Below, piece by piece: positions 1 through 50,292 of a stretch of DNA of 50,292 bases (the first letter of the stretch is position 1; every line of letters begins with the position of its first letter). The notes below the pieces were generated by a model that did not search any database, had not been told where the DNA came from, and saw nothing but the letters and a program-made list of their open reading frames with translations. The stretch comes from a virus. The stretch spans positions 1 through 50,292 of the IMG/VR virus record IMGVR_UViG_3300005253_000344, one strand, 5' to 3'. The translations under genes were made by a program, and so were the position numbers.

Positions 1-45
1 TTAGCAGTTGTTGAAAACAGTAAACTTTTAATGAAAGGACAATAA
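1..45 (+). CDS. 3' end of an upstream gene (partial)
   Basis: Frame 1 is open from the left edge to a TAA at 43-45, giving 14 residues that end in LLMKGQ. The stop lies two bases before the next ATG, the spacing seen throughout this operon. On a circular genome it would be the tail of whatever follows 50292, possibly the second copy of the gene at 47. Too short to identify. Confidence 0.35.
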   Translation, partial: LAVVENSKLLMKGQ

Positions 46-46
46 C

Positions 47-979
47 ATGGGACTTGACCGAATTGGAACATTCAGATGTAAACTTCTCGAACATGGCATC
101 GATGGCAAGAAGAAAAAAGGCACTGACATAGAACTACCATGGTTCAATGTAAGAGTTCTTCTTACAGAAGTTTACGATGTAAAAGAAGAGAAGTGGTTTG
201 ACTACAGTGAATACACGGCTGAGATCACTGCATTCTTGTGTCTCTATGGTGCCATCAAAAAAGAAGGTGGAAAGATCGGACCGACACTCAGCATGGATCA
301 AGTCAAGAAAGTATTCAACTGGGACGGAAGATCATTGATTCAACTTGCTAACGGTAAGTATGACGACCTTGAATTTCAGGTCAGGATTGGTGATAATACC
401 TATGCAGAGGCCACATATCCATACCAGGTCAACTGGATCGATGTGTATGATGCCGAACCAGGGATGCAGCTTCGCAAGCTCGATGCCGCCGACTTAAAGA
501 GTTTAGATAAACAGTTTGCTGCTATGGGTGCGAAGAATGCAACAGCGAAACCCGTAGCCACTGCTGCTAAAGCTCCGGTTAAAACACGAGTACCTGCTGA
601 TGATGGAGTACCTGATTCAGCCGAAGTAAAAGCTAAGAAAATGGCTAAGAAGTCAGCCAAGAACAAGGCTGCAGTGGCTAAGGCTAAGGCCAAGACTGAA
701 GCCGTTACAGCATCGCCTGCCGGACCACCACCTAAACCAGAATCGAAAGATGCTGTGGTGCCACCTGCTAAACCAGAGAGCACTGCATGTACTATGCAAG
801 AGGGATGGAATAAGATCGTAGAACTGCGAGATCCTTCTATCAGCGATAAAGTGATCGGTGAAGTGTGGCATAGTAGCATTGCCGAGATTGCTGGTCCTGA
901 TGTTGTGTCAGAGGATGTTACCCCGGAACAATGGTATCAGATCGCAGAAAAGACACTTGAGAGTGTTGCTAAATTTTGA
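47..979 (+). CDS. Putative phage ssDNA-binding protein (DUF669-like)
   Basis: 310 residues. The N-terminal half (about 1-150) is a compact domain opening with MGLDRIGTFRCKLLEHG and is followed by an Ala/Lys/Pro-rich linker (about 165-250), then a short globular end. Phage proteins with this layout, sitting beside a Sak4-like ATPase and a RecB-like nuclease, are usually ssDNA-binding proteins of the replication/recombination operon. A promoter lies at its 3' end for the next operon. The same N-terminus begins again at 50206 with four base changes, so the phage has two versions. The assignment rests on layout and context; I see no diagnostic motif. Confidence 0.5.
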   Translation: MGLDRIGTFRCKLLEHGIDGKKKKGTDIELPWFNVRVLLTEVYDVKEEKWFDYSEYTAEITAFLCLYGAIKKEGGKIGPTLSMDQVKKVFNWDGRSLIQLANGKYDDLEFQVRIGDNTYAEATYPYQVNWIDVYDAEPGMQLRKLDAADLKSLDKQFAAMGAKNATAKPVATAAKAPVKTRVPADDGVPDSAEVKAKKMAKKSAKNKAAVAKAKAKTEAVTASPAGPPPKPESKDAVVPPAKPESTACTMQEGWNKIVELRDPSISDKVIGEVWHSSIAEIAGPDVVSEDVTPEQWYQIAEKTLESVAKF

Positions 980-995
980 TATATTCGCTTATAAT
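966..995 (+). promoter_or_regulatory. sigma70-like promoter for the primase leader
   Basis: TTGCTA at 966-971 and a consensus TATAAT at 990-995, separated by 18 bases. It lies across the end of the preceding gene and would start transcription near 1002, just ahead of the candidate structured leader and the zinc-ribbon/primase genes. Confidence 0.5.
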
Positions 996-1028
996 CATTG
1001 ATCGGGTCGTAAGTTAGTTATATGATCG

Positions 1029-1140
1029 AGGTGCTGGCGGCGGCGTTTCACCATGAGAGCGATGGGACAGAGCACCTAAGCAGAATTTAAGAACGTAGGG
1101 CTTGGAATCGTGATGATTCTGCCCGCCAGCATCTATTTTT
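1029..1140 (+). ncRNA. Candidate structured leader RNA upstream of the primase operon
   Basis: A 10-pair stem joins 1031-1040 (GTGCTGGCGG) to 1123-1132 (CCGCCAGCAT), with one G-U pair. Directly stacked on its 3' strand is a 7-pair stem, 1080-1086 (GCAGAAT) with 1116-1122 (ATTCTGC). A third arm pairs TC(A)CCAT at 1048-1054 with ATGGGA at 1062-1067. The sequence AGGTGCT at 1030-1036 can instead pair with AGCACCT at 1071-1077, so two folds compete. A short T run follows (1136-1140), then GAGGTG and the ATG at 1151. This could be a leader that controls translation or attenuation. No known family is recognised and no covariation was tested. Confidence 0.4.
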
Positions 1141-1150
1141 GAGGTGTGAT

Positions 1151-1276
1151 ATGGATTTAGATTGGGTAGTTTGTCCGCATTGCGGAAATGTACAGGAAGA
1201 AGATTGTGACAATGATAGCTTTATCTGTAATGAATGTGATGAAATATTTCATTATGATAAAAGAGAACATGAATGA
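1151..1276 (+). CDS. 41-residue zinc-ribbon protein
   Basis: ATG at 1151 preceded by GAGGTG. The 41-residue product carries two Cys pairs, CPHCG near the start and CNECD near the end, the classic C-x2-C...C-x2-C zinc ribbon. Its stop overlaps the primase ATG (ATGA), so the two are translationally coupled. Its role is unknown; nucleic-acid or protein contact is typical of such ribbons. Confidence 0.7.
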   Translation: MDLDWVVCPHCGNVQEEDCDNDSFICNECDEIFHYDKREHE

Positions 1277-3555
1277 CCCTAACCTTCGCCGAACAACACG
1301 AAGTATATAAAAACAATGTCACCACTGGCATGTTAGAGCACTTCGCTGAAGAACTTGGTGTCACTGTAGCTTCTTTAGAGACACTTGGTGTGGGCTATTA
1401 TCCTGGAGAGTATGCCTGGATATTCGCTGAACGTGATGCTAAAGGTGACATCATTGGTTTGGTTAGGCGGTATCATAATGGTAAAAAGTTCATGATACCA
1501 GGATCTAAACGAGGATTGCATTACGCCTACAATTCAGACCACGCAATAGGAGATAAAAAATATGAAGCAGGGAAATTCCATTGGATTAGAATTACAGAAG
1601 CGGGTGTTATCTGCCCGATTTGTGGAAAACCGGACTGGTGCATGGTGTCATCTGACAACCCAGACGATCCATCTGCTGTGGTATGTAGTCGTATACATGA
1701 TGGCTCAATACGAGAGTTGCCAGATTGTGGCTATCTTCATATTCGGAGAAAAGAACAGCAACAAAATATGGGAACACTTGGAGTTCTCTCAGATACCGAT
1801 CTACCAATCATCATCGTGGAAGGTGCGACTGATGTGTTGGCAGCTATGGATCTGGGCTTCGTGGCGATTGGTCGGCCTTTTGCTGAAGGGGGCATGGAGA
1901 TCCTTCAGGAGATGCCTCTCACGGGTCATGAAGTATGGATCATAGGTGATAACGATGCTGGTGCTGGTAAGAAGGGGATGCAGAAAGCACACCTCAACAT
2001 CAAGAATGCAGTTGAAGATATTAAGTGCATACTCCCACCAGAAGAGATCAAGGACCTGCGACAGTGGGTACAGCGTGGGCTTACCCAAGCTTCGTTATTC
2101 GAGTATGTCGGCGAACATGGTGGCGACAACAAAGAGATAGACCCTAATGTGTTTGCAAATGATGTAGCATATCTGATTGCTGAACGATTCATGAATGAGT
2201 TCCATATGCTGAATGGCGTACCCATACTTCGCAACTATCGCGGCCAATGGCAAGAGTGGAGCAAAGATCACTATGAAGAACTATCTATGGCACTGTTCAA
2301 GGGAAAGCTATACGAATTTCTTGATGGCAAGCAATTCATAAAAACTACTGCAAGGGGTCTTGATATAGTGCCTTACAAACCTACCAGGTCTAAAGTGAAT
2401 GACATCATTGATGCCCTGAATAGGTGGTGCCCTGTAGAGAAAGATCCCCCTGTATGGCTTGACAAAGAAGAACATCCACACCCAAACAATCTTATCATCT
2501 TCAAAAACGGTATGCTCGATGTCACTGAGTACATGAAAGGCAACATCGTATTGCACAATCCCGATCCTCGACTCTTCACATATAATGTTCTCCCATATGT
2601 TTATGATGAGAATGCCTGGTCTAATCTATATGATGATACTTGCAACCAGATATTCAACGAAGATGCTGAATGTATCAGGGTACTCGCTCAGTGGCTTGGT
2701 TATAATACTGTACCAGATATGATACATGAAAAACTCATGATCTTCACCGGAGATGCGAGGGCTGGCAAAGGTACGATACTCGAAACACTACATAGTATGC
2801 TCGGTAAAAATAACTACAGTGCTACCAGTTTCCAGGCATTAGCTGATACACATGGACTATACTCACTCACAGGCAAACTTGCTGCTACACTCGGTGACGC
2901 GAGAACACCAAGGAAGGGTGAAGCTACTGCGGCTCTACAAACGATATTACAGATAACCGGCAGAGATGCTATCACAGTTAATCCTAAATATCTACCGCAA
3001 TTTGATGTTTACCTAAAGTGTAGGTTTACCATTGCCATGAATGAACTTCCTGATTTCGCAGATTCGGCTAAAGCATTTGTAGCCAGAGCTATCATCCTTA
3101 ACTTCCCTAACTCATACGTTGGAAGAGAGGATTTCACCCTGAAGGACCGGCTGCGTAAGGAAGCTCGTGAGGGTAAGTTGATTAACTTTGCTCTGCAAGG
3201 TTTGAAAGACCTTAGAGAACAGGGTAGATTCACCATGCCTAAATCTTCCAAGCCACTTCTGCGACAACTCACAGAGATCACTGCTCCGGTGACAGCGTTC
3301 ATCAGGGAATGTTGTAATAGAAAAGGTGATGCCTATACAACTAAGGATCAGCTATACGAGGTATGGGGATTGTGGTGTGCAAAGACAGGACACAGAGTAG
3401 GCAACCATATTTATTTTGGTCGCTGGCTCAGACAAGCTTACCCATCTGCTGTCGAGTTTCGTCCTATCATCGATGGCAGGAGACAGTATGCGTATCGAGG
3501 ACTCGAACTACAGAATTGGGTTTATTCTACTTATCTGAGTAGACCTAAAAGTTAG
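1273..3555 (+). CDS. Primase-helicase (Toprim plus SF3/D5-type helicase)
   Basis: 760 residues, a usual length for P4/D5-type fused replication proteins. A Cys cluster CPICGKPDWC lies near residue 114. A Toprim-like core follows: IIIVEGATD (about 179-187) supplies the Glu and IIGDNDAG (about 222-230) the Asp-x-Asp. The C-terminal half is a superfamily 3 helicase with Walker A GDARAGKGT (about 492-500). By family knowledge this makes RNA primers and unwinds DNA at the phage origin. Its start overlaps the zinc-ribbon gene. It pairs functionally with the family A polymerase at 42411. Confident on class, less so on primase activity. Confidence 0.88.
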   Translation: MTLTFAEQHEVYKNNVTTGMLEHFAEELGVTVASLETLGVGYYPGEYAWIFAERDAKGDIIGLVRRYHNGKKFMIPGSKRGLHYAYNSDHAIGDKKYEAGKFHWIRITEAGVICPICGKPDWCMVSSDNPDDPSAVVCSRIHDGSIRELPDCGYLHIRRKEQQQNMGTLGVLSDTDLPIIIVEGATDVLAAMDLGFVAIGRPFAEGGMEILQEMPLTGHEVWIIGDNDAGAGKKGMQKAHLNIKNAVEDIKCILPPEEIKDLRQWVQRGLTQASLFEYVGEHGGDNKEIDPNVFANDVAYLIAERFMNEFHMLNGVPILRNYRGQWQEWSKDHYEELSMALFKGKLYEFLDGKQFIKTTARGLDIVPYKPTRSKVNDIIDALNRWCPVEKDPPVWLDKEEHPHPNNLIIFKNGMLDVTEYMKGNIVLHNPDPRLFTYNVLPYVYDENAWSNLYDDTCNQIFNEDAECIRVLAQWLGYNTVPDMIHEKLMIFTGDARAGKGTILETLHSMLGKNNYSATSFQALADTHGLYSLTGKLAATLGDARTPRKGEATAALQTILQITGRDAITVNPKYLPQFDVYLKCRFTIAMNELPDFADSAKAFVARAIILNFPNSYVGREDFTLKDRLRKEAREGKLINFALQGLKDLREQGRFTMPKSSKPLLRQLTEITAPVTAFIRECCNRKGDAYTTKDQLYEVWGLWCAKTGHRVGNHIYFGRWLRQAYPSAVEFRPIIDGRRQYAYRGLELQNWVYSTYLSRPKS

Positions 3556-3566
3556 GAGAATGTAAG

Positions 3567-3734
3567 ATGATTGAAACCCTTGATGATTTCGCAAAAAGTA
3601 TTTTTGAGGATGAAGAACTTTTTAATGATCTTTGCGAATTTGCAGGGGCAATGATGAAATTATCTGATGCCCGCAGTGAAGCAACAGAAAAAGCAATTAA
3701 AAGAATATATGGAATCGAAGGAGAACAGAAATGA
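3567..3734 (+). CDS. Small acidic hypothetical protein, 55 aa
   Basis: ATG at 3567 with AGGAGAATGTAAG upstream, a good ribosome site. 55 residues, acidic and helical (DDFAKSIFEDEELFNDL), no recognised domain. Its TGA overlaps the next ATG by four bases. Likely real from ribosome site and coupling; function unknown. Confidence 0.6.
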   Translation: MIETLDDFAKSIFEDEELFNDLCEFAGAMMKLSDARSEATEKAIKRIYGIEGEQK

Positions 3735-3892
3735 CAACCAGTGAAGAAGATACCATAATAAATGTTCAGAAAACAGAATCACTAAAAGAACGCATCGAGG
3801 ATCTGTTAAAAGAAGCTCTCAGTGGTACGTCTGCACGGAGTAAAAACACAATAATTATAGAAGCATTAACCTTAGTTGGAGATTTGAAATGA
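3731..3892 (+). CDS. Small hypothetical protein, 53 aa
   Basis: ATG overlaps the previous stop and its own TGA overlaps the next ATG, so it is a link in a coupled run. 53 residues with a charged, probably helical middle (KERIEDLLKEAL). No domain recognised. Confidence 0.6.
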   Translation: MTTSEEDTIINVQKTESLKERIEDLLKEALSGTSARSKNTIIIEALTLVGDLK

Positions 3893-4365
3893 AAAACAAA
3901 CTAAACTGGTTACTAACACTAATATGTATCGTGTCCCTCGCCATCATCAGTTGTAGATCCATGATGGATCGGGCGACACCGACCTCAGTGGCAAAACAAT
4001 CTTATGAATACGTCAATGAATCACTTAACGGTTTCAAGGAGATTGATTCATTGTATAATGTAAAGAAGCTTCATAATGAGATTGTTATCAAGTACCGCAC
4101 AGCACAGATCAATTTCCTGCGAATGGCTGAGGATGATAAACTTGCATACACTGATGCCATCGGTTTCATTGATGCCAACATTAAAGAAGCTGAATACTTT
4201 CAGGGCATCATTGTGGGTAGTGCAGACCAGCCGTTGAGTTTGATCGGTATCCTTGCAGGATTCACTGGTGGTGCCGCTATTGGCAGAATGCTTAAACGGA
4301 AAGGCGACTATTCACCATCTGAAGTTGAAGAGGTTGTGGCTAAGGCTAAAAGGAGAGTGGATTGA
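3889..4365 (+). CDS. Putative phage lipoprotein with a glycine-rich C-terminal membrane segment
   Basis: 158 residues. The N-terminus has two Lys, a hydrophobic stretch and a lipobox-like IISC ending at Cys22, as expected for a lipidated, exported protein. The middle is polar and helical. Near residues 115-135 is a Gly-rich hydrophobic stretch (LIGILAGFTGGAAIG) resembling a glycine zipper. It sits among early-direction genes, not beside the holin-like gene, so a spanin role is possible but not supported. Superinfection-exclusion lipoproteins have similar form. Confidence 0.6.
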   Translation: MKNKLNWLLTLICIVSLAIISCRSMMDRATPTSVAKQSYEYVNESLNGFKEIDSLYNVKKLHNEIVIKYRTAQINFLRMAEDDKLAYTDAIGFIDANIKEAEYFQGIIVGSADQPLSLIGILAGFTGGAAIGRMLKRKGDYSPSEVEEVVAKAKRRVD

Positions 4366-4817
4366 TGATTTACCGTGGAGACAATTATCTTAAATGTGTT
4401 GAATGTTCATATACTTTCAAATTTGGTGATATGGCCTTTCACAGTGAAAGATATGGGCGTTATCGTTATATATGTCAACAATGTTCAGAAAGGGAAAACA
4501 TGCCAAACATTAAAATCACAGCAAAAGTAGACGGCAAGATAATACCGTTAGAAACTATCAGCACAGAAACATTCGAGGCGATCAAGGCGTTGGAGAAGCC
4601 TAAGGAGATTCCGGTGACGAGAGTTGGAATATTTAGAAGTTTACCAGTCAAAAGACGATTAATCCTAAAAATAACTTCCAGTATTAGGTCATGTGTTTCT
4701 GACCCTGATAAACATATACTTGCCATAGATACAGCAACAGGTGATGTTGCTGCTTGGTGGGAAGAAGAAAGTGATGAAGGTCGTATCAGAGGTTATGAGA
4801 ATGTCAAACCCCTATGA
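4365..4817 (+). CDS. Hypothetical zinc-ribbon-containing protein, 150 aa
   Basis: I take the ATG at 4365 (overlapping the previous TGA, with AGGAG nine bases upstream) over the TTG at 4362. Two Cys pairs (CVEC near residue 11, CQQC near 38) form a likely zinc ribbon. From about residue 46 the sequence looks like a separate module that begins MPNIKITAKVDGK, with its own possible start at 4501 after GAAAGGG. It may be a fusion of two small phage genes, or the downstream part may also be made alone. Function unknown. Confidence 0.6.
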   Translation: MIYRGDNYLKCVECSYTFKFGDMAFHSERYGRYRYICQQCSERENMPNIKITAKVDGKIIPLETISTETFEAIKALEKPKEIPVTRVGIFRSLPVKRRLILKITSSIRSCVSDPDKHILAIDTATGDVAAWWEEESDEGRIRGYENVKPL

Positions 4818-5188
4818 ACCACTTCCAATCACGCACGCACCTGATCCTATGGCTGGAAAACAACTGTCCACGTAAGGCTATTGTCCGGGCACTGTATGAG
4901 GGCACTGTTGAGTTCTATGGGGGGTTCAATCCTGTTCCCCCCACTGAACATCCTGGCTGGATCATACGAGTGACATCTGTACACGGCAAGATTAGATACG
5001 TTGCTGTGATCGCATACCGGGACCATTACGGTATTAGGATTCTGCGTGATGTGCCGTGGGGGTGTTGGTGTGGTACATACAAATGGCCAGTATGTTATAA
5101 CAATGATAATAAGTTCAGGCAACAATTATTCAGTGGTGATCATCCTGAAGAGTATAAAAGACTAAAGGAGATTTGGAATGAAAATTAG
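4814..5188 (+). CDS. Hypothetical protein, 124 aa
   Basis: Coupled to the previous gene by ATGA. 124 residues rich in Trp, Tyr, Pro and Cys, including a GCWCG motif, looking like a compact globular fold. No family recognised. Confidence 0.6.
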   Translation: MNHFQSRTHLILWLENNCPRKAIVRALYEGTVEFYGGFNPVPPTEHPGWIIRVTSVHGKIRYVAVIAYRDHYGIRILRDVPWGCWCGTYKWPVCYNNDNKFRQQLFSGDHPEEYKRLKEIWNEN

Positions 5189-5435
5189 TGTATATAAAGA
5201 ATCAGACGATAGAATACCTGTTGATAGAGCAACTGGTGGAGAAACTGATCCTATACTTTGGTGTCGGGATGGAATGTTTTGTATAATTCCGACACCCGTA
5301 ATTCAAAATGCTGTAGAGTTTCGTAAATCGTTTCATGTGGAAAAACGTACACCACCTGAACTATATTTTTATTGGTCCCAAGGCATACCGATCAGTAATC
5401 TGGCTGGTAGGGCTTTGATGGGGGGAGTAATATGA
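5178..5435 (+). CDS. Hypothetical protein, 85 aa
   Basis: ATG at 5178 after AAAGGAGATTTGGA, a strong ribosome site inside the end of the previous gene. 85 residues, no domain recognised. Its TGA overlaps the next ATG. Confidence 0.55.
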   Translation: MKISVYKESDDRIPVDRATGGETDPILWCRDGMFCIIPTPVIQNAVEFRKSFHVEKRTPPELYFYWSQGIPISNLAGRALMGGVI

Positions 5436-5680
5436 AAAGGATAATATGTTGGTTAATCGGCCATAATTGGTTTGTTTTTTGGTCAAATGAAATTCGTTTT
5501 CAAAAGGGGATGGAAACATTCAGATATAAATGTTGCACCAGGTGCCCAAAGACAAAAAGATTTGATATTCAAAAAGCAGAAAAACCTTTGCCTTCTATTG
5601 ATTGTGGCCAAAAAGTTAAATGGGTAAATTATTCATTTACTCAACAAAGCAATAACCAATCCCACAATAACCGTGATTAG
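5432..5680 (+). CDS. Small Cys/His protein resembling DUF1660 phage proteins
   Basis: 82 residues. It opens MKRIICWLIGHNW, followed by a CCTRC motif near residue 35. The sequence C-x3-GH-x-W followed by a Cys pair is the layout of small prophage DUF1660 proteins. This is the last plus-strand gene before the leftward block and its end overlaps, tail to tail, the holin-like gene. Confidence 0.6.
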   Translation: MKRIICWLIGHNWFVFWSNEIRFQKGMETFRYKCCTRCPKTKRFDIQKAEKPLPSIDCGQKVKWVNYSFTQQSNNQSHNNRD

Positions 5681-5782
5681 TGGTATCGTCAATAGCCAGT
5701 GATGTTTGATGTGATTACTGAAATGCTTGGTAAGACTACAAACCCGTTCATCAATCCGCATTAAAAGATCATGGTCATTCAT
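5633..5782 (-). CDS. 49-residue membrane protein, candidate holin
   Basis: Starts at 5782 with an ATGA overlap on the stop of the 1242-residue virion gene and ends at 5633. The first 28 residues are polar and helical (MNDHDLLMRIDERVCSLTK). They are followed by HHW and one membrane span (WLLTIPLITVIVGLVIALL). This resembles small XhlA-type hemolysin/holin proteins, though shorter. As the last gene of the late operon it is well placed for lysis. No endolysin is adjacent. It overlaps the opposing gene 5432-5680 by 48 bases. Confidence 0.55.
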   Translation of the reverse strand: MNDHDLLMRIDERVCSLTKHFSNHIKHHWLLTIPLITVIVGLVIALLSK

Positions 5783-8700
5783 TTAGGCCCCCTTCTTGCT
5801 GGTGGTCCCTTGCGTGCTGGACCACGCCCACCTGTTGATTCTTCACCCTCTTTAGGCAGAACACGCTTAATCTCAGGCACAGGAACGCCAGATAATGTTC
5901 CAGCACCCTCAGCGAATCTATTGATACCACGCATAAAAGCTTCTTCGGCTTCCTCGTTTTCACCCAAAAGAGTATGAGCCATTGCTTCTGCCATATCAGG
6001 TGGGCTTTTCAGTACCATATTAACTACTCTAACAGGATATGATTCTAATACTTCGCCGATATAAGTTGTTTTTGCTCCTGCTAAAGTATCTACAAATCTA
6101 TTAACTGTTATTTGAAGAGCTTTACCAAACAGGGGAAACATAGCTGCCCAAGAAGTTAAAAAATCCTCAAAATATTTAACAGGTTCTTTTAATTTTCTGG
6201 TTAGGGCTGCCATAATAGTAAGACGTAGGAACATGTTGACAGTATAGCCAGTAAGAACAGCACCACCTTTTTGGGCGAATGCTGTTTTATCATCTAAAGT
6301 CTTAGCACTATTCATATAATCTAATTTAGCTTCGTTGAATATTGTAAGTGATTTTTCATGGAAAGAACGAAAAAGTAAATATATTCGCCTTAAACCTTTT
6401 TCAGATGTCAATATAGATCTGTTCCATCTGTCCCATGATGGTTGCGTTCTTTGCCAAAGATATTCAGCACGATCTGAAACCATTCGTCTCCATTGTTCAA
6501 CTGCTTGTCTTTCTTCTGGATCTGCATTCTCACCTTCCTCTTGGACTTTTCTCCATAAATCGGTATTTGCTTCTGGTAAATTTTCTTTATCGAGCCACCA
6601 CTTAGCAGAGAATCCAATTAATTTACCTGTTCGTGCAGTATCATATTCTTTCTTAGCCATTTCCATTCCGGCTGTTAAGGCCCCCAGGTCAGCTATCTTC
6701 ATTGCCCATCCAGCCTTATTAATATCAGAGCTTTTACCATCAGTCCACATTCGCAGTGCTGCATCAGCCTGAGTTGCTTCTCCCAATTCCAGACTGCTGT
6801 GACCCATGTGGAATCGATCCCAGGCTATGTCTGATAAGGCCAGTGTTTCTAATGAGTTCTCAATATTTAGGCCATCCTTGATGCTGGTCATGAACTCCGG
6901 CGATACATAGGCACCATAATTAAAAGCTGATGTATATTGACTGGCTACAACTCTTGGGTTGAAGAACAAGACAGCACGATATAATCCTGGTAGGCGTGCT
7001 GCAAACCACGCAGACATAATACCTTCTGGTGCTGGAATGCTTTGTGCCCGTTCATGTATTTTTATAATACGCTTACGTACTTCGTTGTATCCTTTTTGAT
7101 CAAGTGCCGCTGCTATACTGGGATCATTGAGTAGAGTTCTCGATGTCCGGGAAGCCTCGGCCATACCAACGTATTCGGCTGTAGCACTTTCAAAAACACT
7201 GAATCGCCTAAGAGCATCACGCAGAACTAACGGTGCTGTGCTCCGAGTTCTGTCTTTGAGTATTCCCTTATCTTCAATCAGATTGACACCGAACTGACCC
7301 AGTTTACCCATCCTGGTTTTACCAGCTAATCTTTTTGGCATATAGACTTCAAGGCCCCACCAGTCAGGTTCGGTAGCTAAGTCTTTACCGTCCATTCGTT
7401 GTGATACTTGATTGATCGAGGGTTTCCAAATCTGTTCACCGATCTTTAATACTGTAACAGCGACCCTCAACGCCTTTGGGTCAGCCTCTACTCTTGTCCT
7501 TAGATCAGCTATCTGTTCTTCAGACAATGCACCAGTCTCAACTCCTTCTATCACCAGACCACCTTCAGTTAAGTGCCGCATACCAGCTTCCTGGTTGCTG
7601 ATCAGATAGATGTCGATCAGATTGGCCATGGTCATCTCGAAGTTTTGGCCGTTTATATTTATAATAGAAGCCTCAGTAGCCGCACCTTTGCTTATCATCT
7701 GGTGAGTCTGTAATCTCGGATTAACAGCCTTACTCATCTTAGCCAGATCAGCATCAGTTATACCAGCTTCCTGTAGTTCAGTCAGGAGTGCATTCATTAC
7801 AGATCTTGTATGGGCTGCTGAGTTTTTTCTACCAGCTTCAATACCTTTATCAAGTACCTCTGTGAATATGCCTTCTGTACCGCCATCGAGTATTCTTGCA
7901 AGGTGGTAAGGCGGTGTGTTATCAATACCGAAGAAGAAGTTTTTGAATCCCTGTATCGCACCAGTCTTGCCGAATCCTATCTTAATCGTAGCCGGGACTT
8001 TCTTCTTATCTACGAGTGCTTCTGTAGTTTTCGCAGCATCATTACGAACCACACGCATTGAAGTTGCCCTGCCAGCTACAGTGATAGGCATATCATAATC
8101 TTCAGGTAACAATTCCTTTGGTGTACCATAAGACTCTTCGAGAGCAGAGACAAATTCGTTCTTCTCTTTCATCGACATATCTTTCATAGAACGCTTGCCT
8201 GTCACCATCTCGGCAATATCACGATACTCTTCATCAGTCAATTCAGCTTCGCGTGCTATCTTGTGGCCAAGCACCAGAAGATTCTTTTTAGATCTTTTGA
8301 TTTTAGGTGGAGTTACTGGTTGCGTTTCTCGTTCTAATATGGCTTCGATGTTAGTTCGATTCCTGCTAAGGAAGGCGAGTTCGTCTCTTTCTGTCGGAGT
8401 TCGTTCATCAGTCTCTTTCAACTTCAGTTCTCGATACCTAAGATCAGCCTCATTCAATCTGTTATCAACCTGCTCATTAGTTAGACCATACTGATGTCCT
8501 ATAGCATGATCAGGTGTCTGTGGTTCTATTTCTTCTATCGGTTTTTTGGTGAGTTCTTCTACAGTGGGGGGAGTTATGTCCGGTTCACTAAGTTCCTTAC
8601 CCCGCGTACCAGGAAGAACAACACTCACCATTCCACCAGCACCAATACCACCAACTAAAGCATCCTGCCAATCATCCATTACATGATCATACGCAGCCTT

Positions 8701-9507
8701 GACAGCAGTAGGTATGTCCTTTGGGCTTCTATAATCATATCCAAAATACTCTAATAGATTATGACCCATCGTTTCAATTACTTCTTGTGCCCCTTCCCAC
8801 CCACCTTTCTTTAAGATGTTCATAATAGTACGAGCACTGGGTTTAAGCAGTTTATCGAAACCTATCTTCTCTGTAACAAAAGTCCACGCACCGGCCATCT
8901 GTGCGAGTTTAGAAGCTATATTAGATGGTACATTCTCATTACGGAGACGATTATACATACCACCTGTTTCGGAAGCGGCCAATGCCACAAGTCCCGCATG
9001 CGGACTTTTAGTTAGGAATGTAGTACCAACAACCACACCTATAGATGTTAGCCCAGAACTAACAGCACTCACGGTTTTGCTTACGGGTCTATCTCTCCAT
9101 CTTGCCTCAACTATATCCGGGTTAGGAGCTTCCCAACCTTTGTTCGCTTGTTCATCCCAGAAATCACTAACCTTTTTTGCAGCGTCAGCATGTTTCTTCA
9201 TCTTGCGATCATAAAACGACAATGCTCGATCAGGTCCATATTTGCGGATGAGATGTTCAGCGATGATACTGGCACCAGGCATGTTAATGTGTTTGGTTAC
9301 TACAGTGCCTATTGTAGTTTCTGCCGCCATACGGCCCAGACCGCCTAATATTTGTCCTGTCATAGATTCAAGAGTTCTAACAGGAGCAGCCGCGACTTCT
9401 TTAATAGCTTGGCCAGCTTTCTGTATCGCAGTTGGCTTCGGACGAGGTTCAGTAATCGTTTCCCACTCATCCTCTTCTTGAATCGTCTCCCATTCGTTAT
9501 TTGGCAT
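5779..9507 (-). CDS. Large internal virion / DNA-ejection protein
   Basis: 1242 residues, the largest gene here. It opens with repeated WETI motifs (EWETIQEEDEWETITE). It then has Ala/Gly-rich helical stretches with membrane-like character (about 150-200 and 265-290), a long charged helical middle, and further hydrophobic helices near the C-terminus. Size, composition and position near the end of the structural operon match the large internal core proteins that podoviruses inject (T7 gp16 analogues) or large polyvalent ejected proteins. I see no lytic transglycosylase motif, so the assignment is by position and character. Confidence 0.6.
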   Translation of the reverse strand: MPNNEWETIQEEDEWETITEPRPKPTAIQKAGQAIKEVAAAPVRTLESMTGQILGGLGRMAAETTIGTVVTKHINMPGASIIAEHLIRKYGPDRALSFYDRKMKKHADAAKKVSDFWDEQANKGWEAPNPDIVEARWRDRPVSKTVSAVSSGLTSIGVVVGTTFLTKSPHAGLVALAASETGGMYNRLRNENVPSNIASKLAQMAGAWTFVTEKIGFDKLLKPSARTIMNILKKGGWEGAQEVIETMGHNLLEYFGYDYRSPKDIPTAVKAAYDHVMDDWQDALVGGIGAGGMVSVVLPGTRGKELSEPDITPPTVEELTKKPIEEIEPQTPDHAIGHQYGLTNEQVDNRLNEADLRYRELKLKETDERTPTERDELAFLSRNRTNIEAILERETQPVTPPKIKRSKKNLLVLGHKIAREAELTDEEYRDIAEMVTGKRSMKDMSMKEKNEFVSALEESYGTPKELLPEDYDMPITVAGRATSMRVVRNDAAKTTEALVDKKKVPATIKIGFGKTGAIQGFKNFFFGIDNTPPYHLARILDGGTEGIFTEVLDKGIEAGRKNSAAHTRSVMNALLTELQEAGITDADLAKMSKAVNPRLQTHQMISKGAATEASIININGQNFEMTMANLIDIYLISNQEAGMRHLTEGGLVIEGVETGALSEEQIADLRTRVEADPKALRVAVTVLKIGEQIWKPSINQVSQRMDGKDLATEPDWWGLEVYMPKRLAGKTRMGKLGQFGVNLIEDKGILKDRTRSTAPLVLRDALRRFSVFESATAEYVGMAEASRTSRTLLNDPSIAAALDQKGYNEVRKRIIKIHERAQSIPAPEGIMSAWFAARLPGLYRAVLFFNPRVVASQYTSAFNYGAYVSPEFMTSIKDGLNIENSLETLALSDIAWDRFHMGHSSLELGEATQADAALRMWTDGKSSDINKAGWAMKIADLGALTAGMEMAKKEYDTARTGKLIGFSAKWWLDKENLPEANTDLWRKVQEEGENADPEERQAVEQWRRMVSDRAEYLWQRTQPSWDRWNRSILTSEKGLRRIYLLFRSFHEKSLTIFNEAKLDYMNSAKTLDDKTAFAQKGGAVLTGYTVNMFLRLTIMAALTRKLKEPVKYFEDFLTSWAAMFPLFGKALQITVNRFVDTLAGAKTTYIGEVLESYPVRVVNMVLKSPPDMAEAMAHTLLGENEEAEEAFMRGINRFAEGAGTLSGVPVPEIKRVLPKEGEESTGGRGPARKGPPARRGPK

Positions 9508-9964
9508 GTTTTCTTTTATTCCTATTATTTTCGGCCTGAGTCACAAAACGTATATTTCCGGGTTCATAATGTCCATCATTATTTATACGATCTACTGTAA
9601 GATCACGCGGATCAACCTTTAATTCATTGATAACATGATCCGCAAACTCATTGAAAGATTTGAATAAACATTTAATGCCCCTGCCACCATAATTTTTATA
9701 ACTTTTAATTTTCGGATCATTACACCGTTGTTTTATATTAATAAAACGATTATGGAGACAACCTATAATAGTTTGATGATATTTTTTACAACGTTTGTTT
9801 TCTTCAACTTTATAAACTTGATAACGTTTTTGATCATAATTCTTTACACAAGTTTTACAACGAGAATTAAGTCCATATTTACCTTTTGGTTTCTTATGAA
9901 ATTCAGAAACCAACTGTAATATTCCGCACTTTGTGCAAGTTTTTACCCACTCACTATCTGCCAT
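9497..9964 (-). CDS. HNH-type homing endonuclease (free-standing)
   Basis: 155 residues. An N-terminal zinc ribbon (CTKCG near 11, CKTC near 36) is followed by NYGGRGIKC and then the nuclease core DRINNDGHYEPGNIRFVT with C-terminal NNRNKRK. This is the usual layout of small phage HNH nucleases. It overlaps the end of the upstream gene by 22 bases and the start of the downstream gene by 11, so it has been inserted neatly between two virion genes. Confidence 0.8.
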   Translation of the reverse strand: MADSEWVKTCTKCGILQLVSEFHKKPKGKYGLNSRCKTCVKNYDQKRYQVYKVEENKRCKKYHQTIIGCLHNRFINIKQRCNDPKIKSYKNYGGRGIKCLFKSFNEFADHVINELKVDPRDLTVDRINNDGHYEPGNIRFVTQAENNRNKRKHAK

Positions 9965-10815
9965 GTCCGGCCCCCATCACGAGATTCGCGTACCTGTCCA
10001 GTAAGTTTACTTCGCTGCCTAATCACTTTCGGTTTTGCTGCTGTTGGTGCTTGTCGCGGCCTTACAGACTCAGCGATCTTATCACCGAATGTACCACCTT
10101 TGGTGCCCGGCTGCACTCTTCTACGACTAATGCCAGGTTGCCCAAGAAGTTCTGTTTTACGTTGGGCGATATTCTTTTCTTCTTGTAGCAACATATCATA
10201 CCTTGCAATTTCTTCTGGTTCAGCTTTTTTCCAATCATCTGTAGCCACATCATATATCTGTACTTTTCGTTTGGGTTTTCCACGAGTTAAAGAAATCGCT
10301 GCCGCTAATGGACTAACATAACTAAGTCTTTTAAGTAATTTGGATGGTTTATCTTCTTTGAACCATTCAAGTTCCTGAGAAATCCTATGACTATATGTGT
10401 CAAGATCAGCAAACTGTTGCATGGGTGGTTTTTCTTTTCCTGGTGTCGGATACATAGACTTCGCCACATCAGCCCCGAATGTCATACGTGCTTTGATTTC
10501 ATCAGGATTATTTATCATTCCTTGTTGTGCAAGCCTATCAATATTCTGCAACTGTGCGAGTTGCTGTTGTGCTCGTTGGTTAAACTGAAGCATCTCTTGT
10601 TTGCCTTTAGCTATTAACTGTCGTTGCATATTTGATGCTTTCTGCCGCCCAGTAAATCTTGCACTCCTGTTTATCTCATTCCACATGAGTTTATATTTAT
10701 TATCTATTTGCTGTCTACCGATCCTGGTTTGTTCATTGATAAACGACTCAGGTGTTATATCCCTGGCAGGGAGTTGTTCAAATGGCAAACCATATTGTGG
10801 TCTTGCATCTGGCAT
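9943..10815 (-). CDS. Putative internal virion protein, 290 aa
   Basis: I place the start at 10815 (MPDARPQYG), which has AAGGAG upstream; an in-frame ATG at 10830 lacks one. The protein is Gln/Arg/Lys-rich and mostly helical, with coiled-coil-like stretches (QRAQQQLAQLQNIDRLAQQG). It ends SRDGGRTWQIVSG. Position between the tail fibre and the giant virion protein suggests an internal core component (T7 gp14/gp15 position). No domain recognised. Confidence 0.5.
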   Translation of the reverse strand: MPDARPQYGLPFEQLPARDITPESFINEQTRIGRQQIDNKYKLMWNEINRSARFTGRQKASNMQRQLIAKGKQEMLQFNQRAQQQLAQLQNIDRLAQQGMINNPDEIKARMTFGADVAKSMYPTPGKEKPPMQQFADLDTYSHRISQELEWFKEDKPSKLLKRLSYVSPLAAAISLTRGKPKRKVQIYDVATDDWKKAEPEEIARYDMLLQEEKNIAQRKTELLGQPGISRRRVQPGTKGGTFGDKIAESVRPRQAPTAAKPKVIRQRSKLTGQVRESRDGGRTWQIVSG

Positions 10816-10833
10816 ATTGTTCTCCTTCAAATA

Positions 10834-13800
10834 TTAAGCAAATCTATGAACGGTCATGCCTGTACTTCTTGAGTCTCCAAAAGCATTTCTTGGATTATTA
10901 TCCACCGTATCTACAAGACACCATAATTCATAATAATCTCCGCTTTCTAAATACATATCTTTTGAAGCATTTAGACTTAAACTTCCCGCCCCCCCTACTA
11001 CACCTGAGTCTGTAGGAGCCACATAAGTAGTGTCATTTTTTCTAAGTATAATTTGCATAAAATCACCATCCAGCACATTAAGCACTGTTGCAAATATCTT
11101 TACACTATAATAGCCAGTCGTTGGAACGGTAAACCGATTAGTGGATGTATTAAAATCACCATCAGTATCATAATTATCTACTGTTGAATCATTGTCTAAT
11201 GTTAATTTCGCAAAAACAGCATCAGCCATAGATTGATTACTGGTCAAGCACGCACTGAATTTTGAAGTAAATGCACCACCTGCTGCGGCCCAAGTTAGCA
11301 CCCCACTACCATCAGTTTGTAAGACATTAGTATTATCACCGTCCGTAGGCGGTAAAGTAAAAGATAAACTTCCTGCAAGAGCATTGGGTACGGTTAATGT
11401 TATTGTATTCGCTGAACCGGCATCATGCAATATAAGAGTACCTGTGGTTGTACTTGCCTTTCCAACCGTTATTGAAGCCCCTTCAACGTTTGCTACTCCT
11501 ATTAATGTTACACCTTCTGCTGTTACCCTAAGCCGTTCTGCCCCTTCCACCTGAAAATGAATATCACCATCGGTAACATTTCCAGCAACTATAAATATAT
11601 CACCTTGGTTTGTTGCATGTTCATTTCCATATAAAGCAATATACCCACCTCGATTTGAACCAAACGCTCCCCCACCACCTATAAAAATAGCAACATTATC
11701 ACTTGCGTCTGAAGTATTAGCGTGGATTCCTCCATCAGCACTAAAGATTAAATCATCACTTAGTGATAATCCTGTAAAGGCTGGACTATCTCCTGTCCCT
11801 AATCCCATAGAAGTTGCAGCAGTAGCGGCATTTTCCCAGGCCAGCGTACCAGCACCAGTCCCAACTAAGAACTCACTGTTAGCACCAACAGGCCCCAAAG
11901 TGTCCAAGTCCTCAAGCACGCCGTTGACAGCAAAAGTTCTTCCTGTTGATATATCCCCGCCACCAGTTAATCCTGTTCCTGCTGTAAGGGTAACACCAGT
12001 ATGGTCAATATGTTCGTTCCCTACATAATCACTAAATCCATCGTGGTGTGCACCACCGACCATAGCAATATTAGTACCTTCAATAGCTACCACACCCGCA
12101 CTAACTCTTGCGATGGTGGTGTCAGAAGCGTGTCCTAATTCAATGCCTACAAACTGGGGACTATCTCCTATCCCCACCCCTAACGATGTTCTTGCGACAT
12201 TATCCTTCTCGTAGGCGAATACCCCCCCACCTGTGGCGACTATAAATTGCCCATCGGATGTAGGAGCACCTAATGGGGCTAAATCATCAAGCACTGCTGC
12301 ATAAGCCTGTACATTAGTTCCTATCACAAGGCTTAATTCTGTTGGGGTAACTGAATGAGGATTCCCAGAAGTTAATAGACTATGGGAGTAAGCAGCGTCC
12401 CACTGAGTATGTGTTACATCATTGTGAATATCACCACTATCAATATTGACGTTTGTAAGTACCTGGCTACCCATATCCCAAGCACCAGCTAAAGCTGTTG
12501 TCCCATCCGCTAAAAGGTATTGAGAGTGGTCGTTGCCTGTGGTAAGGCCTGTAAGGGTTGAATGTGCCGTAGCCACATAAGTTCCGGCAGGCAGATTAGA
12601 TATTGCTCTTAAATCTTGTGTCTCAACATAAGAAGGTGGGGAACCTGTACTCCGTAAAATAACACGATATAACAATTTCATTTCCTGAAATGGGAGAATA
12701 CCAAAAGATAATGATTCATATGTATTATTTTCACGGGCATTGTTGAGTGTAGTATCTTGTCTTTGCCCCATCAGAGCGACTATGGGAACACTTATGTCAT
12801 TAGTCGCAAATATCCACATTGCCATATATCTATTAGGTGTACAATCAGCGAGAGCATTGCCATTATTATATCGAAGAGCAGTACCATTCAATTTGTAATA
12901 AACAGATACTCCTGCATCCCATTCCCAATTAGCAGAACCGTTCTTGTATAATACATTACAAGTGGTTTGCTGCGAGGGGGCGTGCTCAATATCTTCATCG
13001 TGCCACTCCCCCGCTTCTATAGTGATAGTTGTATCATCAAATGTTCCGGCCAAGCCGTTTTTAAATCTTGACCCAACTGTATTATGTAAATATTCGTGAG
13101 TGTGCCAATCCATTACAATATTATGGCGTTCTTCCCCCACCAATCCTTTATTATAACTACCACCCCCCCCTGTTGTGTTCCAATAAACGGTAGCCATTAT
13201 AGGCAAATGCCATCCTGGAAAGGCAGTATTTTTTGTAAGTGTTCCGGAAGAATCATAATAAATCCAATGCAAACCAGTAGTATCCGCTATTTGAATTGAA
13301 TCTGTACTTTTAGTTGTCTTAACACCATTTATATAAATATCGTGACTACCTGTAATTGTTAAAGTAAAATCACCATCATTCCAACTAAGCGTAGCAGTAC
13401 GGTCAACAAAACCAGTAGGTTGTTTTTGAGCATCAAATACATCGCCAAACACAATACCATCTATCGTAGCCCCTGCCCATTCTGGACTTGCCCCTGTATG
13501 AATATCCTGTGGAAGTGATAATGTAATAGAACCAGCACCAGGAGTAGATGTGATCTGGTTAGCCGTGCCAGTGATTTCAGCAAGTACGGGATCTGCTCCA
13601 ACACTACCTATTGGAATCTGGCCATTTGCAGCAACAGCAAGCGGAGTAATAGCACTGGTTCCAGAGCCTAATAATATTCCGTGGTCTGTAAGTGATGCAG
13701 TACCAATACCACCTTTAGCTACTATAAGAGGATCTATGATACCAATAGTAACACCACCTGATCCATCATCAGCTATATTAATTTCATTAGCAGTTCCTGC

Positions 13801-14004
13801 AACCAAACCTATGAGATCTTTAGATGCAAGAGTTTTAGATGAATTAGTCCAGATTAATCTGGATGCAGTTAGGCCAGTAAGAGTAAGTCCAGTGAATGTA
13901 GGACTGGCATTACGGCCTAATTTTAATTTAATCTTATTAACAATTAAATCAAGTCGTTTCCAATCATCTTTAATAACTCTCGGTATGTCTAATGATTGAC
14001 CCAT
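10834..14004 (-). CDS. Tail fibre / tail spike with C1q-like C-terminal domain
   Basis: 1056 residues. The body is low in charge and full of Gly/Thr/Ser beta-repeats such as GTGDSPAFTGLSL and GIGDSPQFVGIEL. Other repeated units are VLDDLAPLGAPT and VLEDLDTLGPVG, as in trimeric fibre shafts. The last 140 or so residues (from SKFSACLTSNQ) form a C1q/TNF-like jelly roll, with FTVPTTGYYSV, a common receptor-binding tip. Little sign of a peptidase autochaperone end. Its start shares one base with the upstream stop (TAATG). Likely binds the host surface. Confidence 0.72.
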   Translation of the reverse strand: MGQSLDIPRVIKDDWKRLDLIVNKIKLKLGRNASPTFTGLTLTGLTASRLIWTNSSKTLASKDLIGLVAGTANEINIADDGSGGVTIGIIDPLIVAKGGIGTASLTDHGILLGSGTSAITPLAVAANGQIPIGSVGADPVLAEITGTANQITSTPGAGSITLSLPQDIHTGASPEWAGATIDGIVFGDVFDAQKQPTGFVDRTATLSWNDGDFTLTITGSHDIYINGVKTTKSTDSIQIADTTGLHWIYYDSSGTLTKNTAFPGWHLPIMATVYWNTTGGGGSYNKGLVGEERHNIVMDWHTHEYLHNTVGSRFKNGLAGTFDDTTITIEAGEWHDEDIEHAPSQQTTCNVLYKNGSANWEWDAGVSVYYKLNGTALRYNNGNALADCTPNRYMAMWIFATNDISVPIVALMGQRQDTTLNNARENNTYESLSFGILPFQEMKLLYRVILRSTGSPPSYVETQDLRAISNLPAGTYVATAHSTLTGLTTGNDHSQYLLADGTTALAGAWDMGSQVLTNVNIDSGDIHNDVTHTQWDAAYSHSLLTSGNPHSVTPTELSLVIGTNVQAYAAVLDDLAPLGAPTSDGQFIVATGGGVFAYEKDNVARTSLGVGIGDSPQFVGIELGHASDTTIARVSAGVVAIEGTNIAMVGGAHHDGFSDYVGNEHIDHTGVTLTAGTGLTGGGDISTGRTFAVNGVLEDLDTLGPVGANSEFLVGTGAGTLAWENAATAATSMGLGTGDSPAFTGLSLSDDLIFSADGGIHANTSDASDNVAIFIGGGGAFGSNRGGYIALYGNEHATNQGDIFIVAGNVTDGDIHFQVEGAERLRVTAEGVTLIGVANVEGASITVGKASTTTGTLILHDAGSANTITLTVPNALAGSLSFTLPPTDGDNTNVLQTDGSGVLTWAAAGGAFTSKFSACLTSNQSMADAVFAKLTLDNDSTVDNYDTDGDFNTSTNRFTVPTTGYYSVKIFATVLNVLDGDFMQIILRKNDTTYVAPTDSGVVGGAGSLSLNASKDMYLESGDYYELWCLVDTVDNNPRNAFGDSRSTGMTVHRFA

Positions 14005-14756
14005 TACATTCTTCGTCCCAAAATAGGACCACCGGAACCACCAGCAACTGACATATAATCACCAGTTTGGGGGGCATATTGTTCTTTGAATAAAGGTGCT
14101 GGTGTTGGCCAGGGTGTGTCTGCTGTACTGCTGCCACCATCATCTAAACCTGGATAAGACTGTGCCCCATTACCACCTTGATCCTGGCCATACAACGCCG
14201 GGAACTGTTGTGCTTGTTGAACTGGTTGTGCTGTTGGTTGGGATTGAAACGCCATTGATTCCCTTTGTAAATCAGCCTGTAAATCGGCTATATATTTTTG
14301 TAAACCTCTTTGTGCTCTTGCCTGACCCGCCTGAAAACCTCTTTGCAATCCCGCCTGGCCTGCTTGAAATCCCATACCTGCTTCTTGCATTTCTATACCA
14401 GAAATTGCTCGTGCTCTTTCTTCTTCTAAACTCGCCCGTGTTGGTGCTGCAACTTCTTCTTCAAATTTAGTACCAAGCCCAGCAGCCATAGTAGTACCAG
14501 CAAGACCAGCACTTACAAGATTTTGCATTCCTACCGATACAGCTTTAACTCTACCACGCTCTAATCCCGTCTCAACGCCTTTGCCGAAACCACCACCAGG
14601 TTGATATTGTGCTTTGGCTCTTCTAAGGGGTTCGAGTTCTTTTTCTCTTCGTACTGCTTCATTATATTTACGTTCATTGGTATATAATACCCCGGCTACT
14701 ACATTTCTTGTTTTACTCTTAGTGTAACGCCTAAATGGTCTATATGTTTCTGCCAT
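14004..14756 (-). CDS. Gln/Gly-rich putative internal virion protein, 250 aa
   Basis: 250 residues. The N-terminus is basic and the middle has GFQAGQAGLQRGFQAGQARA, a short direct repeat of a Gly-Phe-Gln-Ala-Gly-Gln unit. It is followed by Gln-rich helices and a Pro/Gly tail. It is coupled on both sides by TAATG overlaps. Similar small Gln-rich proteins precede the large ejection protein in podoviruses. Function inferred from position. Confidence 0.45.
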   Translation of the reverse strand: MAETYRPFRRYTKSKTRNVVAGVLYTNERKYNEAVRREKELEPLRRAKAQYQPGGGFGKGVETGLERGRVKAVSVGMQNLVSAGLAGTTMAAGLGTKFEEEVAAPTRASLEEERARAISGIEMQEAGMGFQAGQAGLQRGFQAGQARAQRGLQKYIADLQADLQRESMAFQSQPTAQPVQQAQQFPALYGQDQGGNGAQSYPGLDDGGSSTADTPWPTPAPLFKEQYAPQTGDYMSVAGGSGGPILGRRM

Positions 14757-16414
14757 TACAGTACCCTTCCAATCTGTTTAACATCCAGGGTTAATTTTTC
14801 AAAACCCCAAGTTTCTGTTGCTGTATCATTACCAATCTTAATTGCACCAAACCTGCCTCTTATTTTTCTGCGATCTTTATTACCTTTTTGATAGCCAGGA
14901 CTACTGAATGTACCAGAATATTTTGGTGTTGCCGGAGATGCTTCAACAGCTTCGATTACATTTTCAGATGTTCTTGCAGCAAAAATTGAATAATTAACAT
15001 CATCTGAATCACTCTCACTACCACCTGATAAACCACCAGCCGATATAATATTCACATTACTAAGTGTGCCGTCATTAATATTACCAGATAATTGTATAGG
15101 CCCAAGAACTGCGTAACTATCTATTGCTTGATTAGACCCACCTATATTATCATCTTCGGCAGTTTTATCAAATTTTCTAATATAACCATCTTTACAACCA
15201 ACAAGTAAATCTCTAAGACCGGGGTCATTAGCTGGATAATAAAATAAAGAATATGGTCCACACTCATCAGGATATGTTTCTGGAAAAAATCCCTCAGTTT
15301 TCAAATCATACCAATAATTAGAATTAGAACCATCAGATAATTTAGTAATACATATATTTATACCATAATCTCTTCTGTCGTATGCCATAGTAATGCGGTG
15401 CGTAGACGAATCAGCATCTTCGTCTTTAACTAAATCAGGTAATGCTATCGCTGATAAACAAACTGGGGTTCCCGGAATAGTAGTTTTATAAAATCCATTT
15501 GTGCCCCAGAAATATAAATTACCAGCACCATCCCAACACCAACTATTAGCTCCAAATATTCCAGTAGTTAAATCGAGTCCACCTAATTCACCGCCGTAAG
15601 CTGGATCGCCTGACATATACCAGATAGAAGTAGCACAGCCAAAAATGAGATAATCATCTTTATATGATATTAGACATCGTATTATGTCACCAAGTTCACC
15701 AGCATCAGCATTGCCACCTTTTACCGGAGTCCCCGCATCGCCTGCTACGTAAGCGAAGTCCCAGGGAAAAGCCTGACGAGCCATATACCACTGTTCGGGA
15801 TGTTCTGGATCACCAGATAAAATTGTTCTACCACGATATAAAACACCAAGATATGCTTTGTTTGGCAGAGCACCATATGATTTAGTTGCACCACCCACAG
15901 TAAGCACTACGTCTGGATAATCAGTCCAATCGTACCAATGTGGTGATGCGGTTACTACTGATGGCGTAAATGTTGATCCATCCATTGTGGCTGTGGCATT
16001 GTTACTTGATACTGTATTAGATATATCAAATGCCGTAGCAGAACCACCATAATACGCGTAACCATATATAGCAGTTTTCGCTGTATTTACAAAATCTACC
16101 ACCATATAAGCAAAATTACTACTACCTTGATCTTGAGTTAATATGTCACCATGTGCGGGTGGACTTGTTAGTGCTGATAGTGTTAATTTTGTATTTATAA
16201 AATCTGCTACTTTAAGGTTAGCACCATTAACTATAAATACTTTCTGGTAAGCCTCAAACATATTGAGTTGATCAGACGTATCAATATCGCCATTAGCGGC
16301 ACTAAGTTCTGTCATTGTTCCAGCAGCCACATCTAAATCCTCATACCAAAGTTCATCATTTCCAGCAGCTACTAATCGCTTATATGTTACTACATCACTT
16401 AGTGAAACTGCCAT
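14756..16414 (-). CDS. Beta-propeller-like tail (nozzle) protein
   Basis: 552 residues, nearly all beta. Repeating blade-like segments carry WY/YF motifs (LWYEDLDV, SIWYMSGDPAYGG, NLYFWGTNGFY). The N-terminal KRLVAAGNDELWYED is echoed at the C-terminus of the preceding gene (RKLIAAANNTIWYES). T7-like tail tubular protein B and related nozzle proteins are propellers of this size class; the match here is structural impression only. Confidence 0.5.
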   Translation of the reverse strand: MAVSLSDVVTYKRLVAAGNDELWYEDLDVAAGTMTELSAANGDIDTSDQLNMFEAYQKVFIVNGANLKVADFINTKLTLSALTSPPAHGDILTQDQGSSNFAYMVVDFVNTAKTAIYGYAYYGGSATAFDISNTVSSNNATATMDGSTFTPSVVTASPHWYDWTDYPDVVLTVGGATKSYGALPNKAYLGVLYRGRTILSGDPEHPEQWYMARQAFPWDFAYVAGDAGTPVKGGNADAGELGDIIRCLISYKDDYLIFGCATSIWYMSGDPAYGGELGGLDLTTGIFGANSWCWDGAGNLYFWGTNGFYKTTIPGTPVCLSAIALPDLVKDEDADSSTHRITMAYDRRDYGINICITKLSDGSNSNYWYDLKTEGFFPETYPDECGPYSLFYYPANDPGLRDLLVGCKDGYIRKFDKTAEDDNIGGSNQAIDSYAVLGPIQLSGNINDGTLSNVNIISAGGLSGGSESDSDDVNYSIFAARTSENVIEAVEASPATPKYSGTFSSPGYQKGNKDRRKIRGRFGAIKIGNDTATETWGFEKLTLDVKQIGRVL

Positions 16415-16416
16415 GT

Positions 16417-17724
16417 TTAGATACTCTCATACCATATCGTATTGTTCGCCGCAGCTATTAATTTCCTAACTGTTATCATACCACTTTCACCAGTATATTC
16501 CCAGTCCGTTCCTCGAACTCCTGGTGGGCTATCATAAGGCCCACTACCATTGCCACCACTAATGAGTCTATAGCTTACTCGTATCTGGTCAAAATCAATA
16601 ATGCCAAACGACCAGGTATCTCCTGTAGTCGTACCAAATATATTTGTAGATTCTATTTTCCACTCGTAAGTAATACTATAATCCAACGTACCAAAAGCAA
16701 TAGCCCATTCTATGGCGGCTTGGGCTGATGATTCCTCTACCCAATCATTACCTTGTATACGAAAATAAACATCGTAAGTATCTGAGTTACCCCCGTCTAC
16801 CCAACTTAACGGGGTTTCATCAAGAGTTATACTTGATGTTGCATCAGCAGGTGAAGGAGTTGTAGCCTTTACTGGCCTTGCATCAAAATTCCATATATCT
16901 CCAGTAGTTGTGCCGCCAGCATTTGTTGCGTCTACTCTCCAATAAATTACTTGTTCAGTAGGCACATCACCAATAGTTACAGTATAAGTTGATGGTACAA
17001 TAGCATCGGCGACCTTAACAAGACTCCCTGACGGTCCTATATAAACATCAAAAGTATCTGCTCCACCGCCATCATCCCAATCTAATACAAGTCCTGAAAA
17101 ATCCACTCCTGTTGCACTATTAGCAGGTGTTGGATTAGTTGGTTTAGTTGGTGCTGCACCAACCCCCCATGTTTGAAAATCAAAATCTTGTATGTTCCAG
17201 CCAACCCAATTTCGTTGAGTGTCAGGAAGTGCGGTCCATCCGTCACTAACTCCTGTCCAGTCTCCCCCCCAAGCAGCTACATTTTCATAATATACGCACG
17301 CGTCACCGTTTGCATAATCATCTGTAATATCACCAAACCAAAAGACACTATTATTAACATCTGCATTTGGTGTGCTTAAAACAATGGCATATTCTATACC
17401 AGATGTTAAATCTACAGGAGTTGTTAATGTAGTTTGATATATAGCACCAGTTGATGAAGTAGTTAGGGCATTACCGTTTCGACTTACTTGAGATAGAGAA
17501 CTTCCTGTAGGAAGTCCACCAGCAGTGGCATAAATATCAAAATATATAGTTCCTGGCGAACCAGACCGTTTTAATCTTGTACGAATAGCATTTAATGTAT
17601 AATTTTCTTGTGGAGTAAAAGTCATACCACAATAAATATATACCAATGGCGGCCCAACATATCTCGATACTTCGGCTATATAAGTTGTACCAGAAACATG
17701 ATATTCAAAAAGACTATTAGCCAT
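16417..17724 (-). CDS. Virion protein with two FN3/Ig-like domains
   Basis: I choose the start at 17724 (MANSLFEYHV), one base after the upstream stop and preceded by CGGTGG, instead of the ATG at 17757. About 435 residues. Residues 1-190 form a beta-sandwich of carbohydrate-binding character. Two FN3-like repeats follow, each beginning PxxPxxTPSPA-like and ending TTTGDxWxF. The last 20 residues (RKLIAAANNTIWYES) match the start of the next gene. Probably a tail surface protein; possibly one part of a split propeller gene. Confidence 0.55.
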   Translation of the reverse strand: MANSLFEYHVSGTTYIAEVSRYVGPPLVYIYCGMTFTPQENYTLNAIRTRLKRSGSPGTIYFDIYATAGGLPTGSSLSQVSRNGNALTTSSTGAIYQTTLTTPVDLTSGIEYAIVLSTPNADVNNSVFWFGDITDDYANGDACVYYENVAAWGGDWTGVSDGWTALPDTQRNWVGWNIQDFDFQTWGVGAAPTKPTNPTPANSATGVDFSGLVLDWDDGGGADTFDVYIGPSGSLVKVADAIVPSTYTVTIGDVPTEQVIYWRVDATNAGGTTTGDIWNFDARPVKATTPSPADATSSITLDETPLSWVDGGNSDTYDVYFRIQGNDWVEESSAQAAIEWAIAFGTLDYSITYEWKIESTNIFGTTTGDTWSFGIIDFDQIRVSYRLISGGNGSGPYDSPPGVRGTDWEYTGESGMITVRKLIAAANNTIWYESI

Positions 17725-17725
17725 A

Positions 17726-17953
17726 TCATGCCACCGAACTAACAGTACATATTGCAACTACAGGTTGTTCTGCCGCACCTATCTGAGTACCAGCACCCCA
17801 CTTTGCCAATCCTGGCCTTTGCCCACCACGCAATCTGTTAGATAATGCATCATACGGGCGAACATTAGACATACTGAATGATGTCAATGGGGGTTGTTTT
17901 TCAGTAACAAAACCCTTGTGCAGACCCTTAATTGGGAAGAAGATCTCTGCCAT
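17726..17953 (-). CDS. Small virion protein with NVRPYD...RGGQRPGL motif
   Basis: I place the start at 17953 (MAEIFFPIKG), after the terminator-like hairpin; a longer in-frame form from 17998 would begin inside that hairpin. 75 residues. The segment NVRPYDALSNRLRGGQRPGL is, to my knowledge, usually found at the N-terminus of much longer phage tail proteins. Here the frame stops after about 40 more residues, which suggests a truncated or split gene. Confidence 0.5.
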   Translation of the reverse strand: MAEIFFPIKGLHKGFVTEKQPPLTSFSMSNVRPYDALSNRLRGGQRPGLAKWGAGTQIGAAEQPVVAICTVSSVA

Positions 17954-17964
17954 ATTATTATTCC

Positions 17965-18001
17965 AAAAATATGGGGTGGGTGTATTGGACCACCTCACCC
18001 C
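17965..18001 (-). terminator. Intrinsic terminator-like hairpin within the late operon
   Basis: On the minus strand GGGGTG-A-GGTG pairs with CACC-CACCCC (plus 17973-17982 with 17991-18001), ten pairs with one bulged A and an 8-base loop, followed by ATATTTTT. It lies between the 155-residue virion gene and the tail genes and could lower expression of everything downstream relative to capsid genes. Confidence 0.6.
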
Positions 18002-18029
18002 GTTATGATATTCTGCCTACGGCAGCGTA

Positions 18030-18497
18030 TTAATTGAAGTCATGGATGCGGTAAGCAATTTTGATCTTCATCGGACTATTACCAACTGCTGGAATACCAA
18101 TGGCAACCAGTTCTAATCCATCATTAACATCTGTTACTACTCCTGCGGCTGTACCCAACGGTGCCATAACTGTATAGGCATCTGCTGTTTTGTGCAAGAA
18201 GTTAGTACCGGTAACAGCACCACTCAAAGCTGTATTTCCTGTCACTGTCTGGACAGTTAAACTTGTATTAGTAGTATAGGTTGCACTATTATAGTCAATA
18301 TACAACACAGCCGATACAAATTCAAGAACTTTTTTAGGTCCAGGTGCACTAACAAGTAATTTAGGTGCAGAAACTAAAAGTTTAATCTCTGCGGAAGTAA
18401 TATCTATGATCTTTTCATAAACTTTACCCGCAGTTTTCCCTTCGGTATCTGCAACCTGATTTTCGATGTCGTAGGCCATAAACGCTCTTCTTGACAT
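18030..18497 (-). CDS. Putative capsid-associated / decoration protein, 155 aa
   Basis: Starts at 18497 after AAGGAGAATAAA, the same strong site as at 22002. 155 residues, beta-rich. A tandem seven-residue repeat KLLVSAP-KLLVSAP lies near residues 39-52; its DNA copies have diverged, so it is kept at protein level. Strong ribosome site and lack of charge suggest an abundant virion protein. No family recognised. Confidence 0.5.
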   Translation of the reverse strand: MSRRAFMAYDIENQVADTEGKTAGKVYEKIIDITSAEIKLLVSAPKLLVSAPGPKKVLEFVSAVLYIDYNSATYTTNTSLTVQTVTGNTALSGAVTGTNFLHKTADAYTVMAPLGTAAGVVTDVNDGLELVAIGIPAVGNSPMKIKIAYRIHDFN

Positions 18498-18516
18498 TTT
18501 ATTCTCCTTTTTCTTT

Positions 18517-19026
18517 TTATGTTTTTTTCAAATATTTTTTGGATCTGTTTACAAAGTTTTCATCATCTATGAAACCCATCCCAAAATTACACCTATAACA
18601 CAAAAGCCCGCGTACTTTATCAGTCTTATGATCGTGGTCAACAAGCAACCTATGCCCACTAACATTTATTTCACCACAAATAGCACAAACTCCACCTTGT
18701 CCCTCGACCATTTGATCATACTGTTCAAGAGTAAGACCATAACTATTTTTTAAGTTCTTTCTACGGTATTTAAGTTTGGCTTTTGCCGTTCCGTGATATT
18801 TTTGAGCGGCTCTTTTCTGAGTTGCCTTTCCTTTTTCAGTTTTATGATGTTTTTTAGAGGCCTGCCTATTTATTTCTTTTCTTTCTTCGGCCCGATGATA
18901 TTTTTTTCTACAATCTCCGCACCAATAACTTAAACCGTCTTTACTATCACCCCTAACACAAAATTCACTTAATAATTTCTTCTTTTTGCACCGCGAACAA
19001 AGTTTCTCTTTAGGTATAGGTGACAT
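18517..19026 (-). CDS. Recombination endonuclease VII-like HNH nuclease
   Basis: I place the start at 19026 (MSPIPKEKLC), 169 residues; the longer open frame upstream only shadows the adaptor gene. An N-terminal zinc ribbon (CSRCKKKK, CGDC) and a Lys/His-rich linker lead to YGLTLEQYDQMVEGQGGVC. The core then reads CAICGE, LLVDHDHKTDKVRGLLCYRC. This matches the endonuclease VII fold (His-Asp-His metal site held by CxxC pairs). It overlaps the adaptor stop by 17 bases. It could be a free-standing homing nuclease or a junction-resolving packaging nuclease. Confidence 0.82.
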   Translation of the reverse strand: MSPIPKEKLCSRCKKKKLLSEFCVRGDSKDGLSYWCGDCRKKYHRAEERKEINRQASKKHHKTEKGKATQKRAAQKYHGTAKAKLKYRRKNLKNSYGLTLEQYDQMVEGQGGVCAICGEINVSGHRLLVDHDHKTDKVRGLLCYRCNFGMGFIDDENFVNRSKKYLKKT

Positions 19027-20305
19027 CGTTGTAACTTCTTCCCCGATACCTACGGTTTCTAATCTCTTCATTGGATAACATTGGGCCGAGCTTCCTTGGT
19101 GCACTCCGCATATCAGTCTTAAAGGCATTCGGGATTGCTTTTTTATGGTAATATTCTGACCAAAATGTATCGAAATGAATATCCTGACTTTCCATCTCTG
19201 TTCTCGCAAGACACGCTGATTCAACAGTGTCGTCAAATTGGTGGCCAGCCGGGTGTAAATTATTCGGTGGTTGTACTATATATTGACTTGTAGTAGTAGG
19301 CGTAGATCCACCTGATAAAGCACTAAAATCAAACTTACCACTTGAACTGGTATAGCCTGTCACAGTAGCAGTTTCACCTACACCTGTACCATCAATAATA
19401 GTAATAATCCAACCATTGAAATAACTATCTGCCTCAACATTAGCCCTTGCACTATCAGATAACGAAATAGCACTCCCGGCAGTAGCAACCCCACTTTCCA
19501 TCTTCATACTATCGAAATATAAAGTATATGGAAATTGCACTGTGTCAGTGCTTATTGGTCGCGGATCAACTAATAATACCCACAACCTCGTCTGCGATAA
19601 AGTTTCATCAACAGGTTGATATGGCACTATGGCAGCTTTCCTTGGTGGGCCACCGATGATACTCGGAGTTCTACGTGTTCTGATCTCTGCTTCATCACAC
19701 CAATCTATCGGTGTAGAACGATTAGAACCAGCAGCATATTGAATTATCCCATCAGCAGATCCACTAAAATTCGCTGGCAGAATATATTTAGCATTGTCAC
19801 CAGCATCAGTCGCTACAGATGTAATAGCAAATGTATCATCTGCTGCTGGAGTTGTTCCAGTTAAGTTACCATCAGAATCTAACCACGCATCAACACCGCA
19901 TGATCCAGTTGACGCAGTATAACTTGTAATCTGTGCATAGCTCCCCGCACCCGTACCTGTGAGAATATAGACATACCAATCAGTAAGATCTTCATCAGTA
20001 TCATAGGTACTACTAAGTGTAGCATCTACCATAGTAGTTGTAGAAGCACTATCAACAGTACCAGCCACTCGTGTTGCGAATGTCACGCTCATGAGCCTAC
20101 GCATCCAACGCCAACCTTTAGGCGGTGAATCAGCCATGAACATAACAATGCCATTGGTGATGTACCTTTTACACAGATTGAAGTTGTACTGATCAACAGG
20201 TATGTGTAGCCGACCCACAGAATCATATTCAGCTATACCGAGTTTCTCGGCTACACGCAACATTAGATCAGACATCGTTTTGGCATTTGAAGGCTCTGCT
20301 GCCAT
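19010..20305 (-). CDS. Putative head-tail adaptor protein
   Basis: 431 residues. The start (SDLMLRVAEKLGIAEYDSVG) is helical and resembles the first helices of phage adaptor (gp4/gp11-like) proteins. The middle holds two beta insertions with TGTGAGSYAQITSY and DGTGVGETATVTGY, similar to each other and like small Ig-type modules. The C-terminus returns to helices (ESACLARTEMES). Position between capsid and tail genes supports a connector role. Confidence 0.5.
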   Translation of the reverse strand: MAAEPSNAKTMSDLMLRVAEKLGIAEYDSVGRLHIPVDQYNFNLCKRYITNGIVMFMADSPPKGWRWMRRLMSVTFATRVAGTVDSASTTTMVDATLSSTYDTDEDLTDWYVYILTGTGAGSYAQITSYTASTGSCGVDAWLDSDGNLTGTTPAADDTFAITSVATDAGDNAKYILPANFSGSADGIIQYAAGSNRSTPIDWCDEAEIRTRRTPSIIGGPPRKAAIVPYQPVDETLSQTRLWVLLVDPRPISTDTVQFPYTLYFDSMKMESGVATAGSAISLSDSARANVEADSYFNGWIITIIDGTGVGETATVTGYTSSSGKFDFSALSGGSTPTTTSQYIVQPPNNLHPAGHQFDDTVESACLARTEMESQDIHFDTFWSEYYHKKAIPNAFKTDMRSAPRKLGPMLSNEEIRNRRYRGRSYNDVTYT

Positions 20306-20689
20306 CTATTTTACCTCTTCCATTTTCACAACTCGCACGATAGCCTCTTCATGTACCTCACCACCAAGTCCGGGACTTACTTTACCTTCTGCGGTGAGTT
20401 CAACCAAACGATTCAATGCTTGCTTTACTACACCGGCTTCACGCTCATCCAGTTCGATTGAATCCTCTTTACAGTCACGAATCTGTTTAGCTACACTAAC
20501 AGCTTCAGCAATATCTTCACCTGTTTTGAAGATGCCTACACCGCGAAGCCATATACTGATGTTTCCACGCAGTGGATATGGTTCTTTCTTGCTCTCAAGT
20601 TCTCGAACTTCTTTACCATCTACTGTTTTGGTGACAGGCACTTGTACTATCACATCATACGTACTTAGATCTAAACGATACTTTTTCAT
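20306..20689 (-). CDS. Hypothetical protein of the head module, 127 aa
   Basis: 127 residues, mixed alpha/beta, charged. Starts at 20689 with GGGAAACAAG upstream and abuts the adaptor gene without a gap. Family not recognised; the position between capsid-associated and adaptor genes fits a head-completion or chaperone role, which is a guess. Confidence 0.5.
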   Translation of the reverse strand: MKKYRLDLSTYDVIVQVPVTKTVDGKEVRELESKKEPYPLRGNISIWLRGVGIFKTGEDIAEAVSVAKQIRDCKEDSIELDEREAGVVKQALNRLVELTAEGKVSPGLGGEVHEEAIVRVVKMEEVK

Positions 20690-20730
20690 CTTGTTTCCCT
20701 TTCAAACGTGGGTTGATATTAAGACCCGCT

Positions 20731-20759
20731 CCGGTGCCCCACGTTTTCAAGGGCACCGG
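20731..20759 (-). promoter_or_regulatory. Strong 9-pair hairpin between head genes
   Basis: CCGGTGCCC at 20731-20739 pairs perfectly with GGGCACCGG at 20751-20759 around an 11-base loop. No T run follows on the minus strand, so it is more likely an mRNA processing or stabilising element, or an attenuator, than a full terminator. Confidence 0.5.
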
Positions 20760-20781
20760 GCTACGGGCCATTAGATACTAA

Positions 20782-22002
20782 TTACACACCAGGGATACCG
20801 TCTACTGCAATCAGATAAAATAGAACACCAGCGAGTCTAATAGGAATCGCCTTATCTGCTGTAGTAACTGTAACATCGCCTTGACATGCTACATAATCAA
20901 CAGCATCAGATTCAATACTAAACAGATTAACAAATCCATGATCGGTGGCATCTTTATCAATACGAAAAACCGTATTAACAGCACTTTGGATAGTTCCGCG
21001 TGTACGAACTCTGATACCAAACTCTTCTGTAGCAGCGGCACCTTCACGATTAATGGCGACATCAAGACCACCAAACGTAGCCTTAGTACCAGCAGTTAAA
21101 TCCTGAGCATCAATCTGTAAAGCAATACCAGTGGTAATATTTCCGCTGCTCTGTTTTAGAGAAAGACTGATAGTGTTGGTTATTAGACCCAGTGTACCAT
21201 CTTCTCTGTTACTTACTGAACAGTTCAATCCTCTAAAGGAACAGTTAGAGTCATTAGCAGCCTCATTGTTACCCTTGATAAAGAGCATTCCATGATAATT
21301 ATCTCCGGTGCTGGCTACGCTCTTGTAACCTTCAATCTGCATCAGATATTCCTGTGCTCCTGCTGCACCACCGAAGAAATTGTCACCACTAACGGTAATA
21401 CCGTAAGCCCTACCACTTCTACTATTAGACGGTGCGAGAAACAGACTATTACCACCTATTCCTGGTGCAGCATACATACGCATCCAGCAAAGGCCAGGAG
21501 TGCTACGATCAATAGTTTCAACTGCTACACCTATACCAAGAGGATCACCATCACCAGTATCCTGAGATAAGGTATAAGCACCATCAGCTACACCTAATAC
21601 GGTCTGATTTATAACACAGTTAGCGTCAGTCCAAACTGGGACTATGGCACCTTCCGTAAGCTGGAATATTTCAATGAAGTCACCATCGCCGCCAGCTTTC
21701 TCACCGAGACTCTTAACAATACCGGCAAAGTGAACCAGGTTAGCCCCCTCAGTCGGTTGCTCAACAATAAACAATCTACCAGTATAACTTTGTACACCTT
21801 CGGCATACGTAGTAAAACTATCACCACCAAGTTGACTCGGAGCACTGGTACGTTCTTTGTGATCGCCCACTATATCGCTGTTATAACAAACAGCCTGACC
21901 AACCCTAACTGTATCAGTAGGGGTTGCTGGACGAAAGAAAACTCGTTTAGTGCGGCAACCAACATCATAGGCACCTACACTCATATTTTGTATTTTACTC
22001 AT
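20782..22002 (-). CDS. Putative structural protein downstream of the capsid gene, 406 aa
   Basis: 406 residues, starting after AGGAGAATAAA. The N-terminal 150 residues look like a globular beta domain; the rest is Gly/Asn/Thr-rich beta (NISLSLKQSSGNITTGIA-like stretches) as in fibres or decoration proteins. Its strong ribosome site and position next to the major capsid gene favour an abundant head protein. Family not recognised. Confidence 0.5.
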   Translation of the reverse strand: MSKIQNMSVGAYDVGCRTKRVFFRPATPTDTVRVGQAVCYNSDIVGDHKERTSAPSQLGGDSFTTYAEGVQSYTGRLFIVEQPTEGANLVHFAGIVKSLGEKAGGDGDFIEIFQLTEGAIVPVWTDANCVINQTVLGVADGAYTLSQDTGDGDPLGIGVAVETIDRSTPGLCWMRMYAAPGIGGNSLFLAPSNSRSGRAYGITVSGDNFFGGAAGAQEYLMQIEGYKSVASTGDNYHGMLFIKGNNEAANDSNCSFRGLNCSVSNREDGTLGLITNTISLSLKQSSGNITTGIALQIDAQDLTAGTKATFGGLDVAINREGAAATEEFGIRVRTRGTIQSAVNTVFRIDKDATDHGFVNLFSIESDAVDYVACQGDVTVTTADKAIPIRLAGVLFYLIAVDGIPGV

Positions 22003-22022
22003 TTTATTCTCCTGTTATGAAT

Positions 22023-22076
22023 GACGTTATCAAACGTCACCAGGTTAATATTCAGTTACACCAACATGATTGGTGT
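22023..22076 (-). promoter_or_regulatory. Tandem hairpins after the capsid gene
   Basis: Two small perfect stems follow the capsid stop on the minus strand: ACACCAA/TTGGTGT (22058-22064 with 22070-22076) and GACGTT/AACGTC (22023-22028 with 22033-22038). Neither has a T run. Placed between two strongly translated genes, they may protect or process the capsid mRNA. Confidence 0.4.
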
Positions 22077-22084
22077 TGGTTAAA

Positions 22085-23203
22085 TTACGCAACAATCGGT
22101 TTGTGGATTACGAATCCCGCTTGCCTACGATTGACGCACAGGTTATTGTGAGAACCATCCAGGAAGATAGTGAAAGTCGTATGCTGAGTTCTATCAGTCA
22201 TCGGCTCAGTCTCTTCCATCCAATAGCCATCCTGAACATAAGGGATGAACTTCTCAAAGTCCACACAGTAAATCGGGTCCATCTCAGTGGTAGTATCATA
22301 ACTATCATCCAAGTTAAGAACGCCATCAAGTTGAGTAATATAGATAACCGGCAAACGATTCAGGTATACTGTAGCACCGTCATCAATACGGATATTGCCG
22401 AGTACGTCTTTACCACGATGGAAGTCATCTCTTGCATCGGCCAATGTCTGCAACTGCACAATAGTTTTAGCATTAACATAAACTCTTTTAGCGGCATTAC
22501 GCGGTTGTGACGGATCATTAAGAATTTGCGGAGCTTTGAACTTGGTTCTTGTAAAAGCTGTTCGGAAAGTCTCAAGCAAAGCATTATCTACCTTGGTGTA
22601 CACGCCCGCCCAGTTAGCCCATCTTGGCTCAGTAGTTGTGCTAATACCTGCACAAGTGACGCTCGTATTACCATCCTGGAATACAACTTTCAAACCGCTA
22701 AAACCAGCAGTTGTTACACCGCCACCTAAGAAGTTAAGATAATACGGCACACCATATGGATTCAAATCATCGGTTGCACTATCCGGGGTTTTCCAAAAAC
22801 GCTCTTCGATTAGATCTGCAAGACTCCACAGACCATCGATTCGTCTGGTTTCGAGCAAACGAATGAAACCCCTTGCGGAATTAGCATTACGTTTAATTTC
22901 AAGAATATCCCACGAATAATGTGTACCTATCTGACACCAAGGTACATCAATCTCAACCATCACATCCGACACGGCGGGATCATCGGTATCGAAAAGTCTA
23001 CGATAACGAGCATTCCCGGTCGGACTGAACATAACTTTACGTTTGATTGAAGTCCCACCATCAATCTCCATCCGTTCTCTCTGATAGATACGACAGGCTT
23101 CGTAGTCGTTATTCGTCCACGTTACCTCAAAGTATTGCTCAGGAAGATTCGGCAGAGTGGTTGCTATAAGATCAATCAAATCTGCATTCTTTGTTCCAGC
23201 CAT
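22085..23203 (-). CDS. Major capsid protein (HK97-fold type)
   Basis: 372 residues. It follows a scaffold-like gene and starts after AAGGAGTAACAC. The sequence shows the mixed layout of HK97-type capsids. Features include an early helical arm, a long helix around RGFIRLLETRRIDGLWSLADLIEERF, and a C-terminal domain with TLADARDDFHRG and VIYITQLDG. There is no fused protease and no long N-terminal delta domain, consistent with a separate scaffold. Recognised by position, size and character. Confidence 0.78.
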   Translation of the reverse strand: MAGTKNADLIDLIATTLPNLPEQYFEVTWTNNDYEACRIYQRERMEIDGGTSIKRKVMFSPTGNARYRRLFDTDDPAVSDVMVEIDVPWCQIGTHYSWDILEIKRNANSARGFIRLLETRRIDGLWSLADLIEERFWKTPDSATDDLNPYGVPYYLNFLGGGVTTAGFSGLKVVFQDGNTSVTCAGISTTTEPRWANWAGVYTKVDNALLETFRTAFTRTKFKAPQILNDPSQPRNAAKRVYVNAKTIVQLQTLADARDDFHRGKDVLGNIRIDDGATVYLNRLPVIYITQLDGVLNLDDSYDTTTEMDPIYCVDFEKFIPYVQDGYWMEETEPMTDRTQHTTFTIFLDGSHNNLCVNRRQAGFVIHKPIVA

Positions 23204-23216
23204 GTGTTACTCCTTT

Positions 23217-24356
23217 TTACTTCTTGAACACACTATCCAGTTTCTGCTGAACAGTAAGTTCCAATTCACTTCTGTTTCTGGGTTTAGATGATTCGGTGTT
23301 CAAACTATCACCTGTGCGTTTACTATCAGATGGTCTAAATGTCATACTTTTCTTACGCTTAGTTGCAGTTGCTTTCAAACCATTGCGTATGACCTGTTTT
23401 CTAATAGGTTCGGTGACAATGAAATGAGCTTTCTCAAGAGCTTGTTCTACTTCGATTTTCTGACCCCTCATGCTATGCCCGGCTATGATATATTCAGCCT
23501 CTTGAATAACGGTCAGCCTATTAACCTGTTGGCCATTAGTAAGATCTCCTGGGATCTGGCCGAGTTCAAGTTTACCATAGAACTTCTCATAAGGTACCAT
23601 TGTGTCAGCATTGAAGAAAGTATTAATCCTCTGGTCAATGGCGAGATTACCCGCCGCAGTAGCTCGTGCGGTAGCAGTTTCATAATTCTGTTGTGTCTGT
23701 GGAACAGATTGTACTTGTTGAATAGGTTTAGCCTTTTTCTCCAATCCTGCGACAACAACATCAATCAGTGGATCATCAGGATACTCTTTCCTAATCTTAG
23801 CGATCAATGCTTTTGTTTCAGGATCTTCCTGCACAACTGTTTCAGTAACAGTCTGTTCTGTAACCTTGACACGTTCTTGTTCAATCTTCGCACGGCCTAA
23901 TTCTGACCATTCCCTTGAAGCGTTATTAACACTCAAGTAGCAACTTTCGAGCAACTTCATTGCCGATTTGGGATTGCTCTTTACCATCTCATCAACGGCT
24001 TCTTTGTCCAATCCATTGTGGACGGCGGCTCTGTAGTAAGCATCTGGGATGTTAGTCTCGCCATCTTTCTCTTCCACTCCCGAGGTAGATTCAGTTGACT
24101 CAGTTTGAGATTCTGTCTGATTGATTTCCTTTTCGACATTATCATCCGTAACTTCAGAGGTAGAATCACCATCTGTTTCATCTGAAACTGTCGTTTCTTC
24201 TTTCGTAATCTCACGCAGATTGTCTAATCGCTCTTGCACTGTGTTGACAAGTTTAACATCATCAACAGCCGCATTCGCATCTTTTAGAGGCTCTGCGTGT
24301 TCGGTCTCAGTTTTCGTTTCCGTGACCTGTTCTTGATATTCCATTGCCTTCCTCAT
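23217..24356 (-). CDS. Scaffold protein
   Basis: 379 residues, just upstream of the capsid gene. The N-terminal third is extremely acidic and Thr/Ser-rich (TKTETEHAEPL, SQTESTESTSG); the middle is helical with EQERVKVTEQTVTETV. The C-terminus is basic (KATATKRKKSMTF), as in scaffolds whose basic tail binds the capsid. The ATG at 24356 has AAAGGA seven bases upstream; a second ATG four codons later is possible. Confidence 0.75.
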   Translation of the reverse strand: MRKAMEYQEQVTETKTETEHAEPLKDANAAVDDVKLVNTVQERLDNLREITKEETTVSDETDGDSTSEVTDDNVEKEINQTESQTESTESTSGVEEKDGETNIPDAYYRAAVHNGLDKEAVDEMVKSNPKSAMKLLESCYLSVNNASREWSELGRAKIEQERVKVTEQTVTETVVQEDPETKALIAKIRKEYPDDPLIDVVVAGLEKKAKPIQQVQSVPQTQQNYETATARATAAGNLAIDQRINTFFNADTMVPYEKFYGKLELGQIPGDLTNGQQVNRLTVIQEAEYIIAGHSMRGQKIEVEQALEKAHFIVTEPIRKQVIRNGLKATATKRKKSMTFRPSDSKRTGDSLNTESSKPRNRSELELTVQQKLDSVFKK

Positions 24357-24411
24357 ATTACTATCCTTTCAATTAAGCTGCTCAACAACAAGTTGAGGGT
24401 AGGTTAATTAC

Positions 24412-24516
24412 TTAGGTTAAAAACACTAAATTATAAACTAATGCTCCCAATACTGAACCAACTATAACACATCCGAGAAATAAAAATATAAGATCTCCTT
24501 CGTCTATTCGGTTCAT
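24412..24516 (-). CDS. 34-residue membrane peptide in the head operon
   Basis: ATG at 24516 overlaps the stop of the zinc-ribbon gene (ATGA). Nine polar residues (MNRIDEGDL) are followed by one membrane span (IFLFLGCVIVGSVLGALVY). A membrane peptide between portal and scaffold genes is unusual; function unknown. Confidence 0.55.
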   Translation of the reverse strand: MNRIDEGDLIFLFLGCVIVGSVLGALVYNLVFLT

Positions 24517-24857
24517 GTTATCCTCACTCCCTCTGGTTTCAATTTTTGGCGATCCTTCACTATATTACAATCGTCCAAATATTTCTGATGTGTCTGAACA
24601 TTATCAAAAATAGGACGATTCGCACTATCTAATTTTATATCAGGAAATCTCTGTTCATGTTCTGTACGTTGGCTCGGACTAATCGCCAATGAATCAGAGT
24701 GTATCGGTCTTTTGTAACTCATGCCCTTATTATGAAAACTGTATACCCGATACATTTTTTCACCGCACCCACACGCAAGAAGTTCTTTAGACCGACTCAT
24801 TGGCCATGTCACTTCCTGTTTACGCCCACAACCACAAGCAAATTTATATAGTGGCAT
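24513..24857 (-). CDS. FmdB-like zinc-ribbon protein
   Basis: 114 residues. MPLYKFACGCG and LACGCGEKMYRVYSF form the N-terminal zinc ribbon (CxCG pairs) typical of the FmdB regulatory family, which is often found beside phage portal genes. The rest is polar and probably extended. Coupled by one-base overlap to the next upstream gene. Confidence 0.65.
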   Translation of the reverse strand: MPLYKFACGCGRKQEVTWPMSRSKELLACGCGEKMYRVYSFHNKGMSYKRPIHSDSLAISPSQRTEHEQRFPDIKLDSANRPIFDNVQTHQKYLDDCNIVKDRQKLKPEGVRIT

Positions 24858-25084
24858 TATTTTTTCCTCTTTAGTCTACGCAATATATCATCTGCTGTTT
24901 CTCTTCCCTGGCCATAGTATGCAATCTTTTTTCCTTTAGGGGGTTTCTTCTTTTTTTGTCCTGCAAGATATTTCTTTCCTGCCGGACTATGTTTAACACC
25001 TTTAGCCAAAATCCCGACAGCTTCTTTAAGCCTGGAAACCCAGTTACTTTTTTTCTTTGGTGAATTATGTTTATACGCTGGCAT
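24857..25084 (-). CDS. Small Lys-rich basic protein, 75 aa
   Basis: I prefer the start at 25084 (MPAYKHNSPKK) with GGAAAG upstream. 75 residues, many Lys (KKKKPPKGKK), ending RLKRKK. Possibly binds DNA or RNA in the head; no domain recognised. Confidence 0.5.
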   Translation of the reverse strand: MPAYKHNSPKKKSNWVSRLKEAVGILAKGVKHSPAGKKYLAGQKKKKPPKGKKIAYYGQGRETADDILRRLKRKK

Positions 25085-25313
25085 CTTTTTTCTTTCCAAA
25101 TACTTTTTTCAATTTAGCTGAAGTCTTAACTAAAAGATCGGCTTTATCCTCAAGTTTATCAGCTTCCCTGTTCATCTCTTTAACAACAACTGCAAGAAAT
25201 TTAGGTTTTGCTTCAATTTCTGCTGCTTCACGCATTGTTCTCACAGCATTCTCAACTTCCCATTTATCGTAACCACCAATCTTTTTTGAACTATCTTCTG
25301 TTATACATGCCAT
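25071..25313 (-). CDS. Small coiled-coil protein, 80 aa
   Basis: 80 residues, charged and helical with heptad-like KLEDKADLLVKTSAKLKKVF. It lies just after the portal gene and overlaps the next gene by 14 bases. Function unknown. Confidence 0.5.
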   Translation of the reverse strand: MACITEDSSKKIGGYDKWEVENAVRTMREAAEIEAKPKFLAVVVKEMNREADKLEDKADLLVKTSAKLKKVFGKKKDASV

Positions 25314-25315
25314 AA

Positions 25316-27100
25316 TTATACTCCTGGTTCTGAGGTCCTGGCACTCTGTGATTCGTTTGCACCTATCTGTTCTGTTTGTTTTCTCTCCTGAAATGGAGAT
25401 TGTACTTTAGCTTGTTGTGCGACACCTTTAGTACCACCACTCTGCCCAGGTGTAGCCTTACCTGCTGGTTGTGGATTCATCGCCATTCGTAATTGAATAC
25501 GCTGCATAAACTGTGGATCATCGAACCAATCTCGAACATCTTCAAGGATACCCATTTCTTCCGCAATATCAGTTAAGGATGTCTGAACATTAAATGGCAA
25601 TCCCATATTCATTGCTACCATAGCAGAGTTCATTATACTTTGCATAATATTAGTACCGAACTCTACAATGCGTTTAGTCCTAACAGCCGGATCAAGGCGT
25701 GACATCGATCTTGCTTTAATGGTAAATGTATAATCAAGAAAGTCACCGTCTCTTTGTTCCGGTGTTAGATGCAACTGAACATTCTCACTACCTGGTTTCC
25801 TTCTGGAAAGCATAATATCCATAAACGGATCAGTATGTAAATACCAAGCTCTCTTCTCAGCAGTATCCGCAGCAAAATCATAAATCATCCCACGTGCATC
25901 TTCAATAGTTATAGTCGCGTTGGCTTGCAAAATGTTAGCCTGTGTCGCTGATTCAGCATTAGATACCAGACCAGACATCTGATCTGGATTACCCGACATG
26001 TAGTTATGCCATATCTGACACTGTTGAAGCATGGCTTCACTTTTCACATTGTTACCACCATAAGTAATCACTTTAACGGTATCAGGATTACCCATCACTG
26101 TGCCGCCATCTTCAGTAGTTCTTATATCCTCAGCTTCATCAGCACCAGCCGGATCTACAATAGCAATACTCTTTTCGCGGTCAGCTTGATTCATGTTTTT
26201 GACCATCATTTTATTAGCCATCACATGCAGATCATAATGAATCCCAACTGGGGCCACTGGAAATGGATTGCCCGGCACTGGTTGTGTCAAAGCAAGTATA
26301 GAATATGGTCCTTCTTTCGGACCATAATAATCTCGTGCAGCAAGATATTCAGGGAAAATTATTTGTTTTGGATCTGGTATAGTGATCAACGCATTGGCCC
26401 CAGGAACAAATACTTCTACCACATCAACAAAATCCTGAAGCTCATACATTTCACTATCACTGAAGTTTCTCTTGCTAAGAGATTCAACTTTATCTTTAGC
26501 ATTAGGATGAGTTGACTTCGGTATCTTCATTACAAGATCATGATCCATCTCATCGTCATCCAACAAAATCTGTCGCGGAACTCGATTTCTATCACCCATG
26601 AACGCAGCTTTGCGATAATCTTTACACGATGGATCTGCGGTGAGATCATCGAAATCAACAAGATCTGTGTACACCTGTCCTTCGTCAATGAATATATCAC
26701 CGAAATTCAGTATTTGCCCGCCACCAGCCAAACCAGTTTTAGCTATCCCCATCATGAAGAAAGCGTCAACAATAGCAGCCCTTAGTGTATCTTTAATCTT
26801 TATTTGCTTGTCGCCTTTGTCTAATGCGAGTCCAAGCAAATAAGCATATTGTTCGTATTCTACGATTTCAGTTGATACTTTGTTGACTCCACTTTTCATC
26901 ACGAGATTCGGAACAGTGGCCCGAATCGTATTGAATATCAAGTTGATTGGTTCTTCACCAGTCAAGCCGTACTCAGATGCGTAATAGCGACCTACATATT
27001 CCTTGATAAACATCGCTCTCGCTCTTCGGTGGCGTTTGTTCCTCTCGAATCCCTGCTTAACTGCAAGAGCAAATTTAGAAGGTGTAAAGTATTCTGGCAT
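25316..27100 (-). CDS. Portal protein
   Basis: 594 residues, directly after the large terminase gene as usual. Helical N-terminus, a wing/clip-like beta region around residues 140-290, then a long helical crown. The NMNQADREKS and NAESATQANILQANATI segments fall where portal stem and crown helices are expected. The C-terminal 70 residues are Gln/Gly/Pro-rich and disordered. It forms the DNA channel at one capsid vertex. Recognised by order, length and character. Confidence 0.8.
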   Translation of the reverse strand: MPEYFTPSKFALAVKQGFERNKRHRRARAMFIKEYVGRYYASEYGLTGEEPINLIFNTIRATVPNLVMKSGVNKVSTEIVEYEQYAYLLGLALDKGDKQIKIKDTLRAAIVDAFFMMGIAKTGLAGGGQILNFGDIFIDEGQVYTDLVDFDDLTADPSCKDYRKAAFMGDRNRVPRQILLDDDEMDHDLVMKIPKSTHPNAKDKVESLSKRNFSDSEMYELQDFVDVVEVFVPGANALITIPDPKQIIFPEYLAARDYYGPKEGPYSILALTQPVPGNPFPVAPVGIHYDLHVMANKMMVKNMNQADREKSIAIVDPAGADEAEDIRTTEDGGTVMGNPDTVKVITYGGNNVKSEAMLQQCQIWHNYMSGNPDQMSGLVSNAESATQANILQANATITIEDARGMIYDFAADTAEKRAWYLHTDPFMDIMLSRRKPGSENVQLHLTPEQRDGDFLDYTFTIKARSMSRLDPAVRTKRIVEFGTNIMQSIMNSAMVAMNMGLPFNVQTSLTDIAEEMGILEDVRDWFDDPQFMQRIQLRMAMNPQPAGKATPGQSGGTKGVAQQAKVQSPFQERKQTEQIGANESQSARTSEPGV

Positions 27101-27102
27101 CT

Positions 27103-29022
27103 CTATCCTCTAAAATCAAATTTAGACCGCCAACCTTTAGGTTTGGCACGTCTTTGTTTCAGTGCGGCTCTACGTCCAGCCGGTGTTCGCATGTCGTTTC
27201 GTGCTTCTGATGTCGTTTGCTTAGTCCTCATCTTATAATATTTATCTTCTATCGTAAGTGCATCAGCCATCGTTCTGTCACCATGAGTTTTCTTAGCAGA
27301 AGAACTCTCCTCGACTAAACATGCAGGGCCAACACCACCACTATCATAATAAATATAAGTCTTGGCCTCTTCAAGCGATATTATAGAATGATTAATATAA
27401 CCGCCATGAGCTAATGCACGATCATACGCATTAAGTAATTCACCTTTAGACTTCTCATTATTATGCCAACCATATTTCTTAGTTTTCTTATCCCTAATAT
27501 TACCAACTTTAACATCACGGTAATAGTATGGATAATGAAACTCTTTAACTATTCTCTTGCCAAAGTCATAGCCAGGATCACCGTTCATCTCCCATTTCAG
27601 AAACGGAAGTTTCTTACGACCGCCAACCCATAATGCCAGTGCCATAGCGATACGAGCCATCTCAAACGGCGGTGTGTTAGCATCGGCCCACTCACCTACC
27701 TTCTCACCAGTCTGTCTACACTTAATCGATCCGACCGAATTAGAAGCACCCTGGCCCTTAGACAAATCAAACCCGATGACATAATCATAGTTCTGATCCA
27801 ACCTACCATTTACAAGATTGACCCAGATCTTGAGTCTGCCCTTCACTGCCCTTTTACACGATACCCTCTTGAGATCCTTTTTCTTCAGGATCATTGGGAT
27901 ACTGTCACTCGGTGTTCCCCTTACCAGATCTACATCCCAACACGTCTTAGGTTGTTTACCGAATATAGCTATGTGTTTATCAATGTTAGTTATAGTGAAG
28001 AATGACGAACCGGCCTCAAGGTCATCGGCATCAATCTCCCTTGCCATCTCCCGTGGTGATCTAACTGTGTCCTCTATGTCGTACCACGGTGATCTGATCT
28101 TCCAGGCATTCGTCACTGAATCTTGAACTACATGGCGACCCTTGCCCTTATCTGGATGATCCCACCACATCAACGGAAACACTATAATCGTTCCATCGTT
28201 CTTCCACTTGGAATATTCAGTTCCGGGTCCGGCCACTGTACTATTCACAATACGCATCAGTGCTGCATCTCTTGTCGCACTACGCATCAGCCGACCATGT
28301 TTCACTTTAGCAAACTCGTCCAACAGAGCAACCAACCGTCTGTCACCTGATGCTGCATGTTCCGTGGTCGATTCACCATCAATACAAGAACCATTGAGAA
28401 TGTTAAACAGGTGCATTTTGGTACGGTATTTCTGGCCAACACCACAGTGAGGTGGTATCATCCATTCAGGCAACCAGGTATTGATATAGTCATGCTTTTG
28501 GAATAAAGCTTTCATGTTGCCAGCTTGGTCAACGTATGGTTCAGTTCTTGATAACTCAAGAAGTTGTGAATTAGGTCTGAACAACCACAACCAGTGCATG
28601 AAAATCGTACAAATCCAACTTGCACCCATATCACGCGACTTATTGATCAAGATGTCTTTAGCGTTAGCAAGATGCCATACCAGACGTTCAAACAAGATGT
28701 CCTGAATTTCCCATGTATTAAACGGGTTGTGGACTTCTAAGGCTTCATGCCGTTCCCCAGTGTCACCAGAGACATCAAATTGATGAAAAGTCCAGACGAA
28801 AGTGTTCACCCAGAACAAAAGGCTTTCCCTACTCGCAGCCATCAGATCATCCTGAAAACCTTTATCGTACTCTGCGTCACGTAAGATCTCTGCCCTGTAG
28901 TCAATGTTAGCTATCTCTCTCTTCGGTACGATCAATCCGGTATTGGTACATTTCCAAAACTCAGGGATGTTTGGAAAAGGTGTCGCAAGTTCTGGCTTCA
29001 GTTTTTCGGTTACATCGATCAT
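27103..29022 (-). CDS. Large terminase subunit (TerL)
   Basis: 639 residues. ATPase: an adapted Walker A, NKSRDMGASW (127-136), and Walker B LVALLDEF (230-237, Asp235 Glu236). Nuclease of RNase H type: VIGFDLSKG (415-423, Asp419), LKWEMNGDPG (Glu478) and HGDRTMADAL (580-589, catalytic Asp). It pumps and cuts DNA during packaging together with the portal. All key acidic residues are visible. The C-terminal 40 residues are basic. Confidence 0.93.
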   Translation of the reverse strand: MIDVTEKLKPELATPFPNIPEFWKCTNTGLIVPKREIANIDYRAEILRDAEYDKGFQDDLMAASRESLLFWVNTFVWTFHQFDVSGDTGERHEALEVHNPFNTWEIQDILFERLVWHLANAKDILINKSRDMGASWICTIFMHWLWLFRPNSQLLELSRTEPYVDQAGNMKALFQKHDYINTWLPEWMIPPHCGVGQKYRTKMHLFNILNGSCIDGESTTEHAASGDRRLVALLDEFAKVKHGRLMRSATRDAALMRIVNSTVAGPGTEYSKWKNDGTIIVFPLMWWDHPDKGKGRHVVQDSVTNAWKIRSPWYDIEDTVRSPREMAREIDADDLEAGSSFFTITNIDKHIAIFGKQPKTCWDVDLVRGTPSDSIPMILKKKDLKRVSCKRAVKGRLKIWVNLVNGRLDQNYDYVIGFDLSKGQGASNSVGSIKCRQTGEKVGEWADANTPPFEMARIAMALALWVGGRKKLPFLKWEMNGDPGYDFGKRIVKEFHYPYYYRDVKVGNIRDKKTKKYGWHNNEKSKGELLNAYDRALAHGGYINHSIISLEEAKTYIYYDSGGVGPACLVEESSSAKKTHGDRTMADALTIEDKYYKMRTKQTTSEARNDMRTPAGRRAALKQRRAKPKGWRSKFDFRG

Positions 29023-29023
29023 A

Positions 29024-29458
29024 CTATGGATTTTTCAAAGAGCTTTTTGCTATTTGGGCAAGGCGTTTCTTGCCTTGTTCAGATACTTTATCTGCTGCCG
29101 TTGCTTTGTCACCACCGGGCTTAACATCCATCGGAACTACTCTACCTTCCATGCGGTCCCAAACCAAACAAATGAAAGTCTTATCAGGTCTATGAACAAC
29201 ATCCTTAACGCCAGTTTTAACCCCCTTCGCATACACATCTTCCTGTTCAGTGTAACCAAGGGCGGATTTAACCACATGCCTCGCAATAGCTTCAGCCTTA
29301 GTCACCATCACGGCTTCCTCACCCCTGGCTTTTATCAGAGGATCGTCATGTTCCTCATTAAGAATTTCGCGGATATATTTCGACAGCAGTTTACCGGCTG
29401 CTATTTTTCTTCCGTGTTCGCTTTTTTCTGGTTTATCGGGCACCCACACACCTCTCAT
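29024..29458 (-). CDS. Candidate small terminase subunit
   Basis: 144 residues immediately upstream of TerL, two bases apart. Helical and charged (HGRKIAAGKLLSKYIREIL, EAIARHVVKSALGY). Small terminase subunits occupy this place and are of this size, but I do not see a clear HTH. It overlaps the protease gene by 26 bases. Confidence 0.45.
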   Translation of the reverse strand: MRGVWVPDKPEKSEHGRKIAAGKLLSKYIREILNEEHDDPLIKARGEEAVMVTKAEAIARHVVKSALGYTEQEDVYAKGVKTGVKDVVHRPDKTFICLVWDRMEGRVVPMDVKPGGDKATAADKVSEQGKKRLAQIAKSSLKNP

Positions 29459-30053
29459 ATGCTTCTAAGATACTCTTGCCGCTCTCGCACAAAGTAATAC
29501 CACCACCATCTACAGGACCACTGACACAAATACCGATCACCCGGCCCTTAGAATCATATAATGGGCCGCCGCTACTACCATGTGCACCTTCGGCATCAGC
29601 CTGTAAAAGATCTTCCCATTGATAACGATCTCTGTCGAGGTGAGATAATATTCCTTTTGTTATAGTAAACTTAAAATCTGGACTATATGGTGTTCCTACA
29701 AGAAACACAGTATCCCCGATGTAACCTGGTATTGCTATGACTTTAGCGATATTAAGTTCATCGGCTTCTACAAAAATAAAACCAACATCTTCCTTGGCAT
29801 CAATATAAAAATCACCGGATTCCAGTATAGTCCCATCAGTAAGTTCCACAGTAAGATTTGGATATTCCAAAACATGTGCAGCAGTAAGAATCACATCATC
29901 ATGTATAAACACACCAGATCCGAATCCATAATCATTACGTATCAGCACTGAAGCATTTACCATATTCTCATATATGTTGGGTTTCCTATTTGAGAAACCG
30001 ACTAACCCAAGAGTCAATAACGCGACAACCGCACATAGTATCAATCCTTTCAT
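29433..30053 (-). CDS. Trypsin-like serine protease with N-terminal signal or anchor
   Basis: 206 residues. The first 20 residues are a hydrophobic leader (LILCAVVALLTLGLVGF). The S1 triad is intact: His60 in TAAHV, Asp89 in KEDVGF, and Ser161 in GSSGGP, with oxyanion-type glycines. SGVFIHDDVILTAAH is the usual barrel entry. The protein is short, like DegP/Glu-endopeptidase cores without a PDZ domain. It could process virion proteins (no other prohead protease is visible) or act in the envelope, as the leader suggests. Confidence 0.85.
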   Translation of the reverse strand: MKGLILCAVVALLTLGLVGFSNRKPNIYENMVNASVLIRNDYGFGSGVFIHDDVILTAAHVLEYPNLTVELTDGTILESGDFYIDAKEDVGFIFVEADELNIAKVIAIPGYIGDTVFLVGTPYSPDFKFTITKGILSHLDRDRYQWEDLLQADAEGAHGSSGGPLYDSKGRVIGICVSGPVDGGGITLCESGKSILEAYERCVGAR

Positions 30054-30403
30054 CCTGCTAACTTCCTCACATATGCTACCTTACTACCTTCATTAGCTTC
30101 AAAATACAGAGTAGTTGACCCATACGGCATACGAAAGATATAATTGACATTGGCCATAAATATCCATTCTATATTAGCTGCCGTTGATGTCACTCCCGTT
30201 ATACTTGCAAGCATTACTTTGCCTGCCGTTCCTACAAATGTAATAACATACATCTGTCCGGCTACCAATGTCTGCGTATAATCAGCACCAGAACTGGCAA
30301 TCGTCAACGTAATACCACTTGCAGCTACGGGATTAGCACATTCAACCATAGCCGGGACGCGGTTGCCTGAATTGTCGTTTGAATATACTTCACTAACTGG
30401 CAT
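30050..30403 (-). CDS. Small beta-rich probable virion protein, 117 aa
   Basis: 117 residues, Ala/Gly/Thr/Val-rich, low charge, beta (ITLTIASSGADYTQTLVAGQ). Such proteins are often decoration or fibre-base proteins. It overlaps the protease start by four bases. Confidence 0.45.
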   Translation of the reverse strand: MPVSEVYSNDNSGNRVPAMVECANPVAASGITLTIASSGADYTQTLVAGQMYVITFVGTAGKVMLASITGVTSTAANIEWIFMANVNYIFRMPYGSTTLYFEANEGSKVAYVRKLAG

Positions 30404-30612
30404 TATCTTTCTCCTTTTCTTGTTATCGCACTATCTATAATCGCTCGCTGAACCCGGCCCTGATGTTTCTTCTGGACCATCACATCTAAGATCTTCTTAC
30501 ACCTAACCGGATTCATAGTATTCATGGCCCGTTTGATAAACTCCGTACGGGGGATGTTCTGTTGCTCTGGGGGGAAACTGTCATACACTTTAGCTATCTG
30601 TTGTTGATTCAT
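30403..30612 (-). CDS. Small hypothetical helical protein, 69 aa
   Basis: 69 residues, basic and helical (RCKKILDVMVQKKHQGRVQRA). One-base overlap with the next gene and four-base overlap with the GroES gene. No family recognised. Confidence 0.5.
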   Translation of the reverse strand: MNQQQIAKVYDSFPPEQQNIPRTEFIKRAMNTMNPVRCKKILDVMVQKKHQGRVQRAIIDSAITRKGER

Positions 30613-30869
30613 TCAGAGATCCTCACGCTAATAGTTTTCTCCGCGAGCACAATGTACTTTTTACCATCGACTTCCAACTCATCATCATTCCAAGTTGGCA
30701 ATATCACAGTATCGCCTGGCTTGAGGGCCTTGACATCAGGGCCGACAAATCGCACTGTGCCAAACCGAGCAGCATCTCTGGAACGCTCAGGTAGGATAAT
30801 CCCGCCCGGTGTCTTACCAGATTCTTTTATGGGTTCAATTATCACATTGTCTTTTAGTGGTTCGATCAT
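30609..30869 (-). CDS. GroES-like co-chaperonin (Cpn10)
   Basis: I place the start at 30869 (MIEPLKDNVI) with GAAAGGA upstream. 86 residues, close to the usual 95. The mobile loop near residues 16-27 (SGKTPGGIILPE) has the hydrophobic IIL tripeptide that contacts GroEL. The Cpn10 signature GTVRFVGPDVKALKPGDTV follows, and the end YIVLAEKTISVRI is typical. Phage versions (for example T4 gp31) redirect host GroEL to fold the capsid protein, which fits its place at the head of the late operon. Confidence 0.9.
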   Translation of the reverse strand: MIEPLKDNVIIEPIKESGKTPGGIILPERSRDAARFGTVRFVGPDVKALKPGDTVILPTWNDDELEVDGKKYIVLAEKTISVRISE

Positions 30870-30894
30870 ATCTGTTCCTTTCAACGTGGGAGAA

Positions 30895-31065
30895 TTACTG
30901 TTGTTCACCTAATCTAAACTTCTTTCTACACTTCCTATTCTGATATATGACTGTACTGCCCTCTATGGCGAATATTCCGAAATGTGTATCAACGACATAA
31001 CAGTATGGACATGTAGCTTCGATGTATTCGATGTCGTTCCATTCTGTGCAGATCCTGAGCGTCAT
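30895..31065 (-). CDS. First gene of the late operon: 56-residue Cys protein
   Basis: ATG at 31065 preceded by AGAGAGGACT. 56 residues with CPYC near residue 19 and a single later Cys (KCRKKFRLG), a partial zinc-ribbon pattern. It starts 17 bases after the conserved 32-base element and so is probably the first gene transcribed leftward. Confidence 0.55.
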   Translation of the reverse strand: MTLRICTEWNDIEYIEATCPYCYVVDTHFGIFAIEGSTVIYQNRKCRKKFRLGEQQ

Positions 31066-31081
31066 ATAGTCCTCTCTATAC

Positions 31082-31113
31082 TACCGGAGAATTGGAACTA
31101 TTTGCAAGGTTTC
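31082..31113 (-). promoter_or_regulatory. 32-base conserved element, copy 1 (candidate late promoter)
   Basis: The minus strand here is identical for 32 bases to the plus strand at 38881-38912. It contains TTGCAA, then 18 bases, then a TAGTAT-like box, with an A/T-rich stretch just upstream, as in promoters with UP elements. The first structural gene starts 17 bases further on. Most likely the promoter or activator site of the leftward structural operon. Confidence 0.6.
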
Positions 31114-31447
31114 TGGAAATAAAAATATTATTTTTTTTCTGGGGCTGTGGGACTCCTATGAGGTCGCACGTTGGGACTCCTGGGCTGCTATAGACCTTCT
31201 GCCGGGATCTGACTACGTGTATGTGGACCTGTTGTTAAGTGATTATCTAACACCGGATCTGGGGTGTCGGGTTTGTATAGGAAAGGGACCCAGGGACTCC
31301 CGCACCCATAACGCAAGGGTCGGCACGGGGGGGCATCGAGAATCAGACCTGCATACCATCGACAGCAGACCAGCGTCCGATAAGAGAATCTTCACAATCT
31401 CAAAGATTATCCTTGCACTTGTGTCTTGTGTGTGTTATACTATACAT
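31114..31447 (+). other. Non-coding divergent region with TGGGACTCCT repeats
   Basis: About 330 bases with no convincing gene, lying between the leftward late operon and the rightward small-gene block. TGGGACTCCT occurs at 31148-31157 and 31172-31181, and AGGGACTCCC at 31292-31301. A run of G (31327-31333) stands out from the AT-rich surroundings. An open frame from 31217 runs through to the mini-gene stop but has protein-unlike content. Could hold regulator or packaging sites. Confidence 0.4.
31413..31441 (+). promoter_or_regulatory. Extended -10 promoter
   Basis: TTGCAC at 31413-31418, 17 bases, TATACT at 31436-31441 with TGT just before it (extended -10). Predicted start near 31448, which is the A of the first mini-gene ATG, so that transcript may be leaderless. 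Confidence 0.6.
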
Positions 31448-31525
31448 ATGAACAGACTATACAACAACATAACAGCGGTCGATATGCTCTGGCTCGTGGT
31501 CTTGGCATATCTGGCCTTGTGCTAA
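31448..31525 (+). CDS. 25-residue membrane miniprotein (family copy 1)
   Basis: Begins MNRLYNNITAVDML and ends LVVLAYLALC. One short hydrophobic span with a C-terminal Cys. It matches the peptide at 33648 in 13 of 25 positions without gaps (shared NNI, A, DML, LVV, Y, LC). No ribosome site fits, and the promoter predicts a start at the ATG itself. Function unknown; membrane insertion is likely. Confidence 0.6.
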   Translation: MNRLYNNITAVDMLWLVVLAYLALC

Positions 31526-31572
31526 GGGATAATAACCGTTCGTCCGTTACACGGGACGTGGAGTACCTTAAA

Positions 31573-31695
31573 ATGAAGACAATGAAACGCAATAGACTCA
31601 GACAGTTAGTATCGTGGGGGTATATCACACAACCAGAAGCGAATCAGCTATGGCGTGAGTATCTCCGAATGTTTTATCACCCAAAAAGAAAGTGA
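31573..31695 (+). CDS. 40-residue basic protein with RLRQLV...REYLRMF (family copy 1)
   Basis: ATG at 31573 with GTGGAG upstream. Begins MKTMKRNRLRQLV and carries YITQPEANQLWREYLRMF. The second copy at 33128 shares RLRQLV-x-W-x-YITQ-x2-AN-x3-REYLRMF. Short, helical and basic. A longer open frame upstream runs through the mini-gene in another frame and is not believed. Confidence 0.6.
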   Translation: MKTMKRNRLRQLVSWGYITQPEANQLWREYLRMFYHPKRK

Positions 31696-31705
31696 GGATA
31701 AGAAA

Positions 31706-31855
31706 ATGGCAGTAACAATTATGACTAAAGGAAAACTTGACACTAAAAAACACTATTGTCAACAGTGTAAAAAAGAAATGGGCTTCGAGTATTTCCTCGG
31801 TGCTGTATGCGGAGCTTGTTGTCGCAAGAATCACAAACGAGTAGCAGGAAGATAA
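31706..31855 (+). CDS. 49-residue zinc-finger protein
   Basis: ATG at 31706 with GTGAGG nine bases upstream. CQQC near residue 18 and CGACC near residue 35 give a four-Cys zinc knuckle, followed by a basic end (RKNHKRVAGR). Likely nucleic-acid binding. A hairpin terminator follows the stop. Confidence 0.65.
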   Translation: MAVTIMTKGKLDTKKHYCQQCKKEMGFEYFLGAVCGACCRKNHKRVAGR

Positions 31856-31881
31856 TCACCCCAACACTCCACTTCACCAAT

Positions 31882-31913
31882 AGCCGACTGGTTACCCCAA
31901 TTATCAGTCGGCT
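31882..31913 (+). terminator. Terminator-like hairpin
   Basis: AGCCGACTG (31882-31890) pairs with CAGTCGGCT (31905-31913), nine perfect pairs, followed by GTCATTTTG. It closes the first mini-operon. The T run is interrupted, so efficiency is uncertain. Confidence 0.55.
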
Positions 31914-32050
31914 GTCATTTTGTCCAGACCAGATAACCACGTCCGATTATCCTTAACACGGAACAGCTCTAAAATCGCTGTGTCCTTGTGGGCGTGAATC
32001 AGGCGTGTCGGGGCTGATTGTCTTAGTCTCAGTATCATTTCTTGAAAATA

Positions 32051-32503
32051 TATACCTTTAGTAGTACACCTTTAGGTATATACCTTTAGTGGCAGTCTAG
32101 GTAGATTGTAGATGTACCTAGACACAAAACTCCATTATCAGGCCAATAATAGCTATGTGTCTAGGATGGTCTAGGTAGATTAGGCATACCTAGACGGCAA
32201 TAAACTCTTGCCTAGTATAGACTTACAAGCGAAAACACTGAATGTGTCTAGGTACACGAGATAAAACTCTTATATACATATATTACTATCTACTATCTAC
32301 TATACCCTATTGGTCTATACTCTTATATATTACTAAGGAAGTTTTAACACACTACCTAGACACAATAGACCAAAACAACCATAACACCAGTATCATAAAC
32401 AGTTTATCCGTGTCTAGGTACAAACAAGTTACCTAGACCATCATAGACACAACAGCCATATTGAACCAATACCGCAGATGCTGTGTCTAGGATGGTCTAG
32501 GTA
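32051..32503. repeat. Array of GTCTAGGTA repeats in both orientations (candidate origin or operator array)
   Basis: Forward GTCTAGG(T/A) cores lie at 32095, 32159, 32169, 32246, 32412, 32485 and 32495. Inverted TACCTAGAC cores lie at 32115, 32187, 32353 and 32430. A 24-base unit is repeated exactly at 32156-32179 and 32482-32505. At the left edge TATACCTTTAGT is repeated at 32051-32062 and 32079-32090. The whole region is A/T-rich, gene-free and sits between divergent operons. Iteron-type origins and multi-site operators look like this; I cannot tell which. The rest of 31914-32610 shows no convincing gene. Confidence 0.75.
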
Positions 32504-32531
32504 GAATTTTCACCGATTGTCAAGATTTAAT

Positions 32532-32560
32532 TTGCATTGTCAACCAAAATAGTGTATACT
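32532..32560 (+). promoter_or_regulatory. sigma70-like promoter after the repeat array
   Basis: TTGCAT at 32532-32537, 17 bases, TATACT at 32555-32560. Starts near 32567, about 44 bases before the ATG at 32611. Drives the next group of small genes; the last CTAGGTA repeat lies about 30 bases upstream, close enough for regulation. Confidence 0.55.
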
Positions 32561-32610
32561 TTACATAGTTAAATCAAACGCTATTTGACAAATAAATGGG
32601 AGAGATTAAG

Positions 32611-32808
32611 ATGATAACAAAAAGCATTATTGCAGTTAAATACACAACAGACGGAGTATATCTATCAGCTAAAACAGACAAGGGTGATTATGGTCAACAT
32701 TACAATACATTTGACAAAACAAAATCGTCTTTTATGCCGGACACTGATACAGCAATAGAACGGTTTGTGGCGTTTTATAATCAGTTTGAAAGGGGGACAG
32801 TACAATGA
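32611..32808 (+). CDS. Hypothetical protein, 65 aa
   Basis: Start at 32611 chosen for its GGGAGAGATTAAG site; an in-frame ATG at 32596 lacks one. 65 residues, beta start (KSIIAVKYTTDGVYLSAKT) and helical end. Its stop overlaps the next mini-gene (ATGA). No family recognised. Confidence 0.55.
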   Translation: MITKSIIAVKYTTDGVYLSAKTDKGDYGQHYNTFDKTKSSFMPDTDTAIERFVAFYNQFERGTVQ

Positions 32809-32888
32809 TAAGACGAATATGTGATAGTATCGGGTTTGAGTATAGTATCGTAGTGTTAATCGTTTGGGCTTATCTGAGTTTATGTTAA
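32805..32888 (+). CDS. 27-residue membrane miniprotein (family copy 2)
   Basis: Begins MIRRICDSIGFEYS and ends VWAYLSLC. Coupled to the upstream gene by ATGA. Like the peptides at 31448 and 33648 it is a basic or polar start, one hydrophobic span and a terminal Leu-Cys. More diverged than the other two. Confidence 0.55.
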   Translation: MIRRICDSIGFEYSIVVLIVWAYLSLC

Positions 32889-32899
32889 GGAGATATGAT

Positions 32900-33073
32900 A
32901 TGGAAAGCATAACAATCAATCAATCGCATTTAACGTCTGAGTGTTGGCTTGTGCAATTCTGGGGCTTTAAGCAATGCGAAACTTGTGAAGCCAAAGATAC
33001 GCCTGATTGTGGTGGACAGAAAATCAGACAATCAGGCAAAAATGAAAATGGATTTTCAATACCAGTAAAATAA
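32900..33073 (+). CDS. 57-residue Cys-rich protein
   Basis: ATG at 32900 with AAGGAG eight bases upstream. ECWLVQFWGF leads to CETC (near 26) and DCGG (near 36), a zinc-binding look, ending GFSIPVK. Similar small proteins, to my memory, recur in environmental phages. The reading frame stays open after its TAA into the next gene (see findings). Confidence 0.6.
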   Translation: MESITINQSHLTSECWLVQFWGFKQCETCEAKDTPDCGGQKIRQSGKNENGFSIPVK

Positions 33074-33085
33074 CCAGACCAGCAG

Positions 33086-33116
33086 CCAGTCCGGTGCAAG
33101 GCCGGACACTGGTTTT
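33086..33116 (+). terminator. Terminator-like hairpin
   Basis: CCAGT-CCGG (33086-33094) pairs with CCGG-AC-ACTGG (33102-33112) with a two-base bulge, followed by TTTT. It lies between two genes that share one reading frame. Short T run, so possibly partial. Confidence 0.45.
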
Positions 33117-33127
33117 ATGAGAAAACA

Positions 33128-33277
33128 GTGGGACACGAGCAGGACTGTTGTCCGGCGTGTTGTAAACGAATAGACAGACTGCGACAACTTGTGGTCTGGC
33201 AATACATAACACAACTACAGGCCAACAATATGTATCGTGAGTATTTGAGAATGTTCAAGAGAGTCAATAGAGTTTAA
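33128..33277 (+). CDS. RLRQLV...REYLRMF basic protein (family copy 2), start uncertain
   Basis: The only usable in-frame start after the upstream stop is a GTG at 33128 (49 residues), with a weak ribosome site. The frame 5' of it (from 33074) reads RCKAGHWFYEKT, which with the later CCPACC looks like genuine Cys/His zinc-ribbon coding. So the real protein may begin upstream by readthrough of TAA 33071-33073 or with a non-standard start, or the gene may be a decayed fusion. The C-terminal half matches the protein at 31573. Confidence 0.5.
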   Translation: MGHEQDCCPACCKRIDRLRQLVVWQYITQLQANNMYREYLRMFKRVNRV

Positions 33278-33295
33278 TTTATGAGAGGATATGAT

Positions 33296-33592
33296 ATGGT
33301 AAATCAAGAAATGACAAGCGAGCGAGAAAAACAAATAGATTGTAGCTGTCCAGCTTGTGGATGTTCAGACTTTGACGGTTATTGTAGCGACTGCAAGCAC
33401 ACAGCAGAACAAGGGAAAAACTTTTACACTGATGAGCCAGTGGTGCTGAAAAAAGGGATAACAACAGCACAACAAGAAGAACTAAATGAATTGTTGGCCG
33501 AAGATATTCTGGAACGATATAACAATTCTGAGTATTGGGAACCTGATTTAATTACAGAGTTTTATCACGATAATAATATCAAACAAGATTAA
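33296..33592 (+). CDS. Zinc-ribbon protein, 98 aa
   Basis: ATG at 33296 chosen for GAGAGG nine bases upstream. CPACG and CSDC (residues about 18-35) form a zinc ribbon; the rest is acidic and helical (TTAQQEELNELLAEDILERY). Unknown function. Confidence 0.6.
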   Translation: MVNQEMTSEREKQIDCSCPACGCSDFDGYCSDCKHTAEQGKNFYTDEPVVLKKGITTAQQEELNELLAEDILERYNNSEYWEPDLITEFYHDNNIKQD

Positions 33593-33605
33593 ACTTCGCA
33601 ACCGA

Positions 33606-33641
33606 TGGCCGTCAAGGATAGCCGGACGGATAATACGGCCA
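33606..33641 (+). promoter_or_regulatory. Hairpin just before a start codon (element copy A)
   Basis: TGGCCGT (33606-33612) pairs with ACGGCCA (33635-33641), then AAGGTT and the ATG of a membrane miniprotein at 33648. A matching arrangement occurs at 36298-36344. It could shield or expose the ribosome site, or mark mRNA processing. Confidence 0.45.
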
Positions 33642-33647
33642 AAGGTT

Positions 33648-33725
33648 ATGCAGTTTATCTTTAACAATATATCGGCAAGTGATATGCTATTGCTCGTAGT
33701 GATGGTATATGCTTGCCTATGCTGA
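33648..33725 (+). CDS. 25-residue membrane miniprotein (family copy 3)
   Basis: Begins MQFIFNNISASDMLLLVV and ends VYACLC. Closest relative of the peptide at 31448 and of equal length. AAAGG lies only two bases before the ATG, at the foot of a hairpin. The next gene's site GTGAGG follows its stop. Confidence 0.55.
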   Translation: MQFIFNNISASDMLLLVVMVYACLC

Positions 33726-33740
33726 AAGTGAGGTTGTGAT

Positions 33741-33908
33741 ATGCAGTTAAATGAAAACGAAAAAATTGAAAGCTGGGTTATTGTAGTGAGAACATCAGAC
33801 GGTAGAGAATTGAGCTTTACTGAATTAGGTCTTGAAATTTATTATAATATTTCAAAACCTATTGACGAAACACTCGAAGCTCTGTATCCCTGCGAATGGG
33901 TAGGCTAA
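33741..33908 (+). CDS. Hypothetical protein, 55 aa
   Basis: ATG at 33741 after AAAGTGAGGTTGTGAT, the ribosome-site form that recurs in this block. 55 residues, beta start (ESWVIVVRTSDGREL) and helical end. Followed by a terminator. No family recognised. Confidence 0.55.
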   Translation: MQLNENEKIESWVIVVRTSDGRELSFTELGLEIYYNISKPIDETLEALYPCEWVG

Positions 33909-33930
33909 TCATACACACACCACACACCAC

Positions 33931-33969
33931 AAGCCGGGCGGTACTCCCAAGCTGTCCGGCTTTGTTTTT
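33931..33969 (+). terminator. Intrinsic terminator
   Basis: AAGCCGG (33931-33937) pairs with CCGGCTT (33956-33962), followed by TGTTTTT. It ends the transcription unit that precedes the promoter at 34068. Confidence 0.65.
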
Positions 33970-34067
33970 GTGGGTGATATTGGTAGCGTTGGCAAGCGTT
34001 AGTCCATTACAGAGGACGTGAGGGCTTCGATATTTTCAGATTTATTGGATTTTAGGTGATTTTGGGC

Positions 34068-34096
34068 TTGACACGATATATTGGTTATGGTATAAT
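34068..34096 (+). promoter_or_regulatory. Consensus sigma70 promoter
   Basis: TTGACA at 34068-34073, exactly 17 bases, TATAAT at 34091-34096, with TGG before the -10 (extended). A perfect match to the bacterial housekeeping consensus. The predicted start (about 34103) falls at the ATG of a mini-gene at 34104. Confidence 0.85.
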
Positions 34097-34103
34097 AGCT
34101 ATT

Positions 34104-34175
34104 ATGAAGATATGGTATTTAACAGTATTAGTTTACATTACGTTAATTTTCACTGGTTTTAATCGGAGGATGTAA
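34104..34175 (+). CDS. 23-residue membrane mini-ORF at a promoter start
   Basis: MKIWYLTVLVYITLIFTGF then NRRM. A short hydrophobic peptide whose last codons overlap the ribosome site (CGGAGG) of the next gene. No upstream ribosome site is possible, so translation would be leaderless. It may be a leader peptide that couples to the next gene; real status uncertain. Confidence 0.4.
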   Translation: MKIWYLTVLVYITLIFTGFNRRM

Positions 34176-34176
34176 A

Positions 34177-34605
34177 ATGGGACGAAGCGTAGAAACGATT
34201 GGCAGGAACGTGATATACTTTGATTTTAGTTATGGCAGCGAAAACGATTACGAAGATTTAGCAACAGAAGATTGGCAGGATTTGCAGGATAATATTATTT
34301 GTGCCATAACGTCAAAGTATAAATCTTTTATCAGCACACCGAATCAATGGGCGGAATATCCGTATCGGGAAAATCGCATATTACTTGAAAATGACCACGT
34401 TCAAATCAGCATATCAGAATATTGCGGATGCGGGGCGGTATCGGTATTTGTGCGGGACGATATGGAATATCCTGAATTGGCCGAACATTGGCTGAATCAA
34501 GTCTGGGACAGATTATCGGGATTGATTAGTCAGTATGTATCAGTATTACATAAAGTCGGTACATTTAGCAATGGTATTAGTGTATATGAGAAAGCAGGTA
34601 AGTAA
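34177..34605 (+). CDS. Hypothetical protein, 142 aa
   Basis: ATG at 34177 after CGGAGGATGTAAA. 142 residues, mixed fold, with YRENRILLENDHVQISISEY and CGCGAVSVFV. Resembles small conserved proteins of environmental phages, but I cannot name the family. Its stop shares bases with the next ATG (TAATG). Confidence 0.6.
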   Translation: MGRSVETIGRNVIYFDFSYGSENDYEDLATEDWQDLQDNIICAITSKYKSFISTPNQWAEYPYRENRILLENDHVQISISEYCGCGAVSVFVRDDMEYPELAEHWLNQVWDRLSGLISQYVSVLHKVGTFSNGISVYEKAGK

Positions 34606-34796
34606 TGATAACGAAAAAAGACTCCAAGGCGATTGCGGAAATTATCAAGGCAGGTGTAGATATGACTATTATACACTCAACGACTGAGCCGAACACTACG
34701 ATTAAAAGTAATATAGCTAAAAAACTTGCCGACTACTTCGAGCAGGAAAATCCAAACTTCGACTGTGAACAATTTATGGGGGCTTGTGGATTATGA
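34605..34796 (+). CDS. Small helical protein, 63 aa
   Basis: TAATG overlap with the previous gene. 63 residues: SKAIAEIIKAG then IAKKLADYFEQENPNFD, ending CEQFMGACGL. A layout common in small phage proteins of unknown role. Confidence 0.6.
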   Translation: MITKKDSKAIAEIIKAGVDMTIIHSTTEPNTTIKSNIAKKLADYFEQENPNFDCEQFMGACGL

Positions 34797-35347
34797 AAAC
34801 AAATATATTAGTTCAATATCAAGGTGGTGGTTATGATGGTTGTATTTGGGAGTGGAACTATTTTTACATAGACAAGCAGGGAACGTTCCACGATATACAA
34901 TCGTCTGGTTGTCGCGGTATTGATAATTTGCCGGACGCGATTGAGCTTATTGAGCAGGACGAAAGCGGAACGTTTGTCTATGATATGAGCAAAGATGAAG
35001 ATATAACAGCGTTTTGTAAAGAATCACATCCTGTTCACGTTCTCGGCGTTTTGCGATGGTTTGAAAATGACTACAATGAATTAGGCGTGCAGTTTTTCGC
35101 GGTATGTTCGGCGTGTGGCGGTCAAAATTCAGATGCAGATGATATGATTGTAGAGGGTGATATACTGTTAGACTACGAATGTTATTCGTTAGGACAGTGT
35201 CCCTCTTGTGAGCAATACGTAGGCGATGATGAACTCGAACCTGTTAATCGAAATGAACATCACGACTTCGATTATATCTGCTCTGATTGTAAAGAATACC
35301 ACGATGAAGAACGCGAAGCGGAATCACTTGAGGACTTGCGTTGGTAG
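34793..35347 (+). CDS. Hypothetical protein with multiple Cys pairs, 184 aa
   Basis: I choose the ATG at 34793 (ATGA overlap) over a TTG at 34784. 184 residues. N-terminal half beta (VQYQGGGYDGCIWEWNYFY). C-terminal half has CSACG, CPSC and CSDC (about residues 106-170), enough for one or two zinc sites, followed by an acidic tail. Unknown function. Confidence 0.6.
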   Translation: MKTNILVQYQGGGYDGCIWEWNYFYIDKQGTFHDIQSSGCRGIDNLPDAIELIEQDESGTFVYDMSKDEDITAFCKESHPVHVLGVLRWFENDYNELGVQFFAVCSACGGQNSDADDMIVEGDILLDYECYSLGQCPSCEQYVGDDELEPVNRNEHHDFDYICSDCKEYHDEEREAESLEDLRW

Positions 35348-35426
35348 TCGTTCTGCACAGGTAAGCCGGATATATTTGACTTGGAATCAGTCGAACCGGA
35401 AATGAATATAGTATAATGAGGACACA

Positions 35427-35600
35427 ATGAGACAATACCAACCAAACGAGTACGCAATACTATCGGCACGACTAACAGAGCAGGAAATGACCTGTATTGA
35501 ACACTGCCAAGTCCACAGCGATTGTGCAGCCGATGGTGAGTGTCCATTGCAGGAACGGGTTACTGATATTATTGCTAAGGAAAGTGAGGTGGTGGGATGA
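35427..35600 (+). CDS. Small Cys-rich protein, 57 aa
   Basis: ATG at 35427 overlaps a four-codon mini-ORF (MRTQ, 35416-35430). Five Cys and two His in the middle (CIEHCQVHSDC) suggest metal binding. Coupled to the next gene by ATGA. Confidence 0.55.
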   Translation: MRQYQPNEYAILSARLTEQEMTCIEHCQVHSDCAADGECPLQERVTDIIAKESEVVG

Positions 35601-35845
35601 ATGAACCAATACAAAACGAATGGCAAAGTGGGCAGAGAAGTATAACCTGCTATGAACGGGAAATCGCAGAGTTAAAACAACAACGAAATGATTTGTTGAG
35701 TGTATGTAAGAATTTTGTGGAAATGGCAAAATGGGATAAAAAAGAGTTTGCATATATAGTATCGGATTTTTGTCATTCACAAATCAAAAAAGTCATAACC
35801 AGAGCAGAATCACAACAGGCTGATGAGCCGGAAAGGACGGGGTGA
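35597..35845 (+). CDS. Coiled-coil hypothetical protein, 82 aa
   Basis: ATG after GTGAGGTGGTGGG. 82 residues, with YEREIAELKQQRNDLLSVCK as a likely coiled coil. Similar small helical proteins are common in early phage regions. No specific role. Confidence 0.55.
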   Translation: MNEPIQNEWQSGQRSITCYEREIAELKQQRNDLLSVCKNFVEMAKWDKKEFAYIVSDFCHSQIKKVITRAESQQADEPERTG

Positions 35846-35848
35846 GAT

Positions 35849-36028
35849 ATGAACGAAAATAAAGACAGAATTATGCACAGAGGTGTTGACATTGTAGCAA
35901 GTGGATATGAATGGACATGCCCGAATTGCGGGGAACTTAACAAAGAATATGAATATCGTAAAGATTATTTTTGTAGCTCTTGTGGTAATCATATTGAAAC
36001 TGCTCCGCCGGGGCATGCAATGAGTTAA
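35849..36028 (+). CDS. 59-residue zinc-ribbon protein
   Basis: ATG at 35849, three bases after the previous stop, with GGGGTGAGAT upstream. CPNCG (about 24) and CSSCG (about 42) make a classic zinc ribbon; it ends PPGHAMS. Confidence 0.65.
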   Translation: MNENKDRIMHRGVDIVASGYEWTCPNCGELNKEYEYRKDYFCSSCGNHIETAPPGHAMS

Positions 36029-36066
36029 ACAGCACCATCACAGGTGCGGAAAGATGAGGTAACAGA

Positions 36067-36285
36067 ATGAAAGCAGAACGAACAATACCGAAGCAGGAGT
36101 TTGTACCAGTGATAGTAACGCTGGAAAGTCAAGAAGAAGTGGATTCTTTTTTCGCAATAAGTAATAGCACAATAATGTGTGGTGCTTTTCCTGCATTAGA
36201 TAAATTATTCAATATCCTTCTAGATTTTAATAGTGACCAATCTAATATTTTAGACGATAGACTTCGCCGCATATTGAAATCCTAA
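36067..36285 (+). CDS. Hypothetical protein, 72 aa
   Basis: ATG at 36067 after GATGAGGTAACAGA. 72 residues: beta (PVIVTLESQEEVDSFF) then helix (ALDKLFNILLDF). No family recognised. Confidence 0.55.
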   Translation: MKAERTIPKQEFVPVIVTLESQEEVDSFFAISNSTIMCGAFPALDKLFNILLDFNSDQSNILDDRLRRILKS

Positions 36286-36297
36286 ACCTACAAGCGA

Positions 36298-36344
36298 TGG
36301 CCGTCTGCAACGTCCGGCTCAGGCTCGGCACTACCGGACGGCCA
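36298..36344 (+). promoter_or_regulatory. Hairpin just before a start codon (element copy B)
   Basis: TGGCCGTC (36298-36305) pairs with GACGGCCA (36337-36344); an inner TCCGG/CCGGA pair can extend it. AGAGGTT and ATG 36351 follow. Copy A at 33606 shares GATGGCCGTC and GGCCA-AGGTTATG. Confidence 0.45.
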
Positions 36345-36350
36345 GAGGTT

Positions 36351-36689
36351 ATGAGTTTAGTATATAGAATCCAGAGCAAGCAGGACAGGACGCGTGGTGC
36401 GTATCGAAGTCACGTATATGGTGATGATTTGCCGGACATAGTACACCGAATGAGAAATACTCATCACGATTATCAGTGTGGTGGTAAACATCCTACACCG
36501 TTAGCCGATACTAAACGTTATATATATAAACATGAATTTTGCGGTTTTAACTCAGCAGCAGACCTGCTCCGTTGGTTCAAGGGCTTCATCCCCGATTTGC
36601 TTCGAGCCGGATATGAGATTGTCGCATTGCGTGATGTGACGGTAACAGCCGTTGGAGAATTTCAGGTATTATTTACATTTAATACTTGA
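36351..36689 (+). CDS. Hypothetical protein, 112 aa
   Basis: I prefer the ATG at 36351 over an in-frame ATG at 36297, because the extra 18 codons are the hairpin. 112 residues: VYRIQSKQDRTRGAYR, HHDYQCGGKHPTPLAD, FNSAADLLRWF and VTVTAVGEFQVLF. The His/Asp-rich middle and order of motifs recur in phage proteins of unknown function. Confidence 0.6.
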   Translation: MSLVYRIQSKQDRTRGAYRSHVYGDDLPDIVHRMRNTHHDYQCGGKHPTPLADTKRYIYKHEFCGFNSAADLLRWFKGFIPDLLRAGYEIVALRDVTVTAVGEFQVLFTFNT

Positions 36690-36714
36690 CAAGCCGATTC
36701 GATTATGGTATAAT
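36686..36714 (+). promoter_or_regulatory. Consensus sigma70 promoter
   Basis: TTGACA at 36686-36691, 17 bases, TATAAT at 36709-36714, with TGG before the -10. It overlaps the end of the previous gene. The transcript would start at about 36721, at a four-codon mini-ORF (MKVR) that overlaps the ribosome site of the next gene. Confidence 0.85.
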
Positions 36715-36740
36715 TAAGACAATGAAAGTGAGGTGAACTG

Positions 36741-37118
36741 ATGGGAATTATTAGTGAACAAGTAAAGCAGGCGTTTGACAATTACCGACAGGACGGCGAT
36801 TTGCAAAAGTTCGCAATGAAACTGGTATGCGATGCAGATGATAGTGTACGATTCGGATGGCAAATGGGATACGTATGTGATGCTATTCGTGAACATTGTC
36901 CCAAACCATCATTTGAGTGTGTATTCTATAATGGTGAAAATGGTAACTATCACCTGTTCGATTTCGACCCGAACCTGATTAGCAGAAAATCATTGCTGAT
37001 AGAAGTGCGAAGTCATTTGCGACATGAGTGTCACATTGACCCTGATGGTATAGACAAGGCGATGCAAAGCGTGTATCTACTTAGCATAAATACATTAGTA
37101 AAGGTGGTGACAGAATGA
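36741..37118 (+). CDS. Hypothetical protein, 125 aa
   Basis: ATG at 36741 after GTGAGGTGAACTG. 125 residues, helical start, two Cys/His-poor domains. No family recognised. ATGA overlap with the next gene begins a six-gene coupled run. Confidence 0.6.
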   Translation: MGIISEQVKQAFDNYRQDGDLQKFAMKLVCDADDSVRFGWQMGYVCDAIREHCPKPSFECVFYNGENGNYHLFDFDPNLISRKSLLIEVRSHLRHECHIDPDGIDKAMQSVYLLSINTLVKVVTE

Positions 37119-37282
37119 AAGTTAAAGTACAGATAACAGAAACATTACAACGGAGCATTAAAGTAGAAGCCAAAGACGAACAAGATGCTCTTGATTATGT
37201 AAAACAGCAGTATGTTGACGAGCGAATTGTGCTCGATTCAAATGATTGTACCGATGATACAGAATTTGAGGTGGTGACATGA
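37115..37282 (+). CDS. DpnD/PcfM-like small protein
   Basis: 55 residues: KVQITETLQRSIKVEAKDEQ, ALDYVKQQY, ERIVLDSND and FEVV. This is the pattern of the DpnD/PcfM domain (ITE-tL-x-v-eA...A-x-V-x-y...IvLds-DF...feV), a small module found in plasmids and phages. Biochemical role unknown. Both ends overlap neighbours by four bases. Confidence 0.65.
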   Translation: MKVKVQITETLQRSIKVEAKDEQDALDYVKQQYVDERIVLDSNDCTDDTEFEVVT

Positions 37283-37437
37283 AACCCGAACTAATATGCA
37301 CCTGCGGCAGAAAGTTGGAATTAGAAGAACTGGCAGGTAATGACTTCGATGATTATGCTGCTCGGTGTGAATGTGGTATGGCTTGGCAAGTACGTGACGT
37401 TTCAGAAGAACTTGATGAAAGAGAGGACGAAACATGA
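37279..37437 (+). CDS. 52-residue zinc-ribbon protein
   Basis: CTCG (about 7-10) and CECG (about 30-33) form a zinc ribbon in an acidic 52-residue protein. Coupled at both ends by ATGA. Confidence 0.6.
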   Translation: MKPELICTCGRKLELEELAGNDFDDYAARCECGMAWQVRDVSEELDEREDET

Positions 37438-37619
37438 AACAACTAACAGACACAAAACGATTAAAAGTGGCGATGAGCATACTTAGTGAATGGCAAGTCG
37501 ATGAGTATGCAGAACGATGCAGGATACTCGAACTCAACTGCGAGCGTAAATGTGGTGATTGTTGTTTATCTGAATATGGCCGCAGAGCAATAAACTGCCC
37601 ATATCTGGATGTGATATGA
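37434..37619 (+). CDS. Small Cys-rich protein, 61 aa
   Basis: 61 residues; helical start and a Cys cluster (CRILELNCERKCGDCC) then CPYL. Likely metal-binding. Coupled at both ends. Confidence 0.6.
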   Translation: MKQLTDTKRLKVAMSILSEWQVDEYAERCRILELNCERKCGDCCLSEYGRRAINCPYLDVI

Positions 37620-37801
37620 CCAGAGCAAAGAAAAACCCTAAACTTGAAAAACCGATACCGGACATCGCACAGAGTTTCGCAGACCGATTCATTGCTTCGT
37701 ATGGTATCACTGATGCGGAACAGATAGCGAAGCTGGTGTATGAGAAAGTGGTGGCTTCCCGTAAGGGGCTTGAACGTAAATATGGTAAGGATAGAAAGTA
37801 G
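37616..37801 (+). CDS. Small basic helical protein, 61 aa
   Basis: 61 residues: basic start (MTRAKKNPKLEKP), FADRFIASYGITDAEQIAKL helices and a basic end. Possibly nucleic-acid binding; no family recognised. Confidence 0.55.
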   Translation: MTRAKKNPKLEKPIPDIAQSFADRFIASYGITDAEQIAKLVYEKVVASRKGLERKYGKDRK

Positions 37802-37810
37802 AGGTGATAT

Positions 37811-38170
37811 ATGACAGAACAAGAACAGAATCTATTAAATGCGGCACAAGAAATTGTATATGATTTCAATCATTACGGAGAAGTATTGCAGGTCGGCGAT
37901 AATGGAGAATATGGTACAGAGAGTTCTATTGGCATGTTAAGTGCTGCGATACATCAATATGAAGATGGCCGCAAGATAAAACCACTGGCTCAATATCTGG
38001 ACGAGTATATTCAGCATGAAATTGAAACGGAAAATATACTTAGCCTTGATGATATTGAAGGTTCAAGTAGTTATGGTTCATGGTGTGAACTACTCGAACA
38101 AGCATTGGAAGCGTATGAATTAACTGAGAACGTATTGATTCATATTATTATTAAAAAGAAAGCGAGGTAA
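37811..38170 (+). CDS. Acidic helical hypothetical protein, 119 aa
   Basis: ATG after AGAGGTGATAT. 119 residues, acidic and mostly helical (LAQYLDEYIQHEIE). No recognised domain. Confidence 0.55.
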   Translation: MTEQEQNLLNAAQEIVYDFNHYGEVLQVGDNGEYGTESSIGMLSAAIHQYEDGRKIKPLAQYLDEYIQHEIETENILSLDDIEGSSSYGSWCELLEQALEAYELTENVLIHIIIKKKAR

Positions 38171-38174
38171 TAAT

Positions 38175-38438
38175 ATGTTATACCGAATCCAAATTGACCA
38201 AAGGTTTGACAAACAAAAAGCCGTAATCGAAGCCGTGAAGGAACTGGCAAGCGACTTCATAATTCTGACCGGCATGGCATATTTTGGTAATAATCACAGG
38301 CCGTGCCAGGTGATTGAAATTAACTGCAGCGACTTCATAGGTGCTGCCGTGACTGCCTGTGTCAATAAGCTCAAAAAGATATTGAACATGCCACACATAA
38401 TGGTGACGCGGACTGATACGAATAAGGTGACGTATTGA
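38175..38438 (+). CDS. Hypothetical alpha/beta protein, 87 aa
   Basis: ATG at 38175 after GAGGTAATAAT. 87 residues: helical start (QKAVIEAVKELASDF) and beta strands (IILTGMAYF, CQVIEINC). Its stop overlaps the TTG start of the HTH gene. Confidence 0.55.
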   Translation: MLYRIQIDQRFDKQKAVIEAVKELASDFIILTGMAYFGNNHRPCQVIEINCSDFIGAAVTACVNKLKKILNMPHIMVTRTDTNKVTY

Positions 38439-38728
38439 AACGACTAATCACAGAACAAGAAGAGCAAGCATACAGATTATGTTCACCGGATTTCTTCGGT
38501 CTAACATATGAGAACGCAGCAATACTCCTGCATTGTCATTTGAACACAGTTTGGTATAGGCTCAATCGACTTAAAGCGAAAGCTCCGCAACTATTTTATG
38601 ATGGTTTTATCAGGCCAAGAACGCCGCATACTGGTAATCCGAATGATTATGGTGCTAAAGGGGGAAGTGTAAATTTTGTAATGTCTTATCATCCTTCGAT
38701 GGATGGTGACATTAAAATGAAATTCTGA
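38435..38728 (+). CDS. HTH / sigma region 4-like protein A
   Basis: 97 residues from a TTG start (TTGA overlap, AAGGTG upstream). LITEQEEQAYRLCS and GLTYENAAILLHCHLNTVWY form an HTH of sigma70 region 4 or LuxR type, followed by RLNRLKAKAPQLF. It ends MSYHPSMDGDIKMKF. The next gene is a paralogue with the same start and end motifs. Likely a transcription regulator. Confidence 0.6.
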   Translation: MKRLITEQEEQAYRLCSPDFFGLTYENAAILLHCHLNTVWYRLNRLKAKAPQLFYDGFIRPRTPHTGNPNDYGAKGGSVNFVMSYHPSMDGDIKMKF

Positions 38729-38799
38729 TTATAGATTAAGTCCCCCACCCGGGGCATATTACATGAGGTGCGGTAACAGATTTCAGAGTTTGGAAGCAA

Positions 38800-38823
38800 T
38801 GGCCAGTCGGGGAATCCTGGCCA
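38800..38823 (+). promoter_or_regulatory. Hairpin in the intergenic gap
   Basis: TGGCCAG (38800-38806) pairs with CTGGCCA (38817-38823) around a 10-base loop. The T run is 40 bases further on, so termination is doubtful. The rest of 38729-38880 is gene-free, A/T-rich near 38860-38878. Confidence 0.4.
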
Positions 38824-38880
38824 GAGCTTCTGGGCTTTGTCCGATAAGGTTATTTATAAAATTTTTTAGATTTTTTGGCG

Positions 38881-38912
38881 GAAACCTTGCAAATAGTTCC
38901 AATTCTCCGGTA
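38881..38912 (+). promoter_or_regulatory. 32-base conserved element, copy 2
   Basis: Identical to the minus strand of 31082-31113. TTGCAA at 38887-38892 with an A/T-rich stretch upstream, then 18 bases to TATGGT at 38911-38916. It directly abuts, and overlaps the first base of, the second HTH gene. If it is a promoter, transcription starts near 38923, inside the annotated start of that gene. Confidence 0.6.
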
Positions 38913-39310
38913 TGGTGAGGGCATATATAATAACTAAGCGATTGATAACTAAAAAACAGGAACAAGCACTTAAGCTTTGTCACCATGAATTTGACGGCTT
39001 AACACAAGTTGAAGCAGCAGAACAGGTGGGTATTAGCCACCAAGCCATAAGTGATTTATTAGCCCGCGTTAAAAAAGTCCTTCCACAATATTTTCCTATT
39101 TTTACAAAACTTGAAATGAGATGGTATCATTATTATATGGTTGATGGTTGGAGTGTTGCTGATATAGCAGAATATACTGAATCCTCGCCGGATACAATTT
39201 ATAAAGCACTCAAAAGAATAAGAAGTAAAGGAGCATATTTCACTGAACCGACAAATCGAGTATTGTCCTATGATGAGAGCATGGATGCTAACATAAAACA
39301 GAAATTTTAA
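38912..39310 (+). CDS. HTH / sigma-like protein B (two HTH motifs)
   Basis: 132 residues in the open frame. KRLITKKQEQALKLC, then GLTQVEAAEQVGISHQAISDLL is a clear sigma-region-4-type HTH. A second HTH (DGWSVADIAEYTESSPDTIYKALKRI) follows, and it ends LSYDESMDANIKQKF. It matches protein A at both ends. The ATG at 38912 has no ribosome site and lies in the likely -10 box, so TTG 38942 (MITKKQEQ) is an alternative start. Candidate switch protein for the two operons that carry the 32-base element. Confidence 0.65.
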   Translation: MVRAYIITKRLITKKQEQALKLCHHEFDGLTQVEAAEQVGISHQAISDLLARVKKVLPQYFPIFTKLEMRWYHYYMVDGWSVADIAEYTESSPDTIYKALKRIRSKGAYFTEPTNRVLSYDESMDANIKQKF

Positions 39311-39313
39311 TCA

Positions 39314-39407
39314 GGTGGTATCAGCCCGAAATCTAAGCACCGCCGTTAGACAACTTCAGACTATATGATAGCGGGACTGTGGCAGACGACAAGTAGGGCT
39401 GACCACC
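39314..39407 (+). ncRNA. Candidate structured leader RNA
   Basis: GGTGGT-AT-CAGCCC (39314-39327) pairs with GGGCTG-ACCACC (39396-39407), 12 pairs with a two-base bulge, enclosing about 68 bases that include an inner CCGC/GCGG pair. The 3' strand ends 18 bases before the ATG of the next gene, as in the leader at 1029-1140 (19 bases); both also contain CTAAGCA. May regulate the nucleotide-enzyme gene. Not matched to a known class. Confidence 0.4.
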
Positions 39408-39424
39408 ATAATCGGGAGAATGAT

Positions 39425-40093
39425 ATGGAAATTAAACAGACAAATCCCAAAGACGCTTTGGGTATTAAAAAAGCACCATTACATTGTATTCCTTGTGGGC
39501 CTTTATATGAATTGGGGTTGGCTATGATGGAAGGCGGGAGAAAATATGGCACGCATAATTATCGTGCTGTTGGTACGCGTGCATCAGTGTATTACGATGC
39601 TGCTATGAGACATCTCACAAATTGGTGGGAAGGTGAGGACATTGATTCCGATAGCGGGCTTCATCCCCTTATAAAAGTAGCAGCATGTTGTGTTGTAATG
39701 CGTGATTCTATGCTTATGGGTAATGATGTTGATGACCGGCCAATCAAATACCCTAATGGATTAGATATGAACAAACTTAACGAACAAGCTGCGAAGCTGA
39801 TTGGTAAAATTACGAAGTGTGTCGCTCCTTTTCTCGAAAAAGACAAACCATTCGTCTGTCCTGCGGGGTGGAAAATAGCACTTAACAGAGCGGATGATTG
39901 TGGATGGTATGCTTGCTATCAAAATTATAATCTACATCAAGATGCGTATCTACATAAAGGTGGAACGCTTCATACTGATGGCGGCACGGGCAAGGAATCT
40001 TATTACAAATTCGGCGAAGCCCCCGGCTACTGGCCAACGAAAAAAGATGCGGAAGCGGCTTTGGTTACTTATTTGGGGAAGAAAGGTAGCTGA
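39425..40093 (+). CDS. dATP/dGTP diphosphohydrolase N-terminal domain protein (PF18909-like)
   Basis: I place the start at 39425 (MEIKQTNPKDALG) after GGGAGA. 222 residues. NPKDALGIKKAPLHCIPCGP then ELGLAMMEGGRKYGTHNYR, AAMRHLTNWWEGEDIDSDSG and HPLIKVAACCVVMRD are the signature motifs of the PF18909 (former DUF5664) family. The E-x2-R/K and D-x-D-x-SG-x3-H residues are expected to bind metal and nucleotide. It probably converts dGTP or dATP to the monophosphate. The C-terminal 80 residues are an extra Trp/Tyr-rich domain. It heads a run with a membrane protein and an HD hydrolase. Confidence 0.75.
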   Translation: MEIKQTNPKDALGIKKAPLHCIPCGPLYELGLAMMEGGRKYGTHNYRAVGTRASVYYDAAMRHLTNWWEGEDIDSDSGLHPLIKVAACCVVMRDSMLMGNDVDDRPIKYPNGLDMNKLNEQAAKLIGKITKCVAPFLEKDKPFVCPAGWKIALNRADDCGWYACYQNYNLHQDAYLHKGGTLHTDGGTGKESYYKFGEAPGYWPTKKDAEAALVTYLGKKGS

Positions 40094-40365
40094 TGTGGCA
40101 AGACTGGCTGAATGGAATATTTGAGCTTTTGGGTGGCCTGTTTATTACACTTAGTTGTATTAAACTCCACCGAGATAAAAAAGTTCGGGGTGTAAGTTTC
40201 ATACATGTAGCTTACTTTACAGCATGGGGTTATTGGAACATTCATTATTACCCACATCTTGGACAATGGATAAGTTTTGCTGGTGGTTTGAGTGTAGTAT
40301 TAGTAAATACAATATGGTTAGGGATGTTGGTTCATTACATACGAAAGGAACGAAATGAACACTAA
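40093..40365 (+). CDS. Small three-span membrane protein (SemiSWEET/PQ-loop-like)
   Basis: 90 residues, TGATG overlap with the previous gene. Three hydrophobic segments: LNGIFELLGGLFITLSCI (about 6-23), VSFIHVAYFTAWGYWNIHYY (about 34-53) and FAGGLSVVLVNTIWLGMLV. The short loop LHRDKKVRGVS between spans 1 and 2 resembles SemiSWEET half-transporters. A membrane protein coupled to nucleotide hydrolases may carry a base, nucleoside or sugar, but this is inference. Confidence 0.6.
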   Translation: MWQDWLNGIFELLGGLFITLSCIKLHRDKKVRGVSFIHVAYFTAWGYWNIHYYPHLGQWISFAGGLSVVLVNTIWLGMLVHYIRKERNEH

Positions 40366-40894
40366 AATTGTGACATATACAGGTAAGTCTTTTGATTTAC
40401 TTAATCCATTACCGGAGATGGTTTGTATCGAGGATATTGCACATGCTTTGGCAAATATCTGTCGATATACTGGACATGTTCGAGAGTTTTACTCTGTGGC
40501 ACAGCACTGTGTGTTAATGGTAAAGGCTAATTTACCTGGTGGTGCTTTGCAAAAACTACTACACGATGCCCACGAAGCATATACCGGGGACATAGCAAGT
40601 CCTTGGAAACAATGTCTTATTGTCCATGATTTTGATGTGTCTGTCAAAGAATGGGAGCAAAAAATTCAAAAAATTATTGGATTAGCATTAGGGATTAACC
40701 TTGATTTTTCTGCAGAAGTCAAAGAAGCTGATAACCGAATGTATTTTACAGAAGTTCGAGACTTGATGCCCCTGTCTGATGAGTTTGGAAAATGGCGAGG
40801 AAATTTGGAACCTTTAGAAGAAAAAATAATTTGTTGGAACCCTTTAGTGGCTGAGGATATATTTCTTGCAACATATAATGGTTTAAGGAGTTGA
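40355..40894 (+). CDS. HD-domain phosphohydrolase (YfdR/DatZ-like)
   Basis: 179 residues. TYTGKSFDLLNPLPEMVCIE is followed by the HD core: IAHALANICRYTGHVREFYS, His51 in VAQHCVLM, the HD pair at 70-71 in LLHDAHEAYTGD, and a later KEADNRMY. This is the layout of phage YfdR-like hydrolases, a group that includes DatZ, the dATP triphosphohydrolase of 2-aminoadenine phages. Here it follows a PF18909 enzyme by one gene. Exact substrate cannot be read from sequence. Confidence 0.75.
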   Translation: MNTKIVTYTGKSFDLLNPLPEMVCIEDIAHALANICRYTGHVREFYSVAQHCVLMVKANLPGGALQKLLHDAHEAYTGDIASPWKQCLIVHDFDVSVKEWEQKIQKIIGLALGINLDFSAEVKEADNRMYFTEVRDLMPLSDEFGKWRGNLEPLEEKIICWNPLVAEDIFLATYNGLRS

Positions 40895-40897
40895 CAA

Positions 40898-41593
40898 ATG
40901 AGTAGAGTTCTCGATATAGGCGACCCGCATGAACCAGTATGCCATCCCGGATACCGAGCATTTTGTAGGGACTTGAGACGAAAGTTCAAAACGACTAAGA
41001 CAATTATAAAAGGTGACATCTGTGATCATCATGCGATTAGTTTTCATGCTGCGAATCCAATGTGTCCCGGTCCCAATGATGAATACCAACTAACCAAACA
41101 AAGGATGCGACTATGGCATAAAGATTTTCCGAGAGCAATTATTACGATAGGAAATCACGATATGCGAGTTATTCGGCTTGCAGAATCAGTTAATATCCCA
41201 CCTCAATATTTACGTAACTTCAATACGATATGGAATACACCAACTTGGAAATGGGTCGAGGACATCATTATCGATGGAGTATATCATTTTCACGGTACCG
41301 GCAGGAGTGGTTTGTACCCGGCATACAATGCTATGAAGGACCACCTGATGTCTGTGTCTGTGGGGCATTGTCATACAGCATCAGGTGTCAAGTGGTCAGC
41401 GAATCCAGATCAACGAACATTTGGTATGGATGTAGGCTGTGGAATTGACGTTGATGCCTGGCAGTTTGCTTATGGTAAACACATGCGGAAACGACCTATT
41501 TTGTCGGCGGCAGTTATCATTAACGGTATACCTCAACACTTCATTATGCCTTGTGGACGAGGTGAGAAATACCATAAATCGAGATTCAAATGA
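40898..41593 (+). CDS. Calcineurin-like metallophosphoesterase
   Basis: 231 residues with the full motif set: GDPH (8-11), GDICDHH (39-45), GNHD (85-88) and GHCH (156-159). These bind two metals. Related phage enzymes act on RNA or nucleic-acid 3' ends or on small phosphoesters. It starts three bases after the HD gene. Cys residues late in the protein (DVGCGIDVDAW, MPCGRGEK) are not part of the core. Confidence 0.85.
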   Translation: MSRVLDIGDPHEPVCHPGYRAFCRDLRRKFKTTKTIIKGDICDHHAISFHAANPMCPGPNDEYQLTKQRMRLWHKDFPRAIITIGNHDMRVIRLAESVNIPPQYLRNFNTIWNTPTWKWVEDIIIDGVYHFHGTGRSGLYPAYNAMKDHLMSVSVGHCHTASGVKWSANPDQRTFGMDVGCGIDVDAWQFAYGKHMRKRPILSAAVIINGIPQHFIMPCGRGEKYHKSRFK

Positions 41594-41667
41594 GAATAGA
41601 AATAGCAGTTATAGCGTTGGTGCTCTGGATGTTATTCCATACACTCCACACGCATAGGAGACAGTGA
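41590..41667 (+). CDS. 25-residue membrane mini-ORF
   Basis: ATGA overlap with the phosphatase stop and TGATG overlap with the next gene. MRIEIAVIALVLWMLFH then a His/Arg end. Similar in size and form to the miniproteins at 31448 and 33648 but without the Leu-Cys end. It also contains the AGGAG site for the HNH gene, so it may be only a linker. Confidence 0.4.
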   Translation: MRIEIAVIALVLWMLFHTLHTHRRQ

Positions 41668-42137
41668 TGCCGACAACGATTCTTAAAATATGTCCTGTTT
41701 GTAAAAAACAATTTAATGTAGAAATTAAAAGAATAAATGCTGGACAGGGAATTTATTGTTCTAATTCTTGTGCGGGAAAAGTAAAAAACCACAAACCTGT
41801 TTTATGGGTATTAGTGCCTTTAACGCGAGGAAAATTTGCTAAAGTTGATGTAGAGAATGTATTACTAATTGCTCCGCATAGTTGGCAAGCAACACCAACT
41901 ACTTATGGCACATACAGAGCAGAAACACACATAAATAAAAAGGTTGTTAGAATGCATCGCTTTATTATGAATGCTCCTGCTGGTAAAGACATACACCACA
42001 AAAATGGAAATACATTAGATAATAGAAAGTGCAATTTATTAGTTTGTTCCCGAAGCGAACATTTTAAGATTGGTGGAAAACATAAACCACCTATTTATTA
42101 TGGTGAAGAATGGAAAAAGATACATGGGAAAAGGTAG
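41667..42137 (+). CDS. HNH homing endonuclease (free-standing)
   Basis: I use the ATG at 41667 with AGGAG six bases upstream. 156 residues: zinc ribbon (CPVCKKQF, YCSNSCAG), a DNA-contact beta region (HSWQATPTTYGTYRAE), then MHRFIMNAPAGKDIHHKNGN and TLDNRKCNLLVCSRSEH, the HNH core. Third such gene in the window. It is more A/T-rich than its neighbours and overlaps the next gene, as expected for a recent insertion. Confidence 0.85.
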   Translation: MPTTILKICPVCKKQFNVEIKRINAGQGIYCSNSCAGKVKNHKPVLWVLVPLTRGKFAKVDVENVLLIAPHSWQATPTTYGTYRAETHINKKVVRMHRFIMNAPAGKDIHHKNGNTLDNRKCNLLVCSRSEHFKIGGKHKPPIYYGEEWKKIHGKR

Positions 42138-42288
42138 CCGTAGACGAATGTGTTGTACAACCAGAGAAGAACAGAACTTGCGTGATAGGTATGCCAATGG
42201 GTTGATCACGTTTGGTCAGTATGAACGAGCGTATCGGAAGTTAATGAAACGAGGCTTAATTAAGAGAAATGGGAGAGTGATAGAATGA
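42124..42288 (+). CDS. Small basic protein, 54 aa
   Basis: ATG at 42124 inside the end of the HNH gene. 54 residues: basic start (MGKGSRRRMCC), helix (REEQNLRDRYANGLI) and basic end. The form is common among small phage proteins; function unknown. Confidence 0.5.
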   Translation: MGKGSRRRMCCTTREEQNLRDRYANGLITFGQYERAYRKLMKRGLIKRNGRVIE

Positions 42289-42407
42289 AAATTCACTTTA
42301 ACAGTAATACATTTGTGTGGGATATAATTCCAAATATTTGTGTAATCCCCCAGTTTAGATTGATTAACTTTAGTTGGTTACGTTTCTGTATTAGTATTGA
42401 TTATTAA
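42285..42407 (+). CDS. Small aromatic protein, 40 aa
   Basis: ATGA overlap with the previous gene and GGGAGAGTGATAGA upstream. 40 residues, Phe/Ile/Trp-rich (FRLINFSWLRFCISIDY). Ends four bases before the polymerase start. Role unknown. Confidence 0.5.
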   Translation: MKIHFNSNTFVWDIIPNICVIPQFRLINFSWLRFCISIDY

Positions 42408-42410
42408 AAA

Positions 42411-44426
42411 ATGATAACTCAAATCCTCAACAAAATAAACTGGCCAAGCGATACTCTACTGCTCGACTTCGAGACATACTTCGATGCCGACTATCACTTG
42501 GGCACAGGCAAGAAAGCTCTGTCAATCGTTGAGTATATCACTGATCCCCGGTTCCGATTCACTGGGCTTGGAATCCAGATCAATGATCAGCCACGAAGAT
42601 TCATACCAGGCCCTCATGTACCCTGGGCTATCAGTATGTTAAAACGTAAGTTCGGCAAGGCACTACACAACTGCACCGTAATCGCAAAAAATAATAAGTT
42701 CGATTGCCTGATCCTGGTTGAAAAATTCGACATATACCCACCATTCACAATCGATGTGGAAGATCTCAGCCGATACTTCGATAGTCGCATGAGCCAGAAG
42801 CTCGGTGATCTATGTAAGCTATTCAAACTACCGGACAAGGGTGACACCAAACAATTCAAGGGACTGTACTGGGAAACCATGTCACCAGAGCAACGCCAGG
42901 CCATGAAAGAATATTGTTTAGGGGACATCACAAATGAAAAATCGCTTTTGGAAATTCTGTTACCTATGTTGGATAATCCTGGTGTTGAGCTTGATCTGGC
43001 CCGCCATACACTTAACCTCTATCTTAAACCGGTTCTCAATCTGGATGCTGAACAAGCTGAGAAGATCGGAATGGAAATGGAGAATGCTCTATCAGTTGAC
43101 CTCGCAAAAGTGGCTTGGGTCCTCAAATACAAAACCAAAATCAAACCAAACATCCCGAAAATAATGCGTGCTAAGAAACTCTTTCCACAAATCTTGCAGG
43201 ATACTCTGGATGGTTGTCTTGAAGGCGAAACAGTCCCCATGAAACAGGGTAAGAACCAGATGATTCCGGCTACCGCCCAAAACGATGTGGCATTTCAATA
43301 TCTCTTAGCACACGAAGATGAGAAAGTGCGTAATCTATGTCGGGCAAAAGCTGCCTGTTCAAGCTGGCCATTACATCAAAGCAAAGTCCATCGCATGATT
43401 TCACAAGCTGAGTGTTGCGATGGTTTAATCCGTATGCCGCTAAAATACTATGGAGCACATACGGGGCGGTGGTCAGGAACAGGCGGCTGGAACCCGATGA
43501 ACCTGGGTGGTAAAGGTCGCGGTAGACCTATTCATCCACTGATAGCACAGGTGCGTGGAACATTGATGGCACCAGATGGTTATACTCTAATCATAGTTGA
43601 CAGTGCACAAATTGAAGCACGTGAATTAGCCTGGGTAGCACATCAAGACGATTTATTGAAAGGATTTGCAGATGGTGAAGATATTTACTCGGTATTCGCT
43701 ACGGACTTATTTCAAGAAAAAGTTTGGAAGCCAACAGAGGAAGAAAAGAATACTCCTGAAGGCAAAACGGCTGATATTAGAAGAGGCTTTGGGAAGGATG
43801 CCATCTTGGGGTGCGGCTACGGGATGGGAGCTAACACTTTTTATGACCGTTGCAGACAAAATGATACTCTCCGTCCCCTCTTCGATTCTGACGAATATGA
43901 CTGGGATTTCATTAATCGACTTATCAAAATTTACCGAACTAAGTATTCCAATATTCCCGCCTTTTGGACCGAAATTGCCAAGTGTTTCCGATGGCCCACC
44001 AAATATCCGGAAGAACGAACCGTTTACAGAATATCGGAATCGAGTGAACTTGTATTTACGCGGTCCGGCACTACAACAAGAATGCAACTCCCATCAGGAC
44101 GAGTAATGAACTATCGTCATGCTACAGTGTCACCCAAAGATAACGGCATTAAGTATCTGCATGGACACCTGTGGGGTGGATCGATCACAGAGAATCTGAT
44201 TCAGGCAATGTGTCGGTGTTTATTGGGGTATTGGTTGTTGAAGTGTGAGGATGCTGGTATTCCTATAGTACTCCACTCATATGATGAGTTAGTCGGTTGT
44301 GTACCAATAGAAACTGCTGAGAGAGATTTACAGACTATGAGTGATATAATGTTACAAGGTCCGACCTGGGCTGAAGGGTTGCCTTTGGGAATTGATGCTA
44401 AGATTAGTGAAAGGTTTTGTAAATGA
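42411..44426 (+). CDS. Family A DNA polymerase with 3'-5' exonuclease
   Basis: 671 residues, no 5'-3' exonuclease domain. Exonuclease motif LLLDFETYFD (Asp19, Glu21). Polymerase motif A VDSAQIEARELAW (Asp397), motif B RRGFGKDAILGCGYG (457-471), and motif C HSYDELVG, where the usual His of HDE is Tyr624. The Tyr variant occurs in some phage family A enzymes. Replicates the phage genome with the primase-helicase at 1273. Aminoadenine phages use a polymerase of this general type (DpoZ), but that alone proves nothing. Confidence 0.93.
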   Translation: MITQILNKINWPSDTLLLDFETYFDADYHLGTGKKALSIVEYITDPRFRFTGLGIQINDQPRRFIPGPHVPWAISMLKRKFGKALHNCTVIAKNNKFDCLILVEKFDIYPPFTIDVEDLSRYFDSRMSQKLGDLCKLFKLPDKGDTKQFKGLYWETMSPEQRQAMKEYCLGDITNEKSLLEILLPMLDNPGVELDLARHTLNLYLKPVLNLDAEQAEKIGMEMENALSVDLAKVAWVLKYKTKIKPNIPKIMRAKKLFPQILQDTLDGCLEGETVPMKQGKNQMIPATAQNDVAFQYLLAHEDEKVRNLCRAKAACSSWPLHQSKVHRMISQAECCDGLIRMPLKYYGAHTGRWSGTGGWNPMNLGGKGRGRPIHPLIAQVRGTLMAPDGYTLIIVDSAQIEARELAWVAHQDDLLKGFADGEDIYSVFATDLFQEKVWKPTEEEKNTPEGKTADIRRGFGKDAILGCGYGMGANTFYDRCRQNDTLRPLFDSDEYDWDFINRLIKIYRTKYSNIPAFWTEIAKCFRWPTKYPEERTVYRISESSELVFTRSGTTTRMQLPSGRVMNYRHATVSPKDNGIKYLHGHLWGGSITENLIQAMCRCLLGYWLLKCEDAGIPIVLHSYDELVGCVPIETAERDLQTMSDIMLQGPTWAEGLPLGIDAKISERFCK

Positions 44427-44737
44427 TAGACATAATTGAAGCTGGTAAGTTTTATAATGATTGTTTGAAAAAAGTCAAAGAAGCAACACTTAAAGAAAAC
44501 ATACTACCAGAAAATACAGTCTTAAACGCCAAGGCAGATTTAATGCAACATGGTGGGCGTATGTGTAAAACAGTTGTAGGTGCTTTTGAACTTAACAATG
44601 TTGATTATATGTTTGAAGCTGATATAGATCGTAATGATCGACCGTGTGATATAGTACACAAAACAACATCAGCAATAGCGAATGTTGTGGCCGAAGCTAT
44701 AATCCGAAAAATAGATTGGAGTGAAATTGATAAATAG
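44423..44737 (+). CDS. Hypothetical protein, 104 aa
   Basis: ATGA overlap with the polymerase stop. 104 residues: helix, then beta (TVVGAFELNNVDYMFEADIDR) and a C-terminal helix (AIANVVAEAIIRK). No family recognised. The beta region has a plausible nucleic-acid or dimer surface, but there is no motif. Confidence 0.6.
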   Translation: MIDIIEAGKFYNDCLKKVKEATLKENILPENTVLNAKADLMQHGGRMCKTVVGAFELNNVDYMFEADIDRNDRPCDIVHKTTSAIANVVAEAIIRKIDWSEIDK

Positions 44738-44966
44738 AAGATCCTTTCTTAAATCCTTAGTCACCGTATGTGGGGCTGCTGTTGTGTGTCCTGGTGAGTT
44801 GTTGAAGGACGAACCAGTTGAGTTTAGGCCTAATCCAGCACAGAAAATGTGGATGCGGGGCAAAGATGGAGCTTACATTGAAGGTTATGGTTTACCTCGT
44901 TGTTATTTTAGAGGCACACCAATATATTATCGGAGTCCTTTATACGATGAAACGAACCAAACATAA
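44727..44966 (+). CDS. Small protein with a Tat-type signal peptide
   Basis: I take the TTG at 44727 (GGAG five bases upstream) over the GTG at 44721. The product begins MINRRSFLKSL, then VTVCGAAVVCPGELL. The twin-arginine motif RRSFLK followed by a modest hydrophobic stretch is a textbook Tat leader. The remaining 50 residues are Pro/Tyr/Arg-rich. Export by the host Tat system would place a folded, perhaps cofactor-bearing, protein in the envelope. Confidence 0.6.
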   Translation: MINRRSFLKSLVTVCGAAVVCPGELLKDEPVEFRPNPAQKMWMRGKDGAYIEGYGLPRCYFRGTPIYYRSPLYDETNQT

Positions 44967-45129
44967 ACGATTCAAACACTACAAAGACCTAATCCGATAC
45001 TCAGTCAGGCGTGCGATCCACCGGATTGATATTCTGGAACCTGAACTGCATGTAGAGAGACTTGTAGAACACATGAAAAAAGCCAACTGGTTGCAGTGGG
45101 CTGCTCAGAAATTGAAGGAGTTGAGATGA
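44947..45129 (+). CDS. Small basic helical protein, 60 aa
   Basis: ATG at 44947 inside the end of the previous gene. 60 residues, rich in Lys/Arg/His (KRTKHKRFKHYKDLI), then VERLVEHMKKANWLQWAAQK. Likely helical and nucleic-acid binding. Coupled to the next gene by ATGA. Confidence 0.55.
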   Translation: MKRTKHKRFKHYKDLIRYSVRRAIHRIDILEPELHVERLVEHMKKANWLQWAAQKLKELR

Positions 45130-45524
45130 AAAAGAAAAGATTAACAATATGGGTCTGTGAAGATGATGAATCTTTATGGGAATACCAAAAAGAAAAGCTA
45201 AAAGAAAACTTTCCCAAAGCATCAGTGAAATTTTTTCTTAATGCTGGTTACGCTGCACGAGCTACTGGTAGCCCAGATTTTATAATTATAGATGCCGGTG
45301 GGTTTGGTTATATAGGTGGTGGTGCACATTGCACAGCTATAACTAATATAGAAGGTCTGTCAGAATTACACCCAGGGGCTATTTTTATAGTAAATTCTGC
45401 TTTAACTTTGTTTGCTAAAAATGTTTATGAAGAATTGAAACCAGAATTTCAAGCTGTTTCAAAATGGGCTGACGGATGTAATATGGGCGAGAGTATTTGT
45501 GCTGCCATAAAGGAATATCTGTGA
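45126..45524 (+). CDS. Receiver-like (REC) domain protein
   Basis: 132 residues matching the response-regulator fold in outline. IWVCEDDESLWEYQ has the acidic pocket (Glu12, Asp13, Asp14), PDFIIIDAGGFG the phosphoacceptor Asp56 after a hydrophobic strand, and AIFIVNSAL a Ser in place of the switch Thr/Ser. No output domain is fused. The Gly-rich insertion GGFGYIGGGAH after Asp56 is unusual. It could be a stand-alone receiver, or a degenerate one that binds a partner without phosphorylation. Confidence 0.55.
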   Translation: MKKKRLTIWVCEDDESLWEYQKEKLKENFPKASVKFFLNAGYAARATGSPDFIIIDAGGFGYIGGGAHCTAITNIEGLSELHPGAIFIVNSALTLFAKNVYEELKPEFQAVSKWADGCNMGESICAAIKEYL

Positions 45525-45988
45525 AACCCCAAACACGCAAACAAAAATTCAATGACCTCGCTAACGCTGTGAAACAGATACGCGAAGGAAAGAAGGTGAA
45601 ACGAATCGGTGCCAAAGACGGTAGTATCAGGACACACCCAGTAGTGTCAGTCGATTCTAAGAAACTTGAGCATGAGGTTCTTGCTGATTGTTTGTCTTGG
45701 TTGAAGAAACGCCATGTGTTTTGCAGCAGGCATGATGCCGGGACATTCCAGAATGAGCGTGGGCAGTATGGGACTTATGGAATTATAGGTGCCGGTGATA
45801 TTATTGGAATGCTTAGGCGACATCCCCATTGTGGTCGTCACTTTGAGATTGAAACAAAACGAGGATCTGGTGGACGATTAGACGCGGGACAACAGAAATG
45901 GATGAAACAGGTGCATTATAATGGGGGTATGTATTTTGTGGTGCATGGGGTAAAAGAATTGGAGCATTTTATAGGGGAATTTGTATGA
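45521..45988 (+). CDS. VRR-NUC domain nuclease
   Basis: 155 residues from GTG 45521 (overlapping the previous stop). Motifs of the VRR-NUC family: Glu52 in LEHEVLADCLSWL, GAGDIIGML (90-98, the G-x-x-D Asp at 92) and FEIETKRG (Glu111-x-Lys113), then GQQKWMKQVHYNGG. Phage members probably resolve branched or Holliday DNA during recombination. Fits next to the RecB-like nuclease and the ATPase. Confidence 0.85.
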   Translation: MKPQTRKQKFNDLANAVKQIREGKKVKRIGAKDGSIRTHPVVSVDSKKLEHEVLADCLSWLKKRHVFCSRHDAGTFQNERGQYGTYGIIGAGDIIGMLRRHPHCGRHFEIETKRGSGGRLDAGQQKWMKQVHYNGGMYFVVHGVKELEHFIGEFV

Positions 45989-46185
45989 CATTCCAGTGGG
46001 GCACTAATCCAGAATATACTATCACAATATGTCATAATTGGGCTTGGCATAGTGGTGAGTTAGCTTTACCACTCAAGTTATCGTGGTGGAATAATGCTGA
46101 TGTTATGGGTAGTAAATGTAACGATATATCAATAACAATTTTATGCTTTCGTTTCGGTTTAGAAATTTGGAGATGGAAAAAATGA
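45985..46185 (+). CDS. Small aromatic protein, 66 aa
   Basis: ATGA overlaps at both ends. 66 residues, Trp/His/Ile-rich (WAWHSGELALPL, ISITILCFRFGLEIWRW). Resembles the Phe/Trp-rich protein at 42285 in its last residues (RFCISIDY-like). Function unknown. Confidence 0.55.
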   Translation: MTFQWGTNPEYTITICHNWAWHSGELALPLKLSWWNNADVMGSKCNDISITILCFRFGLEIWRWKK

Positions 46186-47402
46186 AAAAACTAATCCTAT
46201 CAGCAAGTTCAATCGGTGCGTTTAAGAGTTGCCCGATCCGATTCAGGAACACATATGTGTATGGCATCCGAAAAGTAGAGGACAGTGAATCTCAGAGAGT
46301 GGGGACCAACTGGCATCTGCTTCTCGAAGTAGCCGCCCTGGTGCCGGGAGATGATTGCCCCAGTGCACCATGTCACGAGGACCCAGAACCTTGCGTAATA
46401 TGTGAGGGCACTAACGTAGTCCCCGATGACATCATGGAAGCCGTAACTCGTGTATTGAACAAGGCTTATGAAAATGTAAACTTCGCTGATCCCGAAGCTA
46501 AAGAGATCGAGCGAGTGACATTGCTTCACGCACTTGCCGGTTATCGTTGGCATTACGATGAACAACTGGAACCAGTCGTTGCAACTGAACAATATTTCAG
46601 TCTACCGTTGCTCAATCCCCAGACTGGGCACCCGGTGCCAGATGTGTTTATCAAAGGTCGAATAGATAAATTGATTGAGGTTGCTAACGGTATAGCTGTC
46701 AAGGAACATAAGTCAACCAGTAAGTCTATTGATCCTGATTCAACCTACTGGGGTCACTTGAACCTCGATGTTCAGACTACTATGTATATCTATGCTGCCA
46801 GACGGATGCAGATGATAAGAGATATTGCCATGCCGCCCACCATGCATGGACCACTCATCAACACAGTCAAGTACGATGTATACCACAAGCCAACGATCAG
46901 ACCGAAGAAACTCACTCAGGGTGATAGTAAGAAGTTTATAAGTGGCGGTGCATTAAAAGGAGACAAATATTTCAGCGAATATTGTGAACAACAATTTGAA
47001 ATACATACTACAAATGTAAGGGCAGAAGGGGAAATTTTTGTAAACGGCATTCGTGCTGAAACAGAACCAGGTGCCAAAGAAGGCACTTTCGCCATCCGTG
47101 AGACACCTGATATGTTCGGTGCCCGATTACTCAAAGACATCACTGAACGCCCTGAGTTCTATTTTCGGTGTATTGAGCTTACCAGAACTGATGCTGAGTT
47201 GAAAGCATTTGAACAGGAGCTTTACGACATCTGTAAGAACATGCAGTTTATGATCAGGTCGGGTAGATTCTATACTAACGAGCATGCCTGTGAAGCTACG
47301 TTCCGATGTGATTATATAGAACAGTGTTACAACCGTATGCAGGTTGATCAGGATCATGTACCTGATGGGTTTAAGTGTATTTTTAAGAAGGGTGGTGAGT
47401 GA
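46182..47402 (+). CDS. Cas4/RecB-like PD-(D/E)xK nuclease
   Basis: Start at 46182 (ATGA overlap, GGAG 11 bases upstream). 406 residues. SASSIGAFKSCPIRFRNTYV is the usual entry helix with its Cys17. The active site is VFIKGRIDKLIEV (Asp162) and GIAVKEHKST (Glu175-x-Lys177). Three Cys at the end (CEATFRCDYIEQC) together with Cys17 could hold an iron-sulfur cluster as in Cas4/AddB. An insert with CHEDPEPCVIC adds another Cys group. A recombination exonuclease partner for the ATPase and ssDNA-binding proteins. Confidence 0.82.
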   Translation: MKKLILSASSIGAFKSCPIRFRNTYVYGIRKVEDSESQRVGTNWHLLLEVAALVPGDDCPSAPCHEDPEPCVICEGTNVVPDDIMEAVTRVLNKAYENVNFADPEAKEIERVTLLHALAGYRWHYDEQLEPVVATEQYFSLPLLNPQTGHPVPDVFIKGRIDKLIEVANGIAVKEHKSTSKSIDPDSTYWGHLNLDVQTTMYIYAARRMQMIRDIAMPPTMHGPLINTVKYDVYHKPTIRPKKLTQGDSKKFISGGALKGDKYFSEYCEQQFEIHTTNVRAEGEIFVNGIRAETEPGAKEGTFAIRETPDMFGARLLKDITERPEFYFRCIELTRTDAELKAFEQELYDICKNMQFMIRSGRFYTNEHACEATFRCDYIEQCYNRMQVDQDHVPDGFKCIFKKGGE

Positions 47403-47608
47403 TGAAAAAATCTGAAGTAAAAGAAAAGCTCGACCAAGTATGTCCCGATGGTGTATGTTATTTTTATGGGATCCCTATTTCTAATTTTAATAAACACCAA
47501 CTACAAAATTTTATCTACTTGCTTATATCGTCCATGATGGCCAGGGATGAAACTAAAATATGGCATGATAACGGTTTTGAGTATTCAGTATGGAAGGATA
47601 GCAAATGA
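47402..47608 (+). CDS. Small hypothetical protein, 68 aa
   Basis: ATG at 47402 after GGTGGTGAGTG. 68 residues with VKEKLDQVCPDGVCYFYG and a helical second half. No family recognised. ATGA overlap with the next gene. Confidence 0.55.
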   Translation: MKKSEVKEKLDQVCPDGVCYFYGIPISNFNKHQLQNFIYLLISSMMARDETKIWHDNGFEYSVWKDSK

Positions 47609-48345
47609 CCAAAGCTGAAACCATATTCGCATACGAACTATCACTAATACACGACACAACCATCAAACAATTCGTGATCACATGCTTCGACAAACTCTGC
47701 CCAGACTACTTCTGGACCTGCCCATGCAGCACAACAGGTAAATATCACCCGCAAGTGTCACTTGGTATCGGGGGCCTGGTCCGGCACACTAAGCTCGCTG
47801 TGTGGTGGGGGCTTGAACTGATAAAAGCACTACATGGTTCACCTGAACTAAAAGATATTGCTCTGCATACATTACAAGACGAAATTATTGCAACACTCTT
47901 ACTACACGACATGATCAAGAATGGTAAGGGCCTGAATACACAGGGCTATCCACTTGAAAAGGGTGTAACAGGGACGCATGGGGTGACGTTGGCTAAAAAG
48001 ATAAATGATGAGATCAATGCCCCCCAAATGATGACAGAAAGCTATATTAGAATAGTCACCGGGATAGCATTACATATGGGCATTTGGACTACTAAACCAT
48101 ATAATGCGACAGACTGTCCCGGATTAGAAGCCTTCGCACAGTTAATCCACCTGGCCGATTACGCGGCCAGCCGTAAAGTTGATGACATACATAATAAGTT
48201 AGAAAAGGAGAGAACCGATGACATTATCAAGAAAACCGCCGACTTCCTCAGAACCGGCAAAATCGAAGCTGGCCAAGGCCCCCCCTGCCCCGGTGTCCGC
48301 AAAACCGAAAGCTTCAGCCATGACATCCACGACTTCAAAGACTAA
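47605..48345 (+). CDS. HD-domain hydrolase associated with recombination genes
   Basis: 246 residues. GGLVRHTKLAVWW (His61), LLLHDMIKNG (His101, Asp102) and GTHGVTLA (His125), with a late HLADYAAS (Asp), give the HD metal site. An early CPDYFWTCPCS is conserved-looking. The last 43 codons overlap the ATPase gene in another frame. HD proteins of this kind are often found in phage recombination operons; the substrate may be a nucleotide or a cyclic nucleotide. Confidence 0.75.
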   Translation: MTKAETIFAYELSLIHDTTIKQFVITCFDKLCPDYFWTCPCSTTGKYHPQVSLGIGGLVRHTKLAVWWGLELIKALHGSPELKDIALHTLQDEIIATLLLHDMIKNGKGLNTQGYPLEKGVTGTHGVTLAKKINDEINAPQMMTESYIRIVTGIALHMGIWTTKPYNATDCPGLEAFAQLIHLADYAASRKVDDIHNKLEKERTDDIIKKTADFLRTGKIEAGQGPPCPGVRKTESFSHDIHDFKD

Positions 48346-49201
48346 AGTAAATAAGACGTTCCAGGTAGCTGTCTGGGATGGTACTGAAGAAGGCGAAAAG
48401 ATCATCGTTTATGCTGATTCGGGTATGGGCAAAACCACACTCGCTTCAATGTTGCCTACACCTGTATTTGCTGGCCTTGACGATGGTGGCCGTAAAATCA
48501 GAAATCCTATCACCGGCGAACTATTAAAAAATATTCCTGGTATAGAAACATTTGTTGATTTCAGAGCAGCCACTCAACAAGCTGATCTTTTCAATGATTA
48601 TGAATCATATGTTGTTGATACTGGCACCATACTTGAACCATTAGCACTTGATTGGATGCTGGAAAATGTGTTGGGCGGCGAGAACAGCACTAACCGCATG
48701 AAAAACATTGAACATTATGGATGGGGTAAGGGCCACCGTCACTTATATGATACCATGCGTTTACCTCTTGCTGATTTTGATGCCTTAATCAGACGCGGTA
48801 AAAATGTATGTATTCTTTGCCAAATGCAGCAAGTGTCAATAGCCAATACCAGTGGTGAAGATTATCTTTGCGATGCCCCCAAACTGGCACCCAAACACGG
48901 CAAACAAACTCCATCGATCTGGGGTATGTGGGTTGAATGGGCTGATCATGTTTTTAGAATTAGTAATGAAGGCGTAGTAGCTACTAAGGATGATGCTAAA
49001 GCTAAAATTGCTAAGGTCACTTCAACAGGCAATAGAATTATTAATGTCCACGCACCAGAAATTCATTATAAAGCCAAGTGCCGAGAACGAATACCACCCA
49101 GATTTCCTGTAGTGTCGTTCGAGAGTCCTTCGGATGATTCCATATGGAAGTTCCTGTTCGGTGGGGCGTGGCGTGATATTCCAGAGGAAGGGGGTGATTA
49201 A
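48218..49201 (+). CDS. Sak4-like RecA-fold ATPase (AAA_24 type)
   Basis: 327 residues. A Pro/Ala/Lys/Ser-rich disordered tail (1-45) precedes the core. Walker A YADSGMGKTT (65-74) and Walker B YVVDTGT (131-137, Asp134) follow, with CILCQMQQVSI as a later strand. By family knowledge such proteins act as single-strand annealing or strand-exchange recombinases with a phage SSB. The start at 48218 has a strong AAGGAGAG site, so the 128-base overlap with the HD gene is real. N-terminal low complexity coincides with the overlap. Confidence 0.82.
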   Translation: MTLSRKPPTSSEPAKSKLAKAPPAPVSAKPKASAMTSTTSKTKVNKTFQVAVWDGTEEGEKIIVYADSGMGKTTLASMLPTPVFAGLDDGGRKIRNPITGELLKNIPGIETFVDFRAATQQADLFNDYESYVVDTGTILEPLALDWMLENVLGGENSTNRMKNIEHYGWGKGHRHLYDTMRLPLADFDALIRRGKNVCILCQMQQVSIANTSGEDYLCDAPKLAPKHGKQTPSIWGMWVEWADHVFRISNEGVVATKDDAKAKIAKVTSTGNRIINVHAPEIHYKAKCRERIPPRFPVVSFESPSDDSIWKFLFGGAWRDIPEEGGD

Positions 49202-49202
49202 T

Positions 49203-49445
49203 ATGCCAATATGGTCCGATTACAATTTTACAGTTATAGATACAGGATTACGTTTTAGGGGACATCCTATTTTATTAGGATCAGATACTTTACATCGTTC
49301 TGCCGATAAATGTGTACTTACTCATTTAGATCGGTTTCTTAGAAAGAATCTATCAAAACAACTTATCGAAATGTTAATAAATTACTCAACTGGTGTTTTG
49401 GTAGAGGGAGCTATTCCGCCTAAATCAGAGGAAGGGGGTGAGTGA
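49203..49445 (+). CDS. Hypothetical protein, 80 aa
   Basis: ATG at 49203 after GAAGGGGGTGATT, one base past the ATPase stop. 80 residues, beta start and helical middle (LDRFLRKNLSKQLIEMLI). No family recognised. Confidence 0.55.
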   Translation: MPIWSDYNFTVIDTGLRFRGHPILLGSDTLHRSADKCVLTHLDRFLRKNLSKQLIEMLINYSTGVLVEGAIPPKSEEGGE

Positions 49446-49651
49446 TGGAACAGTTTAAGAAATGGAAAGACAACAAGTGTGTTAAAGTTTGTAATCTATG
49501 TCATATTGGTGTTTGTGGTAGTTGTAGTAGAATTGGAACAAAAGAAGATACCTGGCGAGCAGCTTTAGAGTTAGTGCTGGAATGGCTTAATCATTCATCA
49601 GAGCATAAGGAAATAAAAGATAAGATACACGATGAATTGGAGAGTGACTAA
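49445..49651 (+). CDS. Small Cys-rich protein, 68 aa
   Basis: ATG at 49445 after GGGGGTGAGTG. 68 residues. CVKVCNLC and GVCGSC (about 12-28) suggest a metal site; the rest is helical. One-base TAATG overlap with the SEC-C gene. Confidence 0.55.
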   Translation: MEQFKKWKDNKCVKVCNLCHIGVCGSCSRIGTKEDTWRAALELVLEWLNHSSEHKEIKDKIHDELESD

Positions 49652-50007
49652 TGGGTATAAAATTCAGAGGACCAGAACCCGGCAGAAACGACTTGTGCCC
49701 CTGTAACTCCGGGCTTAAATTTAAGTGGTGCCATGGGGACAGTGGCAAAGCAGCAGCATGTGATCGCGTTGCGTTTGAACATATGTCGATACTGGTAGCA
49801 AGAGAACAACACAAACGTGGGATTCTATCAGATGCACAGTTCAAAATGTTCATGGCGAAGTACAAACCTGATGCCATACCAGAGCCAGTCACAAGCAAAG
49901 ATGTGAGTCAGATATTAGATAGTGCCGAATTGAAACGGTGTGATTGTGGTGCACCGATACCGGATAATGTTAAAATGTGTGTTAAGTGTAAGAGGGTGAA
50001 GAGATGA
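49651..50007 (+). CDS. SEC-C motif protein with C-terminal zinc ribbon
   Basis: 118 residues. GRNDLCPCNSGLKFKWCHG (11-29) is a complete SEC-C zinc motif (Cys16, Cys18, Cys27, His28). The C-terminus has CDCG and CVKC (about 92-116), a second zinc site. The middle is helical. SEC-C modules bind proteins or nucleic acids; a stand-alone phage version linked to recombination genes is unusual. Coupled at both ends. Confidence 0.8.
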   Translation: MGIKFRGPEPGRNDLCPCNSGLKFKWCHGDSGKAAACDRVAFEHMSILVAREQHKRGILSDAQFKMFMAKYKPDAIPEPVTSKDVSQILDSAELKRCDCGAPIPDNVKMCVKCKRVKR

Positions 50008-50183
50008 GATGGGGCAAAGGAGCAGTCACACCTAAATCCTTAGAAAAGCACGAATTTTGGTTTGTCTGGTATCCGGTGTGTATATACGAAGGTCGTTGGA
50101 TGTGGTGGGAGTGGACACTCAGGCATACCGATAAATGGGGAGATGTGACATACGAATGTCTATTTGAAGGTAAAAAACCATAA
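50004..50183 (+). CDS. Small Trp-rich protein, 59 aa
   Basis: ATG at 50004 overlaps the previous stop, with AGAGGGTGAAG upstream. 59 residues with eight Trp (RWMWWEWTLR, FWFVWYPV). Probably a small beta protein. Unknown. Confidence 0.55.
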   Translation: MRWGKGAVTPKSLEKHEFWFVWYPVCIYEGRWMWWEWTLRHTDKWGDVTYECLFEGKKP

Positions 50184-50205
50184 CATTAATCAGAAAGGGT
50201 AAAAC

Positions 50206-50292
50206 ATGGGACTTGACAGAATCGGAACATTCAGATGTAAACTTCTTGAACATGGCATCGATGGCATGAAGAAAAAAGGCACTGACATAGAA
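50206..50292 (+). CDS. 5' end of a second ssDNA-binding-like protein (partial)
   Basis: 29 codons to the window edge, preceded by AAAGGGTAAAAC. Against the start of the gene at 47, four of 87 bases differ (two silent changes, one synonymous Arg change and Lys to Met). It is therefore a diverged copy, not the same DNA. Confidence 0.7.
   Translation, partial: MGLDRIGTFRCKLLEHGIDGMKKKGTDIE

Follow-up and report, generated by a model that had tools for sequence, protein, structure and literature searches.

A genome-specific, promoter-like element heads both the structural operon and the tandem-HTH gene in an uncultured tailed phage and its relatives

The virus record analyzed here, 50,292 bases long, derives from an uncultured tailed phage and is referred to in its entirety as the window. 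The structural genes of this phage run leftward from approximately position 31,065, the genes for an HTH protein and for replication run rightward from 38,912, and one copy of a 32-base element, pointing outward, is located at the head of each block. The features of the locus are as follows.

5779..30908, minus strand: structural operon (GroES-like protein, protease, TerL, portal and more genes)
25316-27100, minus strand: portal, in the structural operon
27103-29022, minus strand: TerL, in the structural operon
30609-30908, minus strand: GroES-like co-chaperonin, close to the head of the structural operon
30895..31065, minus strand: first ORF of the structural operon, 56 residues, CxxC zinc-ribbon-like; G004 has a similar ORF
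31070-31077, minus strand: Shine-Dalgarno run AGAGAGGA, after the left TAGTAT
31078..31083, minus strand: left -10-like hexamer TAGTAT; the layout is also found in relatives
31084..31109, minus strand: left copy, genome-specific block CCTTGCAAATAGTTCCAATTCTCCGG that precedes the structural operon and matches the right copy at 26/26 bases
31114..31136, minus strand: A/T-rich, UP-element-like tract upstream of the left copy; most relatives also have an A/T tract here
31413..31441, plus strand: host-type promoter TTGCAC-17-TATACT, directed into the interval that separates the copies; used as internal control
38435..38728, plus strand: shortened HTH paralog directly upstream of the right element
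38851..38876, plus strand: A/T-rich tract upstream of the right copy
38885..38910, plus strand: right copy, block as in the left copy, before the HTH gene and the replication genes
38911..38916, plus strand: right -10-like hexamer TATGGT, overlapping the ATG at 38912; relatives have TAATAT or TAGTAT
38912..39310, plus strand: tandem-HTH, sigma-region-4/YlxM-like protein, candidate reader of the element; conserved start at 38930
39365..49201, plus strand: replication/nucleotide operon downstream of the right copy (dATP/dGTP hydrolase domain, metallophosphatase, DNA polymerase A, PD-(D/E)XK nuclease and AAA protein)

The two copies of the 32-mer, GAAACCTTGCAAATAGTTCCAATTCTCCGGTA, lie at 31113-31082 (minus strand) and 38881-38912 (plus strand) and are exact reverse complements over 32/32 bases. 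A longer inverted match of 55 bases at 82% was also present; it is owed to the A/T-rich flanks, and strict identity is confined to the 32 bases. By a simple calculation, an exact 32-base inverted pair would arise by chance in 50 kb with a probability on the order of 1e-10. A search of the window with the 21-base core, allowing up to 3 mismatches, revealed only these two sites and no third copy, with 0.00 expected from shuffles. In both copies, TTGCAA is followed 18 bases on by a -10-like hexamer, which is TAGTAT on the left and TATGGT on the right. As evident from these results, the initial annotation had described the pair correctly: an exact element in opposite orientation, with an A/T-rich stretch, TTGCAA and a -10-like box at each copy, heading two operons. 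The left copy faces the structural operon, beginning with the 56-residue ORF that starts at 31065, and the right copy faces the HTH gene and the replication genes. That annotation had also proposed searching for the 32-mer in related phages. The exact 32-mer had no match in IMG/VR, and what is conserved there is a diverged form of the element, in the same placement and orientation. A nucleotide search of sequenced phages returned chance matches only, and the Rfam search returned no match.

Several other features were observed in and around this region. An imperfect 18-base palindrome, GTTAAGTGATTATCTAAC, is located at 31234-31251 and was found with 0-1 mismatch in nine records, always near the left element. 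Non-coding DNA at 32095-32503 contains nine occurrences of TACCTAGAC, distributed over both strands, together with nested inverted repeats; this array is iteron-like and is possibly an origin or a regulator site. HTH paralogs fuller than the one at 38435-38728 occupy the equivalent place in G009, G010, G012, G013 and G020, and the contig ends of G027 fall within tandem HTH copies. Additionally, a direct repeat of 90 bases, 96% identical, is present at the record ends (44-133 and 50203-50292), and either reflects overlapping, diverged ends of a genome that is circular or permuted, or is a gene copied in tandem.

Relatives were retrieved from IMG/VR by a search with the HTH protein and then with profiles of the HTH protein and of TerL. 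A first-pass PWM missed the distant relatives because the block differs among them, and these were recovered genome by genome in a self-search, in which the 100 bases preceding the HTH gene were compared with the whole genome on both strands and the best match was taken; the pair of G009 came from the PWM scan. The self-search mostly returned an opposite-strand site directly upstream of the structural operon. In total, 15 genomes (the window and 14 IMG/VR relatives) carry the pair, all in the outward orientation. From the right-hand site to the downstream HTH coding match the distance is 27-146 bp, except in one record, where it is 699 bp and the HTH reading frame appears to be extended at its N-terminus. 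The left-hand site lies on the opposite strand, 1.9-7.6 kb upstream of TerL. In particular, G003, whose TerL is 82% identical, has two related elements in equivalent places and orientation that differ from each other and from those of the window. Retrieval through TerL, which is unbiased by the HTH gene, likewise showed the element ahead of the structural operon in the majority of close relatives. The self-search of G018 and G014 gave as its best match a third copy on the same strand; the left copy of G014 is weak and shifted, and a search for the left copy in G030 found none. Third copies were also found in G007, G008 and G012 and, as in G014 and G018, are in direct orientation; those of G008 (L018, 12376 after reversal) and G012 (517) precede a CxxC protein, MKxCTKC...PLSxFAEYRPGH.

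Comparison of the heads revealed that those of one genome share 20.7 of 26 bases on average among the 15 genomes, a value inflated by the choice of pairs partly on best-match similarity, while heads of different genomes are alike at chance level (11.0/26 for H-S, 11.2 for H-H and 10.9 for S-S comparisons). In 200,000 random re-pairings, the observed identity sum was never reached; an earlier version with 10 genomes was also made. By a simple estimate, a spurious best match would land on the correct strand and no more than 8 kb from TerL in only approximately 8% of genomes; the best match did so in nearly all of them. Head-to-head identity was 0.6-0.9 across approximately 35 bp and 0.2-0.56 on both flanks, and since the likeness is limited to approximately 35 bases, the pair does not represent a duplicated segment. 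As judged from these alignments, the switch exists in a version particular to each virus and common to its two main gene blocks. Perfect pairs were present in two genomes, spanning 32 bp for the window and 43 bp for G027, which indicates that recent gene conversion may contribute; yet most pairs differ at scattered positions, with 18 to 28 of 31 bases alike, and still track each other. Exact identity in these two genomes would also be expected if the copies were inversion sites, as the initial annotation had offered as an alternative, or were alike merely through recent duplication, gene conversion or assembly error. We consider this very unlikely, as the orientation is outward in 15/15 genomes, third copies are direct, the promoter core is alike but the flanks are not, copies that have diverged still track each other, and Pfam detected no recombinase in the window ORFs scanned.

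The elements were found to have a common order: an A/T tract, the genome-specific block, a TAnnnT-type hexamer, a purine-rich Shine-Dalgarno sequence and, in the majority, a start codon a short way downstream. The block comprises approximately 24 bases and covers the -35 region and the spacer, and in the close relatives of the window the -10 follows the -35 position at a distance of 18. Across genomes, a TTGACA-like -35 was not above chance (2.91 matches of 6 versus 2.83 in shuffles), and the match to the -10 was modestly above shuffles (4.35 versus 3.91 of 6). This is the arrangement of an activator-box promoter, in which a TAnnnT -10 is kept and the -35 is replaced by a phage-specific box, with a -10 signal that is modest when taken alone. 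The internal control at 31413 showed the reverse pattern: TTGCAC and TATACT are kept in seven genomes and the 17-base spacer is unrelated, in contrast to the element, whose block is kept within a genome while the -35 is at chance. Since the control pattern required both hexamers, only the unrelatedness of the spacer and the common location are informative. A sigma-54 promoter was also considered; the -24/-12 spacing (TGGC...TTGC) fits only the right copy of the window and, in the aligned sequences, fails in the left copy and the relatives, and this reading was rejected.

These comparisons bear on the main rival explanation, in which the block is a shared operator: host polymerase alone would drive both promoters, and the HTH protein bound to the block would repress its own gene and the structural operon, for timing or autoregulation. 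The block does overlap the promoter, a site between the -35 and the -10 also fits the binding position of a repressor, and the HTH gene is directly downstream; in the window, moreover, TTGCAA is a passable -35 (4/6 matches) and A/T tracts are present. However, a repressed sigma70 promoter should retain its -35, as the neighboring TTGCAC-17-TATACT promoter does, and across genomes the -35 is at chance even though the block is conserved. Because the -35 is not retained, repression through the block is less likely, and we regard it as improbable overall.

The right copy of the window is itself unusual, as its -10, TATGGT, is among the weakest of the set. The conserved start codon of the HTH gene is ATG in the relatives and ATA (38930) in the window, where the sole upstream in-frame ATG (38912) lies within the -10. 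The HTH protein of the window is either translated from read-through transcripts, or the record contains local errors.

The AlphaFold model of the protein encoded at 38912 (pLDDT 87) revealed two three-helix HTH units, the first of which is similar to sigma region 4 in fold comparison. By Pfam, the protein is close to UPF0122/YlxM and to region 4 of sigma70: UPF0122 (PF04297) matched residues 6-60 above the gathering cut-off (43.1 versus 22.7 bits). The PHROGs matches, like those of Pfam, were of HTH/sigma4 type. The score stayed below the cut-off of the NCBIfam YlxM equivalog NF045758 (46 versus 80 bits). Weak matches were found to models of a "positive control sigma-like factor" and of YlxM, to PRK06930 (NCBIfam) in 4/8 family members, and to sigma70-ECF models in 8/8 members scanned. 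Foldseek searches against the PDB and viral models gave no match at E<0.001, and the matches were mostly of HTH type. No match to the protein was found among sequenced phages, nor in GTDB genomes, which therefore provide no host link; the portal protein likewise had no match among sequenced phages.

With its region-4-like fold and the weak sigma70-ECF matches of all members scanned, the HTH protein could be all or part of a dedicated split sigma, similar to SigO-RsoA, that guides core polymerase to a complete phage promoter independently of the host sigma. A complete sigma factor would contain region 2, for which Pfam and NCBIfam gave no match in the 132-residue protein; Pfam detected no region-2 partner in the scanned ORFs, and the -10 resembles the housekeeping type. 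A split sigma thus appears to be a slim prospect.

The element and the HTH protein change together. HTH distance correlated with element distance after removal of DNA polymerase distance (partial Mantel r=0.36, p=0.002; 15 related genomes) and with the upstream half of the element (r=0.35, p=0.0002), and none of nine other phage proteins showed such a relation to element distance (all p>0.26). In a post hoc reading of approximately 17 sequences, helix types of the first HTH paired with half-site types: RRxQQ with TTCGT, QSxxS with CGATAA, RAIxY with CCTTCYAAATA, and QAIS[DK] with TTGYA. The second HTH showed a weak trend with the downstream half-site (p=0.09). That the switch version changes with the adjacent DNA-binding protein suggests that the two are probably lock and key, and this covariation supports the HTH protein itself as the candidate reader of the element. 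It fits repression as well as activation. Promoters of a single-subunit RNA polymerase encoded by the phage would also be short, highly conserved and genome-specific; however, the block tracks the HTH protein, and Pfam scans of 40 window ORFs revealed no RNA polymerase, which makes this explanation the least credible of those considered.

Taken together, the comparisons strongly support a phage-specific regulatory or promoter element common to the structural operon and the HTH gene. The reading that we favor, and consider reasonably probable, is that of paired outward phage-specific promoters, in which the -10 would be used by host RNA polymerase and the block by the 38912 HTH protein as activator. 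Host polymerase would read the TAnnnT -10 and probably the upstream A/T tract, and the block of approximately 24 bases in the -35/spacer region would take the place of the host -35 and be read by the tandem-HTH protein, the first HTH probably contacting the upstream half-site, as the covariation supports. Read-through from the host-type, rightward promoter near 31413 may supply the first HTH protein, which would then activate its own operon along with the structural operon. The joint change of the two sites, which was observed, would follow if one protein serves both, as a change in the protein would force both sites to change, giving each phage lineage a password of its own that is common to the two heads. 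Counting against this reading are the weak left copy of G014, the failure to find a left copy in G030, the modest -10 and the weak right copy of the window.

The initial annotation had proposed a phage-specific promoter or activator site that turns on the late operon and an autoregulated gene at 38912. The first part agrees with the element being at both heads across relatives. The ON direction and the "late" label are both inferred, with the weak -35 regions favoring activation instead of repression. Going further, we tentatively suggest, at somewhat less than even confidence, that a widespread lineage of uncultured phages has a regulon of two to three sites whose promoter code is rewritten in each lineage together with the tandem sigma4-like protein, the two HTHs reading two half-sites that replace the host -35 and giving dozens of natural, matched protein/promoter pairs that do not cross-talk.

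The general kind, a phage activator with activator-box promoters, is already known. In T4 middle promoters (PMC2988021), the host -10 is likewise kept, a small phage protein reads a box at about -30 that replaces the -35, and replication genes are among the targets; T4 MotA differs in having another fold, needing AsiA and using one box sequence for about 60 promoters, in contrast to the two to three longer, genome-specific copies found here. Mor/C and Pm of phage Mu (PMC4390567) are similar in that a phage activator site stands in for the -35, an UP element lies upstream and the HTH activator is phage-encoded. Mor, however, binds an inverted repeat centered at -43.5, whereas the block described here is nearer (about -13 to -37) and mostly non-palindromic, and the HTH protein is of another family (tandem sigma4-like). 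The RinA/ArpU/Ltr late regulators of Gram-positive phages (PMC13123087) are also small proteins of several sequence families that switch on the packaging/structural operon from a TATA-box promoter; for Phi13 Ltr, the proposed binding sites are direct repeats ahead of the start, whereas here the site also precedes the gene of the regulator itself, and the arrangement is inverted. PBSX Xpf, a positive control factor (PMC10141391), is a sigma-like phage protein that controls prophage genes and is listed with sigma2 and sigma4 regions, in contrast to the two HTHs, with no region 2 detected, of the 38912 protein. With UPF0122/YlxM the protein shares the PF04297 match, but it sits in an unrelated gene setting. 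In our analysis, the system matches MotA, Mu Pm, the late regulators and Xpf in logic and is assigned to none of them.

These results turn one odd repeat into a rule, in which each phage has a private promoter password with its likely reader beside one copy. They also provide a rule for annotating promoters in a lineage with HTH and portal proteins that are without match among sequenced phages. IMG/VR contains no fewer than 350 TerL relatives, so that sequence comparison could yield the recognition code of a small sigma4-like regulator, testable with matched pairs.

Follow-up and report, generated by a model that had tools for sequence, protein, structure and literature searches.

Phage-encoded activators that replace recognition of the -35 element are already known. 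At the middle promoters of T4, the -35 element gives way to a MotA box with its centre at -30, and the sigma70 -10 element is kept (PMC2988021). The T4 proteins gp55, gp33 and gp43 carry one short C-terminal motif on flexible linkers (PMC2988020), and Xpf, a regulator of Bacillus subtilis PBSX, is listed as having both sigma2 and sigma4 (PMC10141391). Here we describe two neighbouring phage proteins, A and B, which we read, with a probability of roughly 0.6 and on the strength of sequence comparison, as members of a virus-specific family of small activators, B being an autoregulated late activator that would act with host RNA polymerase and A its early trigger. As far as could be found, with incomplete coverage of the literature, a family with a fixed tail and exchangeable DNA-binding parts is apparently undescribed, and no description of the tail was found in the literature examined.

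The whole stretch of DNA analysed (the window) is a virus record of 50,292 bases, and its source is an uncultured, probably lytic phage. Leftward virion genes, among them those for a protease, the terminase large subunit (terL) and the portal protein, extend from ∼31.1 to 5.8 kb, and the rightward genes encode replication and nucleotide functions (DNA polymerase, primase, exonuclease and a dGTP-diphosphohydrolase domain). TerL was at most about 35% identical to named relatives over partial length, and the portal protein had no match among them. No tRNA or Rfam match was obtained anywhere in the window. Between the divergent gene blocks, the region 32156-32503 contains clustered repeats, both direct and inverted (TGTGTCTAGGATGGTCTAGGTAGA and partners), and is a possible replication origin or regulatory region.

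Positions of the features discussed in the text (window coordinates)
Feature	Position	Strand	Details and basis
Sigma70 promoter of early genes	34068..34096	+	12/12, TG-extended
Sigma70 promoter ahead of the run ending in A	36686..36714	+	12/12, TG-extended
Protein A, 97 aa, one sigma-4-like HTH and tail, TTG start	38435..38728	+	ORF, profiles, AlphaFold2
HTH of A (residues 7-49)	38453..38581	+	AlphaFold2 pLDDT about 84-88; weak Sigma70_r4_2
Tail of A (YHPSMDGDIKMKF)	38687..38725	+	
Hairpin between A and B	38785..38839	+	-28.4 kcal/mol, z -3.3, equalled by 0/200 shuffles
32-nt element copy 1, B promoter	38881..38912	+	-35 position TTGCAA 38887-38892; -10 TATGGT 38911-38916
Protein B ORF, 132 aa from ATG 38912, two HTHs and tail	38912..39310	+	
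HTH1 of B (residues 14-56)	38951..39079	+	AlphaFold2 pLDDT >90; UPF0122/YlxM 5.5e-11
HTH2 of B (residues 66-105)	39107..39226	+	AlphaFold2 pLDDT >90; Sigma70_r4_2 9.6e-10
Tail of B (YDESMDANIKQKF)	39269..39307	+	Low pLDDT, short helix
32-nt element copy 2, late promoter	31082..31113	-	-35 position TTGCAA 31107-31102; -10 TAGTAT 31083-31078
First ORF of the leftward virion operon	30895..31065	-	Relatives in G003, G028
Terminase large subunit (late-operon landmark)	27103..29022	-	phrog_5989, E 4.8e-7
Portal protein (late-operon landmark)	25316..27100	-	phrog_1216, E 4e-5

The gene for A closes a rightward run of tightly packed genes that lies behind a perfect sigma70 promoter. Its TTG start overlaps the stop of the preceding gene, and the sequence TTG-AAA-CGA at this start is common to relatives in G004, G007 and G011. 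A gap of 183 nt, containing a strong hairpin and a 32-nt element, separates A from B. The ATG at 38912 is the sole ATG for the 132-aa ORF of B; nevertheless, the start of B is uncertain, because the promoter model sets the transcript start near 38923, beyond this ATG. ATA 38930, which aligns with the ATG of relatives, and TTG 38942 are further candidates. The length of B is put at ∼125-132 aa.

A first-pass annotation had described A and B as tandem HTH, sigma-like paralogues with a KRLIT...EQA start, a shared C-terminal end and an additional HTH in B. The common start, one sigma-region-4-like HTH and the C-terminal tail were confirmed in both sequences, which terminate in SYHPSMDGDIKMKF (A) and SYDESMDANIKQKF (B) at the very end, and the second HTH of B was found by profiles and by AlphaFold2. 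Profile comparison (E 2e-32) showed that A corresponds to B minus HTH2; judged from the sequences, A and B are paralogues. A was absent from many phages of the group. The AlphaFold2 model of B, based on an alignment of 24 sequences, was all helical with two confident HTHs (pLDDT >90), and its linker and tail were unpacked (pLDDT 51-66) with a helix at 123-131. The model of A showed one HTH of moderate confidence (∼85) and a low-confidence tail. Structure prediction thus yielded HTHs in both proteins, as the annotation had anticipated, and Foldseek gave no convincing full-length match. The description as sigma-like held for region 4, since Sigma70_r4_2 was present in 23 of 24 B-type members (the match of the HTH of A, at 5e-5, was weak and under the Pfam cut-off), but not in the sense of a full sigma factor: no match to Sigma70_r2 was obtained in 13 contigs, with a control that matched in 11 of 14 genomes. 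A split sigma factor with a phage-encoded sigma2 was rejected on the same ground, no sigma2 being recognised in 13 phages of the group.

The tail has a 13-residue consensus, Y-x3-M-D-x2-[IV]-x2-K-F-stop, with hydrophobic residues at i, i+4, i+8 and i+12. It was searched for as a back-translated pattern with TAA/TAG stops in viral contigs and in 85,000 genomes of bacteria and archaea, which returned 44 stretches in the former and 56 in the latter, with no more than two matches per contig and none for the reversed-pattern control. Counted by match, a family HTH lay ahead of the tail in 31/48 viral and 0/56 cellular matches, in keeping with the earlier remark that the motif is conserved and unusual. 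The viral fraction is descriptive, because the HTH model drew partly on those viral proteins, and the cellular zero is unaffected. The other viral matches were mostly one repeated sequence and random frames, and one was an HNH protein. Looked at from the side of the family, all 36 hits (26 contigs) terminated in the tail or in a near variant, such as KIDDARTKHKF (G028), RAHDHQIKQKF (G010) or SMDKDVKEKY (G022). At the fixed residues both codons were used (Y TAT/TAC, D GAT/GAC, K AAA/AAG, F TTT/TTC), indicating selection on the protein. Because of this variation in synonymous codons and the retention of the tail throughout the family, a chance origin of the tail is excluded, and the codon variation also rules out that it is a DNA- or RNA-level element. 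A wide distribution of the tail in cells was ruled out as well, as none of the 56 genome matches was a family HTH protein. The sole related cellular match (L101 1-430, JADFGB010000044.1), a Bacteroidetes MAG contig, was rejected as a chimeric contig end: it carries the terminal 85 nt of an A-like gene, at 82% identity, and next to them DNA resembling L061, which hints at the presence of such a phage in that sample.

The tail was found on two-HTH proteins, on one-HTH proteins (L008, L016, L017, L025, L040) and on AP2-HTH proteins (L004, L006; AP2 assigned by eye), and a relaxed tail search returned, apart from the HTH family, a single HNH protein. The latter, HNH-like as assigned by eye, is encoded at L045 10118-10480 (-) (L045 = G022, region 43.1-44.0 kb), between the paired promoter described below and a two-HTH B whose tail ends in Y. 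Since the tails of the two neighbours are alike (PKRIECQSYTPGMDENIKEKF in the HNH protein vs PKRIKYLSYTPSMDKDVKEKY in B), the HNH protein, as far as its sequence goes, may be an A-like paralogue with a swapped HTH or a mobile gene that captured the tail. It was ruled out as a substitute for B in G022, because B lies next behind the same promoter, and no role as an activator is claimed for it. Beyond these contigs, a tblastn search of 50,697 phage records, with four members as queries, yielded no tail-bearing relative; the seemingly full-length Vibrio phage hits (H32-H36) were rejected, as they match inside a 398-aa gene and not C-terminally. The HTHs of the window protein matched sigma-4, YlxM and Xpf-type models, and no match extended to the tail.

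The early promoters of the window consist of exact TTGACA-17-TATAAT. In contrast, the promoters of B and of the virion operon lack a -35 consensus, which suggests that early transcription is host-driven and that B and the virion genes need another -35 contact. The first-pass annotation placed B on one copy of a 32-base element. It was found that the element indeed occurs in two exact copies (32/32 identical, with no further copy in the window), but it lies upstream of B as a promoter and overlaps B only in the A of the ATG. For its 27-nt core, 0 matches were expected in shuffles. The second copy, on the opposite strand, stands 17 nt ahead of the ORF that opens the virion operon, and the suggested link to operon switching was thereby borne out for B, the promoter element of B recurring at the virion-operon head.

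Similar pairs were present in relatives, with 34/36 nt identical in G016, 31/35 in G020 and G014, and 33/39 in G028; the B and late promoter sequences were alike within each phage and unlike between phages. Each of 18 contigs in which terL is also present was compared with itself: the 70 nt preceding the tail gene that occupies the position of B served as the query, the start positions being set by hand from the alignment. The best in-genome match lay on the terL strand, 2.1-5.8 kb upstream of terL, in 14 of them (G000, G003, G004, G005, G006, G007, G011, G014, G016, G020, G022, G023, G028 and G029; G007 and G011 are near-duplicates), so that the element of B's own promoter is shared with the virion operon, as looked for in a late activator. 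Chance placement was estimated at ∼6% (about 6 kb of two 48-kb strands), or ∼1 contig expected. For G007/G011, G023 and G029 the score alone was unexceptional, and it is the place and the -10 element that convince. G015 showed a weak match at the correct place (E 1.6), and no pair was obtained by the same 70-nt search in G021, G026 and G027.

Aligned on the -10 element, the conserved block spans -36 to -19. The -10 elements (TAGTAT, TATTAT, TAATAT, TATAGT, TATGGT) follow the sigma70-like form TAnnnT, and the -35 position is occupied by TTGCAA, CGATAA, TTATAA, CTGCAA or TTCAGA, never by TTGACA. A partial dyad, ATTAG-nn-CTAAT, often follows the -35 position, and AT-rich DNA lies directly upstream. 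Co-variation of half-sites with HTH1 and HTH2 was not specific. After the -10 element and GG, many B and late promoters showed a T-rich transcript start like ATGTTTTT (seen in G002, G003, G007, G014, G016, G022, G023 and G028), and the predicted leaders would be very short. In two phages the B box may have a third copy, oriented as the early genes are, at G006 1860 (-) and G010 517 (+). A T7-like promoter, considered for its resemblance to TATAGAGGG, was provisionally set aside, as no single-subunit polymerase was found in 13 phages, a weak result with a control that matched nowhere.

The hairpin between A and B has a GGCCAG...CTGGCC core, with similar hairpins in at least two relatives (G004, G007), and is a possible terminator of the A transcript. 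A second element, gtCCGATAArnnAATnTT, was observed in the window at 38841 (+) and 31377 (+), and in G003, G004, G007, G010, G016 and G028. It lies 40-51 nt ahead of the B box in the same orientation as B. In six of these contigs (not in G010) and in the near-duplicate G011, a further copy that faces the early genes precedes the late box by 130-264 nt. Unlike the B box, this element is similar between phages; it is possibly a site for A or for another regulator.

These observations can be assembled into a putative switch. Each family member would combine an interchangeable DNA-binding part (one or two HTHs, sometimes with AP2 ahead), a flexible linker and the fixed tail. Early in infection, host sigma70-RNA polymerase would use the perfect promoters, and A would be made last in such a run. 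A and then B would bind the -36 to -19 element at B's own promoter, where a sigma70-like -10 stands without a consensus -35. B would amplify its own expression and fire the matching promoter of the virion operon on the opposite strand, and recognition of the -10 element would stay with host sigma70. B looks like a self-amplifying late switch because its promoter sequence recurs only at the virion-operon head. That B acts at both promoters is very probable from the paired sequences, and that its direction of control is activation is likely; the role of A as trigger of the B promoter is presumed. The tail may fold as an amphipathic helix which, by docking on host RNA polymerase or its sigma, would make up for the missing -35 contact, a suggestion we hold tentatively, at a little short of even odds. 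It had also been proposed that the tail binds an antagonist, and nothing points in that direction.

The same layout could be produced if B (or A) repressed its own and the late promoter early, with relief turning on the late genes and the tail serving as an oligomerisation or degradation handle. An element at -36 to -19 with a partial dyad would also suit a repressor, and autoregulated repressors often share operators with their target promoters. On the other hand, the B and late promoters would then have to be usable by sigma70 alone without a -35 consensus, unlike the early promoters, and a scan of small early proteins revealed no recognisable partner that could lift the repression. The family is missing from the cellular matches, and there is therefore no sign of lysogeny. 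Taken together, we regard repression as unlikely.

Two other readings were judged less probable still. The tail might be a tether to the sliding clamp of the replisome, as in T4 gp55 and gp33, coupling late transcription to replication; the tail here is likewise terminal, helical and on a low-confidence linker (AlphaFold2), like the motif shared by gp55, gp33 and the T4 DNA polymerase (PMC2988020). However, the DNA polymerase of the window ends in ...GIDAKISERFCK and carries no tail, the tail is unlike the hydrophobic, acidic type of T4, and the glutamine of the bacterial clamp motif is absent from it, which makes this improbable. The duplicated element might instead act in RNA, as a ribosome site or translational operator rather than a promoter, given that AGAGG(G) stands 5-8 nt ahead of the ATG in several B genes. 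But the element does not fold (z +0.9), and its conservation takes in the -35 and spacer region. In G016, G020, G022 and G023, moreover, 88-157 nt lie between the start of the late-copy element and the next usable ORF, for which AGAGG is thus not the ribosome site, and we give this reading the least credence of the three.

If the tail, with its fixed final KF, were a portable activation domain, any DNA-binding module fused to it (one HTH, two HTHs, AP2-HTH, perhaps HNH) would become a promoter-specific activator; this wider generalisation is rather doubtful. If true, it would mean that these phages change DNA specificity freely and keep the polymerase contact. A polymerase-docking tail would be a modular tag in bacterial viruses comparable to eukaryotic activation domains. 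Such a tag would make it easier to find activators among uncultured phages, and it could be used as a small orthogonal tool for activation. On the activator reading, each genome allows the regulator, its self-promoter and its target promoter to be read off in pairs. This would give a phage group for which no close cultured relative was found a late-gene switch that is complete and testable.

Among described proteins, YlxM/UPF0122 matches the HTH region best, both by fold and by profile, but the match covers HTH1 only and the role is different; B scores 43.1 against Pfam UPF0122 (gathering score 22.7), and its 46.6 bits against the YlxM equivalog NF045758 are under the 80-bit cut-off. Like Xpf, B is a phage regulator with a sigma-4-like HTH, and the NCBIfam model 'positive control sigma-like factor' matches 12/24 members; unlike Xpf, B lacks sigma2 and has a second HTH and the tail. 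T4 gp33 and gp55 also carry a short C-terminal motif on different proteins behind a flexible linker and belong to late transcription. Their motif binds the sliding clamp and is found on gp43 as well, whereas the tail described here differs in sequence and charge and does not occur on the phage polymerase. MotA differs from B in its double-wing DNA-binding domain, in contrast to the tandem HTH and C-terminal tail of B, and it serves middle promoters, without the self/late pairing found here; no AsiA-like partner was recognised by Pfam scan among ten early proteins of the window. At the sequence level, nevertheless, the B and late promoters resemble those of T4 MotA (with AsiA), in that a phage box takes the place of the -35 element and the sigma70 -10 element is kept.
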